Source of the DNA: Anadara kagoshimensis
Lineage: Eukaryota; Mollusca; Bivalvia; Arcoida; Arcidae
Direction of reading: 5' to 3'
Assembly (NCBI GenBank): GCA_021292105.1
Contig: CM037874.1
Span: forward strand, 11,638,502-11,702,501
DNA: 64,000 nt
Shown here: positions 1 through 64,000 of the stretch, piece after piece
Numbering within the stretch: position 1 is the stretch's first letter
Layout of the letters: the number at the start of each line of letters is the position of its first letter
Made by a program: the position numbers and the translations under genes
Notes under the pieces: generated by a model
The model's input: only the letters and a program-made list of their open reading frames with translations
What the model was told of the DNA's origin: nothing
Databases searched by the model: none

Positions 1-681
1 TTTTACGAGAAGTGATGAAGTTGAACTTCTGTTCTACTGTACACAATATTAATAATGGCCAGCGACCCAGAACATTACCTATCGATAAAATCACACTGAG
101 TGATGAAGTAAAAAAAAACAAAACAACAGACAATGATATAAAATAAACTTTATTATAATAGCACATACAGCTCTAAACAATAAAAAGCACGTTTATTATG
201 CCCAGTCATATTATGTGCATATAATGGCGATTTTTATGTAACATAGAATATGGAACCAGGTAGTTTCGTTATGGAACAGGTATCTCAGATAAAATAACAT
301 AGAGTTGAAGAAATAGGTAATTCTGTTATGACACAGGTAGCTATATGCCTAATACTTGTAAAAAAAATTCTGACGTTGGGTGGAACGATAGTATATACCC
401 CATATATCTTAATGCTTTATTTAATTTCTGCCTGGTAGTGAAGGCATTTACAACTATCCTCGGTACCTTCATTTGGTCAGTGTGTGCAGCGTGATGGTCC
501 CCTTCTGCTGAAACGCACTTTAAGATTATAAAATACGTTTCGCATAGAACTGGTCAGTTAAATCAAGGAGGTTTAAAAAGACTATTTATATAACTGATAC
601 AAAACAATGTGATAAGCCACTCAACTGAGCGATAATTCCATTTTTTAATTCCGACTTTTTTAGTACTTTCAGTAAGAAATT
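1..681 (+). promoter_or_regulatory. 5' flank and putative promoter of the GH1 gene
   Basis: No coding sequence is visible here. A TATA-like string (TATTTATATAA) lies at 583-593, about 90 bases before the ATG at 682. That would leave room for a 5' UTR of roughly 60 bases if transcription starts near 620. The rest is AT-rich and unremarkable. The promoter call is inference from position only, and an upstream non-coding exon cannot be excluded. Confidence 0.3.
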
Positions 682-1441
682 ATGGGATATTTCATTGTGT
701 TTCAGCTACTAGTTCTTCTTTGTGTTACGTCGGTTAACTCCCAGGACGATGATTTTCTTTATGGACAATTTCCAGATGGATTCAAATGGGGCGCTTCTAC
801 CTCGGCTTATCAAATAGAAGGTGCATGGAATGCTGATGGTAAGTTTTTGTTGTAATGTTGGTGTTACTATTATTTTTATCTACAGTGCAGACCAATCGAA
901 AATATAAAAGTCCCACTTAGGTTGTCCAAAAGCTGCCAATATCAAGAATAAGTGTTACTTTCGACAGGTTGGTTGGTTAGTTGAATGTTGCTTAATGTCG
1001 CATTAGGAATTTTTCAGCTATTCGCGACGAGAACTATTTTATTAATCTCTATGGATTAATCTATGAACAATTTCGTGTATGCATGCGAAGTGCGAGTGTT
1101 TTATGGTCTGCTTTGTACTAGCACGCACTCAGGGCGACTTAAAGGTGCTGACTCACAGAGTCAGTACGCCGCAGACAAGCGTACCACTCCCCCAGTCCAT
1201 TATACTGATACCAGGTTAACCAGTAAAGGCCAACGGCAAGGAAAACTCACTTTCGCACATGTGTGGTCTGAGCGGGACTCGAACTCACAGCGGTGAGAGA
1301 CCCTGGATTTGTAGACTGACGTCATATCCATTAGGCCACCGTAGCCTACTTTCGACAGGTCTGTACTGTATCAACCTAAAATGATCTGATTACACCGCGG
1401 TGCGTTATCATTATCATCTATGTGATAGAGGCATGGATTAC

Positions 1442-1497
<56 letters not shown>

Positions 1498-4400
1498 AGG
1501 ACAGATCCGAGTGTGAGAAATTTGTAAATGGTCGTTGATTTTCCCCAGTCACTAAGGTTTTGTACACCATCCCTGAATTGGTCATGACAACTCGATATAA
1601 ACGAAAAAATCTTGACTGAAGCTTAAAACTGATAAGATACGAGCACACAGCGGTACGTCGTCATTATCATCTATGTGATATAGGCATGAATTACAGTGCT
1701 TCTCTCTCCGCCATTAGCATATGGTCTCACTAGGGACAGATCTTAGTAAGAGAAAAGTCGCCTAAGTTTGAATCATTCTGTAAGTTCGCTTAAGGAAGGC
1801 GAATGATTTCCTCCAGCCGCTCAGAATTTTTCCACCATCCCTGAACTGACCACTATAAAGTGAATGAATCTTGACTGTAGCGTAAAACTGATAAGGTGTG
1901 AGGACACAACATTACGTTATGTGATAGAGACATTGATCACTCTTCCTCTCTCCGCATAAGTTCGAATAACACTCAGGACAAATCCTAATGTGAGAAAATT
2001 TGTCAGCTTAAGGTCCATGTTTTTCCCCGGACACACAATTTTCCTCCACCGTCATTGAACTGATCATGGCATCTCAATATAAGTGAAAGAATCTTGGCTG
2101 GAGTATAAAACTAATAAGGTGTGTGGATCACACAGCATGAAGTTATGTGATAGAAGCATGGATCACACTGCCCGTCTCCACATAGGTTCGAATCTCACCC
2201 AGGGCAGATCAAGTGCGAGAAAGTTTTGTCAGTTCGCTAATCGTTTGTCGATTATTCACTCGGGTTTTCTCCACCATTCGATAACTGACCGCATTAATAC
2301 ATATATAAGTGAGAGAATCACATTTCAGTTTATCTTGTCAATCAGATTTCATTCATCATTGACTTCACAAATTTTATCAAAATTTCACCCAACAGTACTT
2401 GACAAATATCGCTCGCGTAATTATGTGAAGGTTGATCCCGAAGAATTAAGATACTTGTGTAACTGCGTTATACAGGAATATGTTGATCTTGGATGTCAAA
2501 ATGAAACACAAATAAATGAATGCACATACAGTACAAACCAGTCTAAAGTTTAACACCAAGCTAACAAAAACGAGTCGAAGATCGGCTGCCGAGTAGCTAG
2601 GGTTTGGATAGCTAGTGATTACTAGGAGATAGATAGCAGCTGCCGATAACCAGTGGAAATATATCTTATTAAGGGCCGAGATGAGGTCTGCTTCGAGTCT
2701 AATTCGTTAGTTTTGTGTTAAACATTTGACAGGTCTGTACTGTAATGTAAACATTTGTTACATATATTGAAGAACAGTTTAAATAAACTACGTTTGTATG
2801 TTGCTATCCATACATGCACCCGTTATCATATCAGTTTCAAATATACTTTGTACTAAATTAACTTTCAAGTAAAAAGTCAGTCAAGAATGCGTCCAGGTTC
2901 TATAATTAAAAATGAAAGAAAATCGAAGGTGGCCCAAAACTGTTATAAAATTAATTACATCAGTTTTACTACAAAACTACTAATGCAAACAATTATAAAA
3001 TTCACGGCTTTGAACAGTTGGTGCATGACTTAGTAAAATAAATGCATAATGTCTTTTGTATTTTAGGTAAAGGTGAAAACCTTTGGGACTATATGACACA
3101 TCATGGCTACATTAAAAATAACGACACAGGGGACACAGCCGCAGATAGCTACCATCGTTACATGAGGGATATTGAAATGTTGAAGGAACTGAAGGTAGGT
3201 GATCTAGATTATTGCAACTGAAACGTCAAATTATTTGACGATAAAATTCTGGAAAACCGCGTACATTTACATGTGTATGTGTTTTTTACTTTCTTGGAAC
3301 CAAGATAGGATAATCATAAAAAGAGAGGGGACAGATATCATCATCTTGCATCGTCTACAATGATTAGACAAAATCAGAACATGTTAAAGTTGAGTTTTGA
3401 TTAATTTGATCCATTTTGTGGTGCCATTTATAAGAATCAATCACTACATTTGGTGCCAGACAGGGATTTCTCAAGCTATGTAATTATACAATTGGTCCAC
3501 AACTCAGGGTTGGATCGAATATTTTAGATTGCATTATATTACACCAAAATGTTGTAGTTCAGTGTCACGTAGGTAACGTTGATACAGATAAGATATTATA
3601 TAAATATTACATTTCTGATAGGGTGACAGTCCATATTGTCACCCCGAGAAATTTCATTGTCAAACGAGGCGAAGCCGAGGTTGACAATGAATTTCGAGGG
3701 GTGACAATATGGGCTGTCAACCTATCAAAAATGTAATATTTATTTTATTATACCGATTGTTGATGTTAATTATACTGTGCAACCAAAGTATACTGGATTG
3801 AAAATCATGACAGTCAGCTGTCGTCCGTAAGCAACGTGTGAGACGCTTGTAGCATTTATCATTACTTTAGAAAAGCGTTTTACTGATTTAGAAGACGAAT
3901 GCGATCGAACCGCATACGCAGTTTTTCTGCGCATGTGACATTTTTCGTAATGTCAACCGCTCACGTAATGTCACCCTGTGACGTCAGATTTTCTGCAATC
4001 CGAGGGTGACATTAAATTTATCCAAACGCTTATTAACCAATCAGATTTCGAGAAATTTACAAAAGGTATAATAAACACAAATATCATCTCATTAATTTGG
4101 CCAATTTTGATCTTAAACGTTAAAAACAAATTTATGATGTCAAGGTAATCGTGGCACCAAACCTTCATTACCCACTGCTATTACGTTCAAGGCAAAGACT
4201 ATAGCTTTTCAAAATCAACTAGACTGATTCGTTGATTGATTTAGATATTATTCATTTCAGGTAACCAGTTATCGCTTTTCGTTGTCATGGACACGGATAC
4301 TTCCGGATGGATCCACAAATTTGATTAACCAAGAAGCCATTGATTACTACAACAAAGTCATCAATGAACTTCTAAAGGCTAACATTGAACCACTTGTCAC

Positions 4401-7400
4401 TATATACCATTTTGATTTACCTATATCATTACAAAATAGTGGTGGTTGGAAAAACAAAACAACGGTGGAATATTTTAAGAACTATTCCCGAGTTTGTTTT
4501 CAGAAATTTGGAGATAGGGTATGTATAGAGAATATTTTTCTTAAATTTCGAAATCTAAGTCAAACTTTTCTGAAGTTTAAGAGAGATCGAGATATCGATA
4601 GCTTGAGACCGACATGCTGCCGAGAGACAGAAAACGGCTGTCGAGATTTAGATAGCGAGTGTCCAATCCCGAGTTGAGCTAACCATACAAAAAGTCCCCA
4701 AAGTCCGCTGTTTACCATTTGAATGATTGTAACAGAGGTAGCGAGTGAAAGTAGCTAACAGGAGGTACTTACACTTCCGGACTACCCGACCTCACTTCCT
4801 GCTGGAAGTTCACCTGTTAATTTGCTAGCTTCATAGATTTTACTTTGCTTTGGGATAGTGGTTTGGACAAGGATTAGTTTGTTTGTTTTTGATTTGGAAG
4901 AAATGATTAGTACGTATATTGTTATGAATCTTCAACGAGTGCTTGCTCCGAATGTGGGAGGTTGGGGGTTCGAAACCCGAGCGGGTCTGACCAAAACTAG
5001 GTAGTGAGCGTATTTTTGCTGAGCACTCAGAATTCAGTAATAAAAGTTACCGGGTTCTTCAAAAAATACCTAAACTATTCTCTCGTGTCACGGTACGTAG
5101 GTGTAGCACGCTAAAGAACCATGAGAGCACTGCAAAGGTAAAAATTCTGCCACTCCATCTAAAACTGGTGACGTCTCGATATAAGTCAAACATGAATGAT
5201 TTATTAATTAATCGATCATGCTTAAATTGACACTGGGATATGTTTTAAATGAATTTTAATTTGGCGTCGCTAATTTAAAAAAACCCAAATTAAACCCTTC
5301 TGTATATTGGCAACAAACATTAAGGTATATATATAGTGTGCCCTGTGACACTTTTGTTTTGTAAGCATATTTATTTACATAAAACTGTAAACAACATTGA
5401 CCTGTCTGTTTGACCTTTCATCAGGACGGTCCACCCAGCATATGGGCAGTGTTACGTTTTGAAGGTAAAAGAAAGATATAATGTGCGGTTTTGTTAATAT
5501 ATAAACGGGTTAATGCTTGTGCTCCCTATACGTAAGGTCAACCAGACAGGTCAATGTTGTTTGCCTATACTTATGCATAGACGTGTTGTTGTATTGTTTT
5601 TTTTTTTCAGGTAAAAACTTGGTTTACTATCAACGAACCATCAGTTCTTTCGACAATGCCAACAGCAATTTCAGAACCTGGGGGAGAATATATTCGGGCT
5701 CGGAATTTAATTCTTGCACATGCTGGTGCTTATCGTATATATGAAAATGAATTCAAAGCTGCACAGAAAGGTAACACGTTTTTTATTCATTAAATTTTCA
5801 AATACATGTGAATAATAACATGTGTTTAAATCTTAAATAAGCAAGAGGAGACGAGAGAAATGGGCATAGTTACATGTAATGATGATGTTTTATGCCACAA
5901 TAAAGATACTTTCACTTATAACATAGTGGGGACCAAGTATTGGATGGTGGAGAGAACCTGCGTACATGGGAAAACCAACGAAGATCCAACAAGCGAACTA
6001 GAGAGGGCGCGGTGGCCTAATGGATAAAACGTCAGTCTTCAAATCCAGGGTCTCTCACCGCACGCTCGGACCACATGTGGGAAAGTGAATTTCCCTTACC
6101 GTTGGCCTTTACTGATTCACCTGGTATCAGTATAATGGACTGGGGAAGTGGTACGCTTGTCTGCGGCGTATTGACTCTGTGAGCTAGCACGGTAAAGTCG
6201 CCCTGAGTGTGTGCTAGTACAAGGCAGACCATACAACACACTCGCACTTCACATGCATACACAAAAATTGTTCATATATTAATCCATAGAGATTAATTTA
6301 ATAGTTCTCGTCGCGAATAGCTGAAAAATTGCTGATGCGACTTTAAGCAACAAGGAAGAATGGAATAAATGGTCTATGATAAAAAAAATAACAATTTATC
6401 TGTTGAATCACTTACCCATTACTTTTTACTGAACACTGTTTAAGTGCACATATCAGGATTTTTTTGTATATTAGCGTTCAGGTGTAACGTTCAGGTAATT
6501 TTGGGGGTACATAAAGGAGAACGATTATCGATTTTTGAAATAAAAATCGATAATCGGTTGTTTGATTAATTAATCGATTAACTGATTAATCATTGCCATC
6601 ACTACCTTTTAGGCAAAGTGAGTATTGTATTGAATGCTGTTTGGATGGAACCAAAAAATTCAAAATTACCAGATGATGTCGCCGCTGCAAACAGAGCAAT
6701 GGAATTCACTCTTGGATTATTTGCCAACCCCATTTATAATAATGGCGATTTCCCAGAAATAGTAAAACAGCGAGTAGCCAATAGACGCAGTGGTGCATCA
6801 AGACTTCCTCTTTTTTCAAACTTAGAAAAACAAATTATTTCAGGTTAGTACTATGTTGATGTTTGACCACATATTTTCACGAACATTATTCATGGAACAC
6901 ATCAAGTATAGACAAACAACTTTGACCTGTCCACTTGACCTTTGATTGAAATATTTATTTTGGATAAGTAAATTTAATAAATAGAGACCGCGCGTGTATA
7001 TTTCTTCTATATGATTTAAAGACTAATCATGGGCAATGTGTTTATGTCCTGACTATACCTATGTATTGGGTGGACCCTCCTATATGAATATTCCTAATAA
7101 AAGGTCAAACGGACAGGTCAATGTTGTTAACCCATATGCTATCAATCCATTTAGACATTAAGCACACTTTAAGGATCTGATGTAATTAGAGGGTGTGTTC
7201 AGGTTACCGATTGAAAGTCCGAGAATATCAATTAATATGTGATTTTAATTGATATTTGCTTTTTAATCGATGATTGATTTTTAATTCATTTCTAATTATT
7301 ACTTTGTGATTTGTAAAGATTGTACATACGTTGTTACCAAACCTCGCTCACAGATCATCATTAGGTTTTCAAAGGTAAAGCAAATGCTGTCAAACGAACA

Positions 7401-10400
7401 AAGTCATACTACTGTACCTTTAAGGATCTTATAAGTTTGCAGCATTCTTGAAAAAAAACCTCTCATTACACACTTCACAAATGAATAGGGGATCACTAGA
7501 ATAGCAATATAATTGTTAGATGCTAAATATTCGATTTTACTGAACATCATGACACCATAATGGATGGTATATAGATAATACAAATAGTGAAACCTTTATT
7601 GTATATCACATGCCATATCGTCCAGATACACAAATATCAAAAAGAAGACTTTAGTCTGATTTCGGTCGAGGACTGATATGACATTTCATATGGATTTTAT
7701 CATGCTATCTTATACTTAAACTTTCACCATGTAGAAACAAATGCATACAACAGGTACTAAAATGACAAAATTGGCCGAATCGATATAATTTTACATATAG
7801 CAACTACACTTCATTACTAACCACCTGGGTGGCTCAGTGGTAGTGTTTGGTTCAAGTATCCATGACTGACTAGATTAACAAGGAAGATTCTTTTCAAACA
7901 ATATGTTTATTTCTTCTTTGGTGATAGGATCTGCCTGTTTAGTTCTATTTCCTTTCCCCTGTTGTCTGAGATACTTCCGTTTTGACGCTAACACTTCTCT
8001 TACGTGTGAGAATTCTCGGCCTTCCATTATCCTCGACCGTCCGTGATTCGAGACTCTAATAGAAAACGAACTAAATTTGCTAACGCAACAAGAATTTGAG
8101 AGCTGAAAAATAGACAACTGATTTTTCTGGATAGTTTCACAGTAAATACCTAAATTTTGTCTTTAATGCATGAAATCGTCACTGTAGAGACGATACTCGC
8201 GTATAATAACTGAAAATAAAAATGGCCTCGAATCTTGGGACGCTCTCGATTTTAGGACGGTCGACGATATATCTATCACATATTCTTTCTGCTTCAAATA
8301 ACGACCGATACTAGTTTGCATAGATTTCATAGTATCAGGCTCGTATTCGCTGCCATCGTTCTTTACAGCCGTCATAAAAAATGTTGCTAATTGCATGTCT
8401 AGTTCAGGTGCGCTCAATTCTTCGATTTCCCTGGTTTCATTTCTTGTTGCAAGCCAGGTACGGAATTTGTTTATGTCCGAATTTGTTTTCCTTACTGTGT
8501 TGGGGTTTCGCATTTTTTCTATAAATTCATGCGTGCTTCTGTCAGGCGTTTCTCTGTCCATGGTCTGTCGTTCTATTAAGCCGCCCAAATCTAGCAATCT
8601 ATTTGCGAGAGAATTCATCACTCTCTCGCCCCTTTCATTGTTTACAAACAAACGTCTGCTCGGATTTTCCTCTTCAGCTAGGCGAACCGTTATGAACATT
8701 AAGGATGCAGCCCGAGGAGTTTCGAAACGATAAAGTAATTTGTTCCGAGTAGCCGGTCTGATATGCATATCAGACCAGCGGTGATATGGCTTTTCCGACC
8801 GGGCACGTGCGGTCGGCGATACGGATCACGTCATTTTAGCCGTGTCGGGGTATGCAGAAACTACGTAATTAGTACTAAGTATATGATAAAAACAGAATAA
8901 AACATGGTGAAAACCATATCATATGCCATATCAGACCTCAACCAATATCAGACCTCGGGCTAAAGCCCTCGGTCTGATATTGGGTTCTCGGCCAGATGTG
9001 GCATATGATATGGATTTCACCATGTATTATTCTCTATTTATCATTATTATCATATTTAAACACTCAAAAGTTAAGATGATCCAAAAAGACGTGTGATATT
9101 TTGGGTGTGGTATAGGCATTAGAGGTGTGACAAACATACGATAAAGATTTATAAATTTATTAAGAATTCATAATAAGTGTCTCATTTGTATTTCTATATT
9201 TCAGGATCGTCTGATTTCTTCTCTTTAAATTTCTATTCATCTCGATTAACGTCCTCAAACTATTCAAGCCGCACCGATGACTATAAGAGTGATATGGCCG
9301 TTAACCAGGAAGTGGACCCTTCATGGACTGGGTAAGAAACATTAACCTCTTGTCTGTGATTAAACTGGGTTTAGCAATTAATTACTGTCAGAGACGTTAT
9401 GTTTGTGAAGTTACGTCTTTTTCCATAGAAAGTCAAATAAATCTGAAGGAAAATTGATAATATTCACTTTCTTGTATCTAGTCGTATGCGCATCCGTATT
9501 CCTGAAGAAAGGAAAATGTTGGCACTACGGGATTTTACATGGTGAAAATGATGATGTTAACACCGGAAATGATGTCCTTAGTGACGGTATACGTCATATG
9601 CGCAATAGGGTCTGCCATTTGCCTGGATATAAAAAGTATTTCACTGTCCCAAACAGACCGGCTCTGACAGAAAGTTGCGATTTAAGGTTTCAGTCAGACA
9701 GGTTGAACTGTTTATGACATTAACAGGACAATAATAAACAAGCAAATTATAACATGGTATTAAGTTAATATTTACACTTTCATTTTGCACTCAAAATTTT
9801 TTATTATTTTTTTTACACGACAAGATGAGGTATTTTGAAATACAAATTTCAAAATATGCCACTATATTATTTTTATTATTATCATTGCAACACTAAACAC
9901 TTAAAACATTTAAATGTCAAGAGGTTGTCTGGGCTTTTGTTGCTTGTTTTGTTTGTTTATTGTTTCATGCTCTTGATTGTGTTGTCTTATGCTTAGTACA
10001 AAACTTCCTCTATTTCAAAGTCATATTGATCAGTTGTCAATACATGGCTAACGATCATAGTCATAAAGTAGTAAAAATTAGAAATATGAAATTTAAAACT
10101 GAACAACACCTACTTGACAATAATCAACGTAACCAAAAAACACGGAACAGTACTGATTGGTGACGGGCGCAGGACATTTCGTCAATCCTGTCTCACGGAA
10201 TAGGTTAAGAAAAAATATTGCTCAAATGTCTACTATATATTTGGAATTTCGCTCAATTGGGTTAAAATTCTGTCGCTCAAATGTCCAATACTTATTCACT
10301 CAAACGTCCAATTTTTCACTCTTTTGTCCCATGATTTCGCTCAAATGTCCAAAACCGTTGTTGACCGTTCTAGACAGCCAAAGAAGATTAAAAGGGCAAA

Positions 10401-12793
10401 CCCATACTGGACTAGATAATATCAATCATCCACACTAGACCAGCGACGGAGTTTATCTGAAATGTAATGTCTTATTTCAGGTCAGCCGTTGATTGGTTAA
10501 AAGTCACACCTTTTGGCATGCGTAAGATATTGAACTGGATAACAAAAAAATATAGCAATGTTACAATTATGGTGACAGAGAATGGTTATTGTGATTCTGA
10601 CGGGAAACTGGATGATAAAGAGAGGATAGATTATCTCCGAAATTACATTAATGAGATGTTAAAAGGTAAACACTTCTTTTTCATATAGTTTAGTTTTTGA
10701 GCTTTTACTCTGGGAATAACAACTGATGCAAGTTTGAAGTAATAGGCGAACATTTAAGTGTTTAAATATCATATAATTTTTTTAAAGTAATAGGTAATAT
10801 GTTAGAAATTATAGCCAATAACTTTTAAAAATTTGAAAACATAAACCGTTAAGACGGACACAGAATGATGACAAAATGATTCCTGTTAACATACAGTCAT
10901 ACCTGTCTAGAAAGGCCACCCGGCAAGAAAACCTGTAAAAGTGGCTTTTATGGGAAGGTGACCTTTATATACAGGTCCAAGTAATACGAATAAAGACCAA
11001 TTGGAATACAATTCTACTGACCTTGTTAGCAGGTGACCCTTATATGGATGTGACGTTTAAGACAGGTTGGACTGTATAGTGCTTTTCAAAATTGTGAACG
11101 TTATGAGGGCACAGACGAAAATACATCGTAATTTTTTATTCTATTTAGCTATAAGGTTAGACGGTAGTCATGTAATTGGTTACTCTGTATGGACGCTTAT
11201 GGACAATTTTGAATGGATGGATGGATATTCACTAAAGTTTGGTCTCTACCAAGTTAATTTTACCGATCCTCATCGGACACGCACAGCCAAACATTCGGCA
11301 ATGTTCTACAAACAAGTAGTCATGGAGAACGGCTTTCTTCCCGGATATCCGGGTTTAGGCGGAAGAGGAACCGCGCCTGGTTATGAAGATTCTTTTCTAT
11401 ATGGAGTGTTTCCGGGTGACTTTGTTTGGAGTTCTGCGACTGCAGCTTATCAAATAGAAGGCGGTTGGAACGAAGACGGTATGTTTGAGAGAGAGAGAGA
11501 CAGAGAGAGAGATGATTTTGATTTGATATCATTATTCTTTTTTATATATTTATTCATTTCAGATTTCAATTCAACTAATAAATATTAATGGTTATTTTCA
11601 GTAAAAGTTGATTAGAGAGAATAATTGTGTTTAACGTCCCAGTTAAGATCCTTTCACTTATATTGAGGTGATCAGTTCTTGGATAAAGAAGAAAACCGGA
11701 GTGCCTGAAGACCACAGTCGTCTCTCATGCAAACAGCAAATTGACAAATTTTCTCACGTACACATTGTTTCGAATCTATAACAGTTGTAATAAAAACAAA
11801 CAAACTAATCCATGTCCGAATCACAACCCAATAGCTATTTCTCTGATTTCATACCAAATACATTTTCAAATTTTCATTAATTTTCAGGAAAAGGACCAAG
11901 TATTTGGGATGTGTTTGCACACAAACCTGGAAATATGGATAATGATGCTAACGGAGACGTCGCATGTGACAGCTATCATAAATATGAAGAAGATATACAA
12001 CTTCTTAAACAGATGGGGGTATGTGTAAAGTTTCAGTTTTTTATAATGTTTATGTTAATTGGCATAAAAAGGTACATAATGATAAATTTTATAATTTTAC
12101 ATATATAATACATGTATAAATGCATATCAATAGACAGCAACAACGGTTATACACCGTGAACATTCAATAATAACAATACGTAAGACAGTTGTACATGGTG
12201 AATGTCCAAGTTAAGTAGTTATACCTTTTAACGGATAATTACTCGTGCATGTACAAATAGACACGTGTAACTTAAATGGAATATATTTCAGAGGAAGTGT
12301 TCAAAAGTAAGTGCTTTATATAATTTGATTTAAAGTTTCAGTTGTTAGAATAATAAAACACAGACATAACGGTTCATGTTCAAATCACAACCTCAAAAGC
12401 AAAGAAAAAAATGCAAAAACTGGCAAATATAATCACACGAATTTCCAGAATGGGTGTGATGCCAATTTTTAATGATGATCATTTTCCATTTTTTTTAATA
12501 TTTAAAACTAAAGTAAAAAAAGACACAATCATTAAAACTGAATACCAACGTATGCATAAAAAGAGCGAAACAATGATCTCAAAAATACCTCTTCAATCTT
12601 TTTGTTTAAAGACTTACAGAATTGAAACAATGTGTATCATTTTAACGTATTCGAAATTCACGTTCTCCACCTTGGGGAACATTCGACATTACATGTATAA
12701 TAACATGTGTCTACCCTTGAAAATGAGTATTCCCCATGATGTTGAATAAAACCAAACGTGTTCCTTAAATAGATGTACTGATTCGTTATAAAT

Positions 12794-12842
<49 letters not shown>

Positions 12843-15800
12843 AATATGTACTGGAAAAATTTCTTTTTACCTGTGTGAGATATATTGTATGTTTAAATTT
12901 AAAATATAAAAATCTTCGAAAAGACCCATTTAACATGAGTAATGGCATAAATTTTAGGTTGACCATTATCGGTTCTCTATCGGTTGGGCACGAGTTCTTC
13001 CAAATGGATTACGAGAATCAGAGAACAGCAAAGGAGTAGAGTATTACAACAAGGTTATAAACGGATTAATAGAAGCTGGTATTGAACCTATGGTTACCCT
13101 GTATCATTGGGATCTACCCCAGTATATTGAAGAAAAGTATGGTGGGTGGTTAAACCAAACATCTACAGACCTGTTTGCAGATTATGCAAAATTCTGTTTT
13201 GAAAGATTTGGTGATCGCGTAAGTAAGATTTATACATAAATCAAGATAAATATTACTATAATGGTATTATTATTAAACCTGTTGTAAGTTTTCGGCACTA
13301 GCTATTCCTCATCAGTAGTCCTCGGACTAACATAGTGGACACTCAAATATTTTTAAGATCATGATGAAATTAGAAATATAAAGGGACCAGAATGCATGTA
13401 AACCAATCCTACTAAGGCGATACTTAGTATAGCTTAGTTTTTAAGAAGAGTAGATATAGTTATTTTAATGAACAATGTTTATCTGTATGTTTTGAAGTTA
13501 GAACATTCTCTTTAAACAATTGCAACTATGTATATTGTCACCAGGTTATAGTTTGTTTTAAAAAAAATCTTACTTAAAATGATATTTCAGGTAAAATTAT
13601 GGATAACCTTCAATGAACCTTGGATAGTATCCTGGTTGGGATACGGTACAGCAACATTTGCTCCCGGAAAATGGGGACCTGGAACTAATTCATATATAGT
13701 TTCCCATAACTTGATCCGAGCCCATTCTAAAGCTTATAGAATTTATGAGAAACAATTTAAATCGACTCAAAATGGTAAGTTTTAAATTATGATAATTGAT
13801 ACAGTAAATCACGTTTATTACGAACCATGGGAACTCTGTTTTAACTTCATTATAAAGCCACTTCACTTTATTGTTATAGAAAAACAGTCACTTCGTTTTA
13901 TTTATAAATTCGGTGTAAGTTTTCTCGTTACATTTTTGTTTTACTGTATTTGTTTGTATAGCTTGCGGTTATATCACACACACCTTAAAATATAAGATAG
14001 CATTTATTTATAGAAAACTTACACAGACTTTTTATTTGACGAATATATGCGACAAAATGCATTTTAATGACATTACCGATGCTAAGATTTTATGCCATAT
14101 GTACATAGTTTCACACAGTACACATTGCATTGAACAATGTTTTGATTCTTTTGCGACTTTTTATGCATATGAGATTTATGTATTGTCTATATCCGTTGAC
14201 TCTCTCTTTCCTTTCAAGGGGTAGGAGCAGGTCTAGGTATCTTTGAAAAGTTGTTTAACAAAACTAAACTAATATTAGAAGGACATGTATTAAATACACA
14301 TGTATACTAATTTGAATTAACTATGTATATTTATATACTTATTCCGTCACAACTTCTTTTCATTGTTATATTGTCAGGTTCATACAAATGAAAATTATGC
14401 GTCGTCTTTATTTAGGTAAAGTTGGAATTACTCTAAATGCGGGCTGGTCAGAACCACAAGATCCTTTTAACCCAGAGCATCTGTTGGCTTCTGAGAGAGC
14501 TTTGCAATTTGATTTTGGGTGGTTTGCCAACCCCGTTGTACATGGGGATTATCCTGACGTTATGAAACGGCAAGTGGCTAGAAAAAGTAAAGCACAACAT
14601 TTCAATGAATCACGACTGCCGGCTTTTACAGAGGAAGAAAAAACCATGATCAAAGGTAAATATTATGACTGGTTTAACGTAGTGTATTTAAATTTTTTTG
14701 AAACACAAACAAGCATATTCAGTTAATTAGGATCCAACGCCAGCAGGTACTTTTTGTGGTTTGCATTTGTGTTCCAATAGTTTTAGTTCACAGGTAAAAA
14801 AGCAAATTAATTCGGTTTAATGATATGCGCACCTACCATCCATGTTGACGCGTTGACCTAAGTTTTGTAATATAGAGCTGTGTATGGTTGTGCAGAATTA
14901 CTCCGGACAAGAAGTGTCTGAACGGACGGAAAGAGACAAATTCAATATTCCCTCTGTCTGCGAAAGGTTGGAGATAAAAAGAAATTAATTTAATAATTTA
15001 TGACATTTGGTTTTCAATTACCATGGTTGATTTTTAAGTAGTTATATAAGTCGTGTGAGACAAATCGATGTTTAACAATTTAATTTTTACAACTTATATT
15101 TAATGTTATGTACGCTGTACGCGAGTTAAAATTGTTAAGATTTTAATTAGTTGTTTTGTAAAATTATTTAGATCGTCTCAGACATTAATAATTTGTGACC
15201 ATGTCTTCTGGCGTCCATTTACAACGATCTAAATATATTTAAATGATACCCTTCGTTTTTTATTGTAGGATCCACCGACTTTCTTGGACTCAATTTCTAT
15301 TCTTCAAGCATAGTATATCCTCAGGATAAGGGATATGATGATATAAGTTATGATGCTGATAAAGACACGGGTGGTTATCAGGACGAAAAATGGCTGGGGT
15401 ATGTCTAGAATTAACGATCAACTTTGTACAAAATACAATACGCAGATGGACAGTAATATTTCATATGTTTTAATTTTTTATTTTCTACGCGGCTAGAGTA
15501 GCTAGCCTTACTGGAAATGCTTACCCTCACTTAATGACTTAATTTGCCAGTTTTAAAATTTATAAATTGCTTTGGAAATAGATTTGAACATGTAGTGGTA
15601 TGTTTTTTGGGCTAAAAAGGACACGTGGAATACTCAGACAACAGAAGAGATATACTTTCATCGTTCAAATGTACCTCTAATATATTTACCTGCATAATTT
15701 AAAAACTAATCAATTAAAAGACACTCCAACCTTTATTTAGATTTTGATGTCTGGTGGTCAAAACAACAACAACAACTAGTACTGCTACTACTACTACTTA

Positions 15801-18800
15801 ATAACGAAAAAGCAACAATGGATTCTAACATAAGTCAAATTTTGAATGATAATTTTCATTCACAAACAAAGTCATCCATGTCCAAATCACAATCCGAAAG
15901 CAAAGTAAAAACTTTGGTACTGACAAGTTAGACACGTGAACTTTCACCAGAGAAGTGAGTCCGGGTGCCCTCTGATCTTTCTTAATACGCTATTTTTCGT
16001 CGACTGTTTAATGAATCATACCATTCTTGCAAATGGATTTTAAAGATTTGCAGTGTACGATAACTTGAGGTTTAATTCTGAAATCATGTTTTTGATGATT
16101 ACATTTGTATGTCATTTAATATTTACAGATCAGGTTCAAGTTGGCTAAAAGTAACACCATGGGGACTACGGAAAATGCTGAATTGGATAAAGAGAACATT
16201 CAATAATATGCATGTATATGTTACAGAAAATGGCGTGTCTGATAAAAACGGATCAATCTATGATCCACACAGAATACATTATTACAATACGTATATAAAT
16301 GAAATGATGAAAGGTAACAAAATACGAATTTTAAGTTAATTTAGAAAAAAACCAAACACACTGCTCCGTGTTCAAAGCACAATTCAAAAAGGATATTATA
16401 AAATTTAATAACTAGCAAATTTAATTTAACACAAGAAGCTAACTTCAACAAGAGAAGTAAGGTCGGTTGCTCCGGAATCACAAATTATGTTGAATATACT
16501 GTCTACCTGTCTTAAAGGCCACCTCTAAATAAGGGCAACCTGCTTATAAAGGTCAGTAGAATTGTATCACAATTGTTCTTTATTCATATTATCTGAAACT
16601 GTATATAAAAGCCATATGTCCATAGAGGCCGCTTTTTCCGGTTTCACTTGGTGGCCTTTATAGACAGGTTTGACTGTAATTTCCTCAGTATACCCTATGT
16701 AACATCGAAAATTTATACTCTTATTTTGCTTTCATAGGCAAGTAGATGAAGTTTAATACGGCAAAAACAAAGTCAAGAAATACTGTATATTGATGAATTA
16801 CAAATCTACAATCACATCTTTTCAAACTTGTTTTCAATACCAAGCAATCTTTCTCTTGTCATCCTCATTCATGCACACTTTTTGTGTTATCACTTTAGTA
16901 CCATTTTTTCTATTGTCAACTTTCCTTTTTTACCTGCTTCTCCTGCTTCTCCTGCTTACTGTGTCTTTTTTTCCCAATTAACACGCTATGGTAGAGCTTG
17001 TTCCTACTACGGGGCGTTGTACCACGAAGTAGGCTGCTTGCAAATAAATTGTAGACTCAGGGATTTTGCAAGCCTATGCTTATCAAGGTCCTCAAAAAGT
17101 TTTATGGCCGTCATCACAGTATTGTTGATAAGTTTGATGTCTCTGTGTCCAGGATTATCCTGGATATATTTGACGTCTCATAGTTCCATGTTTCTTTCAC
17201 ACAAGTTTGATTACACACGTGGCGGGTGTAACTAGCTAAACAGGAGGTGCTTACCTTCCGGAGCACCCGGCCTCACTTCCTGGTGGAAGTTCACGTATCT
17301 AACCTAACTTGTCAGTTCCAAAGTTTTTACTTTGCTTCTGGATTGTGATTCGGATATTGATTAGTATGCTCACATGAAAATACGCCATTACAATGATATT
17401 TATCAAGTAAATATAATGTTACGTGTTAAAGTTGATGTATTACGTCATTTTAGGTAGATTACATTATGTTGCGTGACGTGCAGTGAAACAAGATGATTCC
17501 GCTCTCTGATGGTGACGTGCAGTGAAGCGCGATAATTCCGCTCTCTGATGGTGCCAATTTGTAAACTTTGCCCACAAACGGCATACTCTTTTACCCTATT
17601 ACGTATTATCAGGTTGAACATGTGTTGCTCATGCTTTATTTCATTATGTCCGTGGCTTTTTGATCTGATCTGTCAGGAGATCTATTTTTAAGTGCAGTTA
17701 CAAATTGTTACACTCGGGTTTGAATACATTAACAAGTATGTTGTAAAAGGAATTTTCAACTGTTCTACGGGTAAATAGGACTTTTACAAATTCAAAATTA
17801 CAAATGAATGCGCTGTTTGTTTCTTTTTGTTTCTTATTTAGATCTGTTCAAAGAAATCTCATATCATATCATTTCTTTAAAAATCACTTCACAATTTACA
17901 TTTTAGCTGTGAATCTGGACAAATGTAATGTTAAAGGGTACACTGCATGGTCGCTTATGGACAATCTTGAATGGCGAGCTGGTTATAGTGAAAAGTTTGG
18001 TTTGCATTTCGTTAATTTTACTGACCCTAATAGGACCAGGACGGCTAAAGCTTCGTCGTTATTTTTTCATAATTTGATAAAGAATCATGGATTTCCAAAA
18101 GGCAAAGTCTTAGCTCCCGCTGCTCCGGGATCTATTGCATACGAAAATGAATTTTTATACGACACATTTCCAGAGAACTTTGTATGGAGTACAGCTACAG
18201 CTGCATATCAAGTAGAAGGTGGATGGGACCAAGATGGTAAGATTTACCTTTACATTTGTCGTCTGTAGACTTATTTTCCAGTTCATATCTGCTGAATGTT
18301 TAATTTAGTTTGATACGTGTGTTCATGAAGGAGTGTGATTTTATATACCCTAGTCATGTTTTTGTCAAGGCACTAGAATCTGTCTAAGTTGGAATTATTT
18401 TTAATTTTAAAGAAAGATTCATATTCATATTTTTCCTGCAGATACAAATGGAATGAAAGCTATTGTTTCTAGTTTGTTTGCATAAACCAACTAAGCATCA
18501 TTACCCCAAACAATACATGTATTTCAGGTAAGGGAAAAAATATTTGGGACGTGTTTTCCCACCAGCCAGATCATATAGACAACAATGATACTGGAGATGT
18601 AGCATGTGACAGTTATAATAAATATCTGGAAGACGTTCAGCTGCTTCGTGATTTGAAGGTATTTATTTAAATTGTTTCACATTTTATGAACATAATGTGA
18701 GGATGGCTGTATAATAAATTGGTTAATTACTACAGAGATATAAATTTACTAGTTACTCGATGGAAATAACGAGACAGTCAGTGTTTTTTATTTGAATATG

Positions 18801-21800
18801 CATGTGAGATTCTTGAATAGTAGTTTTAATTCCAATGCAACTGAATGGATTTATGTTATTAGGTTAATCAATATCAACATACATGGACACACTGGAAAAG
18901 CAATAATTTAAGAAATTTAAGTTTAGTATAAATTCAACTAACAAAGTGTTTGACAATTTATGCTATGAAATTATCTTCGATTTTACGTTTTTATTACAGG
19001 TTACGCATTATAGATTCTCTATATCCTGGTCCCGTATTCTACCTAAAGGTACAAATGAAACTATAAACGACAAAGGTATAGCTTACTATAACAATCTTAT
19101 AGACGCTCTGATAGATGCTGGTATAACTCCAATGGTAACACTTTATCACTGGGATCTACCACAAGCTCTACAAGAATATGGTGGATGGATGAATGATTCC
19201 ATAAGCGACCATTTTGCTGATTATGCACGGATATGTTTTAAGAATTTTGGCAATAGGGTATGTTACTATTTTAACACGAATGCTTACTATGTACATAAAA
19301 TAGGATATTTTCCTGGAATGTTTTGTATTAATGGTATCTGAAACTTTCGTTTGACATGGAAAAAGCGTCAAAAATACTGCATAAGAACGAAAAATCAAAA
19401 AAAAAAAAAAAAAAAAAAAAAAAGACATGACTGACACATATTGAGGAAGTGTTATTTTATAATGCAAATTTCTGAGGTTACAACCGATAACTGATATTGT
19501 AATCCCTAAAAAAATTTTAGTTTCCACAACTTTGTTCAAAGCACTACTGATTAGGGACTGTATTCCACAACGACCGTCTAGTGATGTGAAATTAATTCTG
19601 GTATAATATGTAATCATCAAGTTCACAAATCAATCATATCTTTATGTGTATTTATAGAAGAGTAATGTGCGATTAGGGTATGGCTTTTTCCACCTAAATT
19701 TTAATTTTGATTGTTACTTTAACTATATTCTAGTTATCAATTATTTAGGAATTTCGATTCGATTTTAAAAGATCATCAGACCAATATCTTTGTATTGAGT
19801 CATTATTTTCAATGCATGGTTTTGTTTTTTTTATCACACATAATGACTCTATACAATAATTGACAAACATATGACTTATTGGTTAGAACATAAATACGCT
19901 TTATTCACACTATTTAATATTAGTCTTATTATCGAACCTCTTTTTTCAGGTAAAGTTTTGGATAACGTTAAATGAACCATTTGTGGTTTCGTTCCACGGT
20001 CATGAAATAGGGGTTATGGCACCTGGACTCAAAGGAAATGGAACAAAAATATATGTTGTAGGACATAATCTGATCAAATCGCACGCAAAAGCATACCACG
20101 TGTATAAAAACGAATTTAACACGACACAAAAAGGTAAAGTTTGATTAGAATCACGTGCATAAAAAGCATATGCAGTAATTATGTAAGTCTTAAATTACTA
20201 CCGGATAAATGTAGTCGGGGGAAAAGTACAAAAAATGTCACAATTTGACTCCTAAAATTTCTCAGAACAGTTAAGGCATACAATGGAATACGCAATTGAT
20301 ATGTTCACACATATATGTGTATCATCAACAAAATAGATAGTTTTACATTACAACAACAAAATCGATAATTTTACAATACAACAACAGTTTTATTACATAC
20401 ATGCTTGAATGTAGTTTGCTATTTAAAATATTTCTAATTTTCCGCGAACAAAAAAAAAAAAAAAAAAAATTGCAAATGTTCCAAATCAAAAAATTAGTTG
20501 CTGAAAGGTAACACACTCATTAATTGTTATAAAATGATAGTTGAACATTTTACGTCATTCTATAATTACTTGTTATACATCGTAGTTGCTTATAAGAGAA
20601 ATATAGAAATATTAAGGTCCATGATGTGAGGCAGTCTTTACATCATTTATTCAATAATACATGTATATTAATTTATTGGTTGCATTAAAAGGCAAAATTG
20701 GAATAACAATGAATACAGACTGGCAAGTCCCTAAGAACCCGTACAGTCCCGGAGATATAGAAGCTTCAGAAACAGCTATCCAGTTTATGTTTGGGTGGTT
20801 CGCTCATCCTATATATGTCAATGGTGACTACCCAGATGTCATGAAATGGAAAATCGGGAACAAAAGTCATTCACAGAACTATCCAAAAGCCGCTTGCCAG
20901 AATTCACACCTCAAGAAAAGCAATTTATAAAAGGTAAATTAAAGTACATTTTTGTACGGCGTTAACGACAGTAAAAGCGTTCATTGCTATCGCTTTCTCT
21001 AACATAAGGCTTCTTTACTATGAAATCGTACGCATTGTAAATAGTGCGCCTGGTAAATGAACGTAAAAGGAATCTGTTATATGTGAGATATATATTCTGA
21101 GACGGATAATGCATTTGGTTACATATGCACATTTTGAATAGTTTTCGGAATATATTTCAGAATCTAGCAAAATAATGCGGCGGATTGCATCCAATAATTT
21201 GTGCAGTCTGGCTAACTGACCTCGTAGTATCAATAAAAAGTAGTCCGGGAAATTTGCGCCCTACGATGTAAAATCATAACTTTTATAATACAATAACAAT
21301 AGCAGATGAATTTAACTAATTCATTATAAAATCTGTGATAATTTAAATTGATTTTGAAGGGTATGATTACGTATTTTGGTGCTGAGGTATTCTGTCACAT
21401 TTTAAAACTGATTTATCGATTAGATTTTACTCCCGTAAAAGGGAGATAAACCTACAGCACTATTGCAAACTCAGCACGTGGATTTGAAATACTTTGCCGA
21501 TTTGGAAGTAAAATTAAAGATTAACATAAAAAGGAAAGTTTGTGAATGATAGTCAGCAGTTTATTAAAAACCAGACTTAACAGCAAATAATTCAGTTACA
21601 TACAAACGCTAGAATGAACCCCAGCGGGCATAGCGATTTTTGGGTCTGCAAAAAACTCTACTTTCTCTATCAAAATGACAAACAACGATCAGGTACAATT
21701 TATAAAACTTGATTTAGTTTTGGTTACTGATCGTCTTTCTCATATATTTATGGAATTATTATTTTCTGCTGTTTTTTTACTTAGCAATACATCGTTTGAT

Positions 21801-24800
21801 ATATTGTTTCTTTTTCAAAAACATCATCCGTCGGACTATGCATCGATTGACCCTCGGGGGATTTTCAGTTATATTGACAGTCCTGCCCCAACACCATTTT
21901 CCCAACTACGCCGTACAACAGCACGACAGTGCTATGTTTAATAAAAGAATCTGAAATGCTTTAAAAGTATATTTGGGTTATACTGCATTTGTTTTGTAGT
22001 ACTAGCATTTATATTATCACTGCTGATCAATCAATGTGTAGTAAAAAAAAACCTATTATCGTAAGTTCCATCTATGTATTTCATATATACAATAAAAAAT
22101 CTTTAAATGGACCTATTTATCTTTGATGACATTTAATCCTTCATGATGAACTCTGATTACATAACATTTAGTTATCTATGGAATGTCATTCTATTACGTC
22201 ATTGTTGATTCATCAGCATTCAAACTTTGTTTCATATTTCTTTGCATATTCGCGAAAAAGACTTTACAACCCCCAATATGTTTATTAGAATATTTAATAA
22301 AATAAATATTTCTACATTTCAATATTTCTGACATGCTTTAATATTAAAAACAGGTACGTACGATTTCCTTGGCATGAACTTCTACACATCGAATGTTGTC
22401 ACACAGAAAAAGGCGCCATTATTTCCAGGAAGTTACGGTGATGACCAAGATATTGAATCTTACAAAGATCCTAGCTGGCTTGGGTAAGTTATTTTAGAAA
22501 ATGTTTTAATATTTGTGGCAGTGATTCTTTCATATTTAGTCATTTGCAGCCACCTGAAATAGTTATTAGAATTTAGTGATTATTTTGGATCTAAAGAATT
22601 TATTACGAACACTTTCTATTTTTTGTCAGTGAAAAAGTTTTATCTTTTAGGTAACCTTATATGGCTCAACAGTCTAGTAGTAGATCATTAAAACAAACAG
22701 ACTTGTAAGTTAGAGATAATTGTAAGCAATATATTAAAATAGGGCCTATATTGAAACTTTTAACGAAACGTAGAACCTTTAAAAATTGGTTTCTTCTGTT
22801 ACAATGTTTTATCAAAAAAATTTATCGGAGCATCCGGTCTCATTTTACCGGTCAAAGGTCACGTGTTTAACTTAATTAAGTTTTCTCTTTGCTGTGGGAT
22901 TATGATTGGACATGGAATTGTATATTTGTTTTTGATTATTTTTTGGATCTTAATTTATATTAGGTCTGGATCAGATTGGTTAAAAGTAACACCTTTTGGA
23001 ATACGAAAAATGTTGAATTGGGTTAAAAATAACATTGGTGAAATGCCGGTATATATCACTGAAAATGGAGTAAGCGATAGAAATGGAACACTTGACGATT
23101 GTCACAGGATCAGTTATTATAAATCCTACATCAACGAAGTACTAAAAGGTAAATTAGTATAATTATTTCGAATCTATGTTCAATTCCAGCTATCAGTTAC
23201 CAGAAATGTTGTATCGTCTCACATTTGAATCATCGAAATTAGGTTCATAGCCAATTCTATTTTATTTTGTTATAGAAATTCTATAATTGAATTAAAATAT
23301 TTTATCATATTGAAAGGTGAATTGGTTGATTATTTTGAATCTATGTAAAAATTCAGTTACGAGAAATGTTATCGTCTTGTATTAGAATAATTGAACTTAA
23401 TTTATCAGATTATGTTTAATTTTGTTTATACCATTGAATCCAATATTATCGTAAATCCTGCATCAACGAAATACTTTAAGGCGAATTGGTATAATTATTT
23501 AGAATCTATGTACAAGACGCTAATTACCAGAAGCGAGAAAAGCTTTATCGTCAAATATTTGAGACATTCAAATTTAGGGGACTTTGTACAACAAAGTAGC
23601 TGCTTGCAAATAAATTATTGACTCGGGGATAATGCAAGCCTAGGCTTATCAAGGCTCTGAAAAAGTTTTATGGCCGTCATCACAGTATTGTTTATAAGTT
23701 TGATGTCTCTGTGTCCAGGATTGCCCTGGATATATTTGACGTCTCATAGTTCCATGTTCCTTTCACACAATTTTTATTACACACGTGGCAGTTGTAGCTA
23801 TCTAAACAGGAGGTGCTTACCCTTTCGGAGCGCCCCGCCTCACTTCCCTGGTGGAAGTTCACGTGTCTAACCTAACTTGTCAGTTCCAAAGTTTTTACTT
23901 TGCTTCTGGTTTGTGATTCGGACATGGATTAGTAAGTTTTTTTTTTACTAGTTCTTATCAGATTATGTTTATTTTCTTATATAAATCCAAATATCATTAA
24001 AACGCTTATATTAACTTAATACTAAACGCTCAATTGCTAAAATTATTTCAATTTTAAGTACAGATTCAGTTATTATATCCAAGACAAAGTCATCATCGTA
24101 TATTTATTCATTGAAATTTAGTTATCAGAAAGTGTTTCATTTTGATGTAGAAATTCTTTATCATAACATTGAATTCAATCACACATTAATTTTAAAATTA
24201 TGATTATTTATCATACATAAGTTAAGAACTTGAATGTAAAATAGAATAATTATTATGAATCTATGTACTAATCGAGTAACAAATTACGAAACAAATTTGT
24301 ATCATCGTATATTTAAGGCATTAAAAATTTGCTCATATTAGACTGTGCTAAATTTTGAATTCGAATATTTATTAATAAATAAATCCTGCATTTTATATTA
24401 TTAATAAATCATATAATGGAACCACTAATTGCTAAAAATAAGTCATATTTTCTTCACATTTATACCGTCTTTTTTTTTAAACAGCAATCAAACTAGATGG
24501 GTGTAATGTGCAAGGTTATACATCATGGTCTCTCATGGATAACTTCGAATGGGCACGAGGTTACTCGGAACGGTTTGGACTTCATTACGTTAATTTTTCG
24601 GATCCAGCCCGACCAAGAACTGCAAAAGCATCAGCTAGGTTTTACAGGGAACTGATCACAAATAATGGATTTCCTAAAGAAAAAACATTCACACCTCGCG
24701 TACCCGGAACACTGCCATACGAAAATGATTTCTACTATGGGCTGTTTCCAGAGGACTTTGCGTGGAGCACTGCTACTGCAGCATATCAAGTTGAAGGAGG

Positions 24801-27800
24801 ATGGAACGAAGATGGTAAAATTATTATGAAAATGTTCTTAATGCAAACTGTAATTATCAGAACCTGCAAAGGATAATCTGAAATTTAAATCCTTAAAAAC
24901 TAAGGTATGCTCCCTAAAGCAAAGTATTTCCTAAATTTTGGTTTTACAATTTTGTCCCAAGTACTATTGAGGAGAAATTTTATTCCGAAACTGTCGTCTG
25001 GTGCTGTAAAATTAACTATCTAATACGTTTGTTTTTGATGTATAGATAGCACCAGGTAAACATTTTATTCGTACCGATGTATTTATTTCACAATTAAAAA
25101 AGAAACCATTTTTTACTCGATAAAACCTTTTTAACAAAAACCAATACTACGACAAACATCATACATCTGACAAAAAAAGCGAGATAAATGAATTCAAATA
25201 CTAGCAATGGCATAGCTGATTAAAAATCACCAAATTTGACGGACTCATGTGCTTTATTTAATGTAAATTGCTGTCAAATGGTAAATTGGTAGTACTTTAA
25301 GTAGCTTCCTAATTATCCTCTCAATTTTATTACGGTTGGTCAATAAATAAACACATTTAAACACAAACAAAATTAATAAGCTTTACTTAACCCAATTATA
25401 AATTAACAAAATAATTTTGAAGAATGTTATTCGTAAAATGATATCAATGTCTATATTTAAATTATCATTTAAGCTGTTATGAAAATTTATGAAATACATC
25501 AGATGTTCTTCCAAATGAGAAACCTGATAAAACGACATTATTTAAAGTAAAAGTTCAACATATGCACAGATATAGCATTGGAAATGCCATGTGTTGTCAA
25601 TATAATCCCTGATCATTTTAATATTTTCAACAAATAAATTTTGAAACATTCCCCATGTCTGATTTTGATAGTAGTTAAGTGGTTTATGGTCTTCAATCGT
25701 GAAAATTTCAAAAGTCATTTAATAGTTTCAATAGTTATATAATATGACTTTCAATAAGTTATATTGTAGTTGCTATCTTTCAACATTCTTAACTTGTTTT
25801 TTAATCAATATGACTTGTTTGGTACTAATATTCCATTTGTTATCAATATTTTTTCGGGAAATGTATTATTTTAGGTAAAGGAGAGAATATATGGGACGCA
25901 TTTTCACATCAACCAGGACACGTTGATAACAATGATACAGGAGATGTTGCATGTGATAGTTATCATAAATTTTTGGATGATGTGCAACTTTTAATTAATC
26001 TCAAGGTATAGTAAAAATATATTAAAAACAAACATAATATCAAAATGGTTTTCAACAATTAATTTTGACAAAACAATGTGATAACCAGTAGAAAAAATAC
26101 GTAATTGTGATTGAAAACGTCATAAACGTGTATACTTTTTTTAACGATATCTGTATTTGGTACTTGTTTTCAGTTGTTTGTAGTTTTACACTCTTCCACT
26201 TTATCCTGTAAAGATATAATCTATACATTTTGTATTAAACGATATAGAACAAGCCGGAATATATAAATATAGGAGTTGATATTACGAAAAAAAGTATTAA
26301 TCATCAAAAACAAACACACTAATCCATATCTGAAACCAATCCAGAGGCAAAATAAAAACTTTAGAACTGACAAGTTAGGTTAGACACGTGAGCTTCCACC
26401 ATGTAAGTGATGCCGGGTTCTCCGGAAGGGTAAGCACTCCTGTTTAGCTAGCTACAACCGCCACGTGTGTTATCAAAATAAGGTGAAAGGTATTTGGAAA
26501 TTTAAGACGTCAAATATATTCAGGGCAATTCTAGACATCAAATTTATCAATCATACTTGTACGCAACGAAATAGATAATTAAAAATTAACATAATTATAA
26601 AGTTTTTATCAGAGTTCGTTTTGTTATGATTATAATTCTTTCATCAGGTATAAATGGATAAACCAGTTGCGTGCATCAAATAAAAATTTACTGTTTGATT
26701 TAGGTTACCCATTACAGATTTTCTATATCCTGGTCACGTATACTACCAAAAGGTACAACTGAAATAATAAACCAACAAGGCATAGCCTATTATAACAATC
26801 TCATAGACGCTCTGATAGATGCTGGTATAACTCCAATGGTCACACTTTATCACTGGGATCTACCACAAGCTCTACAAGAATATGGTGGATGGCTTAATGA
26901 TTCTGTAAGCGACCACTTTGCAGACTATGCAAGAGTTTGTTTCCAAAACTTTGGAAACAGGGTATGTATTCTTTCATCTTAAGCGTGATACCAATTTGTT
27001 GAAAATATCATGTATTTTGTAAATAAGGCTAACAGTATACCGCTTTAGTTATTCTATTTTGTTGAAAAAAATGATAAACATTTACAACGATATTGTCATA
27101 TAAGTTTAAATTGTTAATCCGTTAGTGTCATTGGTGTTAGAACCACATGCATACAATTGTACAAGTTTTTATGCTGAATTTAAAAATATGTATTCTAATT
27201 AATTATTTAATGTGCGTTTTAGTATTAAGGTATGCTGTCTAACACTTCATTCCATTTTTTCATTCCTGCTGGTGGCTGTTGCCCCGAGGATAATACAAAC
27301 TCAGTAGGTAATAATTGTGTATTATTGACAGAAATATACTATTGTCTTAATTTGTTGCTAGGTAAAATTTAAAAATCCTCACAAACTAAGGTTTTCTTCC
27401 TCATGCAAAATTTTTTTCTCAGCTAAATTTAATAAAACAATTTTTATCCTTTTGGTATCTTTTCAACATCTTGAAAAAAAAGTTTCATAATTTTGTTCCA
27501 AGCACTACTGATGAGGAATTGTATTCCGAAGCGTCTGTCTACATCTGTAAATTTAAAACTGGTTTCATATGTAATTTTGTCTGGTGTCCGCCAAATAGAA
27601 TCAAAGGTCTCAATATGTAGTTTCTGTGTCGTGTTCTGTTTTTGTTATGAGAATTTCGAAGTGCATTTTACTATGACTTACATGTCAATTTGCAATTTTA
27701 GGTTAAATTTTGGATAACTATTAATGAACCTTATGTAATTTCCTACCATGGACATGAAATTGGAGTAATGGCACCTGGGCTTAAAGGACCAGGAACTAAC

Positions 27801-30800
27801 ATATACAAAGCCGGCCACAACCTGATAAGGTCTCACGCGAAAGCTTATCACGTTTATAAAGATGAATTCAAAAATAAACAAAACGGTAAGTCAAATTAAA
27901 TTTTTGTTTTTTTGGTAGATGATTATTTGCAATAGAAATGTATCTGACTCATGAATGATTTTCTTTTACACTCGTTGAATGCACGACATGTAATCATCCA
28001 GACAATGATACGATAAACCGTTATCCAAACGTTGTAATTATTACTAACCCTGTTTTAATGTTGCAGAACGAGGCTGTCTTGCATATCATCATATGTTTTG
28101 ATGGACCTTCGACTGATAATAAAACATTTTGCTGTTTATATGTGGTATTATTTTGTTTTACCGATTTCAACAACATAAATTGAACACTTGTATACTGGTA
28201 GCACCCTTATAATGTCACCTCTATTAGTATTACAAACTTTGCTTTATAACTAAAGAAACGCAATGATAGAAATTTAGGTCTGATAGACAATAACCCAACA
28301 CGATTAAGAACACAAAATAATACAAGGAAATGATGAGATATGTAAACAAGACAAATTAGTAAAAGTTTTAATCTTTTGAGATTTTTTATTTCAGCTTGTA
28401 AAAATGCCAAGTGGTCTGATTATAGTTAATCTCACAACATTATCTTAAGAGCAATATACAAATTCATCTATCGCTGGATATCTTTTGATATCGGCAAAGT
28501 GATTTTAAAAGCCCGATTTCATTCGTACACTTTCCTTTTTTCTAATCGTAGGTAAAGTTGGTATCACGATGAACACTGATTGGCAGGTTGCAAAGAATAA
28601 GAACTGTATGTTGGATTTGGAGGCTGCTGAAATAGCTATACAGTTCATGTTTGGTTGGTTCATGCATCCAATTTATGTTAATGGTGACTATCCAGATGTA
28701 ATGAAATGGAAGATTGGGAATAAGAGTAAAGAACAGTTATATAATGAAAGCAGACTACCGGTGTTTACTGAAGAAGAAAAACAATTTATACGAGGTATGT
28801 TCAAATTTCATGTTTTAAATTATCTCAAGTATTCACAATTTCTGAATGGTTTATTGTCTCATTTTAGAATATTAGAATCAAACCGTTTATTACGGGAATA
28901 ACAAACGTCTAACTCCTACAATTTTGTAAATGTAAGCATTAATTGTGCCATTTTAGAAAAAATCTGAAAATATCCAATATATTGCTTAAGTTGGTGTTTT
29001 AAATTGTGTATTGCTTCAACATATTTATATCCACAGATATCATTCTGAATGATATGATATGAATGACATTATTTCAAATGGTTAAAATTTTTATTTCATA
29101 GGAGCCTACGATTTTCTTGGAATGAATTTTTACACCTCGAATGTGGTCACGTCTAAAATATCCCCAACATGGCCAGGCGGATACGACTATGATAAAGATG
29201 TAGAGTTTAGCAAAGATCCAAAATGGCTAGGGTAAGTTTCATATAAAAACTTCATGTGTTCACTTACTCGGATATTTAATTGAATTTACATTCTTACTGT
29301 TTATTGCTTTATTTTCACGATGTCAAATTTTCGCGGTTTGACGATGACAAGTGTATTCGCGGTGTCATATTTTCGCGTCTTCTCCGACTCAAGGAAAACG
29401 ACTCTAGCAAGATTAATGAGCTGGAAATACCAGTGTCTATTCACGGTGGTTTAATTTTCGCAGGAATACACTTGACCGCCAATATAGCGAAAATAAAACC
29501 ATAGCGAAATATAAACATTATACAGTATCTTGCATTGATACATTATTTAGTAAGAAAGAAAATTAGCATAACGTAAAATGTATCGGGCAACTACAACTAC
29601 AAAATCACACAATAAACATTCATGAAAGAAAAAAAAACAACAAGAAAGATAAATACAAATTGGAAACACTGACTATAAATCTTCTGACTTTGACTTGAAC
29701 AGGGAGTTCGTTGACTTTATTAGATATAATATGTGCATATCGATACAACTAAGCATCCACAGGTACTACGATATTTCTTATGTATAATAATTACGATAGT
29801 TTAATACATATTTTGCAGAGATTGAATGCCACTGTAAAATACCATATGCATATTTTACTGAACTGTTATCTATATTTTAGGTCTGGTTCGGATTGGTTAA
29901 AAGTTACTCCTTTTGGTATAAGAAAGATGCTGAATTGGGTAAAAGCTGTAGCTGGTGACGTACCGATATACATAACAGAGAATGGAGTTAGTGACAGGAA
30001 CGGTTCACTGCAAGACGATCATAGAATATACTATTACAAACACTACTTAAATGAAGTACTAAAAGGTATATAGAGATCGGGTTATGAAAACAAGTATTTG
30101 CCTAAATAAAAGTATATACAGTAGTTCAGTAGTTAAGTAAGTTACGTTTCAGAAATCAAACTTTACAATTGAATTTTATCAATGACAAAAATTAGTAAAA
30201 AGGCGACTGAAATGTTTTTATCAGCTATTATGTTATTATGAAACCAACTAAATGTTTGTTGATAAAATTTCAATAGGTTTATTGTAAATGGGCTGCAAAA
30301 TATGTCCATAATGATTATTTCATTATAAAAATCCCCAAAGTTTGTGAATGTTGCTGTTTGGCTTTTACTTTTCCTTGCTTACATGTTTACATTTAAGATG
30401 GAATAATCATAATCACGCAACAATATAATCATTTTAGCAATTAGAATAGATGGATGCAATGTGAAGGGATATACATCATGGTCACTTATGGATAATTTTG
30501 AATGGGCAAGAGGTTATTCCGAAAGGTTTGGACTTCACTTTGTCGATTTCAACGATCCCAGTAGACCGAGGACTCCCAAGAAGTCTGCAGAATATTATCG
30601 TAATTTGATAATAAACAACGGCTTCTATAAAGAAAAGACCAACGAATCCAGCAAAGGAGAGGTATCGACTCATATGTTGCATCCACCAAGTTATAAAAAC
30701 ATGGTATATGAGAACGACTTCTATTACGGAACATTCCCTGAAAACTTTGGATGGGCTGTTGCGACAGCATCATACCAAAATGAAGGAGCATGGGACGAGG

Positions 30801-33800
30801 ATGGTAAGATTATTATTTTCATTGATTTAAAAAAACACCTCAAAATATTGAATATTTTGTAAAGGTTGACTTCTGCTACACAGTATTATAACAACGTCGT
30901 CATTGCTAATTACAAAACTGCCAAGACTGATATTGTTGTTATTAAATGTTGTTTAACGTCGCTTCAGCAATTTTTCAGGTATTCGCGACGAGAACTATTC
31001 TATTAATTTCTATTGATTAATCTATGAACAAGTTCGTGCATGGATGTGAAGTGCGATTTTGTTATATGGTCTACCTTATACCAGCACACACTCAGGGCAG
31101 TGAGAGACCCTAGATTTGTAGACTGATGTCTTATCCATTAGGTCATCGGATCGTCTATCGAGATTGATGTAGTGAAATAGCTGTAGCTATAGCGAAATGA
31201 TATATTTATATCTGGGAGTGTTTACCAAGACGAAAGTATATGATGTTTTTTAATTATATATGTACTATCTTCAGTTGATTAAACAGTAAATGGATATATG
31301 GATCATGAGGCGGTTTAATTTGCCTTGTATACAACATGTTTTAAAAAGTATGGATATATCATGCGTTATTGTTAGAATCTACTGCTCAAAACGAAACAGT
31401 TTTAGAAGTGTTTGGTGTAAATTTTAATATATATTGGATATGTAGCTGACCCACCCTGTTCTTTAACAGCTCTTGTTGGGCGGGTAAATAAATATTATTA
31501 CTTTCCATTATTGTGTGAAGATTTTGGTTATGATTGGTGGCCCTCGAATAATACTATAATCAGTTGATATTTTCTTCAGTATTTGTGTCGGGGTTTCATG
31601 AAAAGCTGATGACGAAAAAAATGGTAATGCTTGTTTTGTTCTTCTGTTTTATCAATCATTTTCATTGCTTTGTTGTTTTGTATTCTAAGTTGTGTAGAAT
31701 GTACTTCAGCTGCAAATTTCTATTTAATATACCCCGAAACAAGGAGTAAACGTTCAAATCACAAATAAAAAAGAACTTAAAAACAGAGAAAACTGCCAAA
31801 TTTCCAAATTTAGTTTAAAATTTAATTCCACCAGAGAATTGAGGTCAGGTGCTGCGGAAGGACACATACCTACTGTATAGCTAGTTATATACGTCACTTG
31901 TGTAATCTATATTGACAGGTAAAGGTGTTGGTGTTTGGGATACCTTTGCTCATGCGGGTAAAATAAAGATGGAATGACAGGAGATATCGTTACAGATGGG
32001 TATCATAAATACTTAGAGGATGTAAAACTGTTAACGGATCTTAAGGTAAAAATCAGCAGAATTACTCACTTCAGAAAAGGGGTAAGAAAAATGTCATCTG
32101 GAATTTAGCCCAAAAATTCAAATGTACCAATATTGAGAAATGTTATATTCGGGCATAATAATTATAACTATGTGATAAAAATTCACATTTGAATCTGAAA
32201 TTTCGAAGAATTTCGAAGAGCTATTGACATTCAATACCATTTGGCAAGCCTAACAGCAATTTCACAGCTAATCTAATTTCGAATTTCTTAAGGATAAGTA
32301 CCTACTGTCAAACTAGCGAAAAGACAGTTGATTTTCGCACCAAATAATATTTTCCATATTCAGATTCTATGCGGATGTCAATTATATGTTACCTCAATCG
32401 AAAATAATACTATGATAGTAGAACAATAATTAAGAAAAAAAAGAAAAAAATGCTACCAGGGTACTGGAACTTCAACAAGAAAAATGAACGCTTTTTCAAT
32501 TGATTTATTTGTTTAGATTATATTAAATACATGTTTTGTTCATTTAAAAAACAGGTCACACATTACCGATTTTCTATATCTTGGCCAAGAGTGATTCCGA
32601 AAGGAACTGGAGAAGTAAATTCACTCGGAATAGCATACTATAATAACCTTATTGATGCATTAGTTGACTCTGGAATTGAACCCATGGTTACCATATATCA
32701 CTGGGACCATCCACAAGCAACAGAGGACAAAGGAGGATGGCTTAACGCAACAATAGTTGATGACTTCGGCGAATATGCCAGAACATGCTTCAGAGAATTC
32801 GGAGATCGGGTAAGATTAATTAACGTATCGTATTTCTAAGGGTAAATTGAATAATGACTAGACAATTTTTTCAATGAAAAATTCTCTGATTTTGAATACT
32901 CGGTAGGTAACGTTTAGAAAACACGTTTGATGTTAGAGGTGTGGAATATCAAAAGAAATAAAATATCTCGATTGCTAATCAAATTTTCAAATCATTAAGC
33001 AAAAGTAAACTTTTTATAAACGAGCTAAAATGTTACAAATGCATCGAACATGAACTTTTTTAAGATTCATAAAACAATATCCATTTAAATTCTAGGTAAA
33101 TATACATTAGGCGCTTTGATTACTTGAAATCAAATACAAAATTGTATTCGAAATCATTTTGTTTTATCCTTCTTAATGTGGCTATGAATCTAATGATGTT
33201 CCACGTAAATATCTACCACAAATGAAAGATGTTTGGGTGATGTTAAGTGCTTGAACCACTGTTTACTTCATTGTAGTTTTGCCCGATGTCCGTCCAAATT
33301 CTTGTTATCGGATATATCAATTATATGTTTATTTTCGACTTTTCCTTTCTTTAATTTTATTGCTGGTTTGACTAGTTTATTGTTGCTTTTGCGTCATCTC
33401 TGCTAGTTTCTTTTAACTGGGCACGTTTACTATGTGTGGTCCTTGCTTTGATCATTGCGATCAAAAGACTGTGAAAAAAGGAATTATAAGAAAATATACA
33501 CAAAGTTATACCATTTAATTGTATGGCATTAAAATTTTTAAACACTGAAACACTTAGTTTTAGGAAAACATACGGCAATATGGCAATATTTATGTGAAAA
33601 ATAATATCTCAACTACATTTAACTTTAAGGTTAAATATTGGATTACACTTAATGAGCCTATGATAGAAGCCACAGAGGGATATGGTATGGGATCTAAAGC
33701 TCCTGGTTTAAAGAATTCCGGAATTAATGATTACATAGTTGGACACAACTTGATAAAGGCGCATGTGAAAGCTTATCGTATCTATGATCAGGAATTTAGA

Positions 33801-36800
33801 CAAACTCAAAAAGGTATGTTTTATCTAGATCCGGTAACAATAACCTATATATTTATCATTTTAAGACATGAAAAGGGACAGAATGTTCTTTCGCCAAGTA
33901 CTCGGCATTATGAAATGAAAGTCGCCGTTCTTTTGGATTGGAACTTGAAAGAAAACGAGGTTCCATGTCACGGTAGGGGTGGCACGATAAATAACCCTTT
34001 TGTGTAATGGCATCAATGCACAGACAAAATTTCTGCACCTTTGCTATAACTGACGATGTCTCGATATAAGTTAACTCTTCTTGATTATTTATCTCAAGTC
34101 TTTGGATTGTAAATTGATGATTACTTCTATCTTGTTGATCAACATTAACTTTGTAATAAATTATTAAAACAAATACAAAGGAAACGTAAAAAACAAGGAC
34201 ATGAATGAATGCCAGATTATTTAAATGCTTGAGAATTGTATTGCATGCGATATCACGTGTCTCTCGTACATGGAAATAATTGTTTAAATTCATGCATTTA
34301 AAAAATTGTCACTGGCATTTGAATGTTTGTACATTTTTCGGATATTGAAATACAGTAAAATGCTAATATGTTTAAAACATGTCATTTGTAAGTTATGCTT
34401 TATTCATTTAGTGTCTTAATTAAATTGTTTTTGGAAGTTCTTATCCTTTCGCAGTACCAGGTCTCACTTCCCTCTACAAAGTTCATGTCTTTCACTTGAA
34501 TTGCCAGTTTCAAAGTGATTTTGATTTAGACAGAGATGGCTATGTTCTTTTGCTTTTTTACTCATTGTCGCTATTGTGTATAAACAAAAATCAAGTCTAT
34601 ATCGACACATTTAACATTTTATCTTTAGTTGTTTTGTCTTTATCATTAATCGTGTTGCCCATTCATTGATTGTAAACCGGGTACATGTTTTTGTGTGGTT
34701 TGAACTTGTTTTGTCTATTTCAGGCACAATTGGAGTGACGCTAAATGCACGCTGGGTAGAGTCATCTAATAAAGATTTGAAAAATCCTTCACCAGAAATG
34801 TCAAACTTCATTGAAATAAGAGATAAAGCTATCGACTTCCAATTTGGATGGTTTGCTAATCCAATATTTGGAGATGGTGATTACCCGGATGTTATGAAAC
34901 GAACAATTGAAGCTAAAAGTCTAGCACAGAACTTAAAAACATCCCGCCTTCCAAGTTTTACAAGGGATGAAAAAATGAACAACAAAGGTAAGCATTCTTT
35001 GGCATGTTTAAGAATAATCAGAAAAGGATCGAATATCTTTAATAGCAGAATAAATGTACCGAAAATGCATTTTTCTGTACACATCTAGACCATGAACAGC
35101 ATGTCTATTATCAGAATCACTCTTTATGATGATAAATTATACAAAATCATCATGTATATAAATAAGCACTTGATTTACGTTTCCAATTTTGACGTTTTTT
35201 TTAATTACATACCATACCGGTTCTAATTTTACAGCACTAGACGGCCGCTTCGGAATACAATTCCTTATCAGTAGTGCTTGGACCAAAATAGTGCTTGAAC
35301 CAAAATTGTTTTTAAGATGCTAAAAAGATACCCAAAAGACCAAAATATATTTTATCAAAGTCAGCTAAAGAAATGCTTTACATGAGGGGGTATACCTTAG
35401 TTTCTTGGAAATTTCAAATTTTAACTAACAGCAATTTTGAAAAGCTTCAATTTCATCAGACTATGCCTAATGCATTTTCGAAGACCTTTAACGTCATAGT
35501 AAATCTTGTTGTCACATTTCAAATATTGTCCCAAAATGTTACTGAGGTTAAATAAAGCACATAATTATGCCCTTCAAAAATTGAATGAACTGGGGTATAT
35601 TGCAAGTCTAGGCCTATCAAGGTACTCAAACAATTGTATGACTGTCATTACAATAGTATTTTATGATTATGGCACCGCTGTATCCAAAGTTACCTTGTAT
35701 ATATTTGACGACACATAGTTCCATTTTCATTTCCAAGTCTGGTTGCACATGTGGCTGATGTAGCTAGCTAAGCAGGAAGTGCTAACCTTTCCGTAGCATC
35801 CGACATTGCTTCCCCGGTATAAGCTGCGCACGTGTTTAGCTTAATTTGCCAGTTTTGTTTTTACTTTGCTTTGGGATTGGGATTTGGATATGGATTCGTT
35901 TGTTTGTTTTGAACTGACCGACTTTAAAAGAGGGTAGTCAGTTAGAAGCTATTGATATAAACCACATAAGATCATATAGAAATAAACTTTTAATTTATAT
36001 TTATAGGCACTGCAGACTTCCTTGGCCTTAATTTTTACTCCTCAAATATTGCAACACCAAAGATATACCCTGTATCTAAAGTAGGGTATGCGGAAGATCA
36101 AGACATTATGTTTTCAAAAGACGCAAGCTGGTTGAAGTATGTTTCTATTCTATTCTTATTGAAGAACCTATATGTCATTATGGAAGAAACACTATATATT
36201 GTCCGTGAATTTTGTATAATAAGGATTGTCATCCTTTAAAGCAGTAATAGTTTGTTCTGTTTAACTTCGACGTCGTATTCTGTGTTCCTTAAGGACGTTG
36301 TCGCCATATTTGTTTACCGTAACTATACGTCCGCAATATACGAGTTGCTTCCCTTTTACTGCTAAACGTCGCGTCTGTTTATGTACCCGTACATAGTTCT
36401 ATGCACCCCGGTAAGTTAACCAATCGCTATGCGAGAAATCGCTTTGAAGGGTGATAAATCAATGCATTACTATTGGTCATATTGAGCTTAGAATGTGTTG
36501 AAAAAAGTTGCATAGATCAGAACTGTATATACTTTAACCAGAATTCAAAAAAAGCTATCACGCTTCATTGGAGATTTCTAAGTCGGGCTACAAATCCCAT
36601 TTAACTACCACATTTAGAAAGTTTAGCGTTTAGAAGGCTTCCGTCGAGAAAAGTAAGGCTACTATTTTAGATTATTAAGTTTATTGAAAAATTAAAGATT
36701 AAAACAATTTTGAATTATGAGATACAATTATTTCATACTTATGTGTGTTTGAAATAAGCAAGATGGCAGCTTGATGTTTTCTTAACTTTTTTTCAATGAT

Positions 36801-38229
36801 TTTGGTAATAAATTCAATTATAGGTCTTCACAAGCATGGTTGAGGGTTACACCTTGGGGAATAAGAAAAATGGTAAACTGGATAAAAGATCGCTATGGTA
36901 ACCCACCGATATTTATAACAGAAAACGGTATAAGTGATGCAAATGGTACATTAGAAGATGATCACAGGATTTATTACCATAAACACTATCTAAATAACTT
37001 ATTAAAAGGTATGTAAATACAGCCCAACCTGCCTTAAAAGCCACATCTACATAAAGGCCACTAGAATTGTATCCCGATTGTTCTTTATTCCTATAATTCG
37101 AACCTGTATATATATCAAGGCCACCCGTCCTTAAAAGGCAACTTTTACTGGTTCCTTTGGGTGGCCTTATAGACAGGTCCGATTGTATACATTTCGGTCT
37201 GTAAATACCTCTACAAATATATAGTTTAAATGAATATTTAAGAAATTTGTCTCAAACACCAATATCTGTTACTTTTATTAAAATATTAAAATTAGAAAAA
37301 AAATATTTGAATAAATACTTATTATTATTTCCCATTAACCACAAGTATTTCTCAAAGTAACTAAATTATCCGAATCCTATAACGTTATGTAATGCGGAAA
37401 ATGTATTTAATATGCATTAATTATTTTCTTTCAATTCGTTGTGGTGTTGCCTACTTTTCAGGGGTTTGTTTATTGTGAAATAAGTGTTAAGTATACGGAA
37501 CACGTGTCTTATATGTAACAACATTGACCTGCTCGTTTGACTTTTCATTAGGAATATTCATAAAGGGGGGTCCACCCGATAAATGGGTAGTGTTAAGATT
37601 CAAGTTAATACATACACAGTACACAGGTGTACTCTATGAGGTGACTATATCTCATAATGTATACAGAATAAACACGTTGGTTCCCTAAAGACAGATGTAC
37701 TTGGTCCGTGATAAATATTTAAATGAAAGGTCAAGCGGACAGGCCAAAGTTGTTTGATAATATATGTAATGTGTTTTTATTGAAAAAGCTTTATCATTTT
37801 AATATACTATTCTTGTCTCAAACCATGAGTAAGAGTCTTGATATTTAAACATCGCTTTCACATTCTATTTTTGTATTTAAGCTATTCGTATTGACGATTG
37901 CAACGTGCAAGGTTATGCTGTTTGGAGTCTAATGGACAATTTGTCATGGCAAAACAGGATGGAGAAATAGATTTGGACTATATCATGTCAACTTTACCGA
38001 TCCACGAAGACCACGTACACCTAAAGCTTCATCGCGTTACTATAGAAAACTTATTGAAGACAATGGTTTCTTGCGAGATGAAATTACACCAAGTATTCCT
38101 ACAACGCCACCTGTTACACCAAGGCACAACGGAGGACAACATCGCCCATCTAGTGGAGGAAATAATAATTATGCATCAGTCTTGTTATATTTGTTAATAT
38201 TTTGTTACGGTATTTGTATCATAAGGTAA
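682..38229 (+). CDS. lactase-phlorizin hydrolase-like protein with five GH1 domains, 36 exons
   Basis: Predicted secreted or membrane-anchored beta-glycosidase hydrolysing beta-glucosides, beta-galactosides or oligosaccharides outside the cell. Coding exons: 682-838, 3067-3194, 4261-4518, 5611-5770, 6613-6843, 9205-9331, 10481-10665, 11149-11478, 11888-12018, 12958-13218, 13591-13774, 14416-14655, 15269-15398, 16129-16313, 17907-18236, 18528-18658, 19000-19257, 19950-20133, 20692-20933, 22354-22483, 22964-23148, 24485-24814, 25875-26005, 26704-26961, 27702-27885, 28552-28794, 29102-29231, 29881-30065, 30438-30803, 31919-32045, 32555-32809, 33630-33813, 34724-34987, 36007-36136, 36824-37008, 37882-38229. 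All have GT/AG borders and compatible phases. The start at 682 opens a signal peptide ([17 protein letters not shown]). The sum is about 2495 residues once three one-base breaks (exons 19, 30, 36) are compensated. The protein ends in a Pro/Thr-rich linker and a hydrophobic tail. Human lactase has four GH1 domains; this has five. The GH1 family is certain; the substrate is unknown. Confidence 0.93.
970..1346 (-). mobile_element. tRNA-headed SINE with target-site duplication
   Basis: On the minus strand the element opens with a tRNA-like head: GGTGGCCTAATGGAT resembles an A box and GTTCGAGTCC a B box. The body ends near GTTGCTTAATGTCG. A perfect 14-base direct repeat, TACTTTCGACAGGT, flanks it at 956-969 and 1347-1360. 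Such a duplication is expected of LINE-mediated insertion. Related copies lie at about 6004-6352 (+) and 30947-31152 (-). Confidence 0.8.
1370..2330 (+). repeat. degenerate tandem array, four units of about 230 bp
   Basis: Four diverged units each run from a GATAAGGTGTG-like start, through TATGTGATAGAGGCATGGATT and a CTCTCTCTC tract, to CACCATCCCTGAACTGACCA and a terminal CTCGATATAAGTGAAAGAATC. Approximate starts are 1380, 1625, 1870 and 2100. The CTCGATATAAGTGAA terminus is shared with the (AATC)-tailed SINE family elsewhere in the window, so this may be a concatenated SINE tail. The long open frame across the last units is not a gene. Confidence 0.6.
1444..1494. repeat. (CT)n microsatellite
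   Basis: About 25 uninterrupted CT dinucleotides inside the first unit of the intron 1 array. Confidence 0.95.
3588..4075. repeat. hairpin-bearing non-autonomous element in intron 2
   Basis: The left part (3605-3745) is a long imperfect palindrome. GGTGACAGTCCATATTGTCA on one arm pairs with TGACAATATGGGCTGTCAACC on the other around a loop near ACGAGGCGAAGCCGAGG. The right part (3950-4075) contains GGGTGACATTAAATT and ends near GGTATAATAAA, which resembles the complement of TTTATTATACC at the palindrome edge. No open reading frame is present. It lies wholly within GH1 intron 2. Confidence 0.5.
4745..4915 (+). mobile_element. retroelement 3'-end fragment (recurrent family)
   Basis: Carries the family 3' signature: a GGAGGT-CTTAC block, CCGGACTACCCGACCTCACTTCC, then GGAAGTTCAC and a T-rich end ...GATTAGT. 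The same signature recurs many times in the window, in both orientations. The best copy, at 43578-44135, is preceded by a reverse-transcriptase-type C-terminal coding remnant. Confidence 0.6.
4925..5215 (+). mobile_element. SINE of the CTCGATATAAGT family
   Basis: Starts with a tRNA-like segment (GGGGGTTCGAAACCCGAGCGGG, a B-box-like core). It continues through a body with AAAGAACCATGAGAGCACTG and ends at TGACGTCTCGATATAAGTC, followed by a short ATTAATTAATC tail. Better copies with (AATC)n tails are at 53790-54097 and 54445-54758. Confidence 0.65.
5389..5562. mobile_element. MITE, AAACAACATTGACCTGTC family
   Basis: Terminal inverted repeats of about 30 bases: AAACAACATTGACCTGTCTG at the left and the complement, CAGACAGGTCAATGTTGTTT, at the right. 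No coding capacity. It sits just upstream of GH1 exon 4. Sister copies are at 6914-7128 and 37516-37755. Confidence 0.75.
6004..6352 (+). mobile_element. tRNA-headed SINE, second copy
   Basis: Same family as the minus-strand SINE in intron 1. The head GGTGGCCTAATGGAT is near 6012, the body is alignable throughout, and the end is near GACTTTAAGCAACA. It lies in GH1 intron 4. I could not define a target-site duplication. Confidence 0.7.
6914..7128. mobile_element. MITE, AAACAACATTGACCTGTC family, second copy
   Basis: Left end AAACAACTTTGACCTGTCCA and right end AAACGGACAGGTCAATGTTG are inverted repeats of each other. It is located in GH1 intron 5. Confidence 0.7.
7878..8768 (-). pseudogene. Crypton-like tyrosine recombinase fragment, interrupted
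   Basis: Two minus-strand open segments together read as the N-terminal half of animal Crypton-type recombinases (KIAA1958/ZMYM-like). The first (8768 down to about 8265) has [19 protein letters not shown], then [19 protein letters not shown] and [11 protein letters not shown]. The second (8020 to 7878) has [20 protein letters not shown] and [16 protein letters not shown]. About 245 bases of unrelated sequence separate them; TCGACCGTCC and its complement GGACGGTCGA lie near the two edges, suggesting a small inserted inverted-repeat element. The catalytic Arg-His-Arg-Tyr half is not seen. It lies in GH1 intron 5 and is a dead transposon relic, not a host gene. Family assignment is from recalled motif pattern. 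Confidence 0.6.
8912..9027. repeat. long hairpin next to the Crypton-like relic
   Basis: A near-perfect palindrome: CATGGTGAAAACCATATCAT at the left pairs with ATGATATGGATTTCACCATG at the right. Internal GGTCTGATATTGG pairs with CCAATATCAGACC around CGGGCTAAAGCCC. A related but decayed segment with GTCTGATTTCGG and CATATGGATTTTATCATG lies at about 7597-7735 on the other side of the recombinase fragment. The two may be ends of one element (inference). Confidence 0.65.
10205..10350 (+). repeat. short degenerate repeats in GH1 intron 6
   Basis: Five or six imperfect copies of a GCTCAAATGTCCAA-like 14-mer, spaced by about 15-20 bases. No protein family fits the overlapping open frame. The rest of intron 6 (9332-10204) shows nothing recognisable. 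Confidence 0.5.
10892..11076. mobile_element. MITE, TACAGTCCAACCTGTC family (intron 7 copy)
   Basis: TA-flanked element with inverted ends TACAGTCATACCTGTCTAGA and AAGACAGGTTGGACTGTA. Its interior repeats AAAGGCCACC and its complement GGTGACCTTTATA. At least six copies occur in the window. Confidence 0.75.
12041..12957. other. GH1 intron 9 contents
   Basis: AT-rich, with a (GA)n microsatellite at 12797-12838 and no recognisable gene. Shorter introns 8, 10, 12 and 13 are similar. Minus-strand debris of the recurrent retroelement 3' end lies near 11795-11835 and 15880-15975. Confidence 0.5.
12797..12838. repeat. (GA)n microsatellite
   Basis: About 21 GA dinucleotides in GH1 intron 9, upstream of exon 10. 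Confidence 0.95.
16497..16678. mobile_element. MITE, TACAGTCCAACCTGTC family (intron 14 copy)
   Basis: Left TACTGTCTACCTGTCTTAAA, right TATAGACAGGTTTGACTGTA. Internal AAAGGCCACC and GGTGGCCTTTATAG match the other copies. Confidence 0.75.
16890..17375 (+). mobile_element. retroelement 3' fragment with decayed coding end
   Basis: The first part encodes a remnant of the C-terminal motif seen intact at 43578-43898 (here VNFPFL and [19 protein letters not shown]). It is followed by the untranslated 3' signature TGGCCGTCATCACAGTATTG, GTGTCCAGGAT and CGGAGCACCCGGCCTCACTTCC. It is 5'-truncated and lies in GH1 intron 14. Confidence 0.65.
19397..19424. repeat. poly(A) tract
   Basis: An uninterrupted run of about 28 A in GH1 intron 17. 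A shorter run is at about 20451-20470. No retroposed sequence was recognised upstream of either. Confidence 0.9.
20134..22353. other. GH1 introns 18 and 19, non-coding parts
   Basis: Apart from exon 19 (20692-20933) I see only AT-rich sequence without recognisable genes or elements. The open frame at 21675-21941 resembles no family and has no splice context. Confidence 0.4.
23575..23945 (+). mobile_element. retroelement 3' fragment
   Basis: 5'-truncated copy beginning near GTAGCTGCTTGCAAATAAAT. It continues through TGGCCGTCATCACAGTATTG and CTGGTGGAAGTTCACGTG to GGATTAGTA and a T run. It lies in GH1 intron 21 and is very similar to the copies at 16890-17375 and 43578-44135. Confidence 0.65.
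26300..26560 (-). mobile_element. retroelement 3' fragment, reverse orientation
   Basis: The minus strand carries the same 3' signature: GGTAACAC-like boundary, CCGGAGAACCCGGCATCACTT, GGTGGAAGCTCACGTGTCTA and ATGGATTAGTGTGTTTG. It lies in GH1 intron 23. Smaller minus-strand pieces of the family are near 31740-31910, 38590-38720 and 41000-41175. Confidence 0.55.
29285..29525. mobile_element. MITE-like element with TATTTTCGCG motifs
   Basis: Flanked by TACTGTTTATTGC-like and ATAAACATTATACAGTA ends in inverted orientation. The interior holds several TTTTCGCGG/CGCGAAAA motifs. It lies in GH1 intron 27. A similar motif-bearing stretch follows the gene at 38262-38420. Confidence 0.45.
30947..31152 (-). 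mobile_element. tRNA-headed SINE, internally deleted copy
   Basis: Same family as 970-1346. The tail end GTTGTTTAACGTCGCTTCAG is present and the tRNA-like head region (CTAGATTTGTAGACTGATG) follows, but about 150 bases between them are missing. It lies in GH1 intron 29. Confidence 0.65.
33870..34085 (+). mobile_element. SINE of the CTCGATATAAGT family, 5'-truncated
   Basis: Body and end only: AAATGAAAGTCGCCGTTCTT, CCATGTCACGGTAGGGGTGG and GACGATGTCTCGATATAAGT. It lies in GH1 intron 32. Confidence 0.55.
35560..35910 (+). mobile_element. retroelement 3' fragment
   Basis: More diverged copy with GCAAGTCTAGGCCTATCAAG, GACTGTCATTACAATAGTAT and GTAGCTAGCTAAGCAGGAAG, then the T-rich end ...TGGATTCGTTTGTTTG. 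It lies in GH1 intron 33. Confidence 0.55.
37018..37187. mobile_element. MITE, TACAGTCCAACCTGTC family (intron 35 copy)
   Basis: Left TACAGCCCAACCTGCCTTAA, right TATAGACAGGTCCGATTGTA. It begins only 10 bases after the end of GH1 exon 35, so it closely abuts the donor site. Confidence 0.75.
37516..37755. mobile_element. MITE, AAACAACATTGACCTGTC family, third copy
   Basis: Inverted ends TAACAACATTGACCTGCTCG and CGGACAGGCCAAAGTTGTTT, with GGTCCACCC inside. It lies in GH1 intron 35. Confidence 0.65.
38041..38229 (+). other. C-terminal linker and hydrophobic tail, likely GPI-anchor signal
   Basis: After the last GH1 strand the read-through protein has a short Pro/Thr-rich linker ([12 protein letters not shown]) and a Ser/Gly/Asn-rich stretch (SSGGNNN). 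About 16 hydrophobic residues ([16 protein letters not shown]) follow, then one Arg and the stop. Small residues followed by a terminal hydrophobic tail with no cytoplasmic domain is the pattern of a GPI attachment signal. Human lactase instead has a transmembrane helix with a cytoplasmic tail. A transmembrane anchor with almost no tail is the alternative. Confidence 0.6.
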
Positions 38230-38546
38230 TCCTCTGTGTATAATTCAATACTGTATAAGAAAATCGTTGTCGAGGATAAATTACTCTTGATTTTCACGCC
38301 GCGAATATCTTTTTCAGCGAAAATTTCTTATTTCCTGTGGTGCACTACAGTCGGAGCGTTGAAAATTTCTTGTCGCGAAACAGTTTGCAAGATCAAAACC
38401 CGAAATTTTTCTAACGCTTATGTTTCTTCTTATACAGAAAACATCCTTGATTTTTTCTTAAATCATTTTATTATATATCACTGCTTATTTTATGATGTCA
38501 TGTTCATTATGGCGAATACACAAAATGCGTAAAGGTACAAATTCAA

Positions 38547-38552
38547 AATAAA
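38547..38552 (+). terminator. candidate polyadenylation signal of the GH1 gene
   Basis: AATAAA about 320 bases after the stop codon at 38229. It is the first canonical hexamer I noticed downstream. Assignment is by position only. Confidence 0.35.
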
Positions 38553-40485
38553 AGTAGGCGTTACAGATATATTCAATTTGTGTACATTTCATAACCGAAC
38601 GAGAAAAAAACCAAACATACTAATGGAAATTAAAAAAAATCAAAAATCAAAGTAAAAACTTTGAATCTGACATATAAGGTTAATCACCTCCCTACAGTTA
38701 AGCAAGCTTCATCCGCCACGTCCAAAATTAAAAGAGTAATTGTTAAGCAATGGGTGCAAATGAAACGATCATCTAATTTAGCTGTCAGAATGTCGTAAGT
38801 TAACATAAAAAAAAAATTGTAAAATGCATATGTAGCTAGCTGCTTTACTTATACATGATTGTAGATCGCGACACAAAAAATATAAAAAGGTAAAAACTAC
38901 AATTTAAAAAAACAACTATGTTTGCAAAATTGCAAAACATTTACTCTTGCAACAGCCAAAATTAACCAAGAACATTGAAAATTTTAAGACGGGAGCAGAA
39001 AAACAAGAGATTTCAAACGTGACAGATACTGGACGTAATGACAGCATAGCGAAGGTTGATATGGAAGGGTAAGCAACCCATGTTAAGCTAGCTGTACAGC
39101 GACGTTTGAAATAGAAATTGAGAATGAAAGGAACAAGAAACTATTATAGTGTAATTTTGGATATAATTACATCACACCCTTCAACAATATTGTGATGACG
39201 GTCATAAAACTTTTTGAGGGCCTTGATTAGCCTGTGCTAATTATATCCGGCAGCCGGTTGTAAATGTTGATTATCCGAACACGTAAAAAGTAAAGTATAA
39301 ATGGGAAAAACAAAAAACATTATATAAAAAGGCTGGATATTTTAAATATATTTATTGGAATTGATCTAATACTTATTTCTCTTTAGACTGAATAATAATG
39401 ATTCACAATATACAAATATATACACTGGGTATAGTTAAATCCTACTTAATACTGCATACTAAAATAAAGGTGGAAACAAAGCGAACGGTTATTAAAACTT
39501 GAGCAACGCATAAAGTATATTGTAAGCAACTAAGGTTTGGTTGGAGTTGATCATCTAGTCAATATTGACGAAGTGTTCCATAAGACGAAAACTGACCTGA
39601 GGCATGAGTTTTGAGTTTACGTGTAATATGTACATTGTCTACCATGGAGCCCGTGAAAGGAAAGTTAAATAACATCATGTTTGTGTTCTCATGTAATAAT
39701 ATTTTGTTCCAACGCAGTGATATTTTGTTATCACACAATGATATTTTGCGATAATCCCCAAGCAGTGATAGTTTGTTCCCACGAAATAGTAATTCGATCT
39801 GACGCATTAGTTATTCGTTCCCACGCAAAAGGTTTGCGTTTATACGCAATGGAGTTTCGTTACCTCGCAATACTTTTGCGTTTCGACGCAATTATGTCTT
39901 TCTTCTGCAAAAAATTTTCATTTCCACGCAATGCAGTTTCGTTCCCACGCAATAGTATTTTGTTCCCACCACGCAATAATATTTAGTTCCCATAACGCAA
40001 AAGTAATTCTATCACAATGAATTCCCCAGTTATCATACTGCCAACTATCACATTATATATTTATATTTCCACACCTGTGTAAAATGCTTGTTAAAATATT
40101 AACACCGTATTGTTTTTCTCAATCCTTTATTTCCTGCTCTGCTTCTTTTGTCGTTTTGTCTCAACATTTTTAACATTCCCCTGGCATTTTTCGGTTTTTT
40201 TTTTAATTTGCCGTAGATGGCTGTCTTGTTTTGTAATGATTTACCTCTACATTTGTACATTCACAAGCGGTACAAAAATTCGTACTTGTGATAACCTTTT
40301 ACTGTAAACGTAATTTTATCTGAATAACCTTGTTTAAGATAAGCATTTACATTATGGCCTTTGTCTGAACAAAGACTTAAGATAAGGCGGAAAGATGTAT
40401 TCTTTTATGTATACAGGTCTGTTGATGATGTTTTATTTAAGTAATGCATATGTGGTTTCTGCATTGATGAAAATATTTTGATCAG
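38553..40485. other. interval between GH1 gene and C1q-like gene
   Basis: Contains reverse-oriented retroelement 3' debris (about 38590-38720 and 39040-39250) and a short-period tandem repeat at 39690-40010, then T-rich DNA. A signal-peptide exon of the C1q-like gene would be expected here, but I could not identify one with a matching donor. Confidence 0.4.
39690..40010 (+). repeat. degenerate short tandem repeat, TTCCCACGCAATAGTATTTTG type
   Basis: About 12-14 imperfect copies of a roughly 24-base unit built on GTTCCCACGCAAT followed by A/T-rich filler such as AGTATTTTG. Unit spacing is irregular (20-30 bases). No conserved coding frame runs across it. It is not a CRISPR array, because the spacers are not unique and the genome is animal. 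Confidence 0.75.
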
Positions 40486-42350
40486 GTTAAACGAAATTGA
40501 AAAACGTTTGGAAAATGTTGAAAGACTAGAAAACCAAAAACGAAGAACTGAAATTGAAGCTGGAAAATATTCAAACGGAAAACAATGACATGAAGCTAAA
40601 ACTGAAAAAAATTCAAACGGATCATTCAAAAAAGTTTCAAGAAATTGAAGATAAATTATCTAAATGTGATATTCGTGGTAGAAATCTTGGAGATATGCTA
40701 AAACAGAAGTTAAGCATGTTAGAAAGGCTTGTTTCTGGACAAAACGACTTAACGTATCGACATAGTGCCAAAAATAATTTCCAAACAGGTGCCTCCAGCT
40801 TCAAGGAGTCTTCAGAAGGGTTAAAGACCAACCAGGGTAATAAAACTGTCACAATTGAACAGACGGTGAAAATCGTAGGTGACGAGAACAATTTAGATAA
40901 GCGTAATAGTTCGTTTGATAAGAGAAGTGAAAGGGGAAGTTTAAAGAAAGAATATCCACGGAAAAGAGGAATGTCAGGTAACATATATACATTTAAATTA
41001 ATCTTAAAAATAAACATACCAATCCATGTACGTCCAAATCACTATCCCGAAGCAAAGTTAAAGCTTAAAAAACTGGCAAATGAAGTAAGATACATGAACT
41101 TCCATTCATGGAAGTGAGATCGGGTGTTCTGAATAGACTAAGCACCTACTGTTAAGCTGGCTACACGAAGTTATGTGTTGTCAAAATTGAGAAGGAAAAT
41201 TATCGTTCAAAGGAATGATTGATTGATTGATTGGTTGGTTGATTGATTAACGAGAGTTATACGGCCAAGTCAAGAACATTTCGCGTATATCGAGACGTAA
41301 CCAGCTATAGGTGAAGTGGCAGAAATTCGATCTTTGCATTGCGCTCACAGCATTGTGCAGGGATTGCTCTCTGCCTTGACATGTAGCATCGGGTTTATTG
41401 GCCTGATTCGAAAAACCCCTTCAATCGAATGTAATGAACTTGGAACTGAACTTACAAACAGAAGAGAAAATATAACATAATATGACATACTGTTTACAAA
41501 AATTTCTAATTGCGGATAGTATTAGTGGCTAAAAATTGATTACCCAGTTCACTTTGAAGTCGTTAGATGGTCATTTCGGAATTAAATTCCTCATCGGTAG
41601 TGTCTGGACAAAAAATGTGAAACTAAACTCTTTAGTTATTCTTTTGAATTATTTTCACTAAATTTCTAAATTTCCAACACTAAATGGTATTTATAGTAGT
41701 ACATGAGCAACAATTTTTAACAGAGTAAGAGAAGTATCCTAGCCATGTGTATATCAAGTAGCTTACTGGTATCTTCGTTTAAATCTTAGATGGTCATCAA
41801 GTCGGTCGTTGTGGCATCTTAAATATACCCAAGTGCATTCCAAAGCAAGAGAAAATATATTTTCTAGGTTTGCTACCCCAAAAGAAACAAAATATTAGAA
41901 TTGTTATACTTTTGGAACTTTTTTTATATTTTTACAGGACTAACTAACAAAGTGGCATTTATGGCCGTTCTTAATAGATCTGTGAACAATCTAGGGTATG
42001 GACAAATTATAGCATTTCCTTAAGTGCTTCTCAACGAAGCCAACGCATATTCAGGTTCTGATGGTATATTTGTATGTCCACAATCCGGTTTATATTTGTT
42101 CTCATACAACATATTTCTTGTGGCCCACACAGGTAGCGTGGCATTTTGTGGTGTACAGTTTAAAGTGAACGGACATCCATATTACGAATCTTATGAAAGT
42201 TTATTCGATGAACACGAAGTAGAAAATGCTGGAGCCACATTTGGTGTACGATTAAACGCCGGTGACCATGTTTGGATAGCGTCGGATAAGTCAGGAACAC
42301 AACTCTATGCAGGAAAAACATATTTTATGGGCGTCTTACTGATGGAATAA
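40486..42350 (+). pseudogene. C1q-domain protein with coiled coil, probably disabled
   Basis: C1q-domain proteins are secreted trimeric lectin-like recognition proteins, greatly expanded in bivalves. Two exons are visible. Exon 40486-40977 (acceptor GATCAG, donor GTAACA) encodes a Leu/Lys/Glu heptad coiled coil. Exon 41938-42350 encodes a full C1q jelly-roll, with VAFMAVLNRS, then GSDGIFVCPQSGLYLFSYNI and a final YFMGVLLME. Two lesions are seen. The run of five A at 40536-40540 shifts the frame and would read through with four. A TAA at 42021-42023 interrupts the domain between IIAFP and VLLNEANAY, where a Lys codon would fit. The open frame upstream of 40486 reads CGFCIDENILIRL, so the exon may start earlier. 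A signal-peptide exon was not found. A sequencing error could explain the shift but less easily the stop. Confidence 0.75.
41215..41420 (-). mobile_element. SINE of the CTCGATATAAGT family, in the C1q intron
   Basis: The minus strand ends in (AATC)n (visible as GATTGATTGATTGATTGG at 41217-41250). The body contains CGTCTCGATATACGCG- and GAAATTCGATC-like family segments. The tRNA head is missing. Confidence 0.6.
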
Positions 42351-42449
42351 CTTGGTAACGTGCACACCAACAGTTTTTCATTCACCACGTCTTACTGATA
42401 CCACACATATTTTTGTTTAATTAGTATAATAATAAGTCGCATGAAAATG

Positions 42450-42455
42450 AATAAA
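42450..42455 (+). terminator. candidate polyadenylation signal of the C1q-like gene
   Basis: AATAAA 100 bases after the TAA at 42348-42350, a normal distance for this gene. Confidence 0.45.
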
Positions 42456-42719
42456 ACGAAGATATCAAGCCAGTTTTGTTATTCTGTAAAATGTCTATGA
42501 AGGGTTTAGGTAAATGCTTTATTTAACTTAATTAAAGGCTGAAAGACTTGAATATGCTTTATGTGTGTAGCAATACTTTGCATATTTTAAACAGTTGCTA
42601 CTTATGTGTAGGCCATTATCAGGATTTGTGAAATGACCCAGGGTTAGGATATGAACCGTAATTTTATACGGCAATAGGTTAAGTGAAATAGATTTCTGTT
42701 CTTTGTATTGCGATAATTT

Positions 42720-42880
42720 GCAATTTGTGGGGAAGGTTCTTTAACCATCGACGGCTGTCGTGACACGTGAAATCAGGGTTTTGGTATTTCCCGAAAGACC
42801 CCATGACTTTATTTCTAAATGCAGAGTTAATAGTGAAAGAAGAGTCACTACTTATTCCTGTGACTGGTACGAAGTCCGAC
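42720..42880 (-). mobile_element. SINE fragment, CTCGATATAAGT family
   Basis: The minus strand reads the central body (TCTTTCGGGAAATACC, CACGTGTCACGACAGCCG). Both ends are lost. A similar fragment is at 44425-44590. Confidence 0.5.
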
Positions 42881-42929
42881 CTTGTTTAGTATTGAACTAT
42901 TCATGGCATGGAATCTCTTGAAGGCACGC

Positions 42930-43345
42930 CTATACTTGATAAGTCTTATTCATGAAGACATCACACAAATGTTGGGTAAAGCTAGCTAAACAGAACTGCT
43001 TACTTACCTTAGAGAGCTTTGGTCTCACCTCACTTCCTTGGTAGAAGTGTACATGTTTAACATAATTTGCAAGTTGTTGCTTTGCTTTGGGATTTTGGTG
43101 TGGACATGGATTGGTATGTTTGTTTTTAAATCAAGAAATAAATACTTGACTATATAATTAGACAGCAGAAATTGCTTATTTCATCGCCATAGCGTAATAT
43201 ATATGCCTGATCTTGTCGAAACCGCTAAATGAAAATAATTTTAGTCTCTTGTTGAAGTTCATGTGTTTAACCTAATTTACAAGTAGTTTTAACTTTGCTT
43301 TTGGATTGTGATATGGGTATGGATTGGTATGTTTAATTTTCATTA
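42930..43345 (+). mobile_element. two overlapping retroelement 3'-end fragments
   Basis: GTAGAAGTGTACATGTTTAA and, about 200 bases later, TTGAAGTTCATGTGTTTAAC each begin the family 3' terminus, ending in GGATTGGTATGTTT. This suggests nested or successive insertions. Confidence 0.5.
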
Positions 43346-43577
43346 TAAAAGATTGTACATAACCTGTCGGTACTAACCAGTCATTAGGGATGATCTTTTT
43401 CTTCTAAGTATGAGTTCCCGTAGCCTTATGCATTAAGTGATAGATTTGGTAATGGCATATCATTTTTAGACGACTTAATTATATCTATTGATAGGTTTTG
43501 TAATTGCATATATTTTTTTTACAAAACTTAGATCTCTTTTGATAGGTTTCGTAATAACATATAATTTTTGCACGAAT

Positions 43578-44135
43578 TCCTCAAGTTCTGCTTCATATTT
43601 AGACTTATACCTGAATTATGACGCACAGGAAAGGCTACATTTGAAACTTTATGACAAACGTGATGACTTCAATTTTTCTATTGTCAACTTTCCTTTGTTA
43701 TGCAGCAATATACTTGCTTCTCCTGCTTATGGTGTATTTGTTTCCCAATTAATACGCTATGGTAGAGCTTGTTCCCACTACGAGGACTTTGAACAACGAA
43801 GTAGGCTGCTTGTAAATAAATTGTTCACTCAGGAATATTGCAAGTCTAGGTTTATCAAGGCCCTCAAAGTGTTATGGCCGTCATCACAGTATTGTTGATA
43901 AGTTTTATGTCTCTGTGTCCAGGATTGCCCTGAATATATATCTCAGAGTTCCATGTTCCTTTCACACAATTTTGATTACACACGTTGCGGGTGTAGCTAG
44001 CTAAACAAGGGGTGCTTACCCCTTTACGGAGCACCCGGCCTCACTTCCCTGGTGGAAGTTTACGTGTCTTATCTAACTTGTAAGTTCCAAAGTTACTTTG
44101 CTTCTGGATTGTGATTCGGACATGGATTAGTATGT
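43578..44135 (+). mobile_element. retroelement 3' end with C-terminal polymerase remnant
   Basis: The best copy of the recurrent family. An open segment at 43578-43898 encodes SSSASYLDLYLNYD, LYDKRDDFNFSIVNFP and SPAYGVFVSQLIRYGRACSHYEDF. I recall this motif set from the C-terminal region of reverse-transcriptase polyproteins in animal retroelements; the exact clade is not certain. It is followed by the non-coding 3' end with TGGCCGTCATCACAGTATTG and CGGAGCACCCGGCCTCACTT. No upstream RT core is present, so the copy is 5'-truncated. Confidence 0.7.
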
Positions 44136-46593
44136 TTGGTTTTTATTATTCCTATCGATAGGTTTGATAATACATGTACAAGACTTTTTCCTTTCATATG
44201 ATGGCTGTTTACAAATTGGGATTATAGACTATAGACGTCTATTTTTTTCCGCTCATTTGATAAGCTTGCGTCCAACCTATTATAATTCACCAGCCTTTTC
44301 AAGACATTACTATCTTCTAAGTATGAGTTGGTTTATAAGAAACAGTCACACAACAGAATTACTTTGATTGTTCCTTGAATGGAAATTTACAGCGGAATTA
44401 AAGGATTTTAATTTTATCGAAACTTCACCAGATTTTAGTGAAGTGGCAGAAATTTCATCTTTAACAGTGCGCTCAGGACAATTTTCAGAGATATTTTTTT
44501 AACGTGCCATGTCTGCCGTTGGTTTTAAGGTCTCTTCCGAAGAACAAAAGACTTTCATTTCTAAGTGTTTGGAGATGATATAGTATTTGTATAATTTTTG
44601 CCTATAGTTGTGTTTCAAAAAACAATTTTCAAAAATTTTTCTCAATTTATCAAAAATTGTCCTGCTTATATTCCCATTCTCGTAGGTTTAAGGGGCCTCG
44701 ATGACCGCAGAAATACGGATAGCAGTGTCTCACACTTTCTACTTGGATTAGATCGTAATATGAAAACTTTCGCTTACGGTCAGCGGTTTACTATGGGTAC
44801 TCAGTTTTCCCAACTAACCCTAATTTAAGCGCATCGATGTATTAAAAAACAAACTTATCAATCCATGTTAAAATCGCAATCCCAAACCAAATTAAAAAAA
44901 AATAAACTGACAATTTAAGATTAACACATGTGTTACTTTGTGACTAACAATATTAACTTGAAAAATATATTCCTTTTACTAAAAAGTCAATGAGGAAATA
45001 ACCCACTGGTTTATAGAAATAGAAAAATGAACACAAGAGATCATTTTCATGATTATATGATTTGTAATGGATAGATGGATCCGCTTTATTTATAACTGCG
45101 ACTGTGGTACATGAAACATTTTACTATATCCTTACTTATTTCCCAGGCAACCTCTCGTGTGTTTGAAGATCATCTGTTACCGAGTTGTTATCACAGTATT
45201 GTTGATAAGTATGATGTCTCTGTGTCCAGGATTGTCACATAGTTCCATGTTCCTTTCACTCAATTTTGATTACACACGTGACGGCGGGTGTAGTTAGCTT
45301 CAAAGGAGGTGCTTTCCCTTCCAGAGCACTTGGTCTCACTTGCCATGCAAAAATGCATGTGTTAAACCTAGTTTTTTTTACTAAAAATATCATTGGGTCA
45401 ATAATTTATTTATAGGCAGTTTGGTACATTGTGCAAAGTTCCGGTAATGGGAACAAGTTCTAACATAGCGTATTAAATGTGACACACCATAAGTAGAAGA
45501 TGCAGGTATAATGCTGGATAGAAAAGAAAAGTTGGCAATAGAAAAATTGAAGTCATCACGTCAGTCATACAGCTTTAAATGTAGTCTTTCGTTGTCGGCA
45601 TAATTAAGTTATAACTTCAAATATAAAGCAAGATTTTAAGGATCAGTCGTTTTTTTATTTCAAACTTGCTGGGATAGATGACATTCACATAGTCTCTTAA
45701 TTTAAAAGATAATAAAGAGATAGAACATTATTCTAATGTGAATGATTTTGCGACAGTTTTATTAACTAATCAATTATTTATTCAGGTAAAAGCGATGTTT
45801 GAATTGGTTTGAGATATTATGAGGGTAAATGGCGCTGGGATAATTGGGGCAAAAATGAACAACACCATTTGGATCGTTTTGCCTTTTATCAAGAATACAT
45901 TGGTGCTTTTAGATGAGGTGCGTTACCTGAATCAATATTATTTCGTGCTATACCGTTTTATTGCGAAAAAGAACTACAAGTCGTATTTTACAGCATTCAC
46001 ACAGGTCTTCAAAAGTCATGGAATTTAATCTTGCGTATAAAAATTTTTTTTTGAAGAGTTATGGGATTTCACTTATTTTCTTGAAAAGTAATTGAAACGA
46101 AGTTTTTGCCTTCAAAAGTCATGGTGATTTGTTAAATACCACAGAAAACTAATTAAATATGGGACAAACGTTCAATTCTATGGTTTTGTCTGTTTTACAG
46201 TCTGTGGTTAGTAACTCGAAACTCTCTTAACGGTCCCTAAATCCGAAACTCGTAGCATAACGTCGGATAACTTGAAACAGTCATACGTAAGGTAGTCACC
46301 ATTACGGGTTATTGACTTTACAACAGCGGTATAACCCTCTTAAAATATACATAGCGAAACGTTACACATTTCGAGATTTTCAAATAAATTAATTACATGC
46401 GAGTATTTTCTAGTTAATTTGTCCTTTAGGCAACTTTAATTAATTTTTTTATCATGTTGATAAATACTTAAAAAGTAAATATTTTTTTAAAGTTTTTTTT
46501 ATATCGCCATGATTTGTTTCAAATTATCAATGATATTGCTATATTACCATTTCAAATTATAAATGATATTGCTATATTACCATTGCCATATTG

Positions 46594-46633
<40 letters not shown>

Positions 46634-46890
46634 CTGAGATTTTGTGTTTTGTAATCTTTATAGAAAATGAAAATAATATTAGGATTTATATGTGCAGTAT
46701 TTCATACTTCAAGATTGCAAATGTTGGTAATCCCTTCTCTGTGGATATCAGTGCATCTGCAATTTTGCAGAATTTACCCGTTTAAAGTTGAATACTGCTA
46801 TTTCAGTGTCTTGGTTCAAAATTATCTTATGCCTATGTGTATTTCCCATATATTTGACAAAGTTACTTGTGTATGACATAGAATCATTAA
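44136..46890. other. repeat-rich intergenic DNA
   Basis: Contains a SINE fragment (44425-44590, minus), retroelement 3' pieces (about 44840-44945 minus and 45165-45375 plus), and a (GA)n microsatellite at 46599-46631. The small open frames here have no family resemblance, splice context or conserved motif that I can see. Confidence 0.5.
46599..46631. repeat. (GA)n microsatellite
   Basis: About 16 GA dinucleotides, just upstream of the tandem duplication. Confidence 0.95.
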
Positions 46891-47009
46891 ATTTATAGAT
46901 TTTAAGTTTCAATCGCGTGGATTTCGTGTAAACTATAGATCGGCTCTCTTAAAAAATGACCTAAGCTCCATAATTTATTTAACATTGTAAAATGATTTTT
47001 TGACGAATT

Positions 47010-48172
47010 GTTACAACAAAGAATGATTCCCAAAACGCCGAGCTATCCGCCTATAGGAATATATACGCAAGAAACTAGGTTACACCCTTTTCAGGCCTCT
47101 ATTCCCGTCACTACTTCGAGGCCAAGTACAAATAAATCTCTGTGTAAATATATACGGTGCATATGAATAACATCTTTCCTTTTTTATAAAGACGTGTGTG
47201 GAAGCTGACTTTACTGGTTGGTTAGTTGTCTATATAATTTAAATGTTTGTTATTCTGCACCAAAGTGTAGTGCTACTGTCAGAAATTGTCATTACTTTCC
47301 TAGCACAAAAACAAAAACTCAGGTGTCACAATGACTTGTTTTGTATGCGTATTGTTTCATTGCAGAATACTTCGATGTATAATAGTCATTATCAGAAAAG
47401 GTCATTTGTTTACTAGTACGAGTTCAACGTACACAAAACACACGGGAAATGACAAGTGGCCTTAAACTTGATTGTAATGTCGTTTATAAAACAAATATGC
47501 ATGCATGTCTTTCTTTCTATTATGTTATTTGTGGCAGAAATAAATAATATCGCATTTAAATTCTAACACAAAAGAAGATAAAAAAAAGAAATAAAGCCGT
47601 AAAATATACATTTTATTAAAACAAAATAAGTTGAAAAATAAAATTGTACCTTTGGGATTCGAACCAACAACGTAAGACTTACTGGTACCTACGTATACCC
47701 ACTACACCACGCAGGTAATTGTTGACAATAAGGGTTAATTAATATTAAGTGCAAGTATAGCACGGTATATTAAGAGGTTATATTGGGGTAATTCTCTAAA
47801 CACTGATTTTTACAAAATTCAGTGTCAGCGCATATCTCTCCATTAACCATACTTTGCATATCTAACAGTTAAGTAATATAGTTTTTATATTCAAAATATC
47901 TTTAATGGAGAGGCATGCGCTCTATATGTATTAATTAAAAAACGTGTTGATTTTCACTGACTTGTTACATGTTTGTATAGAGTTATATGGAGACAAACCT
48001 GATGGATTACATGTGTTAAACATATAATGCAAAATTTTACTGAGATTTTTACCATATAAACTTTTACATAATGATAGAAGCTTTAGGTTTTTTCACTATC
48101 AATGTGTATTCAACATACTTTTTAATTTTGAATCCTATAGGCGGATAGCTCGGCATTATGGGTATCATCCTT
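47010..48172. mobile_element. non-autonomous inverted-repeat element present only in unit A
   Basis: Ends are inverted repeats of about 34 bases: GATTCCCAAAACGCCGAGCT at 47025 and the complement-type AGCTCGGCATTATGGGTATC at 48155. They share CCGAGCTATCCGCCTATAGG. No transposase is visible. Unit B (56540-56620) reads across the site without it, so this is a true insertion with an empty-site allele in cis. It contains a tRNA-like segment. Confidence 0.7.
47641..47708 (-). other. tRNA-like sequence inside the inverted-repeat element
   Basis: The minus strand reads GTGGTGTAGTGGGTATACG (A-box-like) and, about 30 bases later, GGTTCGAATCCCAAAGG (B-box-like). The 5' and 3' sides do not form a convincing seven-base acceptor stem, so I call it a tRNA-derived relic, not a functional tRNA gene. 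Confidence 0.5.
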
Positions 48173-48304
48173 TCCATTTTGAAAATTGTCATTTGAAATA
48201 TGATACGTAAATTGTTATTTAGAATGATTATTTAATCAAGGTATGATATAGAAAAAAATTAAAAACAAAACCCAAGGAAATGTCTCAATGTAATTAAGCA
48301 TTCC

Positions 48305-48535
48305 AGTCAAAAATATTTCATTTCTATCGAGACGTCACCAGCTGTATGCGAAGGTGCAGAAATTTTTCCTGTACGTTGCACTGATGGCAATTTAATTACA
48401 GCAGGGTTCTTTGTCGCGCCAAGCTTACCAAGACACGAGACCTCGTTTATTTTAAGTTCCCATCCGAAAGAACCGTGGCTTTCATTTCGTAATGCCGAGT
48501 GCTTGGCAAAAGAAGTCACTACCCACTTTTAAGTC
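48305..48535 (-). mobile_element. SINE of the CTCGATATAAGT family, unit A only
   Basis: The minus strand carries CAGCTGGTGACGTCTCGATA near its end and the body segments AATGAAAGCCACGG and GGAACTTAAAATAAACGAGG. Unit B lacks it at the matching place (near 56700). Confidence 0.6.
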
Positions 48536-48746
48536 TTAGGTTTCGAGTTACCCGTATAAATCCTGATGATTGTCGTATTGTCTACATACGAATCATGTTT
48601 AAGATTGCTTCAAGTTACCCACCCCTGGTTAATAATTTTCAATTGACAGAACATTCTTGGTCGATTGTATCTAATGTGAAAAATCAAAAGCGATGCAATC
48701 TTATCAGGATAATTATATCATTTTGCATGATCAGTTATAAATGTTG

Positions 48747-48919
48747 TACAGTCCAACCTGCCTTGAAGGCCACCTCTATATAAGGGCCACCTGCTTATAA
48801 AGGCCAGTAAAATTGTGCCCAAATCCTTTTTACTCGTATTATTTGAGCCTGTATATAAAACCACCTGCCCATAAAGGCCACTTTTACTTGTTCCCTTGGG
48901 TGACCTTTATAGACAGGTA
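48747..48919. mobile_element. MITE, TACAGTCCAACCTGTC family (unit A only)
   Basis: Left TACAGTCCAACCTGCCTTGA, right GGTGACCTTTATAGACAGGT. The corresponding part of unit B lacks it. Confidence 0.7.
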
Positions 48920-49236
48920 TTATAATTCTTCATCAGTAATGCTCGAAACAAAATTGCAGAAATCCATATATATATTCAGATTTTGAAATGAGAAACAAAG
49001 ATGTACAAAAATATATTTTACAAAATACTATAGTGTATGTATTAGGTTGATAACCGTATGTGAATATTCAAAACTGGAGGTCAAGCGAACAGGTCAATGT
49101 TGTTCGTCTGTATAAATAATGCAAATCTCTATGGTATTGAGTGGATTATCGTATGTGGATATTCCGAATGGAAAGTCAAGCGAACAGGTCAATGTTGTTT
49201 GTATCTATGATAACGATCAAATAAATCTTGCACACA

Positions 49237-50950
49237 TCAACCGAAGATTCCAATAGGTCCATCACATGGTTTCGTTGGATCACTCCGTAAAACGGCCTTT
49301 GGGGAGCACCCGTCATATAATACCATACATGTATCTGGAACAGTCATTCTTCCACCAGTACTGCAAATGAAAAAAATACCTCAATATATACAGACAAACC
49401 CGTCTATAAAGGTCACTCAAACGAACAAGTAAAAGTGACCTTTATGGGCAGGTGGTCTTTATAAACAGGTTCAAAAAATATGAGTAAAAAACAATTGGGA
49501 TACAATTCTACTGGCCTTTATAAGCAGGTGGCCCTTATATAGAGGTGACTTTAAAGCAGGTTGAACTGTATATCGATTGTTACCAAAGCCTCTAACTTAA
49601 ATTGTTTAAAATTGAACAAAACTTCGCAACACTACAGCCATATCATATATATATACAGTTGACTCTCGTTATCTCGAACTCGACGGGGAAATGCAAAAAG
49701 TTCGACTTATCCGGAGTTCGAGATAACCGATGTTAAAAACGGCAATAAAAGGGAAGTAACTCGTACACGCCTACCGGAAGTCGCTTCCGGTTTTATCTTG
49801 TCAAACTCTATATTGCCGTTTTCTCATTTATCGTATGTATTTAAACACGATATATAAAACTGCATTATTATAAGATTTTCTTTAATTACTTAAATCTGTC
49901 AATAACCGATTGCGCTATTGTTATTAGCCGACAAATAGTGGAATCCGCTTTGGTCTCCATACCAGTTTCGCTTTGTGTACTTTAATCACCCCAAGCTTCC
50001 GGTTGTATTGAGTAATGTTCTCATCACGCTTTTCGGCAGCCATGTTCAGCTTGGCAGTAATTATAACACCTGTTAATCTCCTTGAAGGTTTAATTGCTTA
50101 TGCAAGGGATAATAATTAAGGGCTTAAGGAAATTGGGAGGTCAGTGAAATGTTGTCATTTTAAAATCAACACGAGGCCGACAGTCAAATATTTTATTAAT
50201 GTCGGAATGTGTTTTTTCTACCAAAAAATTTGTAGGCGTTGACAAATTTGATTTTCCAAAATTTTGTGTTCGAGTTAACAAATTTAATTTTCCTAAATTT
50301 TTTGTTCGAGTTAAGAAATTTAATTTTCCTAAATTTTTTGTTCGAGTTAACGAGTGTAATTTTCCTAGCATTTTCATTCAAGGGGACGAAAATATTGTTC
50401 GACATATCCGATAATTCGAGATATCCGAGTTCGAGATAACCGGAGTGATTTTGGTTTAATAAAGAACAACTCTGTTCGGACTTTTTAAAAAAGTTCGAGA
50501 TATCCGGTAGTTCGAGATATCCGAGTTCGAGATAACGAGATTCAACTAAATAAATAAATAATACATACTAAATACTGAAGAAAGGAAATTATCATATTTA
50601 AGGATTTGGGTTTGTTTTTCAATCATTCATCAATGTATGAACTGTTAAACAAGCTGGGGTAAATCATATACACCACAAAGTGATAACACATTCATTGTAT
50701 GAATATATAACAATCATTCTATACTGAAGAAATGAAATTATTATATTTAAGGATTGACCTTCGTTTATTTAATAGTTTCATCAATGTATGAACCGTTAAA
50801 GCAGGCTGAGACAAGTCACATACATCGCGAAGTGGTGTATCGTTGATACGTTTGATAAGAATAATTTGATTCCATATACTTTTACCCAGTGGCGGATTTA
50901 AGGGGGGGGTTGCGGGGGTTGCAACCCCTCCTTTGAAAAAAATTAAAAAT

Positions 50951-50983
<33 letters not shown>

Positions 50984-53900
50984 CTATTGACTGATTTGAC
51001 CCCATATGTTAATATAACAACCCATTTCTGTATACTAAGTACGTGTTGTTCTGGCTCTGACTTAGACCCCTCGTCTCTGGAAGCTCGCGCCTTCGGCGCT
51101 CGCACCTAGCATTGATATAATTTTCAACCCCCACTTTCAAACATTCCTGGATCCGCCCCTGCTTTTACCTCAGTTAGTATAAAAGACGACAAAAAATTGA
51201 AATCTCAGAAATATGTACTTGGCAATATCGAATAGAGTAACAGCACAAAACAAAAAGAAATAGAAACAAGCAAGTCATAACCAAAACTTGGACCTTATAA
51301 ATCGTGTCTAGAAGAAAGGAAGCATGCAGCTCAAAATAGCAAGATATAGAAACGAACAAAGAAGTTAAAACTTAACCGGGACCATATAAATCTTGCCTAG
51401 AAGAAAGGAATTCTTTATGTTTGAAATATCGAATTGAGAAGCAGCATGAAACAACAAGATATAAAAACAAGCAAAGAAAATGATACCAAACTGAAACCAC
51501 ATTAATCTTGCCTAGAGGAACGAAAGGAATTCTTTATGTTGGAAATATCGAATCGCGGTGCAACACTACACAACAAGAAATAGAAACAAGCAAAGAAGTG
51601 AAAACCAAACTGGAACCACCACAGCAATCTTGCCTAAAAATAGGACATTTTTAATGTTGGAAATATCGAATCGAGAAGCAGCATGAAAAATTAAGTAATA
51701 TAATTAAGCAAAGAAGTGAAAACCAAACTCCGACCACATAAATCATGCCTTGAAGAAAATAATTCTTAATGTTAGAAATATCGAATCGAGATGCAGCACA
51801 AAACAACAAGATATGGAAACAAACAAAGGACTTGATACCAAACTTGGACAATAAAAATCTTGCATAAAAAAGGAATTCTTAATGTTGGAAACATAGAATC
51901 GAGAATCAGCACAAAACAACGAGATAAAGAAACAAGCAAAGAAGTGAAAACCAAACTGGGACTACATAAATCTTGCCTTGAAGAATGAAAGAAATTTTGA
52001 AAGTCGAGAAGCAGAACGAAACAACCAGACATAGAGGCAAGCTAAGAAGTTAATACCAAACTGGGACCACATAAGTTTTTTCTATAAGATAGGAATTCTT
52101 AATGTTGTAAATATATTATCGAGAAGCAACACGAAACAGCAAGATATAGAAGCAAGTAAAGAAGTGGAAAACAAAACTGGGACTACATCAATCTTGCCTA
52201 GCAATAAAGAATGTTTAATGTTGGAAATATCGAATCGAGAAGCAGCACAAAACAACAAGATATAGAAACAAACAAAGAAGTTAAAACTAAACTATTACCT
52301 AGAGGAAAAGAATTATTTATGTTTGAAATATCGAATTTAGAAGCAGCATGAAACAACAAGATGTAGAAACAAGCAAAGAAGTTGAAAACCAAACTGGAAC
52401 CACATTGACTTTGCCTGTTAGAAAGAAAGGCATTCTTTTTGTTGGAAATATCGAATTGAGATGCAGCACAAAACAACAAGATAAAGAAACAAACAAAGAC
52501 ATTGATACCAAACTAGGACAATATAAATCTTGCATAGAAAAGGAATTCTTAATTTTGGAAACATAGACATATAATCGAGAATCAGCACAAGACAACAAGA
52601 TAAAGAAACAAGCAAAGAAGTGAAAACAAAACTACATAAATCTTGTCTATAAGATAGGAATTCTTATTGTTGGAAATATCGAATCTAGAAGCAGAACGAA
52701 ACAACAAGATGTATAAACAAGCAAAGAAGTAAATAATAACCTGGGACCATATAAATCTTACCTAGAATATAGGAATTCTTAATGTTGGAAATATCGAATC
52801 GATCGAGAAGCAGCATAGAAACATCAAGTAATAGAACCATCAAAGAAGTAAAATTCAAACTGGGACCACATTAACCATGCTTAGAATAAAAGATAATCTT
52901 TATGATGTAAAACCAACTACTATTAGTGAAGTTATATTATAATCTTAACATACCAAATACCCTTACCTACAGCAAGCCATTCCTCCATACATATCGCAAT
53001 TGCAATCTATACATCCAATCCGTAATTTCGAATTAAGTGGTATGAAATGACCCTCAAAATGACATCCCCGAAGTCCTATGAATAATATCATGAATTTATA
53101 ATTATGCATTTTAAGTAATAAAGTCAAATTCTGAAAATACAAAAGCAAGAAAAATTTCATATTTTACGATAATCAAACAGTTACCGTAAATCGGGATTTT
53201 TTTGCTGTGGTTTTATTTTTGGCGATTTTGCGGATGAAAAAATTCGCAATTTTTAAGATTTTTAATACAAATTAAAGTTTAATTATCAATTAACATCAGC
53301 TTGGATGACACTTTACTACCAGCCGACTATGTTTACTCAACCGACACAGGAAGTATACATGTACTCGGACCATACAGAATGTATTTATAAACTGAATTCT
53401 GATTGGCTGAGATTGTCGTCTTCACCCAGATCGATGTGTTGGATGTTATAATCAGTAATAAACCATTTTAACGGTTTCAGTAAATTTGTATTAAAAATCT
53501 TAAATCCGCAAAAATTAAACACGCAAAAAATAACATACGCATTTTTTAAAAAATCCGCAAAATTTGCACCACGCAAAAATAACCCGATTTACGGTATATT
53601 TTCTGTTGATTTCACAGAATCCCTTGTTTCGAACCCGGAATGCCTCAAAAAGACATCCTCGAATTCCTATAATGCATTTAAGTAATGAAGTCATATTCTG
53701 AAAAAATAAAAGCAAGGGATTTCCTATGCATGCATTTTACTATCAAACTATGTATTTCTTGTTAATTTCACAAAAATTGCTGCTACGAATGTTGGCTGTC
53801 ATGGATTTAAACCTCGACGGGGGTCTGACAAAGTCTTGAAAATAGGCAGTGACTGTTCTTTCGTCTAGCACTTGGAATTCAGAAATGAAAGTCACGGGGT

Positions 53901-54354
53901 CTTTCGACAGAGACCTTAAAACAGATACTACTTGTCACGACATGAGTGGCACGTTAAAGAATCTTCCCCGCACATTGTCCTGGTAAAAGTAAAAATATAT
54001 ACCACTTCACTAATAGCTGGTGACATCTCGATATAAATGAAATATTTTTGACAGGGTGGTAAAACCTATTCAATCAATCAATCAATCAATCAATTAATCA
54101 ATAACAAAACTCTGTTTGACTAGACAAAATTCATCTCCTATCTTTCTGCAGTTAAATATAATTTAAGTGATATGTCAGTCGTTGATAGTGACATTTAACC
54201 ACTACGTATTATCATTCACATTCATATAAACTTCACTTTAATAATGGTTACCGAAGACTGGGTTAAAACTGGAACAGAAACCATCACAATGTGTTAACAT
54301 CAGTTGTAGTAACAAGAACACAATCTGTTTTCCCATCAATGTCTGGCGTTTCAT
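49237..54354 (-). CDS. beta-microseminoprotein-like secreted ten-cysteine protein, copy A
   Basis: Three minus-strand exons: 54354-54252, 53075-52967, 49360-49237. Borders are GT/AG with phases 1 and 2. The spliced frame is open for 111 codons plus TGA. The start at 54354 (or Met7 at 54336) opens a signal peptide, QIVFLLLQLMLTHCDG. The mature part has ten cysteines at about 27, 39, 56, 59, 61, 69, 70, 82, 89 and 103. The Cys-x2-Cys-x-Cys-x7-Cys-Cys core, then x11, x6 and x13 spacings and a DPxKPC end, match the PSP94/MSMB family (x2, x1, x6, CC, then x13, x8, x13). Exon boundaries fall at family-like places. MSMB relatives are small secreted proteins that bind other secreted proteins; the function here is unknown. 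Intron 2 (3.6 kb) holds the minisatellite and two transposons. A further 5' non-coding exon is possible. Confidence 0.82.
49389..49570. mobile_element. MITE, TACAGTCCAACCTGTC family (shared by both units)
   Basis: Ends TACAGACAAACCCGTCTATA and AAAGCAGGTTGAACTGTA. The same insertion is at 57093-57274 in unit B, so it predates the duplication. It lies just upstream of the acceptor of microseminoprotein exon 3. Confidence 0.75.
49656..50548. mobile_element. pogo/Tigger-like non-autonomous element, unit A only
   Basis: Terminal inverted repeats CAGTTGACTCTCGTTATCTC (left) and GAGATAACGAGATTCAACT (right) have the form typical of pogo/Tigger DNA transposons. The inner ends repeat GTTCGAGATATCCG. 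The interior has no transposase frame but holds a local tandem repeat. Unit B reads across the site (near 57357) without it. It lies in intron 2 of the copy A microseminoprotein gene. Confidence 0.75.
50220..50395. repeat. tandem repeat of about 36 bp inside the pogo-like element
   Basis: Three to four copies of GTTCGAGTTAACAAATTTAA followed by TTTTCCTAAATTTTTT. The repeat makes overlapping open frames on both strands that are not genes. Confidence 0.8.
50887..51161. mobile_element. hAT-type MITE with 8-bp target duplication, unit A only
   Basis: Ends CAGTGGCGGATTTAAGG and CCTGGATCCGCCCCTG are inverted repeats of the CAGNGGCGGATCC type seen in hAT elements. A perfect 8-base direct repeat, CTTTTACC, flanks it at 50879-50886 and 51162-51169; eight bases is the hAT hallmark. 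The interior holds a (GA)n run (50956-50983). It lies in intron 2 of the copy A microseminoprotein gene. Confidence 0.85.
51215..52915 (-). repeat. minisatellite, unit about 116 bp, unit A
   Basis: About 14-15 imperfect copies of a unit containing AATGTTGGAAATATCGAATC, GAGAAGCAGCACAAAACAAC, AAGATATAGAAACAAGCAAA and CCAAACTGGGACCACATAAA. Spacing between successive GGAAATATCGAATC motifs is about 115-116 bases, so the frame shifts from unit to unit. The open minus-strand frames across it (Cys/Phe/Leu-rich) are by-products. It fills about half of microseminoprotein intron 2. Confidence 0.85.
53182..53596. mobile_element. MITE with TACCGTAAATCGGG ends, unit A
   Basis: Inverted ends TACCGTAAATCGGGATTTTT and AAAATAACCCGATTTACGGTA. 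Inner GCGGATGAAAA and TTTTCCGC-type motifs also mirror each other. It separates microseminoprotein exon 2 from its decayed copy. Confidence 0.75.
53610..53666 (-). pseudogene. decayed extra copy of microseminoprotein exon 2
   Basis: The minus strand after an acceptor (GCATTATAG) reads IRGCLFEAFRVRNKGFC, which resembles the start of exon 2 (LRGCHFEGHF) but is shortened and lacks the CxxCxC core. The flanks also match exon 2 flanks (GTAATGAAGTCATATTCTGA versus GTAATAAAGTCAAATTCTGA), so exon and intron edge were duplicated together. The same relic occurs in unit B near 61438-61494. Inference: an old internal duplication, not used. Confidence 0.5.
53790..54097 (+). mobile_element. SINE of the CTCGATATAAGT family with (AATC)n tail, unit A
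   Basis: Body from GGATTTAAACCTCGACGGGG through AAAGAATCTTCCCCGCACAT to GGTGACATCTCGATATAAAT, then (AATC) repeats at 54071-54097. It lies in microseminoprotein intron 1, just past exon 1. The unit B counterpart is at about 61620-61920. Confidence 0.75.
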
Positions 54355-54444
54355 CGTTTTCTTGTTTTACTACAATTCCTTGTACCAGTGCTTTTTACAA
54401 AACTTCTATACAAAAAGGTTAACAAAAATACATTAAATGTGTAA

Positions 54445-54758
54445 ACACTATGGCAGCTCAGTTGACACAGTGCTAGCTTCTTATGTAGGAGGTCATTCGT
54501 TCGAACCCCGACAGTGAGTGGTCTGAACCAAGACTTGAAAATTGGTAGTAATTGTTCTTTCGCCGTTGTCCTTCATAAAAAGACATTACAACAAACTACT
54601 GTTCCGTGTCACTGCAGGCGTATCACGTTAAAGAACCCTCACATTGTCCTAAGCGTGCGGTATCGGTAAAAAATTCTGTCACTTCACTTATAGCTGTTTA
54701 TATCTCGATTTAACCGGACGTAAAACTTGTCAATCAATCAATCAATCAATCAATCAAC
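54445..54758 (+). mobile_element. SINE with tRNA-like head and (AATC)n tail, unit A
   Basis: The most complete member of the family. The head is GGCAGCTCAGTTGACACAGT with B box GTTCGAACCCCGAC, then the body with TTAAAGAACCCTCACATTGT, then TATATCTCGATTTAACC and six to seven AATC units. It lies just upstream of the microseminoprotein copy A start. The unit B counterpart is at 62256-62570. Confidence 0.8.
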
Positions 54759-56009
54759 TGTGTCACGTGTTATCGATGTTATAATATTCATTTTATGGAG
54801 AATCATTTGAAATACAGAACACATTAGATATGATAACCGGAAGTACAGTTTCTTTGTTTTTCATTTGTATAACTGGCTGCGGATTTTAATTCACAACGTA
54901 ATGACTTCTATATTGTTTATCACTTGATATTATTTTGTTATTATTCTTCAACCAGCCTTCAAGTTTGCTGTTTGTTAAAAAATCTAAGGCATACTTCTTC
55001 ATGCAAAGTATTTCCTTAGCTAACTTTGGTAAAATATATTTTCATTGGTACTTTGGGTATCTTTTCAACATCATAAAAAATGGTTTAATCATTTATTGTT
55101 TTATCATTACTGATAAGGAATTGTATTCCAAAACGGTCGTCTAGTGCTGGTAGAATTTGTAATTCAACGATAATATAACTGACTGAAACAATATATACTT
55201 TTAAGCCTTTATATTGTATTAAGTAAATCCATCTTCAAAAAGATGCATACTTACCCAATTACTAGAATCTCTTATTGCCTTCACGACTTTTACAAATTCA
55301 AGATTTTTTTGTTATCCAGATTAACTACTATATAATCACGATACTGTGGAATATAACATTATTTCGCAGATTCAGAATCAATACTAGGGCACATACAGTA
55401 CAGACTTGTCGAAAGTTGTAAAATAGGTAAAGGAATTAGTGACAAAACGACAGCTTATTACAGCAATATCTCGACAGCTTTTTGGCAGCTGCTTTGTATT
55501 TCGTCTAGGCAGTTTTTCGATCACTAGCTATCAATATGTCAGTCAGTGGGCAGCTGGACATCGGCTCCTTTTAGTTAGCTCAATGTTAAACTGTCGACAG
55601 GTCTGTACTGTTTATATGGATATTAAATGTTGACTTAATTGATTTAATATTATATCAATATAATCATAAGAGATTCACGATATTAATATATTTCAATTAT
55701 GTATAGCATGTCCTGTAAACGATGTATGACCATCACCCATGGTCACAATGATCCTTATGGTGGCATACATAGATGTATAAAAAATAATTAACGGTATTAA
55801 TTTACTACTTGTGTTTTTGAGACAATGCGTAAAAATCTGTGTTGCGGATGAATTCACAAAACTGGGCATATATATATATATATATCGTTAAGAGCTGTCA
55901 AGACCTAGATAGAAAATTATAAGACAAGCATACAACGTAACAAAATGTATCGAAAGCCGAACACTCCGACAAGGGGCCGGCATGCTTGAAAAAGAAAGAA
56001 AACTTGACC

Positions 56010-56440
56010 ATATTTGTGCGGTTTAGTGCGGTAATTTTTTGCCGTGACGCTGCTTTGGTACCGTGATGGCGAACAGTGTCGGAACATAATATACGTCAAC
56101 TGTATCACCACTGGATTTATTCAATTATCACTAAAGACATTATAGAATGAACTCTGTTTACAAATAAAATGCATACTCAAGTATATTATAAGTCGACACT
56201 TATCAAAGACCAAAATAAGTTTTATAGTCGTCATCACAGTATTGTTGATAAGTATGATGTCTCTGTATCCAAAATTATTTTATATAAATTGATGTCCATT
56301 AATATCTAAAATAATTTTGTATACAAAAATATCATTTTTTATAAAAATAAAAAAATACACTGGTCGCCATCATGGTACCAAAGCAGCGTCACGGCAACCA
56401 ATGACCTACTGGTGTGATGGAGTGTACCGGGGTGGTGTTA
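56010..56440. mobile_element. inverted-repeat element at the junction of units A and B
   Basis: TTGCCGTGACGCTGCTTTGG near 56041 and its complement CCAAAGCAGCGTCACGGCAA near 56380 are long inverted repeats of about 40-60 bases. The left arm recurs at the end of unit B (63925). Between the arms are retroelement-like bases (GTCGTCATCACAGTATTG at about 56230). No transposase is present. Confidence 0.6.
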
Positions 56441-57092
56441 TTGATGGATTTTAAGTTTCAATCGCATGGATTTCATGGAAACTATAGATAGTAGGCTCTC
56501 TTCAATATGACGGCAACTCAATAATTTATTTAACATATTAAAATTATTTTTTCGACGAATTTGCTTTTTGAAACTTGCTATTTATTTTATGATACAAAAT
56601 TTGTTATTATGAATTATTATTTAATCAAGTTATGATATAGAAAAAACCTTACAAACAAAATCAAGAAAATATCACAATCTAATTAAGCATACATATATTA
56701 TATATACACGTGTAACCCAAAATCATACTCTTCCTGTTCCAAAATGACCCAACCAAACTTTGATGTTGGCATGAGAAACAAAGATGGACAAATGAATTTT
56801 ACAAAATACTATAGTGAATGTATTGGATTGATAATCCTATGTAAATATTCAAAATGGGAGGTCAAGCGAACGGGTCAATGTTGTTTGTCCGTATAAATAA
56901 TAAAAATATCTATGGTAACGATCAAATAAATCTTGCACACATCAACCGAAGATCCCAACAGGTCCATCACACGGTTTCTGTGGATCACTCCGTAAAACAG
57001 CCCTTGGGGAACACCCGTCATATAATACCATACATGTATCTGGAACAGTCATTCTTCCACCAGTACTGCAAATGAAAAAATACCTCAATATA

Positions 57093-57274
57093 TACAGACA
57101 ACCCCGCCTATAAAGGTCACTCAAACGAACAAGTAAAAGTGGCCTTTATGGGCAGGTGGCCTTTATAAACAGGTTCAAAAAATATGAGTAAAAAACAATT
57201 GGGATAAAATTCTACTGGCCTTTATAAGCAGGTGGCCCTTATATAGAGGTGGCTTTAAAGCAGGTTGAACTGTA
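57093..57274. mobile_element. MITE, TACAGTCCAACCTGTC family (unit B counterpart)
   Basis: Allelic counterpart of the element at 49389-49570, with the same flanks and only a few substitutions. Confidence 0.75.
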
Positions 57275-57702
57275 TATCGATTGTTACCAAAACCTCTAAC
57301 TTAAATTGTTTAAAATTGAACAAAACTTCGCAACACTACAGCCATATCATATATATAAAATAAATACTAAATACTGAAGAAAGGAAATTATCATATTTAA
57401 GGATTTGGGTTTGTTTTTCAATCATTCATCAATTTATGAACTGTTAAAACAGGCTGGGGTGAATCATATACATCACAAGGCGATAACAGATTCATTGTAT
57501 GAATATATAACAATCATTTTATACTGAAGAAATAAAATTATTATATTTAAGGATTGACCTTCGTTTTTTTTTAAATAGTTTCACCAATGTATGAACCGTT
57601 AAAGCAGTCTGAGACAAGTCACATACATCGCGAAGCGGTGTATCGTTGATTTGCTCCAGCCTGTTTGAATATACGTTTGATAAAAAAATGATTCCATATA
57701 CT

Positions 57703-58991
57703 AGGGGAAGTCAGAAAGTTCATAGAACAGCGTATTCAGCCAAGCGTAACACACATTTTCTTTACTTATTTAGACAACACAACATTCCGCCATTTTTAAC
57801 ATATCAAGTTTATTTGTCACAATATATTTGTGTAATTCTCAAAAGCATTCAAAGTTGGTGACCATCAAGCAATGGTAGAAAATAAAAATGTTGAGTTTAG
57901 AGCAGTAATAAAGTTCCTCACAGTAGAGGGATCAAATGCCAAAGAAATTCACCGGCAATGGCCGAGGTGTACGGTGACAGTGGTCCTGTCTATTCCACAG
58001 TGGCAAAATGGTCAGCTGAATTTAAACGTGGGCGCACCTCACTGAAGGATGACCCACGGTTAGGTCGGCCAGCTGATGCCATCACAAAGGAAATTGTCAC
58101 GTCTGTGGAGACCCTCATCATGAATGATCGTCGAATTAGGATTGATGACATAGCTAGGGAGTGTGACATTTCACATGAAGGTGTATACACGGTTATCCAC
58201 GAGCATCTTGGGATGTCAAAAGTATCCGCAAGATGGGTCCCCAGAAACCTTAATGTGCAGGATCTTCCAAAGACTCCTGTCAAGTCGGGAACTTCTTGGC
58301 ATTTATAATGATAACCCGGAGAGCTTCCATTTATGTTTAGTAACTGGTGATGAAACATTGATTCATCATTGGGACACAGAAACCACAAAAGAGTCCATAC
58401 AATGGAAGCACCCTGGCTCATCGCCACCAAAGAAATTTAAAACCCAACCATCAGCTGGCAAAGTCATGGCCATTGTGTTTTGGGATTCTAAGGGTGTTCT
58501 GTTAATCAATTATAAACCTGCTGGTCTCTTTCACTGGGGCTTACTATGCTGATCTAATGAAGCAGCCGAAAGCTGCTATTAATTTAAAAAGTAGGGGAAA
58601 GTTGAGCCGAGGGGTATTGCTTCTTCACGACAATGCTCCTGTGCACAAGTCAAGGATTGCACAAGCAGCGATTCGTGAATGCAAGTTCGAACAATTTAAT
58701 CACCCACCCTACAGTCTCGATTTGGCACCCAGTGATTATTTCCTATTTAGAAAGTTGAAATCCCATTTACGGGGAATCAGATTTCCTGATGATGATGGAC
58801 TTAAGGCTGTCACAGAGGCATGGTTTCAGGACCAAACCGAAGATTCCTATTTAAAAAGTATGGACAGTCTGAAAGAAAAGTGGGCTAAGTGCATTGGGGT
58901 TAAATGGGGACTATATTGAAAAATAATAATAAAATGTATGGTTTGTTGCGGCAATATATAGCCCGTTCTATGAATTTTATTTACCTCCCCT
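57703..58991 (+). mobile_element. mariner-like transposon, unit B only
   Basis: About 1.29 kb, the usual mariner size. Inverted ends of about 28 bases: AGGGGAAGTCAGAAAGTTCA at the left and TGAATTTTATTTACCTCCCC at the right. It encodes a broken transposase. Unit A lacks it at the matching place, where a hAT-type MITE has inserted instead. It sits within the second intron of microseminoprotein copy B. Confidence 0.85.
57872..58919 (+). pseudogene. mariner transposase, disabled by at least three frame breaks
   Basis: Cut-and-paste DDD/D transposase. The start ATG at 57872 is followed by helix-turn-helix-type sequence (KWSAEFKRGRTSLKDDPRLG) and then the catalytic region: TGDETLIHHWD with the first Asp, LLLHDNAPVH with the second, and SLDLAPSDYFLF with the third. 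About 34 residues separate the last two, as in mariner. The end WGLY precedes TGA at 58917-58919. The frame changes near 57957, 58270 and 58530, so no full-length protein can be made. About 345 codons if compensated, the normal length. Confidence 0.88.
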
Positions 58992-59039
58992 CCTACTACT
59001 ACCTCAGTTAGTATAAAAGAAGACAAAAAATTGAAATCT

Positions 59040-60735
59040 CAGAAATATGTACTTGGCAATATCGAATAGAGTAACAGCACAAAACAAAAAGAAATAGAAA
59101 CAAGCAAGTCATAACCAAAACTGGACCTCATAAATCGTGTCTAGAAGAAAGGAAGCATGCAGCTCAAAATAGCAAGATATAGAAACGAACAAAGAAGTTA
59201 AAACTTAACCGGGACCATATAAATCTTGCCTAGAAGAAAGGAATTCTTTATGTTTGAAATATCGAATTAGAAGCAGCATGAAACAACAAGATATAAAAAC
59301 AAGCAAAGAAAATGATACCAAACTGAAACCACATTAATCTTGCCTAGAGGAACGAAAGGAATTCTTTATGTTGGAAATATCGAATCGCGGTGCAACACTC
59401 CACAACAAGAAATAGAAACAAGCAAAGAAGTGAAAACCAAACTGGAACCACCACAGCAATCTTGCCTAAAAATAGGACATTTTTAATGTTGGAAATATCG
59501 AATCGAGAAGCAGCATGAAAAATTAAGTAATATAATTAAGCAAAGAAGTGAAAACCAAACTCCGACCACATAAATCATGCCTTGAAGAAAATAATTCTTA
59601 ATGTTAGAAATATCGAATCGAGATGCAGCACAAAACAACAAGATATGGAAACAAACAAAGGACTTGATACCAAACTTGGACAATATAAATCTTGCATAAA
59701 AAAGGAATTCTTAATGTTGGAAACATAGAATCGAGAATCAGCACAAAACAACGAGATAAAGAAACAAGCAAAGAAGTGAAAACCAAACTGGGACTACATA
59801 AATCTTGCCTTGAAGAATGAAAGAAATTTTGAAAGTCGAGAAGCAGAACGAAACAACCAGACATAGAGGCAAGCTAAGAATTTAATACCAAACTGGGACC
59901 ACATAAGTTTTTTCTATAAGATAGGAATTCTTAATGTTGTAAATATATTATCGAGAAGCAACACGAAACAGCGAGATATAGAAGCAAGTAAAGAAGTGGA
60001 AAACAAAACTGGGACTACATCAATCTTGCCTAGCAATAAAGAATGTTTAATGTTGGAAATATCGAATCGAGAAGCAGCACAAAACAACAAGATATAGAAA
60101 CAAACAAAGAAGTTAAAACTAAACTATTACCTAGAGGAAAAGAATTATTTATGTTTGAAATATCGAATTTAGAAGCAGCATGAAACAACAAGATGTAGAA
60201 ACAAGCAAAGAAGTTGAAAACCAAACTGGAACCACATTGACTTTGCCTGTTAGAAAGAAAGGCATTCTTTTTGTTGGAAATATCGAATTGAGATGCAGCA
60301 CAAAACAACAAGATAAAGAAACAAACAAAGAAATTGATACCAAACTGGGACAATATAAATCTTGCATAGAAGAAAGGAATTCTTAATTTTGGAAACATAG
60401 ACATATAATCGAGAATCAGCACAAGACAACAAGATAAAGAAACAAGCAAAGAAGTGAAAACAAAACTACATAAATCTTGTCTATAAGATAGGAATTCTTA
60501 TTGTTGGAAATATCGAATCTAGAAGCAGAACGAAACAACAAGATGTATAAACAAGCAAAGAAGTAAATAATAACCTGGGACCATATAAATCTTACCTAGA
60601 ATATAGGAATTCTTAATGTTGGAAATATCGAATCGAGAAGCAGCATAGAAACATCAAGTAATAGAACCATCAAAGAAGTAAAATTCAAACTGGGACCACA
60701 TTAACCTTGCTTAGAATAAACGATAATCTTTATGA
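59040..60735 (-). repeat. minisatellite, unit about 116 bp, unit B
   Basis: Same array and nearly the same unit order as in unit A. It differs mainly by single-base changes and small indels, so array length has changed little since the duplication. Confidence 0.85.
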
Positions 60736-61010
60736 TGTAAAACCAACTACTATTAGTGAAGTTATATTATAATCTTAACATACCAAATACCCTTACCTAC
60801 AGCAAGCCATTCCCCATACATATCGCAATTGCAATCTATACATCCAATCCGTAATTTCGAATTAAGTGGTATGAAATGACCCTCAAAATGACATCCCCGA
60901 AGTCCTATGAATAATATCATGAATTTATAATTATGCATTTTAAGTAATAAAGTCAAATTCTGAAAATACAAAAGCAAGAAAAATTTCATATTTTACGATA
61001 ATCAAACAGT

Positions 61011-61424
61011 TACCGTAAATCGGGATTTTTTTTGCTGTGGTTTTATTTTTGGCGATTTTGCGGATGAAAAAATTCGCAATTTAAGATTTTTAATACAAAT
61101 TAAAGTTTAATTATCAATTAACATCAGCTTGGATGACACTTTACTACCAGCCGACTATGTTTACTCAACCGACACAGGAAGTATACATGTACTCGGACCA
61201 TACAGAATGTATTTATAAACTGAATTCTGATTGGCTGAGATTGTCGTCTTCACCCAGATCGATGTGTTGGATGTTATAATCAGTAATAAACCATTTTAAC
61301 GGTTTCAGTAAATTTGTATTAAAAATCTTAAATCCGCAAAAATTAAACACGCAAAAAATAACATACGCATTTTTTAAAAAATCCGCAAAATTTGCACCAC
61401 GCAAAAATAACCCGATTTACGGTA
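61011..61424. mobile_element. MITE with TACCGTAAATCGGG ends, unit B
   Basis: Counterpart of the unit A element at 53182-53596, with the same flanks, so it inserted before the duplication. Confidence 0.75.
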
Positions 61425-61619
61425 TATTTTCTGTTGATTTCACAGAATCCCTTGTTTCGAACCCGGAATGCCTCAAAAAGACATCCTCGAATTCCTATAA
61501 TGCATTTAAGTAATGAAGTCATATTCTGAAAAAATAAAAGCAAGGGATTTCCTATGCATGCATTTTACTATCAAACTATGTATTTCTTGTTAATTTCAAA
61601 AATTGCTGCTACGAATGTT

Positions 61620-61920
61620 GGCTGTCATGGATTTAAACCTCGACGGGGGTCTGACAAAGTCTTGAAAATAGGCAGTGACTGTTCTTTCGTCTAGCACTTG
61701 GAATTCAGAAATGAAAGTCACGGGTCTTTCGACAGAGACCTTAAAACAGATACTACTTGTCACGACATGAGTGGCACGTTAAAGAATCTTCCCCGCACAT
61801 TGTCCTGGTAAAAGTAAAAATATATACCACTTCACTAATAGCTGGTGACATCTCGATATAAATGAAATATTTTTGACAGGGTGGTAAAACCTATTCAATC
61901 AATCAATCAATTAATCAATA
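61620..61920 (+). mobile_element. SINE of the CTCGATATAAGT family, unit B
   Basis: Counterpart of the unit A copy at 53790-54097, with a shorter AATC tail. Confidence 0.7.
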
Positions 61921-62255
61921 ACAAAACTCTGTTTGACTAGACAAAATTCATCCTATCTTTCTGCAGTTAAATAATTTAAGTGATATGTCAGTCGTTGATA
62001 GTGACATTTAACCACTACGTATTATCTACACTCATATAAACTTCACTTTAAAATGGTTACCGAAGACTGGGTTAAAACTGGAACAGAAACCATCACAATG
62101 TGTTAACATCAGTTGTAGTAACAAGAACACAATCTGTTTTCCCATCAATGTCTGGCGTTTCATCGTTTTCTTGTTTTACTACAATTCCTTGTACCAGTGC
62201 TTTTTACAAAACTTCTATACAAAAAGGTTAACAAAAATACATTAAATGTGTAAAC

Positions 62256-62538
62256 ACTATGGCAGCTCAGTTGACACAGTGCTAGCTTCTTATGTAGGAG
62301 GTCATTCGTTCGAACCCCGACAGTGAGTGGTCTGAACCAAGACTTGAAAATTGGTAGTAATTGTTCTTTCGCCGTTGTCCTTCATAAAAAGACATTACAA
62401 CAAACTACTGTTCCGTGTCACTGCAGGCGTATCACGTTAAAGAACCCTCACATTGTCCTAAGCGTGCGGTATCGGTAAAAAATTCTGTCACTTCACTTAT
62501 AGCTGTTTATATCTCGATTTAACCGGACGTAAAACTTG

Positions 62539-62570
<32 letters not shown>
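62256..62570 (+). mobile_element. SINE with tRNA-like head and (AATC)n tail, unit B
   Basis: Counterpart of the unit A copy at 54445-54758, with a longer AATC tail. Confidence 0.75.
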
Positions 62571-63674
62571 CTGTGTCACGTGTTATCGATGTTATAATAT
62601 TCATTTTATGGAGAATCATTTGAAATACAGAACACATTAGATATGATAACCGGAAGTACAGTTTCTTTGTTTTTCATTTGTATAACTGGCTGCGGATTTT
62701 AATTCACAACGTAATGACTTCTATATTGTTTATCACTTGATATTATTTTGTTATTATTCTTCAACCAGCCTTCAAGTTTGCTGTTTGTTAAAAAATCTAA
62801 GGCATACTTCTTCATGCAAAGTATTTCCTTAGCTAACTTTGGTAAAATATATTTTCATTGGTACTTTGGGTATCTTTTCAACATCATAAAAAAATGGTTT
62901 AATCATTTATTGTTTTATCATTACTGATAAGGAATTGTATCCAAAAACGGTCGTTACTGATAAGGAATTGTATTCAACGATAATATAACTGACTGAAACA
63001 ATATATACTTTTAAGCCTTTATATTGTATTAAGTAAATCCATCTTCAAAAAGATGCATACTTACCCAATTACTAGAATCTCTTATTGCCTTCACGACTTT
63101 TACAAATTCAAGATTTTTTTGTTATCCAGCTTAACTACTATATAATCACGATACTTTCGAATATAACATTATTTCGCAGATTCAGAATCAATACTAAGGC
63201 ACATACAGTACGGACTTGTCGAAAGTTGTAAAATAGGTAAAGGAATTAGTGACAAAACGACAGCTTATTACAGCAATATCTCGACAGCTTTTTGGCAGCT
63301 GCTTTGTATTTCGTCTAGGCAGTTTTTCGATCACTAGCTATCAATATGTCAGTCAGTGGGCAGCTGGACATCGGCTCCTTTTAGTTAGCTCAATGTTAAA
63401 CTTTCGACAGGTCTGTACTGTTTATAGATATTAAATGTTGACTTAATTGATTTAATATTATATCAATATAATCATAAGAGATTCACGATATTAATATATT
63501 TCAATTATGTATAGCATGTCCTGTAAACGATGTATGACCATCACGCATGGTCACAATGATCCTTATGGTGGCATACATAGATGTATAAAAAAAATAATTA
63601 ACGGTATTAATTTACTACTTGTGTTTTTGAGACAATGCGTAAAAATCTGTGTTGCGGATGAATTCACAAAACTG

Positions 63675-63752
<78 letters not shown>

Positions 63753-64000
63753 CGTTAAGAGCTGTCAAGACCTAGATAGAAAATTATAAGACAAGCATAC
63801 AACGTAACGAGATGTATCGAAAGCCGTACACTCCGACAAGGGGCCGGCATGCTTGAAAAAGAAAGAAAACTTGACCATATTTGTGCGGTTTAATGACATG
63901 ACTGACACCAGTAGGTAATTTTTTGCCGTGACGCTGCTTTGGTACCGTGATGGCGAACAGTGTCGGAACATAATATGTATGACCAGCGATACGTCAACTG
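62571..64000. other. end of window, non-coding part of unit B
   Basis: Upstream flank of microseminoprotein copy B. It includes TACTGATAAGGAATTGTATCC-type repeat debris (62900-62970) and a long (TA)n tract at 63678-63746 (about 17 bases at 55868-55885 in unit A). It also includes the left arm of the junction-type inverted-repeat element from about 63895. No gene is seen. Confidence 0.5.
63678..63746. repeat. (TA)n microsatellite, expanded relative to unit A
   Basis: About 34 TA dinucleotides with one interruption, against eight or nine at the matching place in unit A. Confidence 0.95.

Follow-up and report, generated by a model that had tools for sequence, protein, structure and literature searches.

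The window analyzed here, a stretch of 64,000 nucleotides of Anadara kagoshimensis (C18:11638502-11702501), contained a gene with three short coding exons on the minus strand at 49237-54354, hereafter A1. Its junctions had been proposed from the bare sequence, and they proved exact to the base, with both phases right. The coding exons of A1 were as follows.

54252-54354, minus strand: coding exon 1, with the start codon, a signal-like segment, and cysteine 1 of ten (spliced frame); the following intron is in phase 1
52967-53075, minus strand: coding exon 2 (109 nt), with cysteines 2-7 including CxxCxC and CC; it ends in phase 2
49237-49360, minus strand: coding exon 3 (124 nt), with cysteines 8-10 and the stop codon

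The exon lengths were 103, 109, and 124 nt, and splicing gave a single open frame of 111 residues plus the stop, with in-frame stops immediately 5' of the first ATG. Both introns were of the GT-AG type, with the borders GTAACC..CATAG and GTAAGG..TGCAG and the phases 1 and 2, respectively. A hydrophobic stretch was read from the sequence ahead of the first cysteine. The ten cysteines were spaced by 11,16,2,1,7,0,11,6,13, and directly before them an eleventh closed the signal-like segment; a mature protein with ten cysteines thus presumes cleavage after the eleventh. The PSP94/MSMB order of the ten, which the sequence-only reading had claimed, was present in A1 and in register with chicken MSMB3.

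Other features were also observed in the window. Exons of glycosyl hydrolase family 1 (GH1) formed a run over 4240-30859 on the plus strand, where 3/3 tested ORFs matched PF00232 with E 5.9e-33 or better; they apparently belonged to a tandem beta-glucosidase gene or a lactase-like gene with several domains. Between this run and the PSP94-like array, a C1q-domain ORF (PF00386, E 1.9e-12) was located at 42024-42347 on the plus strand. Exons of these two kinds would fit a bivalve. On the minus strand, a 220-aa ORF at 8166-8825 showed a weak QRICH1 likeness (E 2.8e-5, under the cut-off) and perhaps, as a guess, came from a tyrosine-recombinase element. The Rfam and tRNA scans of the 64,000-nt window gave no result.

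The idea of A1 as a single gene in the window was rejected, as a second, frameshifted copy (A2) occupied 56942-62163. A third gene, A3, started just past the window end (C18:11703343-11705844). Furthermore, a second cluster (B) was found at C18:22.404-22.414 Mb, about 10.7 Mb from the first (A). It held two genes: B1, which was A1-like and open, and B2, which was A3-like and had a one-base insertion in exon 3. The features of A2 and of the duplication were as follows.

62061-62163, minus strand: A2 exon 1, 103/103 identical to A1
60797-60904, minus strand: A2 exon 2, 108/109 identical to A1; a one-base deletion causes the frameshift
56942-57065, minus strand: A2 exon 3, 116/124 identical to A1, with the same residues as A3 exon 3 (C18:11703343-11703466)
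51152-55885, unstranded: duplicated unit, copy 1 side, paired with 58986-63695
58986-63695, unstranded: duplicated unit, copy 2 side, paired with 51152-55885
57608-57703, unstranded: probable hybrid junction of A2 from informative sites, A3/B2-like toward lower and A1/B1-like toward higher coordinates

The two sides of the duplicated unit were 98.4% identical over 4744 columns, with 31 mismatches and 44 gap columns, and the PSP94-like array was shown to have grown by local duplication. At 56199-57702, A2 was 97.6% identical to A3 (17 mismatches). From 58986 on it was 98.4% identical to A1, and the stretch 59000-59610 was only 85% identical to A3. The informative sites were A3/B2-like up to 57608 with few exceptions and A1/B1-like at 57655-57664, with one contrary site at 57667. 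The informative sites and the switch in identity together placed the exchange within 57608-58986, probably closer to the former position. Judged from these alignments, A2 is a hybrid, with exons 1-2 A1-like and exon 3 A3-like. A single unequal crossover between a downstream-type gene (A1/B1) and an upstream-type gene (A3/B2), located in intron 2, would give the order A3 - hybrid - A1, and we consider such an unequal exchange the probable origin of A2. The introns also carried repeats, inserts, and a relic.

51241-52911, unstranded: array of units of about 101-120 nt in A1 intron 2
59053-60741, unstranded: counterpart array in A2 intron 2
57703-58985, unstranded: transposon-like insert in A2 intron 2, with transposase pieces in different frames
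53643-53748, minus strand: decayed relic of exon 2 with its upstream (5') intron edge, within A1 intron 1

The intron 2 arrays could have aided the misaligned exchange. The insert at 57703-58985 contained HTH_32 and DDE_3 pieces, both below the Pfam cut-off, and was also found in B1 and absent from A1 and A3; we take it to be of the Tc1/mariner type. A further insert of about 275 nt, at 50887-51161 in A1 intron 2, had short inverted ends between GGTAAAAG direct repeats and was absent from A3 and B2; it is presumably a miniature element of the hAT type. The relic was closer to the A3 exon (E 2e-19) than to A1's own exon 2 (7e-13), and its A2 partner included 61472-61501.

The surroundings of both clusters were doubled at the points sampled. 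Five of five stretches from 11.30-12.10 Mb of C18 had same-strand partners in the same order at 21.94-22.79 Mb, with 95-99% identity. Partners 10.6-10.7 Mb away were found for window positions 1000-2500 (95% identical) and 38000-39500 (99%), for most of 11.709-11.712 Mb (97%), and for the stretches at 11.300 Mb (96%) and 12.100 Mb (95%). Two control places were uninformative on haplotype doubling: L044 was a dispersed repeat, and the match list for L043 gave a tandem repeat 0.17 Mb away, not L043 itself. Going by these identities, the doubling over 0.8 Mb may reflect genuine segmental duplication or the other haplotype, retained in the assembly. It is possible that the A and B clusters, perhaps along with the tandem copies, are artefacts of the assembly: the 22.40 Mb cluster would be the other haplotype and, less likely, A2 a haplotype misjoin, with fewer real genes than counted. 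To this we give even odds. The collinearity of the five stretches is in agreement with it, as are the copy-to-copy divergence, which was about as low as the cluster-to-cluster divergence, and the single-base indels that disrupt A2 exon 2 and B2 exon 3. However, A1 and A2 lay on one contiguous stretch, their inserts differed, and their third exons differed at 8/124 nt; moreover, the type switch of A2 in intron 2 is what unequal crossing-over predicts. Because the sampled points were doubled, the gene counts may be too high, and the single-base indels could be sequencing errors.

Relatives of A1 were searched for in the whole genome (1.115 Gb, 36 contigs). With the A1 protein as query, 54 matches to exons were obtained up to E 10, and the 28 below 0.001 were all on C18 and C16; when divergent members were used in two more searches, C3 and C9 also yielded firm matches. 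Sixteen cores of exon 2 plus exon 3 were modelled (A1 and 15 others of the same genome), all without internal stops. Exon 1 was sought by a loose pattern, with no credible candidate for five of the 16 cores (C16_b, C16_d0, C9_a, C3_a2, and C3_b), and the 12 full-length proteins modelled were thus 11 of the cores plus C3_e, which is outside the 16. The gene at C3:22379438-22381065, whose exon 2 ran across the border of two retrieved stretches, was left out of the cores, and the modelled set did not include the isolated exon 3 at C16:36479127, a gene near C16:36436851-36439796, further exons, and weaker places. On C3, two groups of the family (22.36-22.45 Mb and 24.86-25.31 Mb) were mostly in opposite orientation and shared near-identical genes, which would fit an inverted duplication or a haplotype kept in the assembly. 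Exon 2 of the family was 106, 109, or 112 nt long, all 1 modulo 3, and the recurrence of the phases was partly built in, as the search pattern required them together with CC at the end of exon 2. Likewise, the intron after CC was found in A1 and in 16/16 cores, though by a pattern requiring that intron.

Selection on the frame was estimated by the Nei-Gojobori method, a test whose outcome, unlike the phases, was not built into the search pattern. The pS exceeded pN in 15/15 comparisons of A1 with the other cores. In the 10/15 pairs with finite dS, dN/dS was 0.19-0.38, and in the other 5/15 the synonymous sites were saturated (pS 0.77-0.83 compared with pN 0.43-0.49). Because synonymous rates exceeded nonsynonymous rates, the frame is under selection, and A1 was shown, on substitution patterns, to be a real coding gene with its frame kept by purifying selection. 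That A1 is a decaying pseudogene, open by chance, is highly improbable. Such decay might be suspected from the one-base indel in each of A2 and B2 and from the exon 2 relic inside A1 intron 1, but in A1 and B1 all 336 nt were open and the splice borders intact, and the excess of pS over pN argues against it. A chance open frame was rejected in view of the 16 open cores and the 15/15 comparisons.

Single-sequence searches were of little help in naming the family. A match of the A1 protein to the MSMB profile (PF05825) had been anticipated, and its absence named as one of two refuting outcomes, but Pfam named no family for it at E up to 10, a failure that we put down to sequence divergence. Neither the Pfam search of the A3 protein nor phmmer of A1 against the PDB gave a result. 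The PF05825 profile, run over the whole genome, pointed to four places, none of them above the cut-off and none of them A1, and the pattern scan found a family exon in none of the four. One of the four, L032, carried a VWC domain and was used as the VWC control. Among the 16 cores, Pfam named PSP94 in two (best 0.012, under the cut-off), VWC in three (best 0.0084), VWC2L_C in one (0.0015), FnI_RECK in two (0.015), and Pacifastin_I in one (0.04). For the one core whose PSP94 match was seen in detail, the score was 16.7 bits compared with the cut-off of 22. As the matches were mixed over the 16 cores, single sequences do not settle the family.

The profile evidence supported the kinship with PSP94/MSMB that the sequence-only reading had claimed. 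The 16-member profile, searched against all PDB chains with hmmsearch, matched six chains up to E 10, and the top four were two porcine MSMB chains (6.2e-5 and 6.8e-5), chicken MSMB3 (0.0029), and the snake small serum protein 2, SSP-2 (0.013). No VWC-named chain was among the six, and VWC chains were present in the collection. In hhalign, which retained 13/16 sequences of the family profile, the comparison with four PSP94-family sequences gave 96.3% (E 1.9e-9, 71 columns). Like for like, one porcine PSP94 gave 84.2% (E 7.3e-6, 65 columns) and the control, one VWC domain of the same genome, gave 5.0% (E 0.0079, 21 columns). Furthermore, the ten cysteines of chicken MSMB3 were all matched in 12/12 full-length members, and the extra cysteine just before the ten, in the signal-like segment, was found in 9/12.

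The protein might instead belong to the VWC or single-VWC group, with the PSP94 likeness confined to the shared CxxCxC...CC half. This is very unlikely. It would be in line with the weak Pfam naming of VWC in 3/16 members and of VWC2L_C in 1/16, and a true VWC domain itself weakly matched MSMB chains in the PDB (0.015-0.043). However, in the 9/16 members with match details, the VWC and VWC2L_C matches spanned residues 4-42 at most, mainly the exon 2 half, and CCxxC, the mark of a VWC domain, followed that half in none of the 16 members. The hhalign result over 21 columns, compared with 65 for PSP94, and the PDB search up to E 10 also argue against it. Membership in VWC (PF00093) was therefore rejected, as there was no full-length profile match and no CCxxC in the second half. 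It is very likely that A1 is a gene of the PSP94 family, and a profile built within one genome detects such genes where single-sequence Pfam misses them.

Compared with the vertebrate PSP94/MSMB proteins (PDB 1xhh, 2iz4, 3ix0, and 6rwc), the family had the same ten-cysteine order, with CxxCxC and CC, and about 30% identity over the aligned core, below the Pfam cut-off. The two C-domain loops were shorter than those of chicken MSMB3, by two and by one or two residues, respectively. The disulfides of chicken MSMB3 are C2-C43, C12-C35, C33-C42, C30-C66, and C57-C80 (PMC8167871). The middle coding exon had the same length modulo 3 as in PSP94/MSMB: exon 3 of the marmoset gene, which we read as the counterpart of the family's exon 2, is 106 nt long (PMC2746217, Table 4). 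Unlike A1, MSMB has a separate first exon, which carries the start codon at its end (PMC3268785). Vertebrate MSMP/PSMP has three coding exons, the same number as A1, and they are homologous to MSMB exons 2-4; MSMP is reported to be relatively well conserved (PMC3268785), whereas the A1 family was divergent. Arrays of PSP94 paralogs have been described in marmoset (PMC2746217) and opossum (PMC3268785). In the sea cucumber Apostichopus japonicus, 11 PSP94-like genes recognized by their cysteine pattern form a tandem array, and their expression has been linked to gut regeneration (PMC5638244). This echinoderm cluster is a tandem array like that of A1, a likeness of description, not of sequence.

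The literature search for PF05825 by its identifier found no paper. A 2011 report described MSMB-like genes from bivalves, gastropods, and cephalopods (PMC3268785, section 10), and the beta-MSP of the squid Loligo is an egg-capsule contact pheromone (PMC4500399, PMC3268785). These are protostome members too, likened to A1 by description, not by sequence. In addition, a beta-microseminoprotein transcript is listed with -3.03 in a table of the hemocyte response of the Manila clam (PMC4234419), MSMB is represented by a probe on a mussel array (PMC3552849), and a microseminoprotein precursor was raised in abnormally maturing animals of a marine snail (PMC10036341). The claim that invertebrate members are little studied was a fair one, yet the kind has been known from molluscs since that 2011 report. 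The rank of A1 as the most informative small gene in the window was likewise weakened, as A1 has many relatives and the family had already been described from molluscs. Such genes are already known in molluscs, and A1 is an ordinary but well-supported one. Our study adds a base-exact model, an overview of the family across one genome, and a hybrid duplication placed in one intron.

As for its function, the A1 protein would be secreted and would probably adopt a Greek-key N-domain and a small C-domain with five disulfides. Its action might be extracellular, with the N-terminal edge strand docked on partners that are possibly CAP/CRISP proteins, as in the case of vertebrate PSP94. The vertebrate protein binds CRISP3 by antiparallel pairing of its N-terminal strand, in which F24 matters, and blocks the sterol binding of CRISP2 (PMC8857485). 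Porcine MSMB has F-I-P at that strand, and we infer that its phenylalanine is equivalent to human F24. In 9/12 full-length members an aromatic residue stood two places before the position of the strand proline, with the proline itself replaced in one of the nine; it was absent in 3/12. CAP domains were also found in the same genome (seven exon matches above the cut-off). Because of this aromatic residue and these CAP domains, docking on a CAP protein would be the most likely single mode of action, though we suggest it tentatively. Another role recorded in the family is that of an egg protein in chicken, depicted as antibacterial (PMC8167871).

Taken as a whole, the best explanation of the locus is a PSP94-family gene in a tandem array with a hybrid copy, encoding a secreted binder, to which we give a probability of about 85%. 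The locus offers a PSP94-family array from outside the deuterostomes, with a model exact to the base and tested for selection, along with a gene duplication caught early, whose exchange point was placed within one intron. More speculatively, and with little probability, the two C18 clusters could be haplotypes with three and two genes, the third being the recent unequal-crossover hybrid. Individuals would then differ in their sets of a secreted PSP94-like signal, which would suit a part in egg or mate recognition such as squid beta-MSP has. Should the haplotypes really differ in copy number in this way, the family could serve to study the diversification of secreted recognition proteins in broadcast spawners.
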